Below, piece after piece: positions 1-64,000 of a stretch of 64,000 nucleotides of DNA. Below the pieces are notes generated by a model, which searched no databases, was not told the DNA's origin, and worked only from the letters and a program-made list of their open reading frames with translations. Source of the DNA: Fusarium oxysporum f. sp. lycopersici 4287 (taxonomy: Eukaryota > Ascomycota > Sordariomycetes > Hypocreales > Nectriaceae); assembly GCF_000149955.1 (NCBI RefSeq), contig NC_030988.1, positions 1 to 64,000 on the forward strand. Direction: 5' to 3'. The translations under genes were made by a program, and so were the position numbers. Within the stretch, counting starts at the first letter, position 1. Each line of letters begins with the position of its first letter.

Positions 1-452
1 TTGATGATCATCTTTTGAACGGCGGCGGCACTGCAGGAGACCTGGATGTAGTGCTGCTCAGCTCGACGTGCGAGGCCACCATTCTGGAAAGAGCGACAAA
101 GATGGGCGACATGGTTGCGGTCGAGGGGCCTGTTACTGCCGCGAGACCAGGAGAAGTCGAGGAGATGGATGGGTAGCTCAGCGACGGCAAGGCGGTAGGG
201 CTCCGCCTGTTTCCTCAGGGAATCGACCTCGGTGAAGGTTTGTGGAGCAGGCTTTGGGGATTTGGCGGGCTTGGATGGTGACGGTGGTGGTGATGATGAT
301 GATGGGATGTCGTTGACGACGGGGGTAAGGGAGGGAGAAGTGGATGGATGATGGGGTTCATGAGAAGGGTGGATAGGTGTAGTTTTCCGGCGCTTGGAGG
401 GCCGGGGATTCGTGTTAGATTTGGGAGGCAGAGGGCGACCAATTTTGATCAT
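1..452 (-). CDS. DUF3723-type protein, N-terminal part (cut by window edge)
   Basis: An open frame runs without a stop from an ATG at 452 to the left edge, giving 150 codons of the N-terminus. The first 85 or so residues are low-complexity, rich in Pro, Ser and Lys, with a basic KRRK stretch that could be a nuclear signal. The following part contains LDFSW, then a Gly-x-x-Arg-Pro-Leu-Asp-x-x-x-Val pattern and a Cys-Ser turn, which is how I remember the start of fungal DUF3723 proteins. The molecular role of DUF3723 is unknown. It is a frequent passenger gene of giant fungal Starship elements. The family call rests on pattern recognition of about 60 residues. A His-rich reading frame at 215-442 overlaps it out of frame and is a shadow. 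Confidence 0.55.
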   Translation of the reverse strand, partial: MIKIGRPLPPKSNTNPRPSKRRKTTPIHPSHEPHHPSTSPSLTPVVNDIPSSSSPPPSPSKPAKSPKPAPQTFTEVDSLRKQAEPYRLAVAELPIHLLDFSWSRGSNRPLDRNHVAHLCRSFQNGGLARRAEQHYIQVSCSAAAVQKMII

Positions 453-740
453 GGTGGTGGTGAGGATGATGAGGGCAGTGGATTGGTATATATTATGTAT
501 GATGTATATTTTATCGTTACTTTGTTCCCAAGTTAGGTGAGATGTGGGAAGGAATAGTTGAGGGGAGAGAAAGAGGATATGGATGAAAGTATGAGGAGTA
601 TTATTATATCGAATGGGAGACGGGAGAGGATACAGGGATCAGAAAGGCGACCAATCAAAGAAAGGTAGGAGACAAAGAAGGGAGGGCGAATGAAAAGTGC
701 GGAGAGGGAAATAGAAGGTTAAAAGTTTAGAGGGAGGATG

Positions 741-900
741 GGGCGCACGGACACTTAAACCTGGGATTGAGATATGAATTGGCAAAAGTTTTGGAGGATT
801 GAGGGTGCACGGACACCTGAACCCAGGTTCAAAGAATGAATTGGCAAAAGTTTTGGGAAAGGTATGGTGCACGGACACCTAAACCTAGGTTTAGGCGGGT
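741..900. repeat. 62-bp tandem repeat, about 2.5 copies
   Basis: The sequence GCACGGACAC recurs at 745, 807 and 869, an exact 62-bp period, followed each time by AAACCTGGG-like text. In the two complete copies this leads into GAATTGGCAAAAGTTTTGG. The third copy is cut short and contains the palindrome AAACCTAGGTTT. The array lies about 300 bp upstream of the DUF3723-type start codon. No function can be read from it. Confidence 0.8.
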
Positions 901-1189
901 CTGGTGTAGAAAAAATGGCAAGTTTACTAGCAAGGTTATAAAAATGTAGAGACCTATAAGTAAAAAGGTCTAAATATTTATGACTTGTAACCCTAACCAG
1001 GACCCCTTCGGCGTGTTTTTTGACTACAATTAGCAGATTGTATAGAGTGTAATACTATGCGTTATTGAAGTATTATATCTCTTAATAGTAGATTCAATGC
1101 ATATTAAGCTTAATTAATATAAAGAAGTTTTATTAATAGCTAGTAAGCTAGAATCTATAAAAGTGCTAGTTATAGAAATTTTAGTAAAT
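901..1189. other. AT-rich stretch without a gene
   Basis: No coding frame is supportable here. From about 1010 to 1190 the DNA becomes strongly AT-rich, with TpA-rich text, and it leads directly into a remnant of an LTR end. This is what a decayed, possibly RIP-mutated transposon copy looks like. Confidence 0.5.
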
Positions 1190-1228
1190 TATATTTTCAC
1201 CCAGCACTACTGCGCAATATAAACAACA
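1190..1228 (+). repeat. Truncated 3' end of the solo-LTR family
   Basis: These 39 bp match the last bases of the complete solo LTRs at 19745-19937 and 41680-41873, including the terminal CAATATAAACAACA, with about one mismatch. Only the 3' end is recognisable. The AT-rich DNA to its left may be the mutated remainder. No target duplication can be assigned. Confidence 0.75.
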
Positions 1229-1539
1229 ATGGGGAAACGACTCGATGTCTCATCCCAAGCAACAAAATGCGATTGTCTTCGCACTTTTATGAAGTATCCA
1301 ACTGTGGGTTGTTATCGGGATGATGAGTGAAGTTGCAAGGTACCTATGGAGCCATAGATCTCTCGGGATGATAGAAGTACTCACCAACGCATCTTAGCAA
1401 CACGAACTCGTGGCGAACGACGCAGCGAATTGCCGTCGCCGCGTAAGATCGCGGCAGTGGCTTCTCAACTCCACAATAGTATTCTAGGCCCTATCGCACA
1501 ACAAGTGACACTGTCACACAGACAGGAATGGATGGGCTG

Positions 1540-1770
1540 ACAACGATCGGGCAGAAGATCCCTAGTGAATCAGGCAATGACCGGCTCTTGACTTTCTATC
1601 TAAAGGAGCGGATTAAGCTGAACTAAATACTTGATGGAGATACTGCTACCTTGCAGGCAGCGGCATAATGACTGGCTGTAGCCTGCCAGGCAGTGACATT
1701 GTTGTCTACTGTATGAGCGAGCGGCTTGATATTGACAGGCCCCGAAGAAAACGACAAGAGAAAAAGTCGA
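1540..1770. repeat. Left arm of an inverted repeat flanking two secreted-protein genes
   Basis: The reverse complement of this stretch aligns with about 5595-5870. The best part, around 1600-1720 against 5690-5812, is roughly 80-85 % identical by eye, and most differences are C/T or G/A transitions. It begins just past the stop codon of the NlpC/P60 gene. It contains TGCCTGCAAGGTAGCAG-type palindromic text. Confidence 0.8.
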
Positions 1771-1790
1771 CTAAAAGCCGTTCCTATAAA

Positions 1791-2534
1791 CTATCCTTCC
1801 ACATGGATGTACCTGTAGGGCTTCGCCGTGAATCGGCCGACCTTCCAGCCAACAGGGCGCTGATAAGCGACACAGCCGTATGTGCCACGGCACTCGAGCG
1901 TTTTGTACTTCTTCTTGGTGCTGTCGACCCACGAGTGGAACAGAGCGACGTGACCGGCAGCACCACCGGTGCCGGGGCCAAGAGTACCAACGAAGTCACC
2001 AGGCTGGAGGTCCTTCCAAGAGATTTCCTTGGCGATTTCCGGGAGTCTGACAGTGTTATAGCCTGGAGCAGTGGCGTGGAGAGCCATGGTGACGAAGCCT
2101 GAGCAATCGGTGCGGTAGCGGGTGCCTTCTGGGTCTGGGTAAGTGGCACTCATGGAGTATGGGACGTGGCGCGAGACCCAGTACTGAGCGCGGGAGATGA
2201 TTTCCCTGCGGCTGATCTTGCCGTTCAGGGAGGAGCTGCCGCTGCCGCCGCCATGTCCGCAGTCCTTGGTGACCATGCCGGATGTGCCGGTTTTCACGTA
2301 GTAGTCCGCAACGTAGCAGCCATCAGAAGTTTTGTCCCAGAGAGAGTTGCCCAAAACGCCTTCGCCAGAAGTCTGACAGGTAAGTTTGACATCGTCACCC
2401 TTGTGGTAAGTCTTGACAACTTCGTAACCGGTTGAAGGACCCTCGCGGCAGTTGACATTGTTGCCGGTTATCGGGTATGCGCTGACCATGGGGACAGCTA
2501 CAGTAAGGGATAGAGCAAGGAATGTAAGCTGCAT
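1791..2534 (-). CDS. Secreted SH3b-NlpC/P60 peptidase, putative peptidoglycan hydrolase
   Basis: A 247-residue secreted protein. Residues 1-19 form a signal peptide with an AxA-like end (VSA). Residues 20-92 resemble a bacterial SH3 domain and contain Cys29, Cys53, Cys73 and Cys92, which can pair. A Gly/Ser linker (93-104) leads to an NlpC/P60 fold at 105-247 with the nucleophile in TDCSGF (Cys144) and the His in AGHVALF (His195). Members of this family cut the stem peptide of bacterial peptidoglycan, so a role against bacteria outside the hypha is likely but inferred. The architecture is bacterial in style and such genes in fungi are usually explained by transfer from bacteria. A TATAAAG box lies 167 bp upstream. 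The 3' flank is duplicated downstream of the cysteine-rich gene. Confidence 0.85.
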   Translation of the reverse strand: MQLTFLALSLTVAVPMVSAYPITGNNVNCREGPSTGYEVVKTYHKGDDVKLTCQTSGEGVLGNSLWDKTSDGCYVADYYVKTGTSGMVTKDCGHGGGSGSSSLNGKISRREIISRAQYWVSRHVPYSMSATYPDPEGTRYRTDCSGFVTMALHATAPGYNTVRLPEIAKEISWKDLQPGDFVGTLGPGTGGAAGHVALFHSWVDSTKKKYKTLECRGTYGCVAYQRPVGWKVGRFTAKPYRYIHVEG

Positions 2535-2700
2535 GATGGCGGACAGACGGCAGTTGGGAGTATTTTGTGAATGTTATCTATGGCGTAATTCTTTCTGCGG
2601 CAGGTTGCTTGCAGGGGGTTGCTAGAGATTGCACTTTCTCTGGAGTGGCGGGTTTGTCGATGGGAAATTGAGAATAGGAACGATGAAGGTTGACAGATAC

Positions 2701-2707
2701 CTTTATA
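2701..2707 (-). promoter_or_regulatory. Possible TATA box of the NlpC/P60 gene
   Basis: TATAAAG reads on the minus strand 167 bp before the ATG at 2534. Spacing and sequence fit a core promoter with a 5' leader of about 130 nt. This is sequence pattern only. Confidence 0.35.
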
Positions 2708-2889
2708 GTTCTGACCATAGTGAATATCGAAACGGAGCTGGTGCCTACTCTTTTTCTGTAGTCTCACAATTTCCTTCAGGTGGTTGTGGGTGATCTCGGT
2801 GGGGCGAAGAGGTCTAACATTTGAAACTGCCGAAAAAAGGGTCTTGTGACAGACATTGCCAAGCCCCGACAATTGCGCCTACCTGCTCC

Positions 2890-5010
2890 AGGGATCCCAT
2901 TCAAAGCTCTTCAGCGACGCAACACCAGTTGCCCTTCGTAACTAGGTCCCCTAGAAACATCAACTAACCACCATTTATTATGTTTTCTTAATTTAGATTA
3001 CTGTCAGAATTTAGTTCTCGTGACCAAATTAAAGTGAACAGAGAGCTGAGCTTCAGTCCGAATAGGCATGTGATTGCCAACTCTGCGTCAAGAAACGAGG
3101 AATACGTAATTGCCGAACCAATCTTGTGCCTCCGGTCGATCGTTGCATGGTCCGAGCAAGGCGTTACCATAGGCACCTCTCCCATCCAAGGCTGCCGTTG
3201 ATCATTGTTCTGGTACTGCCTGTTTGGGTTATCTGCAGGTCCTGGTGTCCCCGGCTAGCCCCTTCAGACCATCATCTGGATGAAATGCGAACACTTATGA
3301 CCATGAGTTGGCGTTTACGACCGGCCGGATAACGAGGCTAGCGATGATATAGAATTCATTGGATATGGCTTGCATGGGGCTGCCTTCCTGAAGGCGGAAC
3401 TCCCGAGGCGAACGGGGCGCGTTCTCGTCACTTGGTACTGCGGCGGAGAATTCAGGAACCGAAAGCAACTTCGGAGCCCCCTCCGTTCAGAAAGTGCTAC
3501 ACCCTCCGCACGCCTTCTGATCCTCGGACCGCCGCCAATAGATATTACGGTCGCGATGCTGGCCCCAGCAAAAGAGAGGATGCTCTGCTTCGCCATGGAG
3601 ACCTTACAGCCAGCACGAGCGAGCAGACAACCATCGAGAAAAATGTGGCTTACGCTGCACTAGTCATGGGGATCTTCCGTAATACGACGGGTGGAATCTG
3701 CATGATGACACTCTCTGTCTCATCTGTGCCTTCCTTCCGACATTGCGCAAACATATGATTCTGACGAGTGCGAGCTACATGACGCAAATCCGTCGGCATG
3801 AGGCTTTGCGTTATCCCAAAAGGCTGAGTTGGCGCTCAACCACCAATCGGCTTGTTCCCCTCACGACGATCATGGCTCAGCCGCTGGCCGATATGAGCCA
3901 TCAGCGCATAAGATTCGCGATTCCCGAAGCAGCAGACGGCGTATACATCGTATTGTCTCGGCATAAGAGCGCTACTGTCGATCACTGGGGCCCGTATTCA
4001 GCTCTGTAGCCTCACGCTGCTGTGGCCTTCTCGCATGACTCTCAATTTCCCGCCCAGCATCAATTCTTAACCTAGGCTCGCAAGAAACAACCTATTACAA
4101 CGAAGCCCCCTCACTCCACTGCGTCGAGGGTTGAGACATTGATTCACTCAAAGCCGTTCGTGCTGACAATTCGGGCGCCACATTGTAATCCTGAGCCTCT
4201 TACCTCGTAGGCGTTGATATTCCAGTGCATGATAGCGCATAACCGGGCGGCCGAGCCACCGCCTTCCGAGGCATCGTGGGCGCTAGGCAACTGCACGATT
4301 GGCCCAGCGCGAAGAAGGCGTCTGGTTCATAGCTGATTGACTTCTGCCGTATTGGAGGCGACGGACTTGAATCCCCATGGAACTAGTCGTGGAGCTGTTC
4401 TTGGTGTAGCAAGCAGACAACTCAGAATCCAGCGCGCTACAATACGCTCTGGTGCTCTTTCACCCCGCAAAACCAGTCAGTTATAAGGCCAAGGCCAAGG
4501 TCAAGGGCGCCGACAGCCACGCTATCCATACCGTGCCTTGTCATCACTTGCACTGCTATATGATGGGAATGCGACTCGGCCAGGAGGTAAAGTACCTGGC
4601 GCTGATGCAGCACTCGAAAGAAAGAGAAGGGGGGGAGGCTGTTCCAGATAGAACTGCTACTCTGTTAGACTATATCCCGGTTCATGCGACTAAGACGGGG
4701 AGCATGTCGCCATTGATGACGAGACAGATCTTTCAATGTTCAAACAGGCTGCGTTAAGCCACCACAAGGCAAGCACGATGATCTCAGCGGCGCCCTCAGC
4801 CCCTGTATTCCTCGTGATAATGGAGGATACGTGCGCTACGCAGGAAAATGCGGTGCTGATTGGATCCTGGGAACAGCGTGGCACGGTCTGCCGCACGAAG
4901 CTGAACGCCCAACTAGTTAGACCGTCAGGAAACAACAGGCACGCCAGGCTAACTTCAAGTTGCCTTACCATCCATCAGATGATCAGACAAAGTTTTCAAC
5001 GTCCACAGCA
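2890..5010. other. Intergenic, no supportable gene; weak kinase-like relic near 3340-3400
   Basis: Several frames of 65-110 codons overlap one another on both strands without any recognisable domain. One plus-strand frame near 3340-3400 reads IEFIGYGLHGAAFLKAEL, which resembles a Gly-rich loop of kinase-fold fungal proteins. The similarity ends within about 30 residues and frames shift afterwards. At most this is a decayed fragment. Confidence 0.3.
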
Positions 5011-5019
5011 TTTATTGGG

Positions 5020-5027
5020 TATATAAA
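5020..5027 (+). promoter_or_regulatory. TATA box upstream of the cysteine-rich secreted protein gene
   Basis: TATATAAA lies 179 bp upstream of the chosen ATG at 5206. The intervening leader is rich in CA and TC, as in many highly expressed fungal genes. Confidence 0.45.
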
Positions 5028-5205
5028 CACCGGCATCTCTCCGTCATGACTTGAAAAACCATCAACATTGTTCATCGACACCACTCCCAATCAACAGCAA
5101 ACCCAACTTTGGCTTCATCTCAAACAACAGAGTATGAGCAGCCCCCCCATCCGCGTCCCTGCCATGCACATAGCCTGCTCACAGATTACTTCTAGATCCA
5201 TCACA

Positions 5206-5490
5206 ATGGTCAAGCCATCCTTCCTGGTCTATGCTCTGGCCGCCGTGGCCGGCGTCAAGGCCTGCAAGAAGACCTGCAAAACCACCGGCGAGAAGAACGG
5301 ACGCTGCTACTACAAATGCAACGACGCCTGCCCCGATTTGGGACCGACAGCGGCCCGCAACGCATTTCTTGACGCCCTTGAGCAGGACTATGATTGCCGG
5401 AAATGGGGAGCCGCCGGGCTATCCTGCAAGAAGACCAAGGCCTTTGGTAGTTGCAGTATCCACTACTGGAAGTGCGGAGAAGATTGTTAG
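5206..5490 (+). CDS. Small secreted cysteine-rich protein (effector- or antimicrobial-like)
   Basis: I place the start at the internal ATG at 5206, not the longer upstream frame, because a typical signal peptide begins there (residues 1-19, hydrophobic core FLVYALAAVAGV). The product is 94 residues with a mature part of about 75. That part holds ten cysteines (20, 24, 34, 38, 42, 64, 74, 83, 90, 94), so up to five disulfides, and many Lys residues. I do not recognise the family. Size, charge and cysteine density fit secreted effectors or antimicrobial miniproteins, but no function is shown. The gene diverges from the NlpC/P60 gene at 1791-2534 and shares its downstream flank as an inverted copy, so the two may have moved or been duplicated as a unit. 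Confidence 0.75.
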   Translation: MVKPSFLVYALAAVAGVKACKKTCKTTGEKNGRCYYKCNDACPDLGPTAARNAFLDALEQDYDCRKWGAAGLSCKKTKAFGSCSIHYWKCGEDC

Positions 5491-5594
5491 GCAAGCTGTA
5501 GGATGCGTCTCTGCGTCATGCATATCGTTAGGTGTTATGATCCAGAAAGATCAACCACGGTACGAAGGGGAAAAACGTCGGAGCTCGGAACGGA

Positions 5595-5870
5595 ACAAAC
5601 AGGCCCCGGTGGAAGTGGTTGTGTTCAGTATCAAGCCGCTCGCTCACAAAGTCAACAACACCACTCCCTAGCAGGCAACAAGTCTACCAGTAAACAGCAA
5701 TGTCATTGCCTAGCAGGCTACAACCAGTCATTATACTCCTGCCTGCAAGGCAGCAGTATCTTCATCGTGTATTTAGTTCAGCTCAATTCCGTTCCTTTAG
5801 ATAAAAAAATCAAGTGTCTTTCGTTGCCCGATTCACAGGGGATATTCTTCCCAATCGTCGTATAGTTATG
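5595..5870. repeat. Right arm of the inverted repeat flanking the secreted-protein genes
   Basis: Counterpart of 1540-1770 in opposite orientation. It starts about 100 bp after the stop of the cysteine-rich gene. Shared text includes GTATCAAGCCGCTCGCTCA, CAGTCATTAT, CTGCCTGCAAGG and TATTTAGTTCAGCT. Confidence 0.8.
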
Positions 5871-6880
5871 CAAAATAATCATCAGTCACGGCAAATGTGA
5901 TTGGATGTTGGCTTTGCAAGTCTGCCTTATCTCGCTCCCGCACTTGCATCAGAGCCTCGGAAAGTGCAGGGAGCTTTGACTATGAATTTAGAGCTGACGA
6001 TCATTCGAACGTTCTCTGATGGAAGGATGATTAGGACTGCGCACACCCTTGCGGATCACCAAGGTACTCCAAATTTGAGCACAGACGTCACGAGATACTA
6101 ATGGGCTAGGCTATCTAGGTCGTGGAGACTGCATACGCATTACGGCCGGAGTCCAAAAGATCATTTGGCACTGCTGTAGGTCTTGAATTACTGCCTCCAA
6201 ACTAGCAGCATACAATCAAGGGACATGCATACTGACTCCTTCCAGCATCCTCTCGCGGCCGAGGTTCTCGAGCAGCTGGATGGTTCAAGGATTATATCGA
6301 CGACCGAAGTGTCAGCGGTATGGAGAGCTTCATATTGCTCAAAGGTATCACCGGATGGGCCAAAGCTGGCGGCGAGTTTGTAGAGTAGATTGATGAGTAC
6401 GACGCAGCTGTCTGGGAGAGCAAGTAGATCTATGCAGGCATGACCGAGACTTTGGTGGTGAGAGAGCAATGAACCATGGCAGCTTAGAGACCTTCACACT
6501 GGCAGCATTGCGACTGGCTGGATAGGCAGCGTGGTTGACCAAAATACATGCCACAGACTTTGTAGTCCACGAAATTTAATTACTAATGAACCTTAAGAAG
6601 AGTGAATTATGTATCACCAATACAATCAGGACATTGCGTTCGGGTGAGGACTAATAGTTGTTGGAGCAAGAATAACTCTCAGAATCAGAACGGCGACTGC
6701 TGGCAGCACCGAAATAGCTGGAAATAGTGGCCATGGTGAAGCTGGCGAGTGGACTGTTCAGACACGTCTGCCACAGTAGAAGGACTGCTGAAGTCGGCGA
6801 TTGTCATCTGAATTGGATTAGAGTAGGTAAAGGTAGCGGTAGAGGCATAATTCAATCGACGACCTCAGAAGCATTTTTTG
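5871..6880. other. Intergenic, nothing recognised
   Basis: Only short overlapping frames below 95 codons occur and none resembles a known domain. Confidence 0.5.
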
Positions 6881-6883
6881 ATT

Positions 6884-8266
6884 CTAGTCTTCAATCCCCA
6901 TGTTACCGTGCTCCTCGTAGTGTTCCTTCCCTATTGGCCAGTCACCTCCATCGATTGTGTCAGATGCAGGTAGGCCACTCAGAGGCAGCAACGTTATATC
7001 CACTTCGTTCGATAGCTCAGTCGACTCGCCCCCAGCAGTAACCGTGAGATCCCACTTTAACCGATGGCTGTGCTTGATGTTGTAGGTTTCGAAGCTGGGA
7101 TACAGTTGACCCGTGTAGCTCGAGAACGGTCGGTGGCCAAGAGGGGTTGCGGAGGTGATCCTGAGCTGCAGTAGCGCGCCAATATCGAGGGGCTCCGCCT
7201 TTTCGCCAGAGGGCAGGACGATGGGTGCCCCAAGCTGCGCAATGGCGGACTCCAGCTCGAATCCAACCCTGCGCGTCTCATCCGCGGTATGCGACCTAAG
7301 CGTTCCGGGGCATATCATTTCCGTTGAGGCCTTGATCTCGAAGGTCATTGACGTCAGAGTCACGGTATGTAGGGCATCCCGGATTGTATCGGTGGTTTGG
7401 GCTTGGTTGGGTATGACGAGGGCTCGAAAGGGGATGGGGTTGGGATTCTCGAGTTGCAGGACGCTGGGACAATCTACCTGGAGGGAGAAAGCGAACTGAG
7501 GGACCTTGGATGATCCGAAGAACTTCTGGGTCCGCTGTTGGAGTGATAGGCCCGCGGTTTCCAATCCTGGGATGAAGCGATGGGTACTTAGGCGACATAG
7601 GAACGAGTGTCGGCTAAGGTCGAAATCGGTTATCATATCTGGCGTCGATGGTGGTGTTATATTGACAGGAAGGGTGGCCGTGTCTATGTTTGTGGGGCCT
7701 GCAGCCGCCTCGACATGCAGTTGTGCTTCGAGGAAGTACTCGACGTAACACTGGTAGGTCGTCGCCATCCAAATACCCGAAGCATAGAAGACGGGAGGCA
7801 TCGAATGGGTCGCGACGTCCTGTGGGCCGAGCGGCAGGTAACTGTACTTCTGTTCATTTCCGGTAGCTACCGTAGAAGGGTCGAGCCTCGAGGGAACCGT
7901 GACGGCGAACGGCCACTCCTTCACAGCCCCACCAGGAGGGATATGGATGGGGCCGTCGAACAGCTGCTGCCGATTCTGGTCTGGGCCGAAAAAGTTGAAC
8001 CGGCCTCGGTAGATGCTAGTTCCCGCCTTCCCCCTGCTCACCGTCTTCTTAGACTTGGATCTACCATGCACCTGGATGGCCAGCCACGCTCGGGCAGCGA
8101 CGACAGGAGCATTCCGAACGACGCGGCCGGTTATAGTGTTCCCTGCTTGATATGTCCTTTGCTCCCCGTCGAGCAGGATCTCCAGGAACGGAGTTCCCTT
8201 GGAGACGGTGCGTGGCATCTTCGATTGGGTGTCCCAAGGTCTAAGGTATTGTGTTGCTGTGGGCAT
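6884..8266 (-). CDS. Arrestin-like N-terminal domain protein
   Basis: A single 460-codon frame without introns. Residues about 25-200 read as an arrestin N fold: PFLEILLDGEQRTYQAGNTI opens the first strand pair and GRVV the next. Residues about 230-430 hold further strand-rich text and the end is acidic. Fungal arrestin-like proteins usually act as adaptors that bring ubiquitin ligases to membrane transporters or receptors. No PY motif (PPxY) is obvious here, so an adaptor role is uncertain. Long frames on the opposite strand (for example 7607-8467) are shadows of this gene. The start at 8266 is the first ATG in frame; a second Met at codon 17 is also possible. Confidence 0.8.
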   Translation of the reverse strand: MPTATQYLRPWDTQSKMPRTVSKGTPFLEILLDGEQRTYQAGNTITGRVVRNAPVVAARAWLAIQVHGRSKSKKTVSRGKAGTSIYRGRFNFFGPDQNRQQLFDGPIHIPPGGAVKEWPFAVTVPSRLDPSTVATGNEQKYSYLPLGPQDVATHSMPPVFYASGIWMATTYQCYVEYFLEAQLHVEAAAGPTNIDTATLPVNITPPSTPDMITDFDLSRHSFLCRLSTHRFIPGLETAGLSLQQRTQKFFGSSKVPQFAFSLQVDCPSVLQLENPNPIPFRALVIPNQAQTTDTIRDALHTVTLTSMTFEIKASTEMICPGTLRSHTADETRRVGFELESAIAQLGAPIVLPSGEKAEPLDIGALLQLRITSATPLGHRPFSSYTGQLYPSFETYNIKHSHRLKWDLTVTAGGESTELSNEVDITLLPLSGLPASDTIDGGDWPIGKEHYEEHGNMGIED

Positions 8267-8469
8267 ATGAATTGGAAGGAAGAAATGGCTCTAAACAGCA
8301 TTGTCTGGGAGAGGAGCTGCGGAAGCCGAGTTTTTCTATTTGCAGCACCTCGAATACGAGGCCATGCTTCTTGTGGGGAGGGTCGGCTTTTGGGGCGGAT
8401 AAGAATGGAGCGAGTACCAATTGGGACTACCTCTTCAAGCGGGTTGAGCTTCTTTCTTTTGGCATGAAT

Positions 8470-11400
8470 GATCAGCCGGACGCCCCATTCTGCCGCTTGT
8501 GATCGCCCTCCTGCATGTCGGCAAGTGGGTATTTTATCACTACGTATCGATTGCCGATCGCTGTTTGCTTGGTCTGCCAAATGCGTCCAGCTGGATGTCT
8601 GGACGCCGTAAGGCTGATTCCGCTGATCGACCCAGTGACCAGCCGCACCTTGGAGGCTTGTAATTAGATATGGATGGAACTCTCCGACTGGACCCAGCCT
8701 ACGCACATCCCATCACGATTCTCCCAGAATGGGTCAACAATTACTTGACCACATCGTGACGCGGCATCTATTCTGGCGAGAGCATATTCCTAGCGTCAGC
8801 GGCGCTCATGCCTCCTGAAAATAGCCCAACGTGGACAGGCCCATCCCAGTCCCGGCATCCGAGTCCATACCATTGCCTTTGTGCAGTGGAGGACGAGTGG
8901 CTAGAAAGTGTTGTTTCGGACGACCAAGTCCAGCAACCATATCTCAGCCCTTCACATGACCCAAAACATAGCACAGTAGCACGCCGGTCACTTGAATGTA
9001 AACGTCAAAAATGATTTATACATCAAGACTGACGCAACAATTGCGACCCGTTGACGGCATAGTGAGGTAGGGTTAGGAACTGAGACGAAATGGGAAGGCG
9101 ATTAGCAAGGCGCGACTCTACCTTCTCCATGTGCCCACATGCACACGCCGGAGATATCACATTCAAGGGAGCAATTACTCAGTACACCCTACCGCCCAGC
9201 GCGTCCGTGCGAGGCCACTTGCCGACCGCTGAATGTCGAGTGCCTGGCTAAATTGCCTTAATCTAGCAACCTCCGATCTAATTGCCTGTTCTCTACGTGT
9301 AGGCTTTGAGAATCGTCAGCGTGTCTTGCGCCCTATGCTAAAGAGCTGCTGACAGTATTATCTTTTCTCCCATGCATCTCCTCCAAGGCCGATTCTGTCT
9401 CCTTCATCCGAATGAGCAGGTCGACTTGGTCGACCGTAAAGGTTGTGCCTATGGAATACTTAGAGGAACCCCGACCAGGAAAACAGAATGAGGAGAAACT
9501 TTGAGCGTGCAGGGTAGAAGGACACAACGCCACCTTTGATGAGGAGGTAATGCTGCACATTTTTTCGCCCGGTCGATGAATGGCAAATTCCGTTTCTGCC
9601 ACCCCCCCCCCCCCCCCCCCCTGCTCCAGCGATCCTTGTCGCGCGGGACGTAACGGACGCCGATTTGCGAAGTGCGCTGTTGGTGATCAAGCCCTTCGAG
9701 CTCTCCACTCCGCCAATAGATCACACCCTATAGAAGAATTTTGGCGCTAAGATGTCAGAACAACTTCGTTTGCCTTCTGTGAATGGTTCTAACCCTCGAC
9801 TAATAGATGCACTGCAACCCCATGTAGCGTTAATCCTTCTTCCGCCTTGGCCCTTCCCGCCGCTAGCTCGCCGATGGTCCGAGCGGCGCCGCCTTAAAAC
9901 GGATCAACCAGGGGCGCACGGGAGAACCTGGACCGAAAGAGTTTGTTAGCTTCCAAATTGTGGGCCAGCAATAAGGAAATGTTTAGCGATCCTTATGTAT
10001 ACTCTGAATTTATTAATGCTATCGGCATCGGAGAGCCTTATATGTCGAACCTGGTTGGCCGTTGCAAAAGCTTAGGTCAAATTTTGGACCCGATTTGTAG
10101 GTATTAGAAGCAAGTACTTCAACTTCAAGAGTCGGCCGTCAAGACATGAACCGTATAACTGGCGCTGCTGTTTAAACTCGATGTTCCACGGTCAGTAGCT
10201 CTCCTCGAACGGCAGCCAATAATATGGGACGGTACCTGGGGGGGACAATGTGGGCGTACTACGTTGCGAAAACGCGTCCTAGGCAATTCGATAAGGATTG
10301 TTTATATCTCTCAACCACGGAAGTTCCCAGGTAGGTATCTCTGTAAGGAGGTCTACACAGGGATTGCAGAAATTAAGATCAGCCTTTAAGAACCATAACA
10401 GCCCTAACGGTAATTTAAATCATACCTTAAGGCTTATGCTTTCAGTACCGGCACAGGTAAGGCTAGCTGTCCTAACGGATTGGGGTCAGCTTTGGGCGGG
10501 AACTGGGGATCTAGGAATTTGGGCTGGGTGGAGATCGGGAGGACTGGGTAAAGCCGAGGAGTCAGTTTCCACCTCCCCGTTCAGGATCGAGACCTGGCCA
10601 GACGAAGCTAAGGACCTCGACGACCTGCTGATTTCTCCCACATTTTGAAGATACTCCGTAGAGAAATACGCGTTTAAATGCGAATTGTCGCGCGGTTGTG
10701 GCCTTGTGCACTACTGCTTATCATACACACTATCAATTTATTTAATTAAAAAAAAAATTTATTAAAGAATAACTTTTTTTGAGAAGGATAGAGAGAAGAG
10801 AGTAACAAAAAGGTGGTAGGGTTTGTTTGGGGTTCTGCAACCTGTAGGATCGATGTGCGCCACTTTGCTCTTTCGAGAGAAGCTCACTGCGCGGGGCGCC
10901 GCGTTGATGCAGAGCGACAGGCTTGTGGATGAGATCTTTCGGCACCTGACTTCCAGACGAGACATATGCCCTGGCCCGCAGTCTAGCGTACGATCCGCTA
11001 CGCAGCCCAAACTTTTCATTGCGAGTGCGATCGTCGGCTTGGGGGAGAAGTTCGGGGATCCTGCTTGAAGGCCCTGTTGACAGGCTCCATTCCACACGTC
11101 TCCATATCGCAAGCCCCTCCGCCGTACACAAGGCACGTCTCATCCACGTGTTGAGCCGCATTGAGCAGCAGTTTCCTCCATCAGAGTCCGCAACGCCTGG
11201 ACTCATCGGGAAGGGCCTGGACCGTGCCCAGAGACTAGAACCTCGACCCCATTATTGTTACCTCCCATCTCCGTCTCTTTTTGGAGCAGCCCAAATACTC
11301 CCAGCATACGGAACCACCGATAAAACTGGACAGACGCAACGACGTCGCACTTCATTCAAGATACGCTTTTGGCTGGTGCTGTTTGTTGCTCGTTCACCCA

Positions 11401-11500
11401 CGCCGTCCTCACACCAATCGTAATATAAGCCCGGTATTCTCCCCGCCACCTTTGGCCGTCCCCCACTGCAACTGAACCTGGGTGAGTTTGCAACTTCTAC
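8470..11500. other. Long intergenic stretch, no supportable gene
   Basis: Both strands hold only short frames without domains. Notable are a run of 20 C at 9602-9621 and an AT-rich block with A and T runs at about 10735-10785. Neither marks a known element. Confidence 0.5.
9602..9621 (+). repeat. Homopolymer of 20 C
   Basis: Twenty C in a row, rare in fungal DNA. Its length is likely to be unstable and may be mis-assembled. Confidence 0.9.
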
Positions 11501-11508
11501 CACAGTGA

Positions 11509-12842
11509 TTGAACGACTCTGGCGTCAGGGTCTCATGTCCTTCAACCACCATACCCCGCCCCCTTTGTCCAACACAGCCGTCGGCAGCACGCCATCCACT
11601 GCCGACGACTCCGGTGAGCAATCCTGCCGTCGCCGGCACTGCCACTCATGTTTCTTCAGCCCGACCGCTCCGCCCGCCGATTCTGCTCTCGACAGCCATT
11701 CCAGCGCCCGCAAACACTGCCAACTGGAAGGCGCCGGCCAATTTTCCTCGTCACAAGACCGACAAGCCTCGCCCGCACGTTTGCGGCACCTGCCAGCGCT
11801 CCTTCGCCCGATTGGGACATCTTAAGCGACACAAGCTCACGCACACCAAGGAGAAAACATTCCAGTGTCCGGAATGCACACGATGCTTTCCACGCCGCGA
11901 TCTGTTGCTGCGTCACCAGCAGAAGCTGCACCAGACCTCGATCCCGTCGCCACGTCCCGGCAGCCGTCGCGACTCTGCCACCAGTGTCGCCCCCGGCCAG
12001 AGGCGAGCTCGGAAGAATAGCTTCGCAGGACCTAACCCAGCTGCATCCAATGCGCTTGCCAGTTCTATGAGCCCGTTGAGGCCGTGGGCAAACACAATCA
12101 CCCATGCTGACGACAGCGCGGTGCAGATGATTGCTGCGAAGGCCTCTGTCGCTCCAGACATCCCCCCACCCATACCCATAGCCAACACCCGAGTCTGGCA
12201 GGTTCGCCCATTCACAACTCGGACCAAGTCTTTGGTGGCATATCACCATGCATAGGACAGCGAGGGGTGCAGCACGGGCTACCCAAGCTGGAGACGCGCA
12301 CCTTGGATGGCCCCGAATTCAGCAACGTCCTGCGGTCAGCGCCGCCGATAGCCGCCTTCAACGCCGACTTGTACTTTGAGGGCCTGCTCTTCGGGCCGGG
12401 CTCGACGATAAACTCTAATGCCCTCCATTACAATGATCCGCCGCAATCGATGGCCTTGGAACAGGCCGCACTGTTTGCGCCGTCCCGGAATGTGATGCCC
12501 TTGGGCCAAACGCACGATAGTTTTGAATGGTTGACTGGATTCAAGCATCAGATGCCCTTTCTCAAGAACGAAAACGTGGCAGACGGATCTAGCCCGTCCG
12601 CCTTCAGCACGACAAGCCAGAGCGGGATAAGCGATGTTATGCTGGATGGTTCCAGCCAGCCTCTCAAAAGATCGACGACCCTTACTTCTCTGCGTCTCCA
12701 TCTTCGCAGGTCATTGACCCGGTCCGTCGTCAGCTCCTTGTCTTCAACACCCTCCCGAAGACGCCTTCCTTCCTCCACGGTTGAAGCCACGGTGTCTCGG
12801 CGGTAACCACTAGAGATGCCACGCAGAGTGCCATTGTGAACA
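11509..12842 (+). pseudogene. Decayed C2H2 zinc-finger transcription factor, truncated
   Basis: The first frame (11509-12255) encodes two C2H2 fingers: HVCGTCQRSFARLGHLKRH with the following H, then FQCPECTRCFPRRDLLLRHQ. A Ser/Pro-rich linker follows. Around the C run near 12160-12172 the sense shifts frame. From 12180 the text SQHPSLAGSPIHNSD continues in the frame of 12267-12806, which keeps the linker expected in this family (LPKLET, FEGLLFGPGSTIN, NALHYND). After about 12655 the sense changes frame again, seems to skip a segment, meets a stop near 12782, and fades after SAIVNT near 12842. The fungal-specific regulatory domain that normally follows such fingers is absent. Loss of function is inferred. 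The first frameshift alone could be a sequencing error in a C-rich run. Confidence 0.7.
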
Positions 12843-12899
12843 CCTGAGGAAGATCAATGTAGCCAAGAGAAATGGACAAAACAACTGACAAGAAGGAAA

Positions 12900-13797
12900 T
12901 TGGCACTTGCTCAGACATGTTTCTGTTGAGAAAGCATGGCCGCCTCTTGCTTCATCTTCTTTGGTATTCGCCTTTCCCTCACCCGATATAGGAGGGCATC
13001 CTTCAACACTCCGTTTTATATCCTGATAATAGATATCCACCTACGCTGGGACATCTCACGAGCACGCTGTCGATCTACCGTGTTGGGACGCGGCACTTGC
13101 ATCTCATTACGTTGCCCAAGCAAAAGCCAAATGATCGTCCCCGTAGGCGGCGCGGGCCGAACCCCACGAGATCCACCTCGACTCGGCGTGCATCGGCCCG
13201 TTGCGTCTCCCCCACTCGAATCACTCTGCAGTCCGGGTTCTAGCCACGTCGGTGTACCCTGTCGCCCCTCTGTCGTGTGCTATGAGATTAACGCCCCATA
13301 TAGAATCCTAGCTCTTGACTTCGTGTGAGGGACTGTGCGATTGTCTTGATCATCTCGCGGTTCCCCTCTGTTTCCAGCCTGGGTAGGATTGTGTCACGGA
13401 GCACGGACGGAAATTGACTGTGTACTGATGCATTATGTTAACGGGGTCCTTCAATTCTTTTAATGTGTAACCAGTGCGGATATTCGTAGCTTAGGTATCT
13501 TTTGTATGGATCTGTCCTTACTGTTGATGCAATACACAGCGACATCAAGTCGCAGAATAGGGTGGAGGACAGATTAATTGGCTCTGCAGGCAGGTTTCTG
13601 GTGGCTCATTCCTTGGGCGCCGCCTCACTCAAGGCTGATTTGTGACCTAGCGCCATCATGTGGGCTGCGGAATGAAGCCGTCTCGCCTCTGCCTGCAGCT
13701 GTCACGTAGCCTGCGAATAATTTTATCATAAATTAGAGTGCGCTGATAACCGCGGGTAAGAGGGAATTATCTCAAGGGAGTTGAAATGTACGGAGTA
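12900..13797. other. Intergenic, nothing recognised
   Basis: No domain-bearing frame. The stretch lies between the decayed zinc-finger gene and the MITE-like element. Confidence 0.45.
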
Positions 13798-14010
13798 CCG
13801 TATTGACTCAATGCTTTGGGATCGCCTGTGGGCCCTTTGACCCCTGTAAATGCTCACCCATTGGATTAACGGCCAGTCACTACGACGCGTCTATTATTCT
13901 TAGGGCTCTCTGAGCCTTAATTATGGAATAGCTAATTGGGCATAGCAGATTTGAAGCTAGCAAGGGTAGAAAGACCCGCGAGGCGATCCCGATGTATTGA
14001 GTCAATACGG
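13798..14010. mobile_element. MITE-like element with inverted termini
   Basis: The ends are perfect 15-bp inverted repeats: CCGTATTGACTCAAT at 13798-13812 and its complement at 13996-14010. Inward the match continues through GGGATCGCCT to about 38 bp with a few mismatches. The 213-bp body has no coding frame. I do not see a clear target duplication, so insertion by a transposase is likely but not demonstrated. Confidence 0.6.
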
Positions 14011-16654
14011 GACTATCGAGTGTGTCACTAGGCTCCTAGACAATTAAACTCTTGCCGCCCTTGCACTTCGCCTCAAGTTCCCAGATGGCAGCCGAGTTCA
14101 AGCCTTGTCTCCGTAAATGGTGGGATGGAGCCCGGTGTCGATCGGGGCTCAGCCGCCCATGCCTAGCAGTTCGCCCCTGTCGGCACAGAATCCACCCCAA
14201 TTATTTCGCAGCCTGATTATGATAGCCGGGTCATGGGTGCTGTAGGTGGCGGGAAGGGAGACTCCCTTCTGAGCAGCTCAGGGCATGCAGAGAATATGAT
14301 TTCGTATCGCTCTTGGCCGCCGTTAATCGCAGTGGGAGAGAATATCGAGACCGAAAATGTAAGCAACACATAGCGCGTAGGGCGCCTTCCCATTGTCACG
14401 CTGATCACCTCGTGGGTTGCTTTCTTCTGCAGATTCACCTTCACCCAACTACGCCAAATACAGGTAATATGGCGCAGATTGAAGTATCGTGTGGATGTGG
14501 ATACCCATGGCGCCCCTCGCGTTGAGATACCAGCGCGAGCGACAAAGAAAACGATGCCAAGAAGAAGCAAAGTCGGGGACGTCGATCATACTCGGTGTGT
14601 CTGACAGAGCTGAGCTGCACCGATCGTCTCCCGCGGTTTGGTGATCGGCGGTGATGAGGCTTAGTGTATTATTGATTGTCAGCAGCCAAAGCAGCCCTTT
14701 TGGACAATCTCTGCATCGGCGCCCACCCTATTCGAGGGACGGGGAATGTGCTACTTCGTCGATCGAGCGCCCGGAGTCAGCCTGCTCAGGGTTGTTTGCC
14801 TATTACAATTCACTACGAGAGGTCATAGCAAGGATCCAGGGTGCATGGTGCAGGGCTGAATGTGAGCATGGCACAAAGGCGCGACTGCGGCTTCTTCGAC
14901 CCACCTCCGCAAGCCCCACCGCCATTTCGAGACAGTAAATTACGTTAGAAACTTGCTTGGTTGTCACTACTTTTTGGCTGAGACATATTGAATGGCCTGA
15001 ACAGCTGACTGTGGCCTGGGCTTGGGTGTCTTGGCTGCCGTCGCTGTTCTTTGATGCCTGGCGAATCTGCCCTCCAGTGTCCTGCCATCAAAGAGGGCCG
15101 AAGGCTCATTGGCCCATTGCTGCATGATCCTCAAACCTACGGCAATGCTAAAGCAACCATACACTTTGCCAACCATATTGCCTTTGTCGGTTTGTCCAGC
15201 TGAGGTGGCTAGCTGCAAGTTTGCAGGGGCATCTCATCAACAGCCGTACGTTCGAAGGAGGCCCGAGCGTTGATCCTTGACCAATTGACCTTCTTTATGT
15301 TTCAAGAGATATAATCTGCCGTAGCATTGGGTCCGGGAAGGGGAAGTGATTCCGTCGTTACTGCCTGATGGATCTTGGCATTGTAGATCAGACCAATGCT
15401 CAGTGGGGCTCTAATCGCAACAGCGTGTCCGCGATTACAGTATGCAATTCCGCGTATTCCTTGAACGCGTGCTGCTGCTTCGAGGCGCGAAGACCGGTTC
15501 TCACGCGCGTGCGTTTTTTGTCTCTTTCTGGACGAACCGGAGTACTTGTACGTACATTCAGCTGCTCAGTATGGTTACCTTCGCCGTCTTTGTTTGGAGG
15601 AGCCGATTGGCCACGACAGACGCAGGCCAGCTGTCCTGACCCCGGAGGCTCCACAGTGCTGGTGACCTGCTGCTTCACGCCATCGATTACCACTCTTCTC
15701 ACTGGCCAGCGCCCTTTTGTGACGTCTACCCTAGCTAAAGGCCAGGGGTGTATAAACAAGAACTTGATGGGGAAATCTGTCAAGCTGCAACCTCCAGGGG
15801 GACCATGTATGGCAAGCCCACCCTGATGGAACACCCGGGCGGGGGGTGGCTCAGCCTGCTTCTTCCCCACCATACCGGCGATGATATCAGAAAGGGGCCG
15901 GGGGAAAAGCTTCCACCCTTTCCCGATCGAAAACGCAATTAAGATTTGACTTCGAGAGCACCGAAGGAGTATAGTCCCGCGATGGTGAGACGACCGGCTG
16001 AGTCGGCTGAGGAAGTGAAGGCATCGCAAAGTGAGTGGATTCGCATGTTTGAGGTTATTATAGTCTAGTTAATAATAGTACAGGGACGGTCATCAGTGGG
16101 CTTTCACCATTGTTCATTGGCTGCCGAACACGCCTTGCTTGGTTGCTGTCGCCAGCCACAGGACTTACATGACGTACCCGATTCTCCAATGATTTTAGGA
16201 GGATGGCTTCTCTTGCATCCCTTGGATGGCGAAGCAGAGATCTTGGATTGGAACTAGGCGGCAAATTCCGAACGGGCTGCACTAATTTGTTTGGGATAAG
16301 AACATGGCTGCGAGGTCTTTCGCCGTGCATCCTGGAACAGATCTTAATTCTTCGGCCTTAAAAATTATTTTAGGTCCCCCGTGCCTGATATTTCCGTTCA
16401 GCTTGGAGGCTCTTCATGAATAGTACCTTTCAGAATGAGACTTTGTGGTTCTTGATATTTGCAGTACTAGCTCCTACATCACAACTAACGTGGCCAAGAA
16501 GCCAGTACACCAACGCCTTCCCGTATTATTTTTGACCCCGATGCTAAATGGCTGAGGACCAAGTTTACGTTGGACCTTAAATTAATTGGTGTACGTTACG
16601 CGGAGCGTTTTGAAGATCCCTCCCTGTTTCCAATAATTGACCATAAAGCAGTGG
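14011..16654. other. Intergenic, no supportable gene
   Basis: A 209-codon minus frame at 15400-16029 shows no domain and lies partly inside a repeat. The stretch 15178-15440 is one arm of an inverted repeat whose partner lies at 23086-23333. Confidence 0.45.
15178..15440. repeat. Left arm of a diverged inverted repeat around the nested hAT block
   Basis: The reverse complement of this stretch aligns with 23086-23333 for about 260 bp with small gaps. Shared text includes ATGCCCCTGCAAACTTGCAG, CAACGCTCGGGCCTCCTT, TTGAAACATAAAGAAGGTCA and GATGGATCTTGGCATTGT. Differences are frequent and often transitions. Confidence 0.8.
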
Positions 16655-17341
16655 CAGCGCTCATCATAAATCAACTCAATCAATCAATCACCCCAATCAA
16701 ATCAATCAACTTAGTCAATTCCTTGCCTTAGTCAAATCAATTCCAGTGATTTGTAAGTTGACATGATTTGATAAAGTTGATATATGCCATGCTGCATCTG
16801 AACTGCCCAAAAAGATTAAACCTGGACGTGCCCTCCGCCCAGTCCTACCCTGTACAAGATGGCCACAGATAGGCGATACTTCTTAGCCCTATATGAAGCC
16901 GTAGCCTCGTTGGTACCTGCTATCGCCGCCTAACGCACACCAACCCTCGGCAGGATGACGCGCTCCCTCTGCACCCTACCGCGGCGCGTCAATTTCGCTG
17001 TCAACAAGACATGGCACCAGCGACAGGATGTCAGACTTGCCACCACCCTCTATACCAACATATCCCATATACTGACTTGCACAGAGCCCATCGGATCACC
17101 CCAGCGAGTCAATCAAGCCCCAGCGACGATAGCGCGATCGATCTCCAGTCCCATGCAACCCCAAACGACCACGGCTTGACCAGAGCATAACAGCGCTGAC
17201 TTCAATTCAAGTAAGTCAAGTTCGGGGGTGTAACTTGATTACTTGAAATAAAATCGTCCGTGAACTTACTTAACTTGAATTGAATTGATATACTTGAATT
17301 GAAAGCGCTGACCTGAGGCCAGGATGAAGCTATTGGTACTC

Positions 17342-20097
17342 TCACGCCTCCCCTCCATCCCAGCCCATCAGGTCCCCACCAAAGCTGACGACCTCGCCCA
17401 CAGTGATCGCTTGATGGCCTAGCCAATTCCGTAGGCACTGTATTTCCTCTATTATCTCGGGGCTTAAGCTGTGCCTTTGCGAGCTTATTGTCAACTTTGT
17501 GACACTAAACGTCCGCTCAGGATCGACAGACATAGCAGGAATTGCCAGGATGTCGAGGGCAAACTTGCTCAAACGTGGATATTCTTCTTGGTGTTCCTTC
17601 CACCATAGAATGGGGTTCAAGTTCTCTCGCCGGACTGGCCCTTGCCTCATATAAACTCCAAGCTCATCTTCTTCCTCCATCATGTACCGATCGTAGCTCT
17701 GCATCCACTGGTCGAATTGGCTGGGCTCGTCTTGCCGCACCGCTTTTCCTATCATGGTTCTCGCTGCCTCAGACTGCTCCTTACGGAGATACTGTTGTTC
17801 AAAGAATTCCCGGACACTGTTCTTAGCATCCCGTAGCCACATTAGTTGCTCGTGGCTAGTCCAGTTAGCCTCAAGCCAAGACACGTTCCAGCGCGGGTGT
17901 AGAATAACGGCAGCCGGGTAAAGTGGCGATTGGCCAAGTAGACTGTAATACTCGTCAAGTTTTGACCAACAGTTATTGATAGAGATTTGTATGCATCGTC
18001 GGTGGTCATCATCAAGACTCTCAGCTTGCGAGAATGCACCGGTATATTCGTCTCGAGTGTGCTGTGGCAAGTGTTTCTCGCGTCCGCGACCTTGATCAGC
18101 TCGTGGAGGACTACATCCTGCGAAAGTCTTAGTAAAATAGACATAAGAAGAGCGAATATGAACTGGAAAGCTGTACTCGTGGTTGCCGAGGCTCTGGCAA
18201 TCTGTAGCTCATCAGCAGTGCCATCCGGGGGCGAGAATATCAGCTTTTGCTCCTCGAAGAAGTTGAGCAAATATTCCATTCCGATCATCACTTCCCACAA
18301 GGCGCCGTAACGGCCTTCTTTAGCCCAGCCCTGGCACCTCATGGTGATCTCGTAGAGTGGTTTTAGTAGACTCTGTATCTCCGCCAAGAGAAGCCAGTCC
18401 TGCTGTGAAAGATGATCTTGGACAGGCACCCGTTGTCGGGGCTCTGCTGCCTTCGTGTCGAGATATGTGATGAAATGGTCAATCTGCTCTCGTTTTCGAA
18501 TTGCACGCTGGATCATCATAAACGTCGAATTCCATCTGGTTTCATTGTTCTGCATCAGTTCGAGATCGATGGTAGCTCGGTCCTCCTCAAAGAGGTGATA
18601 ATCGTCTTCATCGCGCTGGCTGCATGCCAGAGATTTCATCAACTCTCGCCGTTGCGGAGAAGCCCTGACGAACCGGACGATGTTATGCAGCTTGCCCACT
18701 GCTCCCCGTTTCCGCCAAAGTCGAAGCTCACGCTCTTCAACTTGGAAAGCCGCCTCGGTGAAGGCTTCTCGCTCAAACGAGTCAGGATCTTCCCCCCAGA
18801 GGAACGCTCGAGCTGCAAGGTTGACAATATGCCCAAAGCACCGTGTTCGATTGTTTCTAATATTCTCCTCGGCCATCGCAGGAGAAAGTTGACGATAGAG
18901 GCTCGCCAAGCATGTGTCATTGGACGAGACATTATCGCAGACACCCGCGCCAATCCGATCTCGTATCCCGTACTCGCCGAAGATGTCATATGCTGTCGTT
19001 GCTTGGTTATCTCCGGAATGAGCTCCCCACACACGGCGCAGGGCAAGAAGTCGCGATTGGACTTGATAGGAGGCGTCGAGATAGTGAGCGTGGAGGCCAA
19101 GGAAAGCGTACCGGTTTGGAGAAGTCCACATGTCAAAGCAAAAGCTAATCTTTGTGACTGCCTTCTCCAATTGACACGATATTGCTCCCTTCTTCACCTC
19201 GAATAATTTCCGCATGGTATCACGCACCGACTGCCGGCTCCACGGCACCTCTTTCGCCAATGACGCATCGTGTAAGTCGAGCATTCGTCGCAAGTACGGG
19301 ATTCGACGGCGCCGTGAAAGGAAGATTGGCAGTAACGATCCAGCCGACCGTCAGCTCCTTCGCTTTATTAACATTCGATCTTGCAGTAGGAAGCTCCAGG
19401 CAGCGCCGTTTCGAAGGGGGCTGACTGTCAGCGCGAGACGAATCTTCGTACGCATTGCCGTCCGCCTCAGTGATCATATGTGACCTATATCCAGTAAGGC
19501 GCTGAAAAGGAATAAATGTCGGACTCATACGCATGTCATATACCTTCGGAGATGTTCAATTGGCGACGTGGTGTTTGTCGCGACGAACAACGAGCTCTTC
19601 CCGCGTTCATCACATTTCGAGCAAGCCCAGTAGGTCTGCAACGTGCGCAAATCAGGGCTGACTTCCGTGAGGAAGAATCCGTAGGCTTGAATCCAGCTCC
19701 GCCGGCCTTTGCGATTCTTGTTGGCAATATACTCCTCTGGTATATGTTGGAAAATCCGGGATCCCCCTTCCCTTCAGGATTCAGACTGTTAGTCTGAAAG
19801 TCCTAGATTTAAAGTTCAAAGTCCTAGATACAATTATCTAGAGATATAAACCCGAGAATAACTCTCAACTCAATAAGAAAAAACCAAGTTTCATAAAATA
19901 TATTTTCACCCAGCACTACTGCGCAATATAAACAACAGTATATACCTCTTGCAGCCGATCTGAACCGTTGGGAGGTCAGCAAGAGTCGTTCTCCCAGATT
20001 CAGCCTTGATGGACGCAGCGTCAAGCTGCTGTTTCAGTGATTTGCGCTGACTGCTAATGCCCAGGAGCGTTTCTAGCGACTGCTGTTGTGCTGTCAT
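17342..20097 (-). pseudogene. hAT transposase of the inner element (LTR-interrupted, one frameshift)
   Basis: From the ATG at 20097 the frame enters the solo LTR at 19937. If the LTR and one 5-bp duplication are ignored it continues in frame at 19739. A BED zinc finger follows (TYWACSKCDE ... SPIEHLRRSH), with its Cys pair and His pair completed across an intron at 19485-19543. Near 19300-19320 one base too many shifts the frame. From 19293 the catalytic region runs on: FCFDMWTSPNRYAF, CFGHIVNLAARAFLWG, NNETRWNST. A second intron lies at 18118-18176. The last exon (to 17342) ends with the hAT dimerisation region (SKFALDILAIPAMSVDPERT). Apart from the LTR and the single shift the gene is complete, so the loss of activity is probably recent. 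Confidence 0.9.
19745..19937 (+). repeat. Solo LTR, 193 bp, with 5-bp target duplication
   Basis: It begins TGTTGGAAAATCC and ends AATATAAACAACA, a TG...CA boundary with TGTTG/CAACA termini. The duplication GTATA is exact at 19740-19744 and 19938-19942. A near-identical copy lies at 41680-41873 and a 3' fragment at 1190-1228. No internal retrotransposon DNA remains, which is the usual product of recombination between two LTRs. Orientation is arbitrary. Confidence 0.95.
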
Positions 20098-22446
20098 AGC
20101 GGATCATTGGCGAACCGCGGATCGTGGATGCTTCTCATACAGACTTGGGTTCTGAGTCAGTTGCGACACGTCTCGAACACGCAGGCGAACAAAACAATAA
20201 ATCCGCGACACCCCTACCGTGTCCCTTGATTATCATTGGTGCAATCAGCTCGGGGTCACATTCCGGACCACATCAAATTCATTACCCTACACCTTGGGCC
20301 CGACGAACCCCGAAGGGCCTCGTCACTCCCAGGACCGTCGCACAGGAAAACCCATAAAATACAGTATTTCAAGTAAATCAAGTAAATCAAGTTTGAGGCA
20401 TTATGAACTTACTTACTTGAAATATATAGGGCCGTCAACTTACTTGACTTACTTGAAATACTTGACTTGATACTTGAATTGAGGTCAGCGCTGGAGCATA
20501 ATACCAAAGGCAAAGGTCAAAGCTGTACAAGAACTTAGTGTTGGGTTCGTCATTGACAGTGACGTGCCCTTCACAATATTCGAGCACAAGTTTCTAAAGG
20601 AGCTCTTCTATCAGTTCGACCATGAACTAGCACTCCAAATTCCTTGGAGTAGCAGTTCTATTACCAGAGAGCTACAGAAGATCTTCGAGTCTAAGGCGGA
20701 TATCATCAAAGCGGAGCTAGGCAGCGCCCTAACAAAAATACACATCAGCTTTGATCTCTGGACATCACCGAACCGTCTTGCGATAATGGCAGTTTTTGCA
20801 CACTTCATCGACAAATTCGGGAACCAACAATCCAGGCTGCCCGATCTACGCCGTCAGCTAGGTATCCACAGTGGTGAGAATCTTGCCGAGACATTGTTCG
20901 AAATCGTTCAACTGTGGGATATCCGAGGACAGGTTGGCACGGTCATTTCTGATAACGTGACTACGAACGATACCTGTCTCTCTTACTTCTACCGGCAGCT
21001 CGACCCTTCGATCCGGCCGGCTGATATCAAGGCCCGTCGCATGCGTTGCTACGGCCACGTTCTTAACCTTGTTGCCCGCGCGTTTCTTTTCGGTAAAGAC
21101 GCCGAATCTTTCGAGCTAGAGTCTGATATCAACGGCATGAGAGGTCTTCAGGAGCAAGATCTTCGCCATTGGCGTTCGAAGGGCCCAATTGGGAAGCTGC
21201 ACAATATCGTCAAGTTCATCAGATCCTCACCTCAGCGCAGCGAATATTTCACGCGCATCGCTCACGAGCAGGAGGACGAAAGGTACCATCTTTGCGAGGA
21301 ATCAACCGCCGAGCTTGAGGTCATCTTGAACAATGAGACGCGGTGGATTTCTACTTATATGATGATAGAGAGGGCTTTGCGGAAGCAGACTGACATCAGG
21401 GCCTACATCTTTGCACTCGAAGGCGAGAAAGACGAAGAAAAACGTATCCCTGCTGATGACATCTTATCCAACGAGGATTGGCGCGTGCTTGGTGAGGTCA
21501 ACGAGATACTTACGCCTTTATATCATTAGACAATGCGAACCCAAGGCTGGGGTAAATGCGACAGCCATGGGCGCCTGTGGGAAGTTCTGGTAGGGATGGA
21601 ATACCTGCTCGAGCATTTTGAAGACTGGAAAGGCTTCTACAATGAGTTTAGGACCGAAACAAGAAGGGCGACGAATCTAAATGATCCCGAACTAATTGGA
21701 AGAGCGTCTGCGCCTCTGAGGGGGACTAACATCCGGTCGGCCCGTTCCCGCCGTCGCCCTGCTCGCTTCGATGGGGAAGAGGTCTATGTATCCCAACAGC
21801 GAAGTCAAGCGCCAACTTTCACGGTAGCTGCCTTGCCGGAGCATTCTCAGGCTGAGTATGCGGCGCTTGACAAGCCACTGGCGTCTAAGGTTTCCCAGAA
21901 GAGCTCATTACCAGCAGACCACCGAGCATATATTCGGGCATCGATCAACAACGGCTGGAAGAAGCTGGATGAATACTACAGCAAGCTCGGAGAATCTCCC
22001 TTGTTTGCGGCAGCAGTCATCCTTCATCCGAGATTCGCAAGAGCCAATCCAATGGTGGAGGGACCACAAGCCTTCATTCCCGGTGCTAAGCAGCTTTGCC
22101 TTGGATGTCTTTGCCATTCCGGCTATGGCAACCGACTGCGAGAGGCAGTTCAGCCTAGCCAAGCTGATACTAACATCGCAAAGGCTCGCAATGGGCGCCG
22201 ACACGCTGGAGCGAGTTCATTGTCTGAGGAACTGGGTCCGACACGGCGGGGTAAAGCTGGGCAGTTGGGTCGGTAATTGAGGCTTTGGATCCGGCGTAAT
22301 ACCTTCACATACTCAATATATAGGCCTCCCATACAATTGATTGAGACGAGCCAATCAAATCAAACAAATCAACTTTGGACCGAAGCCCCATCAAACAAAT
22401 CAACTTTTACCTCAAAGTTGATTTGATTGATTTATGATGAGCGCTG

Positions 22447-24482
22447 GCTTACACCCCTTGAGGAGGCCTGGGTCTGGGATATTTCCAGGCTGCACAGCAC
22501 CAGCCAGTGCTAAAAGAGTGCCTAGCCCGAGTAGCTGCATTTTCATGGTGGTAGAAAACCGTATTTTACTATTTCACTGTCAGACTGATATATTTAACTG
22601 GCTGTCTATACGTACGCGTGCTATAAGTTGCTTTGATATCGTTAGAAAATACGTAAAGGTGATTAGGCTCTTTGATTTAGGTGAAGAAGGCGGGTTTGAA
22701 GAAGTGGCTCTAAGGTTTTTATAACCACTAAGAGGGTTAGATCACATGTCTCAGCACGGATGATATTCGAAATGTAAAGCGGGGACGTGAACTCAAATGG
22801 TACCCCCCAATTGGATCATTACATAGTAGAGCCTTCGCACGACCTAACCGTCCAGCAGTTGCTTGCGACCCTTCAGATCTGGCCTCTAGGCTTTTACCTG
22901 AGCAGTTTGCATCAGGCAGTGTCCATAACAATGATGACACGATACATTAAGAGCTGTGAGAAGCGGAAGTTGCCATACCTCTTCACAAGTTCCCTGCATG
23001 CAGGACGCCAGAGACGGAGATCGGCGGGAGATCGGCATATATACAGTGCTAGTAACTTGCAGTTGTGGCTGCATATTTACGTCAGGTAATTGCAGACGCG
23101 CTGTTGCGATCAGAGTCCCATTTAGCAATGGTCTGATCGACAATGCCAAGATCCATCAGGCTGTAAAGACGGAATCACCTCCCTTCCCCGGACCCTATCC
23201 CACATCAGATTATATCGCTTGAAACATAAAGAAGGTCATTTGGTCAACAATCAACGCTCGGGCCTCCTTTAAATATGACAATTAGTGCAATGCCCCTGCA
23301 AACTTGCAGCTAGCCACCTCAGCTTGACAAAGGCAGTGTGCAATACGGCTAATAAAATGCATAACTGCTTTGGCATTATTGAAGGGTTATGTTTTAGGTA
23401 GCAATGGTTTAATGTTATTTATATAATGTAAGTTAAGGAAATGCCGGATCCTGCCGGTTTTATCTACCTTATCAGACGCCATATGTAAAGCAACTTATCG
23501 GTATTTATTATAAGGAGAGAGAAGAAGTTTAGTTACATCTAATACATATAATGCAGCAGGAGGTTTTCTTCTTTAGAGGCAAATCAGTAATACAGATTCT
23601 CTGGTTAGGACTTAGTGATCTCTGCAGAGCGGGCTGGTATGCCTAATAATGACCTCATGCTGATATAGTAGACAGATAAGCCTATCACCTCACAACCGAG
23701 GAACGCACAACAGCCAATGATTGCCCATTCGCTTCCATTTTACCGACTTGCTAGCCTGCATTGTTTGTTTGTCGCAAGTTTCACTGCACGCCTGGATGCC
23801 CTGTGCACCAGTTTAGGCGGTCGGCTGCCCGCTATTATGCCCCTGTGTACGGACTAGCATGTGTCTAAGTCTGCCTTGCTTACCCCATCAAACGGGCTGT
23901 TGTGGCTGCAGCCGGTCAGGCTGACCGCTTCTAAGCCTTCGGCAGGGTTTGCATTAAAACAGAAAACGTCAATAGACTGAAGTTATTTTCTCTTTCCCCT
24001 AGGGGCTTTAGAAACTGCCCAAACCAATCGGTAATATAAAGGGTTAGGCCGGCTAGCTCTATCGCGCTATACACTACCTCCCTTTATATCTATCTTTTTA
24101 TCTCTTTTTAACCCTTTTTATTTTTCACTTTTTCTAGCTATTTTCCTATTTTCTTTTATTATTTCTTAATTATCTCTCTTAGAAAAATCTCCTCTCCTAT
24201 TAAACTTTCTTTTTCTACTACTAGTTGTTTTTTTGCCAATTACCTTTACCTCTTTCAATGAATTCCTCTCTCACTTGACTCTTTCTTTACCCCTGTCGAC
24301 GCTATGTCGCTTACCCCGCATAGTATGCTGCCTGATAAAGCAAAAAAGGGTTACCCCCCGAAGACTGTTGAGGCTTATACTTCAACATTGCCGCTGGTAC
24401 TTCCCCCAGCCCCACAGGGGTCTCTGCTTTGACTGAAAAAGGCTTTCTACCTCACCCCACTCTGGTCCCTCTCTCTGGCCAA
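22447..24482. other. Intergenic; inverted-repeat arm and pyrimidine-rich tract
   Basis: No gene is supportable. It holds the right arm of the diverged inverted repeat (23086-23333) and a strongly T/C-rich plus strand at about 24080-24240, like a promoter pyrimidine tract but with no gene to attach it to. Confidence 0.45.
23086..23333. repeat. Right arm of the diverged inverted repeat
   Basis: Opposite-orientation partner of 15178-15440. The outer hAT element lies between the two arms. Similarity weakens to patches beyond 23333. Confidence 0.8.
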
Positions 24483-24965
24483 TCACAGCCTTATATATCG
24501 ACAGGGGCTTCCTCTTTTACTGAAAATGGGAAGGACAATAAGGATGTAGCAATACACACCGGTCCGCCACGGCACTTGACGTTCTTGTTTTGCCCTCTTG
24601 GCTACATCGCCACCCTTCTTCCAATCATTTACCCAACCATGTTCTTCTCGGTGATGCTTCTGTATGCCCTGTATTGTTCCTATGACATACGGGCACGCAT
24701 TGCATGCTATCCCGTCGTCCCTTGGTGGTGCGATAAATGGAATCGGCTTGGTTGTCGGCGGCGGGAATGGAAATGCCTGTAATCCGGCCTGGTCTTGGAT
24801 AATACCGGGAATGGCTTGGACCTGCTGGATGATTACCTGCCTCTCTGCTGTTGGCATGCTATGCCGTACCCTTAAATGGCTATCTGCCTCCTTGGCTATA
24901 TATGCAAACTGGCAATTCTTGCAAATAATAATGGGAAACTCGGGCAAATGAACAAATGGCTCCAT
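24483..24965 (-). pseudogene. OrsD-domain protein fragment, copy C (N-terminal zinc fingers only)
   Basis: A 160-codon frame opens with a divergent C2H2-like finger (IIICKNCQFAYIAKEADSHL, then RVRH). A second follows (GIACNACPYVIGTIQGIQKH, then REEH), and then PWRTGVYC. This order is the N-terminus of fungal OrsD-domain (PF12013, formerly DUF3505) proteins, as in the two copies at 50-60 kb. The long middle and C-terminal parts seen in copy A are missing. It lies left of an assembly gap and of a repeat also found beside copy B. Confidence 0.65.
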
Positions 24966-25385
24966 CTTGGGGCTGGTATTATCTCTTGGTTCTATGTCTC
25001 GGATGGTCTTGGTTGTAATATGAATCGTGGGGTCTAATGGCTTCTCTTTGTTATGATACTGTATACTATGGAATTGTTTATCTTAATTTGCTTTTTTTCG
25101 TTGCCTGGTGCTCTTAAACCTTAACTATGACTGTTATTCCCATTTAATAACCTAACGCCTGCTCCTCCTACAATGGATGACTATGACCTGCCAAATCTCA
25201 CCAATCATAATGCTTGCGCCCCTGGTCACTTTCAACCACATCAAAAAAAACGGCGAAACTTCGAATATATCGCTTGGCCGTAATTCGGGTTTAAATCAAT
25301 TAATACTTTGGGAAAATACTCTCCTTAAACTTACCTTTTAATTAATACTAATTTTATTTATTTTACATACTAAAATGTCTATGAA

Positions 25386-25485
25386 NNNNNNNNNNNNNNN
25401 NNNNNNNNNNNNNNNNNNNNNNNNNNNNNNNNNNNNNNNNNNNNNNNNNNNNNNNNNNNNNNNNNNNNNNNNNNNNNNNNNNNNN
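25386..25485. other. Assembly gap (100 N)
   Basis: Exactly 100 N, the usual placeholder for a gap of unknown length. Confidence 0.99.
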
Positions 25486-25500
25486 CCTGTATTTTCTATG

Positions 25501-25756
25501 AACTCTACCCCATGTCATCAATAGCGCCTTTTCATTTTATATGGGTTTTTCTATGAACTCTACTACAATTCATTGCACCCATTGTGGGTAGACGCGCCTA
25601 ATTAGACAGCAAGCTTCATAGCCAATCATAAAAACACCTCTACCCCTGGCAAAAACCAACTCTACCCCCGGTCCTGATCATCGCGCTCCCCTGTCGAGTG
25701 ACTTCGGAAATTCAACTCTACCCCCTGCAAAGTGGGGCGAAATAATCAACTCTACT
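25501..25756 (+). repeat. Dispersed AACTCTACCCC motif, six copies
   Basis: AACTCTACCCC or close variants start at 25501, 25556, 25636, 25658, 25714 and 25748. Spacing is irregular, so this is not a simple tandem array. Confidence 0.7.
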
Positions 25757-25783
25757 AAAGTTGATTTTGGTATGTAGGACTAA
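25594..25783 (+). repeat. Element-end-like repeat with terminal hairpin, copy 1
   Basis: Shared with 49988-50100, apart from about 75 extra bases here. The last part is a perfect 7-bp stem, ATCAACT (25745-25751) and AGTTGAT (25759-25765), with a 7-base loop. Fourteen bases later comes CTAA, after which the two copies differ. A hairpin just before CTRR is the signature of a Helitron 3' end, but the base after it is G and not the expected T. Confidence 0.6.
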
Positions 25784-25818
25784 GTTGTGATCCTTGCCCC
25801 TGCCACTTGTGATACATC

Positions 25819-28781
25819 CAAGGGTGTGCACCACTCAATTCAATCAACTGAATGGCTCGGTGGCGGTGAGTTGACCTGGTCAACCACTCTCTCTAGTGGC
25901 GTTGATCAATTATCCGTCAAATTGAGTTGAATGGACACTGGTTGAAGTCGTTGATCTCCAAGCCGAGCTAGTTCACTCCCACTCTCCCATCCCCTTTTCT
26001 TCACATCCCACCTCTACCCAGGATCCTTCTTCCGTCCCATCACCACTACCATTCTCAGTAGGAAGTAGTGACAAGTCCAGGTCGTCAATCACCCCAGCCC
26101 GTAACCACGATCGCAGCACTTGACACATTCCTATAATGTCCGCGTCCAGCCGATTTCGTAGTGGCGTCACCATCCGCCCTGCCGCCGCAAACATCCTCTC
26201 ACACTCTGCTGACATCGGCTGGATCGTAAGGAAGTCCAGCGCCATTCGTGAAAGACGAGGATACCGACGTTTGCGCTCATGCCAGTATGATATTGGATCT
26301 CTAACATCGTTATCTCCATCCTCCCATGACGACTGCCATAATTCGAGCTCGTTAATATCTTCATTGATGTCGTCAGACAAAGTCGCTTCCTCTTTCACCA
26401 AACCGTATCCGAGAACCGGCCGCGTGCGCTCACAGTACGCTTGAAATGGGTTGTAGTACTTTCGCTGCCGCTTCGCAACTGGTTCGTCGTCCACGGGACT
26501 CCGGACCACCTGCAGGTGACGATAGTCCGATTCCCACACTTCTCGGACCATCTGCTTCGCCTTCATCACCCATTTCGTGTTATCCTTCCACTCATTCTCG
26601 AAATACCCCCACCGGAAAGCCGGGTGCAGCGCTAAGGCCGTGTAATAGATTGGTGTCTCATCCAGCCTGCTGTAGTACTTGTTGAGTTTTTCCCAACCCA
26701 GATTAATATTGATTCGGAAGTGCTCCGCGTCGGGTATCTCAGAAGCAAGCTGCTTATAGTCCTCGAGTACTTCCAACAAGAACTCGAATCCCTGGATAAC
26801 CTCCCATACATTCCCGTACGAGCCAACCCACCCTCCTTTCCGCTTGCGTTGTTGGCCATCGCCTTCCAGAGTCTTCACGGCGTCCTCGTAGAATCCAAGA
26901 AGCTTAGCCAGGTGTTCCAGGACTACCCAGTCATTGACCGTAAGCTGGTTTTCCTCCAAGCAAATCCGGGGCTCCCTTGCAGACTTTCTGAGATTCCCTG
27001 TCCTCTTTGATCTGTTGTCCTGCTCCCACTGTTGACGATGCTTCAAGACGAGTTGTTCGATGAATGGTCGAAGAATGATGGCGCGTCTAATCATGTATAG
27101 TTGAGAAAGCCACCGGGTATCGTTGTCAATGATCAAATCGACCGGCTGCCTCGCTCTAATCCTGGGGTCCGAAGATAGATCGAATTCGGAGCGTTGTATA
27201 CTCCGCAGCAAATAAGTAAGCTGGTCCGACCTTCGGACGTCAACCACCAGGTTGTGCAGCTTTCCGACAGGTCCTTTGCGCCGCCAAAGTGTGTGCTCCG
27301 CCTCAGACAGAGCAGCTTCCCCTGACAACTGCTCTTCGAAAGCCTCGACGTTGTGGCCAAACAGCAGTGCTTTGGCCGAGAGATTTAGCGTATGGCCGAA
27401 GCAGCGCCCACGCCTCCTCGACCCGACGAACCCGAGCTCACCACCAATTACCTCCATGGCCTTGTCGTTGCTTTCCGCGTTGTCCAGTGTGAAGTACCCA
27501 ATCTTATCCTGGATACTATAGGCGTCAAGGACGTCCAGTATTTCGGCCGCAATGTTGTGTCCGAAATGGCGAGTTCTCAATTCCGGTACACCAAGCGCCA
27601 GCTTGCGTGGCTGGCTATTCTCATCCCGAAAGAAACAAGCAATCCCGTACAAGCTGTGCCTGTTGCCTGACTTCCATCCGTCAAAGGAGACGTGAATCAG
27701 GCCGCATGACTGCTTCAGCGCTGCGACGACCTTATCCTTGTGCATTTCGTAGGCCGAGAGAACTTTGCGGCGGATGGTTGTCCTGGTAATATTGGCATCC
27801 GTGATCTTGACAAGTGGGTTGAGGTATTCGAATATCTGGCGTAGTCTTCCTTGCTCACAGACGCTAAATGCGTGGTTTTCCTCGATAATCCATTCGAGTA
27901 GGAGGCGCTGGAAATGCTTGCGGTCGAAACCCTTGGCCAGACTGTTCGCAATATCTTGTTCGCGCGGGAGTCGCGTATCGAGCTTCATCACTTCGGCGAT
28001 GGACCTCTGATCCTTGGCCTTTAATTTCTCGGCTTTTTTCTCAGCGGCTGATTTCGTCTTATCAGGGGGAGCGCGTATTCCATGGCCCTTGAATAAATGG
28101 GCGTTCGCATTCTGGATTCCCTTCTCCGCGAAGCTTCTGGGTTTAGGATTCTTATTCTGGATGCAGCGCCTGCAGACCCACCGCCGGGCACCAGAAGAAT
28201 CCTCAACATCATACCCGAAGCCCCATACCCACGATGGCGTATCTCGGACGCGTTGGGACCAAACGTAATCCGGGAAGCAACGCCAGAGGTACTGATGTTC
28301 TACTTCTTCATGTGGTCTTTCCTCTTGCAGGCTGGGAGCTGGCGTCGCTAAAGAAGCCACTGCAAGTGTTGCGGAAGATAACAGGTCAACGTCGTTCGTG
28401 GAGGGCGCTGTAGACTCCATTCCTTCTGGTTCAGAGCGTCCAGCTGGATCACGGTCGCGGAAGAACGCGAACATGGAGCGCGTGGGCACTGATCCAAGAG
28501 GGAAAAAACCCCAAGTGATGAGCTAAACCATATTAAAGTTAGTATAACGGGAAGGGTGGATCGCACAGACTAAACCTATTCAAGATACCAAAATCTCTTC
28601 AGGAATCACGAGTCCTATTACCAGCTACCCTAAATCCACCACCTTCAATCCATTCAATCAATGATAACTCAAAATGGATTGATGTTTATGTAATCCGTAT
28701 TCGATATTGATTGACGTTGAGTTGACGTTGATCGTCAATCCATTCAACATATTGAAATACGTTGAGTTGAGCACACCCTTG
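25819..28781 (-). mobile_element. Complete hAT transposon with 8-bp target duplication
   Basis: Terminal inverted repeats CAAGGGTGTGC begin at 25819 and end at 28781, followed inward by ACTCAA-type text. The duplication GATACATC is exact at 25811-25818 and 28782-28789. The element is 2963 bp and holds one uninterrupted transposase gene. Intact ends, an exact duplication and an open gene together suggest a recent insertion. Confidence 0.95.
25973..28489 (-). CDS. hAT transposase, intact
   Basis: A single frame of 838 residues. A BED-like zinc finger lies at about residues 100-145 (WVCRRC ... H ... HGI). The RNase-H-like catalytic core starts near 265 (LIHVSFDGWKSGNRHSLYGI) and includes YFTLDNAESND and, near 360, CFGHTLNLSAKALLFG. 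The hAT dimerisation region is at about 725-790 (MALDFLTIQPMSAECERMF). The protein binds the element ends and catalyses cut-and-paste transposition with 8-bp duplications, as seen at its own borders. Compared with the two decayed hAT genes at 16.7-22.4 kb it belongs to another hAT subgroup (different ends and zinc finger). Nothing in the frame is broken. Confidence 0.92.
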   Translation of the reverse strand: MPTRSMFAFFRDRDPAGRSEPEGMESTAPSTNDVDLLSSATLAVASLATPAPSLQEERPHEEVEHQYLWRCFPDYVWSQRVRDTPSWVWGFGYDVEDSSGARRWVCRRCIQNKNPKPRSFAEKGIQNANAHLFKGHGIRAPPDKTKSAAEKKAEKLKAKDQRSIAEVMKLDTRLPREQDIANSLAKGFDRKHFQRLLLEWIIEENHAFSVCEQGRLRQIFEYLNPLVKITDANITRTTIRRKVLSAYEMHKDKVVAALKQSCGLIHVSFDGWKSGNRHSLYGIACFFRDENSQPRKLALGVPELRTRHFGHNIAAEILDVLDAYSIQDKIGYFTLDNAESNDKAMEVIGGELGFVGSRRRGRCFGHTLNLSAKALLFGHNVEAFEEQLSGEAALSEAEHTLWRRKGPVGKLHNLVVDVRRSDQLTYLLRSIQRSEFDLSSDPRIRARQPVDLIIDNDTRWLSQLYMIRRAIILRPFIEQLVLKHRQQWEQDNRSKRTGNLRKSAREPRICLEENQLTVNDWVVLEHLAKLLGFYEDAVKTLEGDGQQRKRKGGWVGSYGNVWEVIQGFEFLLEVLEDYKQLASEIPDAEHFRININLGWEKLNKYYSRLDETPIYYTALALHPAFRWGYFENEWKDNTKWVMKAKQMVREVWESDYRHLQVVRSPVDDEPVAKRQRKYYNPFQAYCERTRPVLGYGLVKEEATLSDDINEDINELELWQSSWEDGDNDVRDPISYWHERKRRYPRLSRMALDFLTIQPMSAECERMFAAAGRMVTPLRNRLDADIIGMCQVLRSWLRAGVIDDLDLSLLPTENGSGDGTEEGSWVEVGCEEKGMGEWE

Positions 28782-29724
28782 GATACATCCGCATAGCCTC
28801 AGAAACCCAACAGCATAGACCAATAACCGCAGTCACTAAGGTGACGGTACAAGCTATCCAGCCCACAGTCCCCACGTAAGCAACTACACCAAGTGAGAGA
28901 AAAGTAAAAGCCCCTAACAAAACAGCACAAAGAAGGAGGGAAAGCAAATGAAATAAGACGGCCAACTTCGAAATCCCCATTTCCTTATTAAAGGCTTTGT
29001 TGATCTTCCCACGAGCAAACGTCACAATAAGCTTGGTGACGCTTGCAATGCTCAGTCCACTGCAAAAGAGAAGCCAGGCCGTTGTGAGAAATTTGAGAAC
29101 AGTTTCCTTCCGGAATGCTATATTGTTCCCATGCAGCTGAGCGGGATCCTGGATCGGTATGACGATGACTGTGAAGGTAATTGATCCCCCGAAAATGGAT
29201 ACCTTAATTATATGCAGAAGAAATTCTTCAAACCACTTTAAGGTTGGCGCAGTATCATCAGCATTACGAGTACCATCCACGAAGGCATCGCGAACAGTGT
29301 TTTGAATAGTCTCTTGGGCGTTGCTGATTCCAGCTTGGATGCCATCCTTGACGGCAGCTTGGAGAGTCCATTGAATAGTCTCTCGGGCACCGCTGATTCC
29401 AGCCTGGATGCCATCCTTGACGGCATCTTGGAGAGTCCCTTGAATATTGTCTCGGGCGCTGCTGATTCCAGCCTGGGTACCATCGTTGACGGCATTTTGG
29501 AGGGTCCCTTGAATATTGTCTCGGGCGCTGCTGATTCCAGCCTGGGTACCATCGTTGACGGCATTTTGGAGGGTCCCTTGAATATTGTCTCGGGCGCTGC
29601 TGATTCCAGCCTGGGTACCATCGTTGACGGCATTTTGGAGGGTCCCTTGAATATTGTCTCGGGCGCTGCTGATTCCAGCCTGGGTACCATCGTTGACGGC
29701 ATCTCGAACAATTTGCGAAGTCAT
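28744..29724 (-). CDS. Membrane protein with tandem 23-residue repeats; 3' end replaced by a hAT insertion
   Basis: 326 codons. After seven residues come six copies of a 23-residue unit, NAVNDGTQAGISSARDNIQG plus TLQ; copies 1-4 are almost identical, and a partial seventh follows. The periodic Ile/Leu/Val spacing suggests an amphipathic helix. Residues about 180-315 hold four hydrophobic stretches, likely membrane spans. I do not recognise the family. The hAT element entered after ...SEAMRMY, so the last 12 or so codons come from the transposon end. Read without it, the frame would go on through YHKWQGQG for a few codons into another repeat. The original C-terminus is therefore uncertain and the gene may be impaired. 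Confidence 0.6.
   Translation of the reverse strand: MTSQIVRDAVNDGTQAGISSARDNIQGTLQNAVNDGTQAGISSARDNIQGTLQNAVNDGTQAGISSARDNIQGTLQNAVNDGTQAGISSARDNIQGTLQDAVKDGIQAGISGARETIQWTLQAAVKDGIQAGISNAQETIQNTVRDAFVDGTRNADDTAPTLKWFEEFLLHIIKVSIFGGSITFTVIVIPIQDPAQLHGNNIAFRKETVLKFLTTAWLLFCSGLSIASVTKLIVTFARGKINKAFNKEMGISKLAVLFHLLSLLLCAVLLGAFTFLSLGVVAYVGTVGWIACTVTLVTAVIGLCCWVSEAMRMYPRVCSTQRISIC
29290..29703 (-). repeat. Coding minisatellite, six units of 69 bp
   Basis: Six head-to-tail 69-bp units encode the 23-residue repeats. The units nearest the gene start are nearly identical in DNA and the last two differ at several codons, which fits recent expansion from the 5' side. Confidence 0.9.
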
Positions 29725-29764
29725 ATTGTTGAGAGACGAATGTACTATTTTGACTTATTATAGT

Positions 29765-30830
29765 GAGGTATAATCTAGGGTAGTAAAGTTTGGACGCATA
29801 CTTGACTACTTATATAAGTCTGTAATTTGATGTCTAAATTTCGCAAAAATGCAGGTGATAAGGCTCGAGGAAAGTTTAACTTTGAACGACATCCAGAGGG
29901 TTAGCGAGACGCTCAGGTGGCGGTCACCGCCGCAAAGCCAGAGAGCCACCAGTCCACGTACCTCGGCCTCAGCCACAACTCAGCCACGCAGCTGTGAAGC
30001 CTCGTGCCAGCACCTAGCGATATAAGAATGGATGGATGGGTGGGTGGGATGCTCCACCAAATGGCGAATGCTCCGCGTCAAGCAATTATTTAGATTGCAC
30101 TTTAGATCAGGTTGAAGATAGATGTGGTTGACTTGATATGTTTTGTTAAGCAAGTGATTGATAATAGCGATCCTAGTGAGAATTGGGACTTGTTCGGATC
30201 TGATGGCCGTTATATACACTTATGAATTGATAGATAAATGCACCTAGAGTATTTTAATCATCGGAATCTCACTTATACCTCTAGCAACAATATGACAACT
30301 AGGCCCGGAGGCTCCATGATCCGACTACATAAGACCTGTGCGGCTGTGTCCTAACCTATCAGAGAGCGAGGAGGACATTGAGAAGGGGCTTCAGTCATAC
30401 TAGTTAGCCCAGATTCTCGATAGACGTGGCAGTTTCAACCAGGCCAGGCTCTTCCTGAAATAGCCTGTTGAGGCTCAACCTTTCTGCGGCTCGACCCTGC
30501 TGTTGACAGCCCGATGGCTTGGCAGCACACCCCTTCAATACTTGATAGGGCTGTAGCATCGATGTAGCTCGGTATTGAAAACCCTAAAAATAGGGACCGA
30601 CGTTCTAGGTCTTAAGCCATGGCGCCTTCTCACAACGGGATTCAGACACATCCACGTCAGCCCCGAATAATTGCGTCACTATGAATTATTCTAGTTCGAA
30701 CTGCAAGACAACAGGAATTTGGAGCGCTGAAAGCCTCATCAGTGAGGCCAATCTGATCGCCCAGTATCCACTATGCCGCTTAGTGTGACGTAGTCAATTC
30801 ATCTATACTGTGATATTTCTCCGACTTGGC
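29765..30830. other. Intergenic, nothing recognised
   Basis: Only short frames without domains. Confidence 0.45.
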
Positions 30831-30832
30831 TG

Positions 30833-31111
30833 CTATCCTCGGGGGGCTCTTTTCCTGCTCTGGAGAGAACTTTTGCTCGTGCTCATGATCCTTTTGACGA
30901 TTTCGCCCGCCTGGCCATCCGCGTCTTGGGCATTAACATCGACTTCACCTATGTCTAGAAGCAGCTTAACGATAGACTCATGTCCTCTCGCCGCGCCCCA
31001 CAAGGTGTAACGCTGCGATCTACGTAAATTCTGGGGCAGTTTGTGTCTGTTTCGCATCTTTGGCTCCCCTGCGCAACGAAGTGAGTCGTTATGCTGAACG
31101 GATGTTTTCAT
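30833..31111 (-). pseudogene. Ankyrin-repeat gene relic
   Basis: Within this frame TLWGAARGHESIVKLLLDIG and then DVNAQDADGQ form one ankyrin repeat and the start of another. The surrounding residues show no further repeats. It is most simply a leftover of an ankyrin-containing gene, perhaps of an NLR. Confidence 0.5.
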
Positions 31112-31125
31112 GATTTCGGGGTCAC

Positions 31126-31143
31126 TTTTTTTTTTTTTTTTTT
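31126..31143 (+). repeat. Run of 18 T
   Basis: A T tract of this length could be the poly(A) tail of a minus-strand retroposed sequence lying to its right, but the neighbouring DNA is lost in the gap. Confidence 0.5.
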
Positions 31144-31287
31144 GATTGTATATGGTCCTAAGAAATATAACTCAATCAACACCGAGATGATCATTTGGTC
31201 TTCTAATTCGCTAGAACACTTTAGTATATAGGCTAGGCAACCGATACAAACCATTCGATCAACTCAGCTCAACAGGTGCCACACAGG

Positions 31288-31387
31288 NNNNNNNNNNNNN
31301 NNNNNNNNNNNNNNNNNNNNNNNNNNNNNNNNNNNNNNNNNNNNNNNNNNNNNNNNNNNNNNNNNNNNNNNNNNNNNNNNNNNNNNN
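31288..31387. other. Assembly gap (100 N)
   Basis: Exactly 100 N. The poly-T run and an ankyrin relic lie just left of it, so repeats may have caused the break. Confidence 0.99.
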
Positions 31388-31856
31388 ATTTTACCATTCT
31401 ACATCCCCAATTGCTTGGAGCCAACTCTCGCGCTCAACAATTCAGCGTCATTCGAGCATGGCCACTCGCCTAAGCCTGTAAGCATATGATTTGAAGAAGG
31501 GTATCGATTCTGGCGTTAGTGGCGCTCTACCGCAATGAAGGCCCGTAGGGGAGATCTTGCTAACGTGCACGGTTGGGGAAATTGTCAGACATTACGTGTA
31601 TTCGGTCCATTGACCCAGATTGGTATATTCATGTTGTGTTGTATTCTACCCCTTAGAGGTTTTACCATTTCGGCTGTAATCTTAAAGTATCCCTGCTTGC
31701 ACGTGAGGCCCCAGCACCTGTTCAACAGAAATTGCGATCAGAATGAAGAATAAGTGGAGTGTCATGATGATCTTGCCCATATTTAGAAGAAGCTCGATGC
31801 GTGCACGGGCCAGATTCTGTGTAATTCGGCACATTACAACGAGCCCTTGTTACAGT

Positions 31857-31946
31857 AGAAACGCAGTGCGTTTCTATAGGGGAAATATAGGGCGAAAATG
31901 CTAGACGGTGATTGGTCAAAAACCAGAAACGCAATGCGTCTCTGGT
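31857..31946. repeat. Two palindromes with an ACGCA-TGCGT core
   Basis: AGAAACGCAGTGCGTTTCT (31857-31875) has 9-bp arms around one base. ACCAGAAACGCAATGCGTCT and following bases (31922-31946) form a second, near-perfect palindrome with the same core. They could be paired protein-binding sites or ends of a small foldback element. They lie over 1.9 kb downstream of the HeLo gene and just past the NACHT gene's 3' end. Confidence 0.6.
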
Positions 31947-32330
31947 GATAATTCTTGAGTAGGCTGTTTGATAGTGGATCTTAATTTGGATTATAGCTAA
32001 TGCGGCTAATAAGTTTGTTCTGAAAAGAATAATGGACATATCAATGGAACGCTGCGTAGTGCTTCGTTCAGCTAGCCGAGACGATGGCTCGGAGTTCTTG
32101 CACCCTTGACTTAGATAGTTCAGACACTATCTGGTTATGTTGATGCTGGGAAGCGTTACTCCTGTCCCGTCCACAATTCGTGCATCACCGTAGTCGTGGG
32201 TCCATTTCTTGCGGAGGATGCATCTGCGTCCCGGCATTGTACATGTCTGCAGTGGTTCCACTGGGGTAATAAGCGGCAGTCTGGGTCGAGTCAAGGGAAT
32301 CTACTATAGATTAGCAACGGCTCTACCAAC

Positions 32331-33488
32331 TTAAAAGGCTTTCGTACGATTGCAATTGTTGCTTGGCGACTGCTGCGGGCTAAAGGTTGATGCTCCTGAG
32401 GTCTGAGTAAAGTATTCGTTTGGCTTGACTTCTTGTATTAATTTGCCCTTCCTCTTCTTTTGGGGATATGACTTCAACTTGTCGCGCATATGTCGTTTTC
32501 GGACCTTGGGATCTGCGAGCTCTTGACAGACCAGAGCTACCCAGAGAAACGTGTCATTGGCATGAGAGACCAAGTGTTGTTCAACGACATCCCGTGTCTG
32601 GCGATCATATTTCTTTTCTTTTGCCAGTGCTTCAACCCTGTGCCGAATGAAAATGCGTACGGCGGCGGAGATTGAAGCCTGATTTAATTCGAGGTGAAGC
32701 CTGACTTTCTGCTTCGTATTATCCAGTTTCTCCTCGATGTCTGGCCAGTTGCGACTCGAGACAATCCATTTGACACGAGGAAATTCAGATGATATCTTGA
32801 CAATCCAGTCGAGAAGTTGCTGACAACCTGTCAGGCATTCGTCGAGCGCGTCGATGATCAGCAAGGTGCTGTCTCGCAAGGTTTCTGCAAAGATGTCTTC
32901 AAAGATTTCAGACAAAGCCACCCATGCATTCACATCCTCAAAGAGTCTTTTACCGGCATTTTTGTACCTTTTCTTTACGTGCGAGATGAGGGACGGTTGC
33001 TGGTCAAGAAGGAGGTAAATGAGACCGCGCAGCACGGCCGTTGCATTGTTAATGCGCGAGTCGGCGGCCTGGCAAAAGAAGTGAGCCAGAGGCTTCTTGC
33101 CTTGCTTCTCTAGCTCCTTGACAATGCCGCAGAGCAACATGGTTTTGCCCTTGCCAGGATCGCCCTTGATCCAGAGCAGCCGGCTGTCTCTGTCGTCTCG
33201 CCATCTCCGAAAGTCCTGATGATGCAGAATCCACTTGTACGAGTCCTTGATAAGCCCACCCTTTGTCTCCTCAATGCGTCTCTTGTCATGGCGGGGATCG
33301 GTTACTTGTAGGTCGATAAGGCACTGGTCAAGGTTTAGGTCGCTGTGGTTCGCGTAGTTGTTCGTCATGTAATTGTTTGTCGTGTAGTTATCTCCCACCT
33401 CGAGTCTGCCATTGCCAGAAATTGTCGCATTCCTCAGGGAATTGATAGTCCCCTTTCCTCGTTCGTCATTCGTTGCCATTTCGAGCAC
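32331..33488 (-). CDS. NLR-type NACHT protein with N-terminal HET-s-like amyloid motif
   Basis: 385 residues. The N-terminus (about 16-35) carries NSLRNATISGNGRLEVGDNY, which lines up position by position with the C-terminal repeats of the neighbouring HeLo protein (G at 10, R at 13, V-G-D at 16-18). An Asn-rich linker follows. The NACHT NTPase then has a Walker A GDPGKGKT near residues 109-116, a Walker B LLIIDALDEC, and a sensor-like WIVSSR. In fungal pairs of this type the receptor oligomerises on ligand binding and its motif templates amyloid folding of the HeLo effector. This protein stops soon after the NACHT, and I see no WD, ankyrin or TPR repeats for ligand sensing. It may be truncated, spliced further, or a minimal regulator. 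It lies 552 bp downstream of the HeLo gene on the same strand. Confidence 0.8.
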   Translation of the reverse strand: MLEMATNDERGKGTINSLRNATISGNGRLEVGDNYTTNNYMTNNYANHSDLNLDQCLIDLQVTDPRHDKRRIEETKGGLIKDSYKWILHHQDFRRWRDDRDSRLLWIKGDPGKGKTMLLCGIVKELEKQGKKPLAHFFCQAADSRINNATAVLRGLIYLLLDQQPSLISHVKKRYKNAGKRLFEDVNAWVALSEIFEDIFAETLRDSTLLIIDALDECLTGCQQLLDWIVKISSEFPRVKWIVSSRNWPDIEEKLDNTKQKVRLHLELNQASISAAVRIFIRHRVEALAKEKKYDRQTRDVVEQHLVSHANDTFLWVALVCQELADPKVRKRHMRDKLKSYPQKKRKGKLIQEVKPNEYFTQTSGASTFSPQQSPSNNCNRTKAF

Positions 33489-34040
33489 ATCGAGGGTTTG
33501 GCACCGAACACGAAAGTCCTCCGAGATCAGCTGTACCCAGTCAAATTGGATAATGTTGACCGCACTGCCATCCTCGACTAGGGAAGTGACTCATATTAGG
33601 AAGATTTTGGGCACTGGTACGTACAGATTAGCTGTCCTTTTTTTGACCCTGCCTCTGTAGATTGGAGCCAATCAATGCTCAAAACAGTCGTCTGCACAAG
33701 CCACTAAGCCGCCGCGGAGTTTAAGAAGCAGCTAGGTTATTTTTAGGGATTGACATCTGCGACCTGGGCGCTTTCCAGATAAGGGCATAGCGCCAGTGGT
33801 TCCAGGGTCGCGCAGCCGGCTTGGGGTTTGTCGCTCGCCCAGAAATGAAACCAACGGGCTTGCTGGCGGGAGAAGGTACGAATCACGAGATCAGGCTGTG
33901 GAATAGCAGGACTCCCTCGAGGCGAGGTGGTAGTATTTATCAATAAATGGCGTGCCTATGTGCAGGAACATAGTTCCCAGCGCTGCTAACCTCAGGATAT
34001 GACATCGTTCTAGCTTGGAGGGGATTTCTCTGAGCATGCC

Positions 34041-34907
34041 CTAGTCGCTGTCCATAAATCCCTTGGTTCCATGACTATCCCCGACAAGCACTCTCGACCT
34101 TCCCTGCGCATCTAAATCCCCAATCCTGTTCGTCGTGATGCCAGTCCTGCTGGGAACTGCTTGAAAGATATATTCGTTCCCCACCTTTACCTTTGCGGTT
34201 TCGGCCACCTTCGCTTGGTCTATCGCGTTGCTGCTGCCTAGTGCTTCTAGTCTCCTACTTGCTGCCTCTTGAAGAAGGTCATCTGTCTCTTGCGCCGCGT
34301 CTGACAACACCTGTAGGCTTGGCCCTTCTCCAACTTCTTCAATTTCGATCTCCACCATCCGCTTGTAGGTTTCCTGTTGCGGAAATATGGCCTCCAAGCC
34401 GTCAAGAAGTTCCTGAATATCCTCAATCAACCGCATGAAGGACTTTTGCTTATAGAGTGCCCAGGATATCTTCTTCGATAGACTCGTGGTCTTCTGCCGC
34501 TTGTGCGCAAGATCACGCATCGTGTTTCGCAGTGCCACGACGGCCTGGTTGGTATTCGTGCTTGGATCGAATAGAGCCAACTCCTCTTCTCCCTCGCCTA
34601 ATTTGAAGTTGGACGACTCCGTATGTGCATTGCGGAACAGGTTTAGGAGTTGCTCCAATGTGTTCTTCGCTACGCGGACCTGATTGTTGCTAGGTTTGAC
34701 TTCCGTAAATCTGCTGTCATTGTTAATCTTGGCAGCATCTCCCCAACGAGAAAGACGCAGTCGAGCAATGTCGAGTTTAACCTGGCAAGTCTGGTAGTCC
34801 TCCCCAAAATTCCGTCCCAGCTGGATGTATTCAAAGCAGTCAACCACGTTATTGAAGAGTACCGCAACGCTCAGCGCGCTGGCAACGACGCCGAATATCT
34901 CAGCCAT
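34041..34907 (-). CDS. HET-S/HET-s-like HeLo-domain protein with C-terminal prion-type repeats
   Basis: 288 residues, almost the length of Podospora HET-s (289). Residues 1 to about 220 form a HeLo domain that starts with a hydrophobic stretch (IFGVVASALSVAVLF) and the conserved VDCFEYIQLGR. The C-terminal 60 residues hold two imperfect copies of the amyloid repeat, about 227-246 and 260-279, ending in G-x-K-G-F. In Podospora the HeLo domain of the HET-S form inserts into membranes and kills the cell once its C-terminus is templated into the beta-solenoid fold. The residue that separates the two Podospora alleles (33) is Asn here. Adjacency to the NACHT gene with a matching motif supports a receptor-effector pair. 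The frame is open and no intron is needed. Cell-death activity is inferred, not shown. Confidence 0.88.
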   Translation of the reverse strand: MAEIFGVVASALSVAVLFNNVVDCFEYIQLGRNFGEDYQTCQVKLDIARLRLSRWGDAAKINNDSRFTEVKPSNNQVRVAKNTLEQLLNLFRNAHTESSNFKLGEGEEELALFDPSTNTNQAVVALRNTMRDLAHKRQKTTSLSKKISWALYKQKSFMRLIEDIQELLDGLEAIFPQQETYKRMVEIEIEEVGEGPSLQVLSDAAQETDDLLQEAASRRLEALGSSNAIDQAKVAETAKVKVGNEYIFQAVPSRTGITTNRIGDLDAQGRSRVLVGDSHGTKGFMDSD

Positions 34908-34919
34908 GATATGCTAGAG

Positions 34920-35990
34920 CAGAGGAGTCACCGGGTATTTGTGATAATGCTGCAATTAGGGAGCCGATGGGGATCGCTCATGAGTGGGAAATGCCTTGAA
35001 CTGCAATTCTGGAAGGTAAAGATGCCGATTTACCGCCTCAAGTGAGTACCCACCCCTGCCTTTTCCGCCTAATCTTGCTGCCTCCTGTGAAGGAACCATA
35101 TCTTGCGGCTTTCCCAGTTGCTCCTATCCGGATGCGGGAACGCTAGTCAGGGAATGATTATATTATTTGCTCACTCGAAGCTGCTTTAAACTTTCTTCGT
35201 CTGGCCTGCAGCATGTGATCTCTTTTAGGTTTCCTGATAGCCATCCGTTATCCGGGGCATGTGAAAATAGCGGATCCCGATAGCCGCCTGCCTGACATAA
35301 TCATCACCATTTTACCGCACTTTCTAAAGAGCATTTTTGTGAAAACAATCCCAAGGTGGGGTTTTTATTTTCAATCAGCCGCTATGCTATTGAATTATCG
35401 CACCAAGAATATCAGCCTTGCTTCTCATGTCAGTAACCGCTACCATCTGCCGCAACCACAAAATCATTAGAAAGTGCGCATGCTACTCTGCTTCTCGATT
35501 TTCGGTTTAGTAAGTTCTGCCAATGGAATTTGTTTTACATGCAGAGGTCTTACCACCGTCGTATATGGGCTTGTCGCCCACCCTAAGAGCACTCGAAGCC
35601 GGGTTGGCACTCTAGAGCTTGATTAAGCATGTGAAAAGGCGTCGGACAGTGTGTGGTAACACATGTAGAACCTCTCTGGTCATCATATGAGCATCAGAAT
35701 TATCGTGAATACGATACAGCTGGGGCGCGGAATTCAATGGATCGATGCACACTCTTAATGCTAGCGGAAAAAAGGGAGCCATAATCGATTCATTTACCCT
35801 GACTGCATTCCTGTTCGCCGGATAATATTCCGCACTACAGGAAAAGCCTTACAAAACGAAGGGTTGTAACATTATAATGGGCTCTAATTGGATAAACCGC
35901 AGCCTTCGGGGCTTTGTTGGCCACGGATACTCTGGCTCTCTGCTACGGTTGGATTCTTCGTTCACTCGAGATGCTATTTTCCCATGGTCA
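34920..35990. other. Intergenic, nothing recognised
   Basis: This is the upstream region of the HeLo gene and downstream region of the DUF2235 gene. Frames are short and without domains. Confidence 0.5.
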
Positions 35991-35991
35991 C

Positions 35992-37422
35992 TCAGCCCAC
36001 GACCCTGCTCATCCCGTTTATCCCATTGTCCCTATCTAGATCCAACAGAATGCTCTCTGGACACAGTAATCTCGATAAACTTTCCTTGACTCGATACTTC
36101 ACCCTCCCACTCTCCTCGTACGCTACACTCATCTTCTTTTCCGGGCGCATCACGTACTCGGGTATCGACTGGACGCCCCTCTTCACCCACTTCCACCCCT
36201 CGCTGCCATCAGGTCTCTCGATGGCATATCCCTGCAACGACACCGGGTTGTAGTTGAGGTTGTCCTTGCGGATTCGAGTGATAGGATGGAAATACTCGTT
36301 CGTGGCGCCACTAGTGCCATCGCCTGGGTCCCGCGGATAAGTGCCCGGTGCGCGGTCTTTCTTCCCGAGAAGCCAGAAGAAGAGGCCTTGCAGCCCTGAG
36401 AAGTTATCGACGATCGGCCCACAGCCCCAGCCGCCGATGTTGCCGTGGACGCCGGGAAACCAGCATTGCTGCAGATCTTTCGCAGGACCGTCAGCAGTCT
36501 TGTGCCACAGGGTAGGAGAGAAGGTTAGTCGTTTTTCGTCAATGGCGAGGGCTTGGAAAGCATAGTCTAGATCTGAAGGAGTCGTCATTTAGGCCCGGCC
36601 GTTCTGTGAGGAACACGTGCGATAATACTCACTCTTTGATACGTTCGTATTGTGGAATGCATACTGCTTGTTGATTGGGAGGCCAACTTTTGCCGCCCAA
36701 TCTACCACGGGCCATTCCGGGATTCCCTAGCCATGCAAGGTCAGTCAAACGGGAGAAGCATGCATGATAACTTGCGTCGCGTACCAGAGCTCCAACGGTA
36801 TCCCAAACACCAACCACCTTAACCCTGACGTCCGTAAGACCCAGCTCTTCCTTATTGTCCAGATACCACGCTGACTTCCTGAAGGGCTCACCACTCGTAT
36901 TCGAACGGTACACGCTCCACATCTCTGCGAAGCGCGACATGTGCACAGCTGAAAGGACGCCGACATCGCAGACAAGGCCGGCGACCGATCGCACAGTGAA
37001 AGCCCCACGCGAGAAGCCGAAGAAGAACAACTCATCGCCAGGCTCGTAGTTATTGGAAATGAAATCGTAGATTTGAGCCACATCGATGTCAAGACCCCAG
37101 CCGAAGCCGCCTGTGAAATGCAGTAGCAAAAATGTCAGTAAAGCTGTCAGAGGGAAAGCGAAGAGGGAGATTTGGATTTCAGCAGCTCACCGTAGATAGC
37201 TTTCTGGAAGGGGAGGTCCCCGCTTCCAAGGTTCGAATGGTAGGATACGATCTGCTTGACGAGGTTCCCTTCATCATCAGGGCCACTGTTCGCAACTGCT
37301 CGAGCCAACTTAGCGACATTGGAAGGCATGGCCTTTCCGCCCGTATCGGACGCAAGCCATGTGCCGTCTGAGCAGAGGATGATACGCTTATAGCTTGCTA
37401 GCTTGGTCGTGTCTTCTGGCAT
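35992..37422 (-). CDS. DUF2235 alpha/beta hydrolase (Tle1-like phospholipase fold), four exons
   Basis: Four exons join in frame: 37191-37422, 36785-37110, 36633-36726 and 35992-36572. The three introns (80, 58 and 60 nt) have GT and AG ends, and the first has an ACTGAC branch site. The product is 410 residues. The start ATG at 37422 precedes the diagnostic opening RIILCSDGTW (residues 13-22). The nucleophile elbow GFSRGAF is near residue 107, and a catalytic-type His lies in FPGVHGNIGGW near 258. DUF2235 is the domain of bacterial type VI lipase effectors of the Tle1 group. Fungal relatives are common and mostly uncharacterised, so hydrolysis of lipid esters is a family-based guess. It lies in the same strand run as the HeLo and NACHT genes, but nothing shows joint function. 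Confidence 0.85.
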
Positions 37423-37856
37423 AGTGTAGCAAGGCTGGATGATTGAAAATAAAAAGGAGAAACTGTCAGTTTGAGGGGCCAGTTTTTCTAAGGAATCATT
37501 GATGAAGGCTGTCTTATCAATGGGGGTCTGGAGATAGTGAAATACGCTGGCCGTCAAATTCGGTCTTCAATAAAAGAGTCCTGGTGGCTCGGTATCGAAG
37601 AGGATAAAATATGGTGACACCCTCACCGGAGTCGGGGAGGGCGTAATAAAGTCCGAAGGATGTATCTCTATGCTGTGGAGGATTGTCTGAGATGAAATTT
37701 CATATTGCATTGCTTATATTGCTAACTGTGGATGTCGTTAAGATTTTAAGAAAAAAGAGGATGGAAAAGCGGCTGATCAAGTTGCTGTTGCCTCCGCCGG
37801 TCCTGGTCGCGGACCTTCATCAGATCACCTACTAATCGGTTAGGACTTATAGAGCC

Positions 37857-40800
37857 TCACGTGGTACTATTCTTGCCATCAGGTAGCTTGTCATAGTGGA
37901 GAGATGCGCGTTCAAATGGGGCATCGATCATTAACCCCTCTAGCATCTTGACCCTCGACACTGCAACGTAGCTAAGCCCCGTCTGAAAGTCCCGTTCCGA
38001 CAGATCCGTCACCATCTTGTCCACCGTGATGCTCTGTGACTTGTGAACCGTAATGGCGTATTATACTGTAAGTGGGAACTGCTTCCGTGTACACGCGGAC
38101 GTCCCAAGAAAGAAGTCTCGCTTCACGGGGAGTATGGGTACTACCTCGCGCCTATCATCAGTGGTTAGATAAGATGGCCCCGTATACTTGTCTATCACCA
38201 TCATAATGACACACGGCGGGTCACGATGTGTATCAGCGCCAGGTGCCCAGCCGATGTCATACACTATCCCCTGGGCCCCATTAACCAGGCCTGCTGGCTG
38301 CCAGATGTTCTGGGTGATCATGAGGCGAGCACCGATACATACCGGAAACTGGCCAGCCAGGTTGCCAGCCTGTTCAGATGTTGCCTTGTCAGCACCGTTG
38401 CCAATGTTCTTGGCCATGACTTGGATTGCTGGCTTCTTCAGACGGACTAGGTGGTCGTAGTTGTACTCATTGACACGAGCTTTCTTGCTATAGATCCGGA
38501 GAGTAGTATCGAACTTGTCCACCTCGCACTGGCTTAGCTTGGCCTGCACACGCTGGCTCAGAAGTTTCCATGATTCGATGGATAACCTCAGACCGCGCAG
38601 TTCTTCAAGCGCGAGACGAAAGCCAGCCTGGTCGTCGCCCTGCTGCCGCTCGACCTTCTTCAAGAAGACAGTGTGGTTGAAGGCCCTATATGCCGCCTGG
38701 CCAGAGACCTCGTGCAGGTCCTTGAGCGGCCCATCAAAGTAGAGGGGCTTGTTTGCAACCGGCGGGAGCTGGAAGAAGTCGCCAACGAGGATGATGCTCA
38801 TGCCGCCAAAGAAGTCGGCTGCTCTGCCGGGAAAGACTTGGCGGAGGCGTTTGTCAACCCACGAAAGCTGGCGCAGACCCAGTATACTCTTCTCGTCAAT
38901 CACGAGATACCGAACGTCCCGTAGCTTCTTCTGGATAGCATTAGCATCTGCTGGCGATAGCTCTGTAAAAGCTCTATCAACGGGTAGCCGGAGAAGGGAG
39001 TGTAGAGTTGTCCCCATGATCTGGTTGCTTGCAACACCCGTGGGTGCAGCTCTCCAGATCGGACTGGGCCGGTCACCAGCGAGCCTCTGAAGATGCGAAG
39101 ACAGGACTTTGATCATGTAGGACTTGCCTGTCCCGCCGCCGCCGTCAACGTGGAGTAGAATCTGCTCCTCGCTGCCACACTGAAAGTGTCCAACAAACGT
39201 ATCGTATACTATCCGCTGCTCCGGGTTGAGCGTATCGCGGACCTCTAAAGGCAGGTCCTCAACATCCATATCGAGACGATCCTGCTCGATCCGCTGGCGC
39301 CAATAATCGCCCTGAACGATTCCTGGGTCGGCGTAGCGGCCGACGTGGGGTGTCCAATCGTATTGGATGTCGATATCCCGTCTGCCAAGAAGATCTATTG
39401 CCTCTTGGCTTGGTGGGCAGTTGGGAAGCTGACGGGCAAGCTCAAGCCAGTCCTCCTCCACAAGGTCAGGTTCGTGAAATTCCCGCTCGAACTGATCCGG
39501 ATCTGGTCGACGTTCCTCGGTGTTGGGTGTGCCGTAGTAATCATCAGGGTGCTGGTGGTTCCCGTAACAGAATTCGGCGGCAAGTGCGTAAGATGCGTAC
39601 TCGACACCGTTGACCTTGCGTAGTTGGTTGGGATCGCGATGTGGATGGGCCAGCATCAGCTTGACGCGGCAAAAATCATCGTATTGGTCATGTTGACGGT
39701 TAGAGCTGTACCGCGGGAAGTAGTATAGAACACGAGGCTTGGCTTGACGACCCCAACGTGTCCACTTTGTCCCGTCCCTCTTACTTGTATTCCAGTTGGC
39801 TAGAAAGTCAAGATAGGTGAGTTCTTCGTGGAGGGGTGGGCGAGAAAGATACTTATCATATATCCCAACAACCTCGGCGTCATCATGATCACCCTGGAGG
39901 CGAAGAGACCGTCCCTGCTGCTCGTACGGACGGCAATCAACAGCTCTGACAACACGAGTGCCCTCCTGCAGCTCGCAGTTGAGCAAGACGTGGCAGATCT
40001 CTTGCCCCGAGAAATCCCTCTCCGCAAGCAACTTGTTCATTAGACGCGAAGCAAAAGAGAGAAGCGGGTTATGGTGTGAGACGTAAGGCAAGATTTGTCG
40101 CCCCAGGCTGGCATAGCTGTCAGTCCGCTTCTCCATCTTACTGCAATACTTGGCTGCATAATTGATCACAGCCTGGAGACTGGTACAGGGGGATATGTCA
40201 ATGTTGGCTAACCAGCCAAGACTGAGGCACCGGTTGTAGTGGTTCATCAGGCTGTCGTTCCTGGTCGCCTCAAAGGAGAAGTAGGACTGTCCTTGTCGCC
40301 GAACAACGTCGGCCGTATCTCTCGTATCTCTTGGGAAGAAAAAGCGGCAAGAAATCTCCCCTAAATCTTTCTTCTTCCGTAGGCAGTATGTCTCACTGCA
40401 ATGGTGACGCTGGCAGCGGTTCAGAATCTGCGAGAGCCATTGGAAGGTCAAGGGATGCCGCAAGGGATTTACGGCCAGGGGATTGCCTTCTCCTTGCTGC
40501 TGCACTCGAGCCGGCTCAGGATTCAAAGCCGTAACATGGGACCCCCAGATACGGACGAACTCCTTACGCGTATGCTCATTTTCCAAGTCGACACTGGGCG
40601 CACCGTCCATCCAGAATAAGCCATGGCAATGGCTACTTCCACGGCCCTGCCATTCATACCTGTTCCAATAATCAGTCACGTTGAACTTCTGCTTCAGAAC
40701 GATATCCCTGAATAGACCGAATCGCCTGTAGAAGTGCCAGGCTGCAATGTGTGGATTATCTCGGAGAAGCTTGCTAGACATGCCCATCCGTTGTTGCTCG

Positions 40801-42828
40801 GGCAACTCCTGCCAGTCTTGGAACTGGGGCAGATGCTGGTAGAGGCTCCTCCAATGCAAGTCAGCCGGGGTGAAAGTAATAAAGGCTCCGGGACTGTCGA
40901 GGTTGTAGGCATAAGACTCAAGCTCTCGACGCTTGCGGTACCAATACGGCCGTGTCCCGCGAAGCTGCGCTGTCTGGCGGTTAATCGAGTTGAGTAGCTG
41001 CTGGGCATCTGCCGATTCAGGGTTCTGGAAAGCCTCCAGTAGATCATCCCGCGTTATTGGGCCCCGCCTTTGATGGTGTTGCTTGACGAAATAGCTGCTT
41101 TTGGCCCGCGCCTGTGCTCGCATCAGCGTGTTGAAAACCACAAACCGGAATGTCGGATGGCGGGCAAATCTGCCATCGTGCCATCGAAGGGCATGCTGTA
41201 TGTAGTCTGCATACTTGATAGGCCGTAGCCTCGGCTCAACAAAATCGGCTTGACCACGAGGAAATAGTGTTGGAAAGGCCATGGAGAGAAGTGCTTGCGA
41301 TCGGTTGAACTCGTTTACCGGCGTCCTCCGAATATCTGGCATTTCAAGCTGATGTTGTGTCGGCTGTCGTACAGGAACCGGTTCATCGCGCTCTTCGCCA
41401 AGAATGCGCGAATGCAGTGCTTCCATCTCTGTATCCTCTGGTAGCAGATCTGGTACTGCAGGCTGGTCAACCTCATCCGGCTCAACGTCGTCATTCTCCG
41501 TGGCACCTAAATCAGCTGAAAGAGGATCAGTCACGTCCACAGCAGCAACCTGATCAAGTACATCGTCATCTTCAGGCAGAACTGACATCCGCTTCTGGCA
41601 GACAGCAATATCTCGGTAGCCCGGATGGCTACGGCGCAGGAAATCCAGCCACGCCTGGAGACAGCGACGGCGTACGCGGTGTTGGAAAATCCGGGAATCC
41701 CCCTTATCTTCAGGATTCAGACTGTTAGTCTGAAAGTCCTAGATTTAAAGTTCAAAGTCCTAGATGAAATCATCTAGAGATATAAACCCGAGAAGAACTC
41801 TCATCTCAATAATGAACAATTAAGTTTCATAAAATATACTTTCACCCAGCACTACTGCGCAATATAAACAACACGCGGAACTGGCGTCTGAATTGGCGGT
41901 CAAGGTGGGCATGTTCGCTTGCATTCGGAGGGCGTAGCAGGATAACATCTAATTCAGAGGGTAGAAGAGGAAGTTGGCGATACACTTTGCCAACATCGCG
42001 GAGAAAATGCACAATATGGCCACGATACTTGTATTGCTGGCCCCGGACCTGCATGACGTTCACAAATACATGAACTCGAGCGATTAGCATCTCTTCTATT
42101 CTTGTCAACTGGGGGAGGAATGCGGGGACTGAGCCAAAATCCAATTGATTTTCGGCTGAAAAAAACAGAGGTTCATCCTCCTTTTTGTTCTTGTCCTTGG
42201 CCATGCAACGCTTGCAAACGCCGTCTTTCAAGCCCATGTCAAACCATGTCTCCTGACAACGGGCGCAGTGTTCCATCCGGTCGTTTTCCAGCTCCGTCCA
42301 GAACGCCTCCAGGAGGTCCTTATCTTTATCAGACAACGGGCAATGCGACAGATCACGCGCCCAGTCCGGGTCAGGAAGTTCAAAATCTCGATGTTCTGGG
42401 TGTTCGATGGCCGGCTGCTGCAGCTGTGCGGGCGGGCGGGGATTTCTTCCCCTTCGAGTTGGCCTCGGGTAAATAGAAAGACGCGATACCGGAGATTCGA
42501 TCGGCGTCCCGAGTCGTACGCCTTCTTGAGAAGCAGCCGACGGACCTGGTCGGGGAGTAATCGGCGCGTCCGTTCGTGTTGACGTGGTGATTGGTGTGCC
42601 CAGTTGCAAGTCTATCAATGGCAATCCTTCTCGAAATATTGGGGATAACTCAGCTTGTTCTGCCGTACGCTTAGAGGCGCCTAAGGCTCGTCGATTCCTA
42701 CAGTCTAGACAGTCGGTCGTAGGTCTTCCACATGCGAGTGACGACTTTGTCTTCGAAATGAATTGATCTGCTGGCTTCTCCTGCTTGCATTTCCTGCAAA
42801 CGTTCATCGAAGGGATAGAATCAGCCAT
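37857..42828 (-). pseudogene. Helitron Rep-helicase gene, broken by a solo LTR and one stop
   Basis: Two long frames (38061-41588 and 41842-42828) form one gene. Ignoring the LTR and one 5-bp duplication leaves 1591 codons from ATG 42828 to TGA 37857 in a single frame. The N-terminus has a zinc-binding start (CRKCKQ ... CLDC) and further Cys pairs. The HUH motif HCHGLFW lies near residue 665 and the catalytic Tyr region NYAAKYCSK near 825. The PIF1-type helicase has GGGGTGKS near 1163, LVIDEKS, and VGDFFQLPP. A TAA at 38061-38063 interrupts the frame just before helicase motif VI (YAITVHKSQ), which continues in frame behind it. Helitrons replicate by rolling circle. I could not place the TC and CTRR element ends, so the borders of the transposon are unknown. 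Confidence 0.92.
41680..41873 (+). repeat. Solo LTR, 194 bp, with 5-bp target duplication, inside the Helitron gene
   Basis: Begins TGTTGGAAAATCC and ends AATATAAACAACA. It is close to identical with 19745-19937 apart from scattered substitutions. The duplication CGCGG is exact at 41675-41679 and 41874-41878. Its removal restores the Helitron frame. Confidence 0.95.
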
Positions 42829-42942
42829 GACTGACTGTGTTGGATTGGAGGGTCCAACGACGGGATTTGCATTAGAGTTTATTCAAGCTGCCTGCTATAG
42901 TTCAAACAAATTTACTAAAAATAAGAGAGTTATAAAGTACTA

Positions 42943-43380
42943 ACGTACTCCACAAGTGAGTGTCCCATACAAGCGAGTGTCCCAAACACATTTTACACCT
43001 TAAACTGCCATTTTAAAAAACTACATCGAAAGTCTTAATCAAGCTTAAACTGCCTGAAAACTTAGATTCAGGCCAATGAACAACGGGAACACATAGAAGA
43101 GACGTTTTCTAAATTCTATTTGTATTATTTAGAATATTACGAGGAAAAGCTGTGTTCGCACTGTCTTTTCTCCTATTTTCAGGCATAGAACATCGAATAG
43201 ACCGTCGAATGGTTTGGAGGAACCTCAAACATATGACTTTTTGCTCAGGAGACTATGGATAAGATTTTCAAGAAGCTAGCAGTGCTATGGCGGAATTTGC
43301 GAAATCCAATATTGCCATTTTTAGGTGCACAGTATAGGTGGGACACTCACTTGTATGGGACACTCCCTTGTGGAGTACGT
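42943..43380. mobile_element. MITE of Tc1/mariner type, 438 bp, TA-flanked
   Basis: The ends begin ACGTACTCCACAAG and are inverted matches over about 42 bp with two or three mismatches. Each end contains two copies of CAAGnGAGTGTCCCA. Both ends are flanked by TA (42941-42942 and 43381-43382), the duplication made by Tc1/mariner transposases. The interior is AT-rich without a coding frame. It sits 115 bp upstream of the Helitron start codon. Confidence 0.88.
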
Positions 43381-43382
43381 TA

Positions 43383-45250
43383 GAATTTTGTCGCATGTTG
43401 GCAAGAAACATGGAGAACTCAGGGAAAAGACTGTACGCACGGGCCTGTTTGTGTGCGTTTTGTCGAAATGCAAGAGGGGAGGCTACAGTAGGACATCACG
43501 GAAGCTTACGTCTATACGCTCCACATAACTCGTCCAGGCATAGCCCTGTGGAATGGACAACCTGTACAGAAATAACTTAATCCTACGACGTGGAGTTTGC
43601 GACCGCCCCTGGCCCTCAACATGTACGGCAGCTCTGGACAGGTCAGGAGCCGGATCCCCTTACGACTCGGGAATTTCCTAGCCACTAAGATTGGTTTGCT
43701 TGTCCTGTGGGAGGTTCCGCATCTCATTTTGTTGGTTCACACATGGGTTGCTTCAGCTAGATCAGTCCCTGCTATCTGTCGCCGCAGGCTTGAGCGGGGT
43801 GCACGGAACTTTCCATATGCACGATTTGGTCAGCACGCTGTCACTTATACGGCGTTGCAGCGGCATGATATGGCGATAGTTAACCTTCCGAAGCAAGGAC
43901 CTACTATGGGTATTAGCTGATGGTTGGGGATTGGTTTGGCAGCTTAGCTTGGTTGTTGACAACTGGTTCCCCACCACCCGGTGGCCTGGGGTCCAGGAAT
44001 GTCACTGCAACCGGCTCTATGCAGCAAAAACATTCCCCAACTTGGCAGTGCTTGACCCGACACCCACGTTTGGCGTAATAGCACGGTACTCGCTGCTGGA
44101 TCAGTTGAGTGCGGTATTGGGCGGATGGGGAGTCGTCCGGCGGCTAGGAGGAGCCCGGCAGTTGGGTCCTTGCAGCACTCCTGTGTAGCTCAGTAGGGGT
44201 CCTTGAGCCAGCCAGTCACCATTGAATGCAATAATTGCCTAACTGCTACATCAAGGCTCGTTCCGGAGATGTGTTCGTCCTTTTTGTGGCAATTTCATGT
44301 GAGAGAAGTTGTCTTTCCAATCCATACAGATTATGCAGAACGATGAGGGCCGTCCTGTTAGGCAACCATCCTCTTCGGCAACCCGTCAATACTGTCATGG
44401 CTTAATGCTCTTGAAAGATCATTTACTAAACAGGCTATATGAAGCATTAAATATACCCTTGTATTGATACATGAGAGGGTTCAGCTAACCATACTCAAGC
44501 CCGCCTAATTGCTCTCACTGGCTACAAGGGCTGATGGACAAGGTTGTGTTACTATAGAGCCTGGTGGTCACACATTAATAGATAATGCGTCTCAAGGTTT
44601 ATCCTGGGCTGGAAACGTTATGGACGCGGTAGCCAGAAACATGACAATAACGTCGAGCTTGGTCATCGAAATAGAGTTAACCCGACTATAGCCTTGTAAC
44701 TCAGTATCGTGGTGCACTGCATACCTGCCAGTAAGCTTAGCCTAAAAAGATTTAAGGTTCGGGGCGAGCGTAAGTATCAAGTCAGTGGCCATCATCATGA
44801 ATAGCCCGATTGGGTGCAATCATGGAGCCCTGTTATGGAATCACATGCATCTACATTTGATATCACACATGTTTAACCCTAAGCCTGAGTAGTGCATGGA
44901 CCCCAGGGTAGAAAGGGGCTGCAACTCGAGTCGTAAGCTACCGAGCTAAATGTGGAGTTACAGCAAGAAAGTAGGCTAGGCCAGATAGCGGGAGAGAAAC
45001 AGCCCAAGGCAGATCGCAGGCAGGTAGTCCAGAATCGGTTCGTAGCGGTTTCACTGCAATTTTAGATTTGCTTAATTGTATTCATTGCTGTCGATAACTT
45101 TGATCCGTCTTGATTCAGTTGCATTATCCATTCTCGGTGCCTCGTCTCCAGGGTACTACCCCCTTCTTCCATATGCCGTTAAACATTATGTTACGGTACT
45201 AGTCTGATGAATATCGAAGTGTATCGATACTCGCAGATGATATACCAGGC
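43383..45250. other. Intergenic, no supportable gene
   Basis: Plus-strand frames at 43597-44188 change phase repeatedly and show no domain I recognise. They could be a decayed gene of unknown type. Confidence 0.4.
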
Positions 45251-45258
45251 TACATCGC

Positions 45259-46632
45259 TCAAACTATCTCTGTTCCATTCACAGCTTTCAACAACCGCGA
45301 ATTCTCCCCATCGTGATAAGCATCAACCCCGAGAGAATAGTGTGCACCGAATAGATGCGCCTTTCCCGTCTTGCTATAGAAAACCATGTTTAGATCATAA
45401 CCCGAGCCCTTGTCGTCGCGGTGCATCACAACGCCTAGCATGGCCACAAAGTCGGTTTCATTCGCAAAATGCTCTGTAGTGTGGACGTATTTGCTCAAAG
45501 GCTGTTCAGTCCCATCTATCACCTTCCAGTCGATACTTGGGTTCCCAAAGGTGAATATTCTTAGCCTTCCCTTAATTATTTGTCTTTGAGGGGAACCTTT
45601 TGGAGTCTCTGTTACCAGCGTCTGTAGCGCCAGGCGCAAGACCAGGCAACCCTGAGAGTGCGCGATCATGACGACTTTGTCAGGGACCTTACCAGCGGCG
45701 GGCCATAGAGCAGCCCTAAGTTCTTGCTCGAGGGCCTCCTGAGCAGCCTTGCTACTCTGTGTCCTTCCAATAAGAGTATTTGGCTCACCATCCCTGCGTT
45801 CGCCGCAACACTCGATAAAGTCCCAGAGGATGCCGTCGCTTCTGTTATATACTCCTGTGACTTCTCTGTTGAAGGTGTCACGGATCTTATCGCACGACCG
45901 TTGAAACCAAAAGAATTCGTTCGCAATGCCGTTGATGAAGAGCCATTTCTCATTTGGTGGGGACGGCGGCCCGCCGTGAAGCGCTGAAATGTATGTTGGT
46001 GATGGGGGGTTGGCATTTGCATCAAAGTCGCTGCGTAGACTGACATTTAGTTGAACATCGTCGAGTCCGTTTGGTATTTTGCCTCTGCCCATCTTCAGAA
46101 TGGCAACAATGGTTAAAGCTACCCGCTGTGCTTGGCAAACCACAGCGTTTCTGTTCTCCGGTAGCCATAAGTCGAGTTCATTGTACGGATTGTCTATGCG
46201 GAACTCAGCATCAAGGGTCTTTGTCGCACCATCAGTGGACGGAAATCTACCCAAGACGGTTCCAGGTCTGATCAAGTCGTATAAGAACTGGCCCAGTTCG
46301 GGCAGATGGTTTAATATGAAGTTTAGGGAGGGCTTGTTGACGCCGTTGGTAAAGATAGCCCTCCAAATGAGGGCTGCGCCGCTGAGACTTTGTGTCATGG
46401 CTTCTAGAGACCGATTTATCGCCTGGAGGATTGCATTGACCACTTGTGTGTCGCCTGCAGCGACAAACACCTTAATTGCCAAGGTGAGAAAGGTGCCAGC
46501 TATGTATGAGCCGAGTGTAAGAAGTGCAGGGCGTATTTTCGAGGTCATGTTTGCGAGACGTGTCGAGAATGCTCGGATCCAATTTTGTAGCAAACGAAAC
46601 ATATTAACAAGATAGGGCGAAGGACACGACAC
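45259..46632 (-). CDS. Alpha/beta-hydrolase (lipase-like) with N-terminal membrane segment
   Basis: 457 residues in one frame. A hydrophobic stretch at about 38-58 (LGSYIAGTFLTLAIKVFV) may anchor the protein. The catalytic part follows FINGIANEFFWF, a start seen in fungal esterase/lipase-like proteins, and has the nucleophile elbow AHSQG (GxSxG-like with Ala first) near residue 335. A His in the last 40 residues (KAHLFGAHYSLG) could complete the triad. Substrate is unknown. The family appears widespread in fungi without a defined role. No neighbour suggests a pathway. The ATG at 46632 is the first in frame; a second Met at codon 11 is possible. Confidence 0.65.
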   Translation of the reverse strand: MSCPSPYLVNMFRLLQNWIRAFSTRLANMTSKIRPALLTLGSYIAGTFLTLAIKVFVAAGDTQVVNAILQAINRSLEAMTQSLSGAALIWRAIFTNGVNKPSLNFILNHLPELGQFLYDLIRPGTVLGRFPSTDGATKTLDAEFRIDNPYNELDLWLPENRNAVVCQAQRVALTIVAILKMGRGKIPNGLDDVQLNVSLRSDFDANANPPSPTYISALHGGPPSPPNEKWLFINGIANEFFWFQRSCDKIRDTFNREVTGVYNRSDGILWDFIECCGERRDGEPNTLIGRTQSSKAAQEALEQELRAALWPAAGKVPDKVVMIAHSQGCLVLRLALQTLVTETPKGSPQRQIIKGRLRIFTFGNPSIDWKVIDGTEQPLSKYVHTTEHFANETDFVAMLGVVMHRDDKGSGYDLNMVFYSKTGKAHLFGAHYSLGVDAYHDGENSRLLKAVNGTEIV

Positions 46633-46639
46633 AAATGGT

Positions 46640-47190
46640 CTAGGTAACAGGAGGAAACTCGCGGGAGTCCTGGGAAATATAGCATTTGGTTTACATGCGT
46701 CTCCTTAGGTTCACATGTCATATGATTGATGATAGCGCAAAGGTTTCAGCTCAAGGGCAGGGGAATGGTGCCATGGCTGCAAATAGTGGTGGCACAATAA
46801 TCTTAAGCCACTGATAGCATCTTTCATGGTATGACAAGATGAATACGACATCTTACCTGCATGCCCCTCCTGGCACGGCAGGGTTAGTCGCTCTCATGGA
46901 CTCCAGTGTGACTCGTATCTATAGGCTCCCTAGAACCATGCTTAAGCCACCGTAATATCCTTTATCATATGTAAGATGAGTATGAAGTCTTAGTAAATAG
47001 TGAATCTTAGTTAATAAAATACCTCTCAACAACATTGGGTGGCTCTTCAGTTTTCTCAGAACTGATTCATATTGCATCATTATGGCATCTCAATACTACA
47101 TCCCACCAATTGCACTTGCAAGTCATAGAGGTTAAGGATAATCCGATGGGATACACGGCCAGCTATTATATGCCCCTCAATAAAGTAATC
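46640..47190. other. Intergenic, nothing recognised
   Basis: AT-rich spacer between two genes on the same strand, without frames of note. Confidence 0.5.
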
Positions 47191-47196
47191 TGTAGT

Positions 47197-48871
47197 TTAA
47201 ACGCCCTTTGTTTCAATGGCCGAAACAGCAAATAGGTTTGCAGTGAAGGTGCCGTTAGGATCAGCTTTACCCCTTGCTCTACCCAATTTCTGGTACTTAT
47301 CCGCATCCTCATAATAATATTCCCAAACCTCCGGCTTCCCCAAGTCCCAGTCACCATAAGAGCCCCAGAGCAAACGTCTGTCCTGCTTACTAAATGGGCT
47401 CGAGGGACCAACCATAATAGAGTCATTCTTGGCCTGCCACTTTTCGGCATATTCTTTATACCTGTCACCCAGTTCATGAAAACAGTCCAGCGTCTGGACA
47501 ACCGATGCATCCCTCCAGCTGTAGGAAGTGCCGTTATCTTTGTTTAGATAGAAGTGCGAATTGGCGCCTCCAAAGCATTGGATCTGCGTTACAAGCTTGC
47601 AATAGGTGTAGACCTCGTACTCCTTATCCCCTGGGTTATTATCGAGTAACTGGCGCGGGTTATAGATCAAGTCGCTGCGATCAATGACCGAGTCGACCCA
47701 GCCGTCCTTTTCGAGAGATTTCGAGTTGGTAGAGTAGGTGCGCTTGACATAAGGGAGATCAAACTCTCGCCGCCTGGGGAGGATCCATCTTCCAGTCATT
47801 CGAGACATGTCCTCTTCGAACTCGTCGATGAGGAGAGTCTCATTTTTGAAGAAACTCTTGAGGGCCCGGAACTTGTTGAACCATTGATCAACACTCTCGT
47901 CATACTTATCCTTCTTGCTGGTAGGGCACCATTGCGCATTAACTATGATGACGGCGGGGAAGCGACCATTAAGCCACTCAAGAAATTCATCCGCAAGGGC
48001 GTTCTTGATCTTGTTTTGAATGTGTTCCCAAAGATTAGCATTATTCAATGTGGGAAATAGCATCGCGATGGGAAAGTCGGTGCTGAGGACGTTAACAGTG
48101 AGGTCAAAGCCTCGCGGGACCTTGGCATTGTCGGCCATTTGTGCGACGGCGGTAAGCAGCTTGTTGAGGACTTTGGGGGAGTAGATCCAGAACCCTTTGA
48201 TGCCATGTGGTCCCTTGAATCCGTTTGGGCCGGCAATAGTCCCCATGTAGCTCTTGGCCTGATACACCTCGACGGTATAGTGTGAGATGATACCAAAATT
48301 ACCTGGACTGCCCCCGAGTATGGCATAGAAAAGCTCGAAGTCGTTCTCTTTAGAGATGTCTCGAATGACACCGTCGTGACAGACCATACGAATGGTTCTG
48401 ATGTGGTCGCCAAAAAGGCCAAAGCCACGGCCAAGCTGGCCATAACCACCAGTTTGACCATGCCCACCCACACATACGTAAGCGCAATCTCCGTGGGGGA
48501 CAAACAGTTGATTGTGCTTGATATATGTGTTGAGCTCTTTGAGTTGATTGCTGACGCCAACGTACACCAAGGCTCTATCTTGGTCAATGGGGTCATGGGG
48601 ATTCAGAACCATCAAGTCCTTGTACGTGTTGCTAAGGTCCATCTGAATGTTCTTGCCACTGGTAGACGACGCGCCAACTCTTAACAGCAATAGCGACTTT
48701 GTTCTCTCTGGCCCAAATTACATCCTTGATGACGTCTTCGTCTCCTTTCGGCTGAACGATGAGATCTGGGTACATATTGTGATCAACCTGGTAAGTTGAG
48801 GTTGCATATTGCTGGTTGAAGTAGGCGTAGTCCTGTTTCTCAGCTTGAGTGCCATCGCGGGAGTATTGCAT
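47197..48871 (-). pseudogene. Berberine-bridge-type FAD oxidase lacking the FAD-His loop
   Basis: The N-terminal frame (from ATG 48871) holds the FAD-binding PCMH start, YPDLIVQPKGDEDVIKDVIW then AIAVKS. The next residues should be the Gly-Gly-His-x-Tyr loop whose His binds FAD covalently. At 48676 the sequence jumps to GASSTSGKNIQMDL in another frame, so about six codons plus one or two bases are missing. From there one long frame runs to 47197. It includes the second FAD-contact region (GDCAYVCVGGHGQTGGYGQL) with its Cys, and ends in a BBE-type tail (YYEDADKYQKLGRARGKADP). Such enzymes oxidise sugars, alkaloids or secondary metabolites. No signal peptide is visible. The frameshift removes a key cofactor residue, so activity is unlikely unless the gap is an assembly error. 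Confidence 0.82.
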
Positions 48872-48899
48872 CCCCTCAAAACCCGGAATTTGGACTATG

Positions 48900-49987
48900 A
48901 TTGCTCTCTGAAAGACGCCAAATGCGCAATTGGCAGAAGTCTTGGTTAAAATGTTTAGTGGGCAGGCTTAAGACGCGAGTGACAACTAATTTTATACTTT
49001 TCTGGAGTGCTTAAAGACACGAGTTAGTGTCGAGGCGCCCAGTCTCCACGGCGATTCCGACTTACATCTCTAATCTCAAGTGTAACATTGATTTGGTGCA
49101 CACTCCTCGAGCTTGAGACCTGTAGCAGAGTCAGATTACAGCGCCACCGTTATCTCAGCCAGCCTCGTTGTCCCAATCTCCATCCACGATGAGCCGTGTC
49201 TGACGCTGTTGGTGATCATTAGACATATTTAGGGTAATGAACTATATTCCCGTATCTTATGCCTTTGCTGCAACTGGTTTGCCATAAGATGAAGATTTCC
49301 AGGGTATTGAGGTATTGATACAGAAGTAGGTTACGAACATAGAACCTGTTGAGGGCCTCGTTACCCCTCCAACAGTAGGACTCCATCGAATGCCAAGCTC
49401 CCTTCCTAATGTGACTGTAATGCACGTAAACTCTCAAGACCAGTAAGATTCAGAAGTGTGTAAAAGAAATTCAGCCAGCCCACCTTTAGCCTCCACGTGA
49501 AGCCGAACCACAAGTCTTCTCGTGTTATGATGCCCCGTCGTGTCAACACTTGCAGGGATAGCCTTGAAGACTGCAAATTCAATTGGACTGCCTTTAAACT
49601 GCGGGCTCAAACTGCTATTACGGTTTTAATAATTCAAGCCATAGATTCTGGCTGCTCAGCTGGCAGGTGGGGTGTACTTCCCTACAAGCAGATGTTACTG
49701 ACATGTGATGGCCTGGGAGTGGGAAGTTCCGCTCACTTTGGTTTACATGCGACCAACAAGAATGTTTGGTAATTCAGCAGGAGGCATTGGGCATCCCGTC
49801 GATGGCCTTCTTTTACATCTTGGGTTAATCCATTCATGCACAATGAGCCCGAATCTTCCGAACCTGACGCAGAATGGTGCCGCACTCTCGACACTTTAGT
49901 CCATCCGGCTTCAGTGCGCCTCCCTAAACGCTAATTATAACGAGCTCTTACCTTACGCAACGCGTACTGGCGTTCCTCACCTATGAT
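48900..49987. other. Intergenic, nothing recognised
   Basis: Short frames only. The right end runs into the hairpin-ended repeat at 49988. Confidence 0.45.
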
Positions 49988-50100
49988 GCGCCTCACTAGA
50001 TGGCAAGCTTCATGGCTAATTATAGATTTAACTCTACCCCCCTGCAAAGTGGGACGAAATAATCAACTCTACTAAAGTTGATTTTGGTATGTAGGACTAG
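49988..50100 (+). repeat. Element-end-like repeat with terminal hairpin, copy 2
   Basis: Matches 25594-25783 with about 75 bp missing. The same 7-bp stem (50062-50068 and 50076-50082) precedes CTAG at 50097-50100. The boundary falls inside the OrsD-domain gene copy B, whose frame ends exactly in this CTAG. Confidence 0.65.
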
Positions 50101-51304
50101 GTGGTCTCTAGCAGATCAAGAAGCCTGACAACCTCGGATGCTTCCGGGTCATCCCCGTGTTCTTTCCAAGCGTCGGTCAAGTCATCTGCATGTTCCATCA
50201 TGGCATTGTAAGCGCTCTGTTGCCTGTGGCCGATCCGCCTTATCATCGAAAGATATGCATTGAACGATGTAAGCGAGTAGCTGCTTGACCACAAGTGCAT
50301 ATCTCCTCTGTGTTTCGAGCTTAAACCGTAAATGGAATGGCTTTGTCCTCTCTTTCATCAATTCTTTGCGATTGACCTCAAATAGAGCGTTCCAAGATAG
50401 AATATCTGGAGTAATGACAGCCTTGGCATGGTTAACCAACCGATCGAATGCGACGTGTATGAACCGTAGTTGAGCGTCGTCTGACTTTTCTGGGTCATCC
50501 GGATCCACTTCGTATTCCATAGCGATCAAGCCCCTCAAGAAGCCCTTTTTCCCACTAAATTCCTTTAAGTGGACAGCAGAACCAAGCCGACGAAGCCACG
50601 GATTCGGCGCAGTAAAGTCATTCTCCTCATCAATACGCTCTGCTTCTCGACTTCGAATATCTTTACCCTTGCTCTGGAATGCATCAATGGCCCTCTGGAG
50701 TGCGGCTTGTGACTCGTTATCTTGAGCCCTTAATTGCTCGAGATTCAGTCCTCTTGCCCACCTCAAATAGCTCGCTTCCCGGCCCACTAGAGAATAGTCG
50801 TTGATAACAGACTCCTGTTCTCCACGGACTGTTGCTCCTTTCTTCATCTGTCATAGCAGCTGAGCGACGTCCACCTTTAAGTTCCATGTCCCAATTATGC
50901 TTAACCCTGAGATGTTCTCGAATCCGCCTCAACTCTGTGCCCACATATGGGCAATTGGACCGAGACGACGTGCTTCGCTCTGGGATAAACTCACACCGAA
51001 TACCTCCTGTGCCTGGCGGACCTAAAGCTGTAATTGGCGGTGCATCATCGGGCCTGGGTGGTAAATTAACGTTAGCCTCTAGCTGACCCTCAAAGACATC
51101 ATGCTTAGATGCCCACTCTTGCGCAAGCCTGATCTCCTGAATGTTGAGATTATGCGGAGCACTGCGAAGATATATCCTAATTTGTTTCTGGGTTACCATA
51201 ATCTGGCAAGAGAGGCAGCAGAGAAGCCAAAACTCTAGATTATATATAAAATACTTTACTACAAATAAATTAGAAAATATTAAAATATTACATTGACCTT
51301 TCAA
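50097..51304 (-). pseudogene. OrsD-domain protein, copy B (frameshifted and truncated)
   Basis: Three overlapping frames carry successive parts of one protein. 50717-51304 holds the fingers (CCLSCQIMV ..., then NCPYVGTELRRIREHLRVKH) and SPWRTGVCYQRLFSSGPG. 50182-50847 holds WLRRLGSAVHLKEF and the following helical region. 50097-50300 continues it as SFNAYLSMIRRIGHRQQ. Each change of frame needs one or a few bases. The gene stops where the hairpin-ended repeat begins, so the whole C-terminal half seen in copy A is absent. Copies A and B lie head to tail on the same strand with only about 140 bp between them. Confidence 0.7.
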
Positions 51305-53534
51305 ATTTATTAACTATTATACAGCATTAATGCTTTTCCTGAATCCCTTTGTTCTACATTGGAAGTTCAAGTGAAATTTGACCTGGATGAAATTAGACAT
51401 ATCTTTCGCCAGAATTGTCTCCGCACATCCTAGTAGAGGCAGCTAGATAGCAGAATTCCTAAACCCCCCAAAACCAAGCCATGCATGCCATTCACGACTA
51501 ATTCGCCGGTACTCGGCATTTGCACCAGCAATATGCCCGGGTGCTTCTTCTAGCCCCCCCGCATATGTCAGCCCGGCTATCTTAGTCGAGTGAGCCGCCA
51601 TCTCATCGTTCCAAGCCCATGAAACCGCCTCAATAAAGACCCTCTTGAATTTAGCTTGCTGCAAATGCCGACGTGAGATCGCAATAGCTGCGTGGCGCCA
51701 CATCTGGATGTTGGTTTCTGTTCCAAAACTGAGCTTGAAAGTGCGGCTCAGCGTAACACTAAGTCGTGTAGCTGACCACGGACCGTCTGAGACACCAGCT
51801 GTTACTGAATCAGTTTCTGCTTTCTCAGTTGTCAATTTCTGAAATATGCGAGAAGCCTTCTTTCTTTCTTTACGAGCTTCCTTATCGTTCGCTTGCAGGT
51901 AAGGCAGGGTCTGCACTTTTGTATTCCCTGATGGCAACAATTGCGATGGAAAACTCGCCCCACAAGTATGGCGTGGATCCTTGCTTGAAGCCAGGAATCT
52001 GAACTAGCTGAGAAAGCTGGCTGAGAAATGGGACGATGAGCCAAACATAGTATAAAAGAAGTTCCCCAACGTCGCTCGGTAGGTATCGATGTATGATCTT
52101 GGTTGTACCAGTGACGCTATATCCCTTATGATAATATGTCACGAAGCTAACAAGGCCATTTTCAACGAAGATATTTTGACGGCCTCCCGACCCGTCTCTA
52201 GGGTTAGAGTGCTGAATACAAAGTAGTTCCGTCCCACGTGCTGGCTGACCCCCTGTAATATGCACAAGAAGTAGCAACCGCTCGAGGAATGCGTTGGCTG
52301 TAGATAAGTATCGGCCTACAGTTTGCAACCTCCATTTACCAGTTGATTCATTCTCGAAGAAGTCCCGTCGAAGGAAAGCTTCTTTGAGTATACGGTCAAA
52401 TATCCACCTCCGATGGCCATGCAAGACCTCGTTCTGGGGATGGCAAGTGAAGTTCCAACCTGGGGCCCCTTCCGACGGATCATCCACGACTGATCGCAGG
52501 CTAAACTGGGGCACCATATGCTTTCTCTCTGTGTCAGATGGCACCAAGAGTAAATCTGCTAACTGGTTCTGCGCCGCTTCTACTTCTGCAGAAACCAGGT
52601 CACGAAGTCCAGTCATCGAGAAGTGCATTTTTTTGTAGCTCAGAATCTCGTCGTCGTCTGACCACATGATGTAGCCAAGGCTTGTCGTGTTATCTTTTAC
52701 GGCAAAGCCGTATGCGCGAAGCTTTAGTGACCAGCTTATCGGCGACCTCGCGTCTTTTGTCATAAACCTGTCTTGCATTTCTTCTACTGCGGAAGCCGGG
52801 AAGTCTGCTTCGTCGAGTTCGACCGCGAGAAGCGCCCTCTCGGCAACAAGAAGCTGGCCCATCTTGATGAGCGCTGATAACTTCGGAGTAAACTCAGCAG
52901 CCTCTGACAATTTCTGCGCATTGCTGGATGTCACATCTTGACGGATTCCCATTACTGCCAGAAAGCTGACAACAATGCTATCATAAACATCGCCATATAA
53001 CTTGTGATCTAGTAGCGAAACCATTAGAATAAGGCATTTATCGTCCAGTCTCTTGCGGAGTTCCTCAGATTGATCGGGATTCCGTCCATCGCCGCTGGTG
53101 GCACTCATTTCTGACGCTGTGTGAACGGCGTCCATCATCGCTACAGCCTGTCCTTCAGTAAGCCGGTAGTGTAATTTTGGACCCCTCTTTAACCATGCTA
53201 GTCGAAAAAGATAGCACATTAAATGCTGAAGGACGCGGCTGTATTTTTTTGTCTTCTCTTAGGTTGTGGATTAGTGGCTTCCGGGACGAGCGACCAGCGA
53301 TGAATGAGTTGAGTCGATGTTGATCGAAAGCATTTAACATGCCATTCTGGAGCGAGATCCGTGATCGGGTGATCACACGTGAGAGAGAGTCGAGAAGAAT
53401 AGACAGTAAAGTTTCAGGACTGCCTGGGGAGCCTAGCTCATACGACGTGGCTAGGTTCGGAAGTGAAACCAGAGCGGCAACCTGCATCAGTTCTTGTTTG
53501 TGGGGCTCTAGGAAGCGGGGCCATTCTGTGACTC

Positions 53535-53554
53535 TATGTTATGTTATGTTATGT
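53535..53554 (+). repeat. LINE 3' tail, (TATGT)x4
   Basis: Four perfect units directly next to the 13-bp target duplication. Confidence 0.9.
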
Positions 53555-54046
53555 ATATTTTTCGTCCGGGGGGCCCGTAGGCCCCGAAAGTCCCCTACTG
53601 GGGCACAGGACGTGCTGAGCTAGAGAAATCAGAATCTATCTACACGCTATTTACAGAGTTACTATTGGCTATAAAGGATTAGTCATTCGCCGCGCGAAAT
53701 TAGTCTTCCATCAGAATCCAATTTCTGCAAACGCGTCCGTAGACCGCACTCTATCCAGCATATCAACGGCACAAATGGCGCATTCTATCAAGCTTGCTAC
53801 CCGTCAGCGGGATGATCAAGCGCGGCTGATAAACGAAAACCGCAAGGTAAGCCTGTTGCCAGGCGATCGTGAGCCTCTAGACACGGTTGTCGCAGGGCTG
53901 CCTCCGAGTAATCGCGGCCGGATGGAGGGCGTGTCGGCGCCCTCCATCTAGCCGTGAGCACATAAGAAAGAGAAAAGTTAGCAAAAGAAACGTGTTGAAA
54001 ATAAGGAGAGAAATAGAGATGCAAGTGCTTCTCTAGTCGTTGTCGC

Positions 54047-57000
54047 CTAATAAAAAGGGCAGATCTTTCCAAAGAACGCGCTGTCCTTGGACAGATCGAT
54101 GAATTTGGTAAAGTCTTTTCCTATTGCAAGGTTTACTACCGCATTCGGTGAGGGTGCCAGCCTCATCCGATGACGCGGCGGTACCTTTCTGCAATAGAAA
54201 ATGTGATCCGGTGCTTTGCGTCGCCCACATGAGCAGACAAGGCGTGCATCGACGTGGTCGAATCTTTCGTGGTATGCGGCGAAGTCCCCGTGGAGGGACC
54301 TCGCTGCCAGAAGATGGTGCAAGGCTGCGCGCGGGAGCGAGAGCTCCGGCGGACAGCTTGTGGTCGCCTTGAGATTGAGTCGCTTGTACTGCTCAGGAGC
54401 GGAGGCTGACCACCACGCCTCGAATGTTTCTTTCGATTTCTGTCTTGCGAATCTTCGTAGGTAAGCCAGCGTCGGTTGAGTGCCTTCGGGCTCAGGGAAT
54501 GATGATGCTGCTTTTGCCAGTTTGTCGGCCTGTTCGTTGCCAGGGATGTCGGAGTGTCCTGGGACCCAACGGACCTGGATGGCTCGATGTGATGTCGCCA
54601 GAGCCTGGAACGCAAGAAAGACGTCTTGAGAAGAGTCAGAGGGTGTGCCTCGTAGGCACGTGGCGGCTGCCAGGTTATCTAGGCATATGTAAATGTTTTG
54701 TGTTGCTGATTCTCGCAGGTTCAGAGCAGCCTTGAGGCCTTCCAATGCCCCGGCAGCTTCGGCGTCGAAGACCTCAGCGGGTCCAAGGCGACCCGATCCG
54801 TTAAAGATTGGGACATTGTTCTGATGAATGGTGAAGCCGTAGCTGGCAGCCCCTTCCGAGGATAGAGAGCCATCCGAGTATACCACCAAAGTGAACGGGC
54901 CGAGTGACTGAAGCCAGCAGAGAAAGGCACTAGTTGTTTTCTCCTTTGATGCAGTCTGTAGTGGTACTATTTCTTCTTGTTGGAAGCATCGCTGTACGAG
55001 CTTCGGCCGCGGGCATGGTGCAAGCAGCTCGTCTGCGCGTCGAAGACGCGTCCTGAAGACGTTTTCCGTCTGTGTTTGGTATCTTCGCTTGATGAGGTCG
55101 TGGTAGGTAGGTTGGGTAGGCGGGCGCGTTCGGCTCGCCAGAGGATGAGCCTCGTCCAGCGATTTGAGTCGTGCGGAGAACCTAAGTCGCCTTGCTTCGA
55201 GCAGTTGGTCGACTGGCGGGATCCCGCTCTCCCTATGGAGGATGGTGATAGGTGTTGTCTTCCAGACAGGAAGTATAGCTCGCATGGCCTGGTTCATGGC
55301 CTTGCTCATTCTCTGTAGGAGATGCTGATTACTTGATGGCAGATCTTTCGTAGGCTGGGTCCACCGTGGCCTGGTCTTGCCCGGGTACCATGCCTCGGAG
55401 CCGTGAAGCAGCACTGGCTCGACGCATGCTCTGACAGCACTTCGCACGGCGCTCGGCAGAGGGCCATGTACCGTGTTGGTCAGTCCTCGCAGGTGATAAG
55501 CTACTGCCTTCGCTTTCGCCGCCCACTTTTCGACATGAAGTCGGAAAGATAGCCTGCTGTCCAGCCAGATGCCTAGCCAGCGCAGAGCTGATTCAGGATG
55601 TTTCTCGACACCGCCGTGGTGTACTACCGGGGCAGTCCTGAGTTTGCTGCGGGAGAAGTGCATGACTTCGGTTTTCTTCGGGTCGAAAGAGATGCCATTT
55701 GCCGCACCCCAGCGTACCATCTCGTCAACAGAGCTGGATGCCATGGCAGTAGTCTCGTCTACTGTGTCGCCTACGGACAGGATGGCCGTGTCGTCTGCAT
55801 ATCCGAAGCGGCCCTGGGGGTTGCCTAGTCGGTAGATTGGCTCAGTATAGAGTAGAAAGAGGATTGGCGATACCGGTGAACCTTGGGGAAGGCCACACTG
55901 GAGAGAGGAAAGTGGAGTGGTGGTGTCTTGATATCTGACACGGGCTGATCGTTCCATCATAAAAGACTCAACCCATCTGGCTAGATGGTCAGGCCAGCCT
56001 TGTTCACGAAGTCGCAGGACGAGTCTGTTGCGCATGACAGTATCGAAAGCACCTTGTATGTCCATCGTGACCAGGGTGACGACCTTGTTGCGTGCAAATG
56101 CTTCTTCGATGTCGTGGATCAGGGCGGTCACCAAGTCTGTCGCCGACCTCTTGGGGAGCGCTCCGGCCTGCTGAGGGTGTAGGACGCCGAAGTAAACAGC
56201 TGCCCAGGCTAGACGGCGTGCGATCAGCCGTTCTAGTCCCTTACCGAGGCAAGAGAGCAGAGAGACGGGTCGCCAGGCCCTAGGCGACGTGAGATCACGG
56301 CGTCCGGGTTTGGCGATCATGACTACTTCTGCTTCCTTGAACGGCTTCGGATGGTGGCCTATAGTGAGGCATCTTTCGAACAAGCGGCGGACATGTGTCC
56401 CGATGATGTGCCACGCGGCCTTGAGAAGGTTCACAGTGATATTGTCTGCTCCTGGAGATGTATTGCCTGTGTGGATGGTGGCATGCTGCGCCTCGTCCAA
56501 GGAGATTTTGTTCGAAAATGCAATCGATCTAGAGGGAGAGATTGATGCCCAAGGATTGTCAATGTCGTCGTCTGCAGTTCGTCGTTCTAACGTAGCCTGT
56601 CGGAGTGCGTTGGCTTTATCCATCTGGGTCTCGAAGACGACGTTGTCGACCTGCAAGGGTGGAGGCTGAAAAGCGCCTGGCGATTTCAGCCATCGGACAG
56701 CTTTGAAGACAGCGCTGCTGCTGGAGAAGCTATCGATGAGGTTCCGCCAATACTGTCTTTTAGCCCGACGGACTATACGATGAAAGTCTCTCTTGGCCAT
56801 CTGGACATCCTGGTTGAATCCAATAGGGTAGAGTCGTCTGATGGCTCGAAAAGCAGCCGCGGCGTGGGCGCACTCCTCCGTCCACCAGGGAGCCGGACGT
56901 CCGCCTTTCCGGGCGGGCCAGCCAGCTGCCTTCGCTGCTGATGTTAGTAAATTTACAAGTGCAGAGGCAAGCTCATCTAGCTCTTCGGAGGTCGAATCGG

Positions 57001-57790
57001 TGAGAGGGATTCCTGTAGCGCCAAGCTCCACGATCTCGGCGAATCGTTTGAGCTCGTCTTCCGTCGTCACCCGAATCTTGCCCGGCTGCATCGGAGCCGG
57101 CTTGGTGTCAGGGAGGGTTAAGCTGAGTGTGAAGTGGTCAGAGCTCGTGGCGAGATGGTCCTCGACAGTAGCTTCGGCCAGTGGCATATTAGTGAAGGCC
57201 AGATCAATCGTGTTGCCGTACGGGTTTGTCGGTATATCTAGAGTGTTGAGAAGGTCGAGGTCATTCTCCAACGCCCAGCCTGCGATCTCTTTGCCACGGT
57301 TCGTAGTTTGACCTGTCTGCCAACTACGATGCCTGGCGTTGAAATCGCCAGCAACGAGGCAGCGCTCCGGAACAGACCATTGCAACAGCGTGTTCAAGGC
57401 ATCCATCTCGTCGTTCTGACGATAGAAGTTGACGATCGTCATGTCGTTGATCGCGAGCCAAAGGATATCGCGAGTCTGAAAGGGCCGGATCTGGTCAGCC
57501 AGAAGTCTGGGGTCTCGCCGGACATATGTCATGACTCTAGGCCGAGTATCATTGCTGTTCCACATGTCGACCGGCGTAAATGTGTCGTATGCAGGGTGAG
57601 TCTTGGTTAGAGAGCGGGTCTCTGTATGAGCCGTCCACGGCTCTTGCAAGAGCACAACGTCATATCGTTCCGAGTCGGCCAGCGCTAGAGCGCAGTCGTG
57701 GGCCGGAGGGATCTTGCCGACGTTGGCCTGGAAGATCCTGATCGGCTTCCTGTCGTTCTTTCGTGTTTGAGAATATCTATTCCTGGCCAT
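54047..57790 (-). CDS. LINE ORF2: endonuclease, reverse transcriptase, RNase H
   Basis: 1247 residues, unbroken. The AP-type endonuclease at about 15-235 has LLQEPW near 48, GDFNARH near 150 and SSDHFTL near 225. The reverse transcriptase has PGRRDLTSPRAWRPVSLLSC near 500 and the catalytic FGYADDTAIL near 660. RNase H at about 965-1095 has VYSDGS, an Ala/Glu-rich helix, and GHSDIPGNEQADKLAK. A Cys/His cluster near the end (CSCGRRKAPDHIFYC) is common in this clade. EN-RT-RNase H order places it with Tad/I-type elements of ascomycetes. The protein nicks target DNA and copies the element RNA there. The start overlaps the ORF1 stop (ATGGCCAGGAATAG), which suggests translation by reinitiation or frameshifting. 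Confidence 0.96.
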   Translation of the reverse strand: MARNRYSQTRKNDRKPIRIFQANVGKIPPAHDCALALADSERYDVVLLQEPWTAHTETRSLTKTHPAYDTFTPVDMWNSNDTRPRVMTYVRRDPRLLADQIRPFQTRDILWLAINDMTIVNFYRQNDEMDALNTLLQWSVPERCLVAGDFNARHRSWQTGQTTNRGKEIAGWALENDLDLLNTLDIPTNPYGNTIDLAFTNMPLAEATVEDHLATSSDHFTLSLTLPDTKPAPMQPGKIRVTTEDELKRFAEIVELGATGIPLTDSTSEELDELASALVNLLTSAAKAAGWPARKGGRPAPWWTEECAHAAAAFRAIRRLYPIGFNQDVQMAKRDFHRIVRRAKRQYWRNLIDSFSSSSAVFKAVRWLKSPGAFQPPPLQVDNVVFETQMDKANALRQATLERRTADDDIDNPWASISPSRSIAFSNKISLDEAQHATIHTGNTSPGADNITVNLLKAAWHIIGTHVRRLFERCLTIGHHPKPFKEAEVVMIAKPGRRDLTSPRAWRPVSLLSCLGKGLERLIARRLAWAAVYFGVLHPQQAGALPKRSATDLVTALIHDIEEAFARNKVVTLVTMDIQGAFDTVMRNRLVLRLREQGWPDHLARWVESFMMERSARVRYQDTTTPLSSLQCGLPQGSPVSPILFLLYTEPIYRLGNPQGRFGYADDTAILSVGDTVDETTAMASSSVDEMVRWGAANGISFDPKKTEVMHFSRSKLRTAPVVHHGGVEKHPESALRWLGIWLDSRLSFRLHVEKWAAKAKAVAYHLRGLTNTVHGPLPSAVRSAVRACVEPVLLHGSEAWYPGKTRPRWTQPTKDLPSSNQHLLQRMSKAMNQAMRAILPVWKTTPITILHRESGIPPVDQLLEARRLRFSARLKSLDEAHPLASRTRPPTQPTYHDLIKRRYQTQTENVFRTRLRRADELLAPCPRPKLVQRCFQQEEIVPLQTASKEKTTSAFLCWLQSLGPFTLVVYSDGSLSSEGAASYGFTIHQNNVPIFNGSGRLGPAEVFDAEAAGALEGLKAALNLRESATQNIYICLDNLAAATCLRGTPSDSSQDVFLAFQALATSHRAIQVRWVPGHSDIPGNEQADKLAKAASSFPEPEGTQPTLAYLRRFARQKSKETFEAWWSASAPEQYKRLNLKATTSCPPELSLPRAALHHLLAARSLHGDFAAYHERFDHVDARLVCSCGRRKAPDHIFYCRKVPPRHRMRLAPSPNAVVNLAIGKDFTKFIDLSKDSAFFGKICPFY

Positions 57791-59465
57791 GCGAGCGATT
57801 AATGAGAACTATTCGGCGCTTTCGCGGTGAGCCTGGTCTGGGCTGTTCGGGTTCTTCCTCTGCTTCATAGCCAGCATGAGGGGTCGTGGCCACCATGATG
57901 CACGAAGGTGCTCCTGATACAGCTGGGCTTGGAGCACGAGCGTTCGGTCGTTCTTGTGATGTGACATCCTCGTTTTGTCGCTCAGCCATGCCCTGCCGGG
58001 CTTCCTGATGTGATCCCGACTGTGGTTCTTGGTGTCGTTGTCGGTATGTCTCCGCACCAACGGCCCTGACATGTTTTCGTTGTTCTTTAGTCAGTCGGCG
58101 GAGCACGCCGTGCACTGTCTTTGGCCGAGCTGGGCACCTACGAAAGTTGGCCTGGTGGGGGCCCAAGCAGTTGACGCACTGTTCTGGTGCGATGCAATCG
58201 TCTACGAGGTGGCCGGCCTCACCACAGCGTCGGCAAACTGGCTGTCTGTGACAGTTGCGGGCAAAATGGTGGCCCCAGCACTTCTCACATTGTCTAGGTC
58301 GGTCGGTTTTGTCGACGAGTCTGGCTGCGCTGCTGCCAAAGAGCGACCAGAATCTCTTTGTGGGCTTCAGGAAAGACACAAGCAGGGCCTTGGTCAAGGG
58401 GTTATCCGAGAATTGTCTTCCGGTACGTACATCAATGGGCTTGAGCCCAGTCTGGATTTCTATCTCGTCGCTAACGACGCTGTCACTATTCACCTCATTT
58501 CCGTAAAAGTCAGTCAGCCTTGTAGGAACGTCTGAGATCACATAGGTGAACCATTCCTTGTTCGTTTCTACTGCTATAGGTTTTAGTTCAGCAGCCCACT
58601 CAGCTTGCTTTTCTACCAGAAAGTCGCGTGTTGCCGAGTCGGCAGCCAGGACGGCCCATCCCGATCTGACCTGGAACACCTGCCGGATCTTGTCTGAGAC
58701 GGCGCCGAGCTTCTCCCTGATCAGCCAGAAATGGTCTGCATCAATGCCATGCATCTTTCCTCGAGGGCTTCAATGCCAGACAAGCTCAAAGTCGAGTCGG
58801 GGTGGGGCGATGGTCGTCTGTTGCCCTTGGCGATGAGGTGGATCTGTTTGTCGGCCTTTATGTTGTTGTTGTTGTCTGTAGGTCAGACGGTCATGGTCAG
58901 TGGGAGGCGCGGCAGCGGCCACGCTGCTGTATGTAGGCTTGGGGGTCACAGGTCCGGAGCAGGAGAGCTCTCGTTTCCAAAAACCGAGGAAATCATCAGC
59001 AAATTGCTGAGCGAAGCGTCGTTGCGGTCCGGTGACGAATTGCTGGGCCGCTTCTTCAAACTTGGTACAAAAGGCCTGAAAAACCATCAACTTGGTGTTG
59101 TACTCTTCAACGCGTTCTCGCGCGAGATCATTGGCTGATTCGATAATAGAGATTGGTCTTTGTTCAAAAATGGATGCGGGACTGGCACGCTCAGCTCCTT
59201 CCGTAGCTGCAGCGGTGGTGGCGGGGTTAAGTGGTGAGGATGGTGTCTGGGCCATCCGGCCGGAACCGGTTGAAACACCAATGGTGCCGTTGACGGCTGC
59301 CGGACTGTTCTGCAAGAGGGCTGCACGGGCTCCCCGATTCAGGTTGACGGGAGTGTGGATTCCCAGATCAAAGGGATCTGGGGCAGCAGGCGGGATCGTC
59401 GTAGACGAAGCCATCACTGCGGCTTGCGACTGCGCAAAGCGCAGATTGGAATGTTTGTTGTGCAC
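57777..59465 (-). pseudogene. LINE ORF1: gag-like RNA-binding protein with one in-frame stop
   Basis: One frame from ATG 59465 to TAG 57777, broken only by TGA at 58770-58772. The first part (231 residues) is Ala/Pro/Gln-rich with a helical stretch. The second has zinc knuckles near its middle: CEKCWGHHFARNC, CRRCGEAGHLVDDC and CVNCLGPHQANFRRC. These bind element RNA in related LINEs. The stop could arise from CGA by one C-to-T change. ORF1 is needed for transposition in this clade, so this copy may be inactive although ORF2 is open. A later ATG (58754) could start a shorter protein with the knuckles. Confidence 0.9.
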
Positions 59466-60397
59466 TTGTTAAGGATTTAGGTGTAGACAGGGCCACTTTC
59501 TTAACACTTGTATGCCAAGAAAGTGTGATGACAAAGGAAGGTGCATTCTGTGACTCGAAGCCACTGGGATTGATGTCTAGGGTCGGAAGATAGAAGGTTT
59601 ATGTCAAAACCAGTCTGGTTTAATATTGCTGAGTTTTGGTTTTCTTACTGGGCAAGCTGAAGGTTTATGATGTCCTCGAGTCTAGTTTGAGTAAACGCAG
59701 GGCTGATATTGGTCGCGCTACTTCCTGCATCAAATCCAGATGGGTTTTCCTCCATGTCCTTGTGAACTTTGCGGGCCTCGACGATGAAGTACCTACATCG
59801 TGAGCCGTGAAAAAGGGTTTGATAAGAGACTGGAGTCCGGACCAGACCGGCCTGGGCCAAACCCTTGATCCCTCCAGCCTCTCCCCTTCGTCTACGCCCT
59901 GGTTGGCGCAATGGTTGATTATGAACCTTTTTGAGATGATCTTCTGTTGCTGTGCGACCTCGGCAGACATACCGGTCTCGGTCGTCTTGACAAAGTAGAC
60001 AACAAATTCCATCGTGAAAAACATCAAGGAACCGAATCGGATGGGCGATCGGCAACGGTCGCACGTTCCTACATATCTCATCGGCGTCTCCTATGAGAGG
60101 TAGATGGTCGAAACTTCTCTCAAATAGCTTGATGGCAGTAACCTTAAAGGCACGCGTCGCATTGTGGTGCCGTCGGATATGCCGGGCGATATTGGTTTGC
60201 GGTACAACGCCACACTGTTTGCAAACAATGATACGCCAAGAAGGATCGTAGTAAAAGAGATCTTCAAGTTCCATAGTGAAAGTCGTTTATAGTCCACTAG
60301 CCTTTTGATGGCACGAGCTTTTAAAGATCGTTGGGGGAAACCTCGAATTGAAATTACAGCAAGAGAGTAGACGATGTAAAAAAGCTGAAGTACGCGT

Positions 60398-60419
60398 TTA
60401 CGCGTGTTTACACGCGTAA
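60398..60419. repeat. Perfect palindrome with 10-bp arms
   Basis: TTACGCGTGT, two T, then ACACGCGTAA. A further CGCGTTTACGCG half lies just before it. It is in the upstream region of the OrsD-type gene copy A (ATG 60274), about 125 bp before the start, so it could be a regulatory site. Confidence 0.7.
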
Positions 60420-60581
60420 GTAATGCGCCCGCAGACTGTCGATCGAAATGAGAAAACAGAATTCACCATAGCATGGTCATATGGGAATAGACGGGAGATA
60501 AATAAACAAGTGAGAAATAAACAGGGGTAGGCGACAATTAGGAATAGAAGAGTAGGGCAAAGACAGCTTAGATAGTAAATA

Positions 60582-63500
60582 TTAACCCTTTTCTAACCCT
60601 AATCCAAACCCTAAAACCTTCGCTATCTCCGAGTGACCGTTTCGTAATGCTAAAAGCAGTGGTGTCAATCCATACTCAGTTGCAACCCTAGCATCCGCTT
60701 CCTGCTCGAAAAGCATCTTTACTATCTCCAAGTGACCGTTCTGCGATGCTAGATGCAGTGGTGTCAATCCATCCTGAGCTGCAGCCGTAGCATCTGCTTC
60801 CTTCTCGAGAAGCATCTTCGCCATCTCAAAGTGACCGTTCTGCGATGCTAGATGCAGTGGCGTCCGTCCATCCAGAGCTGCAGCCGTAGCATCTGCTCCC
60901 TTATCGAGAAGCATATTCGCTATCTCCGAGTGACCGTTCTGCGATGCTACATGCAGTGGTGTCAATCCATACTCAGTTGCAACCCTAGCATCCGCTTCCT
61001 GCTCGAAAAGCATCTTTACTATCTCCAAGTGACCATTTTGCGATGCTAGATGCAGTGGTGTTAATCCATCCTTATCTGTAACTCCAGCATCCACTTCCTT
61101 TTCAAGAAGCATCTTCGTTATCTCCAAGTGACCGTTCCGTAATGATAGAAGCAGTGGTGTCCGTCCATCCTTAGTTGCAACCCTAGCATCTGCTCCCTTC
61201 TCAAGAAGCATCTTCACTACCTCGAAATTGCCGTTCCCCACAAATCTCACTAAGTCATCCACACCGACTTTCGCATCCTGGTCCAGAAGAAATGCAGCGA
61301 TAGCCAGATGACCCTCTTCGCATGCCCAAGAAACAGGGGTATGATTCGTCTTTACTGAGTCTATTTTGCTCTTGAGGCCATCTGTAATGTCGATTCCGTT
61401 ATGGAACCTCGATGATAAACCCAACAGCGCTGTGACACTATCTTTGTTTCCCTTGGCCATCGCAGCAAGGAGCGGGTGACGGTATCTTCCTCCTCCACAG
61501 TCAATCCCAGGGTTTACTTCGAGTCTCATCCGAATGAGTTCAGGATATCCCCTGTCTGCGAGGATGTAGAGAATGTCTGCTCCTTCACTATACTTTCGGA
61601 TTTTATGCTTTTCAAAGATATTAAAGATACGGACCCAGCTTGATACTGGAAATTCGCTAATGAACTGTTGCTGGGTAATCTTTTGGGCAGCAGCATCAGC
61701 GTGTCCAAGAACAAACTGACTGGCGTACTCTAGAAAGGGGAACTGTCTTAACAGGTCATCCTTTATGGTCTGTGCTTCAGTAGATTGTTGTCCGTCAATC
61801 GCCTCTCCTATGGCCTCATGAAATATGTAGGCGCTACAACATGACCTCGGTTTTCCCATTCTGCCCCAAGTTCTGGCCATAGTTGATACAAACCCTTGTC
61901 CTTGATTAGGAAATCATGGACAGACTCATGTATAAACTGCACTGTAGGCTTCTTGGCTTTGGTGATTTCAGCGAGTCCTTTAGAAGAGCTGATGACGCAT
62001 TTGTTAAAGCAGTCGCTGGCATCCGAAGTGTTGACAGGCGGTATTTCGAGATCTACCAGGCCTTTCAGTGATAGTCCAGACCAAAGCGCATGATAGTACT
62101 CTCCAGGCTTTAACGGTCGTTCTGCAAGAAGAATCCAGAGAATAGAGAGTAACAGATCTTCCATGTGCTCTTGATCCCGAGTCAGGATAGCTTTGAAAAG
62201 CTTACTTAATTCACTTGGCACCTCTTGCAATCTTCTCCGAAGTGCTAGGCGTCCATGGCGATTCTCTTCGTTTAGAATGTCCACTACCAGAGCAACCCAG
62301 AGGAAGACACCGGCCGCCTTCTCAAGCATCATCTGCGTCAACTCATCCACAAGGGAACGATCCTGAATCCGCAGGTGTTTGCTGATGTAGCGTTTCAAGT
62401 CTTCGTTGTGACCGTCTTGGCCTTCTAACGTCAATCGAATCCCCGACTTGATGTCAATGTAAGGGTAATGTCGGCTCGAGAAGCACACCTGAAATCTCAC
62501 ATTGTCTTCCACACAGTGTTCTGCGACTTCTTCAAAAAACTCGACCATGTCCTTGACTTGCTGCTCATCGCACTCATCCAGCGCATCGACAAAACAGGTA
62601 AGGGATCGCTTCTCCAGAGACGAGATTGCGGAACGGATCAAGTCTTTGAGGATGTTTAACGGTGGGCATGTGACCTGGTTCCGTGGTATCAAGTCAGGAT
62701 CGTCCAGGATTTTCTGTAGATCGGGGAAGCCTTCGAGGAGCTGCAGGAGTAGAGATCGATACATCCCTGAGACTGATTTCTCTAACAATTCTCCTCTGGC
62801 GTTGAAAAAGAATGAGACAGTGAGTGCTTTCATTGGGATATCTGTCTTTTTCATCTTTGTGTAGATGAACTTCATAATGATTGATTTACCGGCACCTGGC
62901 TTGCCTCGGATCCAAAGAAAACCATGGTGCTGCGAATGCTTCTCTAAATCGAGCCATTCCAGATAGTCACGGTGTTTGAGGAACCAGCTGCAGGTCTTGG
63001 AATAAGCAGTTTTGATTGTGGTTTTGCGCGAATCGATTTGCTCGAACCGGAGAGACTCCATTAGCTGTAGCCGACGATTACCAAGATCTGCTTGCTCAGC
63101 TGTAATAACAAGTTAGCTTCCTTTACTTTAGCAGTTGAAGGGTGAATGGCAAACATACGAAAATGGGCATTGGGCCGAGAGTCTCTTAACCCGTCGTCGG
63201 TTGCCAGTAGAGCCTCCAAGAACTCTCTTGCATATGCTGCAGCGACTGCTGCTGCATATTTCTGCCAGTCTTTAGCCTTGTGAGAATCTGAATAGTCGCA
63301 TATACCTCGAATTGGAAGACAGGGAAGGACATCCATCAGCCCTGCAGCCTCCATCTCGAAGCATATAATGTCCAATTCTTGGGCAAGACGGTCGCGCGTA
63401 ATTGCATCTTTCATGACCTGGTTGCTGGAGGCAATTCCGCCATAATGAATCTTTGGTTCGCAAGATCTTCGCGCCTCCCGTTGCTCTAGTTGCGATTGAT

Positions 63501-64000
63501 CGCAGGTTTGGCAATTCGCCATTGAAGGGTCGTGCCGATACGATGCCTGGAATAGACGATCGGCCGCATTTGGATGGTTGTAATTCGTAAGGCTCTTCAT
63601 CCTTTCCTGAAGGATGCCTGAGACGCGGCTTGAATTTAGTTCGTGCCCAGCACGAAGGTTTGTTACGGCCGTGCGAAGAGAATAATCAGGGACTCTAGGA
63701 ACTGCTGTTGTTTTAATCTTGCCACCAGCCATAACTTTCCCGAAGTCATATTGCATAACCCTGGTTCCCACAATAATGTCGCCCAAACGAATATCGAGTT
63801 TGCCAGGCGCCCCGCCGCCGATACCAACTATTAACCCATGGCGGATTGATGGAAAAGTACGCTTCAAGTCTGTTAACACAATTGCGGCAGTGTTATTTCC
63901 GAACTGATCTTGAGGTAAGCATGCGATAACGATATTATGATTCTTAATGCTTCCAAGCGTGTAGGCATTGTTGTCATTAGGACGTCTCGGTAGTTCACCA
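60582..64000 (-). CDS. NLR: PNP/UDP-phosphorylase-like - NACHT - ankyrin repeats (5' end cut by window)
   Basis: The frame is open to the right edge, so the N-terminus is missing. First comes a nucleoside-phosphorylase-like domain (NNAYTLGSIKNHNIVIACLP, VGIGGGAPG, CFEMEAAGLMD, GICDYSDSHK). An intron at 63100-63158 (donor GTATGT, branch GCTAAC) joins it to the NACHT domain, with GKPGAGKS as Walker A and CFVDALDEC as Walker B. Then eight ankyrin repeats of 33 residues follow (to 60582). Between NACHT and ankyrin parts the frame changes near 61830-61850: one frame ends in a stop at 61808 while the ankyrin frame starts inside it, too close for an intron. Some codons seem lost, so the allele may be broken. 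Such receptors sense non-self or invaders and trigger cell death in fungi; the partner is unknown. Confidence 0.85.
60584..60618 (+). repeat. Telomere-like CCCTAA cluster in the ankyrin gene end
   Basis: Two exact CCCTAA units (60597-60602 and 60609-60614) with degenerate neighbours encode the last residues GFGLGLEKG of the receptor. It may be an interstitial telomeric remnant or chance. Confidence 0.4.

Follow-up and report, generated by a model that had tools for sequence, protein, structure and literature searches.

The question that this locus raises is whether the window (the whole stretch of 64,000 nucleotides that was analysed) holds a complete receptor-effector pair for amyloid-signalled cell death. 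The initial annotation had proposed such a pair for two neighbouring open reading frames, and both frames are indeed there, at 34041..34907 and 32331..33479. Their layout is like that of Podospora het-S/nwd2: an effector with a HeLo domain and two amyloid repeats (r1 and r2) adjoins an NLR gene with a matching motif (r0). The two genes lie in tandem, both on the minus strand, and 561 bp separate the NLR from the upstream effector gene. What does not hold is the completeness of the pair. The NLR lacks everything beyond about residue 340. Its close long relatives still have this part, which comprises the remainder of the STAND module and a WD40 sensor, and the shortening of the NACHT protein had been overlooked. 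We consider that the locus is probably a HET-S/NWD2-type gene pair with an intact effector and a broken receptor. Its features are the following.

34041..34907, minus strand: HET-S-like effector gene, 288 aa, full length, uninterrupted frame
34305..34892, minus strand: HeLo pore-forming domain, effector residues 6-201 (PF14479, 178.3 bits)
34167..34229, minus strand: r1, first amyloid repeat, effector residues 227-247
34068..34130, minus strand: r2, second amyloid repeat, effector residues 260-280
32331..33479, minus strand: truncated NWD2-type NLR, 382-aa open frame
33381..33443, minus strand: r0, one N-terminal amyloid motif, NLR residues 13-33 (PSSM scan)
32655..33182, minus strand: NACHT nucleotide-binding domain, NLR residues 100-275 (P-loop GDPGKGKT; DALDE; PF05729)
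32331..32459, minus strand: tail of 42 residues plus stop, unaligned to NLR relatives
31924..32217, no strand assigned: repeat downstream of the break, 98% identity to C6:1447660-1447953
31388-31584 and 31728-31859, no strand assigned: dispersed repeat, interrupted by a second repeat at 31582-31730

The HET-S-like effector

The effector was described by the initial annotation as a HeLo protein of HET-s-like length with two C-terminal amyloid repeats, and this description is borne out. The HeLo, NACHT and HET-s prion-domain profile searches that had been proposed give matches to PF14479, PF05729 and PF11558. The HeLo match of the effector compares with a cut-off of 23.2 bits, and its match to PF11558 (HET-s_218-289) is barely above the cut-off, at 34.1 against 32.2 bits. 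In a sequence search against solved structures, for which the query was used without its first Met, the HeLo part matches the solved HET-s/HET-S HeLo domains (2wvn at 203.8 bits and 2wvo at 192.9 bits) and the C-terminal part matches the HET-s amyloid chains (24.8 bits). The AF2 model of the effector likewise finds the HeLo structures 2wvq, 2wvn and 2wvo at E values of 3e-13 to 2e-12 (ranks 1-4), and HET-s amyloid models at 0.35-0.63 only (ranks 5, 6 and 8). The confidence of this model is low, with a mean pLDDT of 61.7; it places strands at residues 228-234 and 239-242 on r1 and at 261-267 and 272-275 on r2.

Two full-length relatives from F. oxysporum records, P0001 and P0002, are 96% identical to the effector. 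P0001 and the receptor relative P0244, treated below, are on contigs of equal length (6,774,195), which hints at a fuller pair on a single contig. The effector carries D23, N33 and Q86, whereas Podospora HET-S has A23, H33 and E86. Among the 22 near rows of our alignment, defined by a cut of at least 57% HeLo identity that we chose ourselves, N33 is found in 21 and Q86 in 20. An H33N mutant of HET-S retains het-S specificity, as stated in a figure legend (PMC4055769, Fig. S1), and the E86K mutant is described as being without dimerisation and killing (PMC3531502). We regard N33 as a HET-S-type, killing residue and would expect the effector to be able to kill. The effector also appears to belong to HRAM1, a label that here follows from N1 and PF11558.

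A midpoint-rooted tree built from 123 HeLo rows places the effector in a group of 26 rows with a support of 100/100, apart from the other 97. The named members of this clade are scattered over F. oxysporum, Clonostachys, Phialocephala, Cenococcum and Thozetella. Horizontal transfer of the clade was considered in view of this scatter and not adopted.

The amyloid motifs of effector and receptor

The repeats r1 and r2 are separated by a 12-residue loop, and both carry N1, the core hydrophobic positions and G17 in the alignment. The motif glycine at position 17 is retained in 118 of 119 ungapped homologue rows for r1 and in 115 of 116 for r2. The residue-by-residue match between receptor and effector that had been reported earlier is seen for r2, which has N1, G10, R13, V16, G17 and D18 in common with r0. 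Only N1, V16 and G17 of these positions are present in r1, which carries E10, K13 and N18.

For a quantitative comparison we used a profile of 217 distinct ungapped r1 and r2 repeats from 121 HeLo rows (120 listed of 158 homologues, plus the C12 protein described below), from which gapped repeats were dropped and the window effector was left out. With this combined profile r0 scores 22.8 bits. Only r2, r1 and r0 itself reach this score among the 60,106 six-frame 21-mers of the window, and it is never reached when the first 60 NLR residues are shuffled 20,000 times. With the r1-only profile r0 scores 24.4 bits, again with 0 of 20,000 shuffles as high; with the r2-only profile it scores 13.0 bits, which 11 of 20,000 shuffles reach. 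Among 120 listed NACHT homologues (3525 were found), 6 score at least as high as r0 in their first 90 residues. That the likeness of r0 to the repeats is due to chance could be argued from the shuffles that reach the r2-only score and from the Pfam r0 profile PF17108, for which the window NACHT protein is not among the matches at E <= 1 (the C12 receptor is matched at 44.8-49 bits). This explanation is hardly credible, given the shuffles with the other two profiles, the rank of r0 within the window and the nearly unchanged motif in the receptor relatives P0241-P0244.

By profile, r0 is thus r1-like. This is contrary to the tendency of HRAM1 r0 motifs to cluster with r2 that is given in section 7 of PMC4518210, yet G10, R13 and D18 are common to r0 and r2 and not to r1. 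Position 18 is D in r0 and r2 of the window pair and N in those of Podospora HET-S/NWD2. In the 22 near rows, r2 has D18 in 16 of the 20 that are ungapped, while N is found in 73 of the 96 ungapped rows among the other 99. Since the r0 of the window receptor and of P0241-P0244 also reads VGD, with D18, the motifs of effector and receptor match. Concerted change of r0 and r1/r2 has been described in general terms (PMC4518210), and in our reading of the alignments D18 in both r0 and r2 is a change of this kind. All three motifs would be predicted to fold as amyloid.

Truncation of the NWD2-type receptor

The receptor gives 58.2 bits for PF05729 (NACHT) and 131.5 bits for PF24883 (NPHP3_N, residues 80-243), but its STAND module is cut at about residue 340. 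The longest of the close relatives, P0241 (F. solani, 1092 aa), is 92% identical to the window receptor over residues 1-340. It has nearly the same r0, as do P0242, P0243 and P0244, and all four proteins extend to WD40 repeats. The homology of the window NLR ends at nucleotide 32460 and is followed by the 42-residue tail, with its stop at 32331. The tblastn alignments of P0241 and P0244 end at 32463 and 32460, respectively, and the genome search also ends at 32460. All nine aligned relatives run on beyond the break point, with GL[DN]..LY.RMM, and even P0122 (Fusarium sp.), which is short at 441 aa, extends beyond it. None of these nine proteins aligns with the tail.

Residues 341-1092 of P0241 have no tblastn match in the window, where the only other match of this protein is a distant one at 62183-62986, to P0241 residues 83-350. 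In the rest of the genome they are covered only by more distant paralogues, at 69% or less (42 of 267 candidates scored). The profile search lists no WD40 or other C-terminal repeats for the window NLR. An AF2 model of the truncated receptor has a low confidence of 59.1, and its Foldseek matches are to generic AAA+ proteins, none at E <= 0.001.

The motif r0 is shown by five of the nine aligned receptor relatives, P0241-P0244 and P0123. In P0122, P0245 and P0246 the protein begins only after the motif, and P0121 (Ilyonectria) is without r0 as annotated. Upstream of the receptor ATG, 37 codons are open (window 33480-33590, minus strand) and resemble the N-terminus of P0121; the lack of r0 at the expected place in P0121 looks, by eye, like a frame difference there.

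Several explanations of the break were considered. A missed intron leading to a downstream exon does not fit, as P0241 residues 341-1092 find nothing downstream in the window and the strict donor pattern is absent between 32659 and 31388, the nearest being at 32660. Insertion of a transposon was considered: repeats lie at 32217 and below, yet 32218-32459 is unique to the window and its duplicate at C6. The last 118 bp of the repeat at 31924-32217 were also matched in a separate search, and the dispersed repeat at 31388..31859 gave 45 reported matches, from 40 of 310 candidates scored. RIP indices of the receptor part (0.42 and 1.40) are not raised, and the product index of the tail, 1.17, comes from 129 bases only. 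An ankyrin fragment at 30833-31171 (minus strand), lying beyond the repeats and the gap, has an ANK match of 21.2 bits at a cut-off of 21.1. It was rejected as part of a lost sensor, although it is not disproved, because the close relatives of the NLR carry WD40 repeats. Elsewhere in the window, at 29302-29702, a unit of 69 bp, a length divisible by three, is repeated 5.8 times in tandem with 95% matches.

The break might also be an artefact of the assembly, with the real gene continuing and the sequence after 32460 misjoined. There is an N gap at 31288-31387, about 1 kb downstream of the break, a gap likewise in the C6 copy and repeats between gap and break, and the two copies are not independent. 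Nevertheless, no gap interrupts the sequence around the join at 32460, from which the Ns are 1 kb away, and both copies have the join. Because 32218-32459 is found only in the duplication, no other locus accounts for a misjoin. We therefore hold this explanation to be very improbable, and an assembly fault retains only a little weight against our preferred reading.

In an intact pair, following the Podospora literature, a ligand would bind the WD40 repeats and the NACHT domain would oligomerise. The clustered r0 motifs would then adopt a beta-solenoid fold and serve as a template for r1/r2 of HET-S, whose HeLo domain would enter the membrane and kill the cell. The window receptor would have only r0 and the nucleotide-binding domain left for this process. 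With neither a WD40 sensor nor the remainder of the STAND module, this gene most likely no longer supports ligand-gated signalling. The effector could possibly be activated by another receptor with r0, or it may be an orphan.

A fact that counts against a simple loss is that the 382-aa frame is open, so that a short protein could be made. Such a protein might be a working receptor that senses through its NACHT domain or its tail and seeds the HET-S-like protein, and the pair would then be complete. The P-loop is present, r0 is well kept and some published NWD2 homologues are without typical repeats (PMC4344463). We think this quite unlikely, as the homology stops abruptly inside a block that all nine aligned relatives continue, P0241-P0244 extend to WD40 repeats and the tail finds no counterpart in any of the nine. 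Another unlikely possibility is that the shortened receptor, freed of inhibitory WD40 repeats, acts in nature as a seed or regulator of HET-S that needs no ligand and nucleates or titrates the amyloid. In yeast, strongly expressed NWD2 without its WD repeats could dispense with a ligand, and an NWD2(1-30)-GFP fusion assembled spontaneously (both PMC4344463). Thus an expressed r0-NACHT protein might seed freely, and r0 and the nucleotide-binding domain are the parts that remain in the window receptor. However, the break also takes the STAND module from about residue 340 onwards, and an unchecked seed next to an effector that kills should be fatal to the cell once both are expressed. That the two coexist therefore points to a lack of expression, a low level of it or a loss of activity, and the presence of the short receptor beside an apparently HET-S-type effector suggests that the receptor is silent or inactive. 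It seems decidedly improbable to us that the r0-NACHT gene is alive and, without any ligand, seeds or dampens amyloid formation by the effector, with its two identical copies being kept on accessory DNA that is duplicated and possibly mobile. If it were true, the receptor pair would have become a prion-like element or one that determines incompatibility at the level of strains.

The duplicate copy, related loci and known systems

The locus with its broken receptor is present twice in the genome. At C6:4450472-4453996 we find a copy that is 100% identical and has the same truncation. In the two C6 stretches compared, window 25486-43384 is collinear with C6 in reverse at 99.98-100%, except for the gap at 31288-31387. 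The two copies lie within one recent duplication, which is why they are not counted as independent.

Some further genes of the window deserve mention. Beside the HET-S-like gene, three adjacent frames (35992-37566, minus strand) match successive parts of a Tle1-like phospholipase catalytic domain (PF09994) and are probably one gene with introns. A Helitron-type transposon protein with a PIF1 helicase is encoded at 38061-41738 (minus strand) in one open frame of 1225 aa. At 60582-63999 (minus strand), nucleoside phosphorylase-like, NACHT and ankyrin-repeat frames follow in series, as judged by eye and, for the NACHT frame, by similarity; this is probably another fungal NLR.

Counting duplicates, HeLo is matched 19 times in the genome at E <= 0.001. 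Two distinct effector loci lie above the PF11558 cut-off, the duplicated C3/C6 locus and one at C12. The C12 pair (about C12:1782136-1787853) consists of a HET-S-like effector of 287 aa and an r0-NACHT receptor frame of 562 aa in divergent orientation, whereas the window pair is in tandem. Both effectors are HET-S-like with two repeats, at 34% identity and with a C12 r1 that is two residues shorter, and both receptors have NACHT and r0. A 744-aa frame follows the C12 receptor frame, and its beta-propeller matches are all below the curated cut-offs. Assuming that the two frames are joined, the C12 receptor is apparently complete.

A HeLo domain 75% identical to that of the window effector is encoded at C8:3554386-3554964. 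In this protein the amyloid repeats are replaced by a P-loop sequence, as seen by eye, and then by TPR repeats found by Pfam. In the HeLo tree it clusters near the window effector, in a starred set of 7 rows, and over 219 codons the two HeLo domains differ by a dN of 0.126 and a dS of 0.468. Apparently the same killing domain is used here as the effector of a fused NLR.

This kind of pair is already known: HET-S/NWD2 pairs, among them pairs of F. oxysporum, were described in 2012 (PMC3321046), and surveys followed in 2015 (PMC4518210, PMC4344463). The 2012 set has HET-s homologues of several Fusarium species, including FOX1713, FOX14669 and FG08145. As the genome has only two distinct loci above the PF11558 cut-off, the window effector may be among FOX1713 and FOX14669. 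Our literature search found no published description of the truncated receptor. In the 2015 survey, a neighbouring receptor was reported for 46 of 55 genomes with HET-S homologues (PMC4344463).

The window locus provides a clear Fusarium case in which the HET-S effector has been kept and the receptor decapitated. Expression of the short gene would make the locus a natural experiment on a WD-less amyloid-signalling receptor beside its own effector; if the gene is silent, the locus is unremarkable and reflects the known turnover of fungal NLRs.

Compared with Podospora HET-S/NWD2, where ligand-dependent templating of HET-s/HET-S proceeds through the r0 of NWD2 (PMC4344463), the window has the same arrangement of a HeLo effector of about 289 aa with r1 and r2 adjoining a NACHT NLR with one N-terminal r0. 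Unlike in Podospora, the genes are in tandem and not divergent, and the receptor is truncated and without WD40 repeats. The 2012 Fusarium HET-S/STAND pairs share the genus and the pair type with the window pair; both tandem and divergent orientations are reported for pairs in PMC3321046. For the broken receptor, the nearest precedent described is nwd2 of the Podospora het-s strains, which is disrupted by a repa scar and premature stops (PMC3321046, PMC4344463). In these strains, as in the window, the effector is kept, the adjacent receptor is broken and repeated DNA is found at the locus. The two cases differ in that the Podospora effector is of the non-killing HET-s type, with P33, whereas residue 33 of the window effector is the HET-S-type N, and in that nwd2 carries premature stops whereas the window receptor has its whole 3' part missing.
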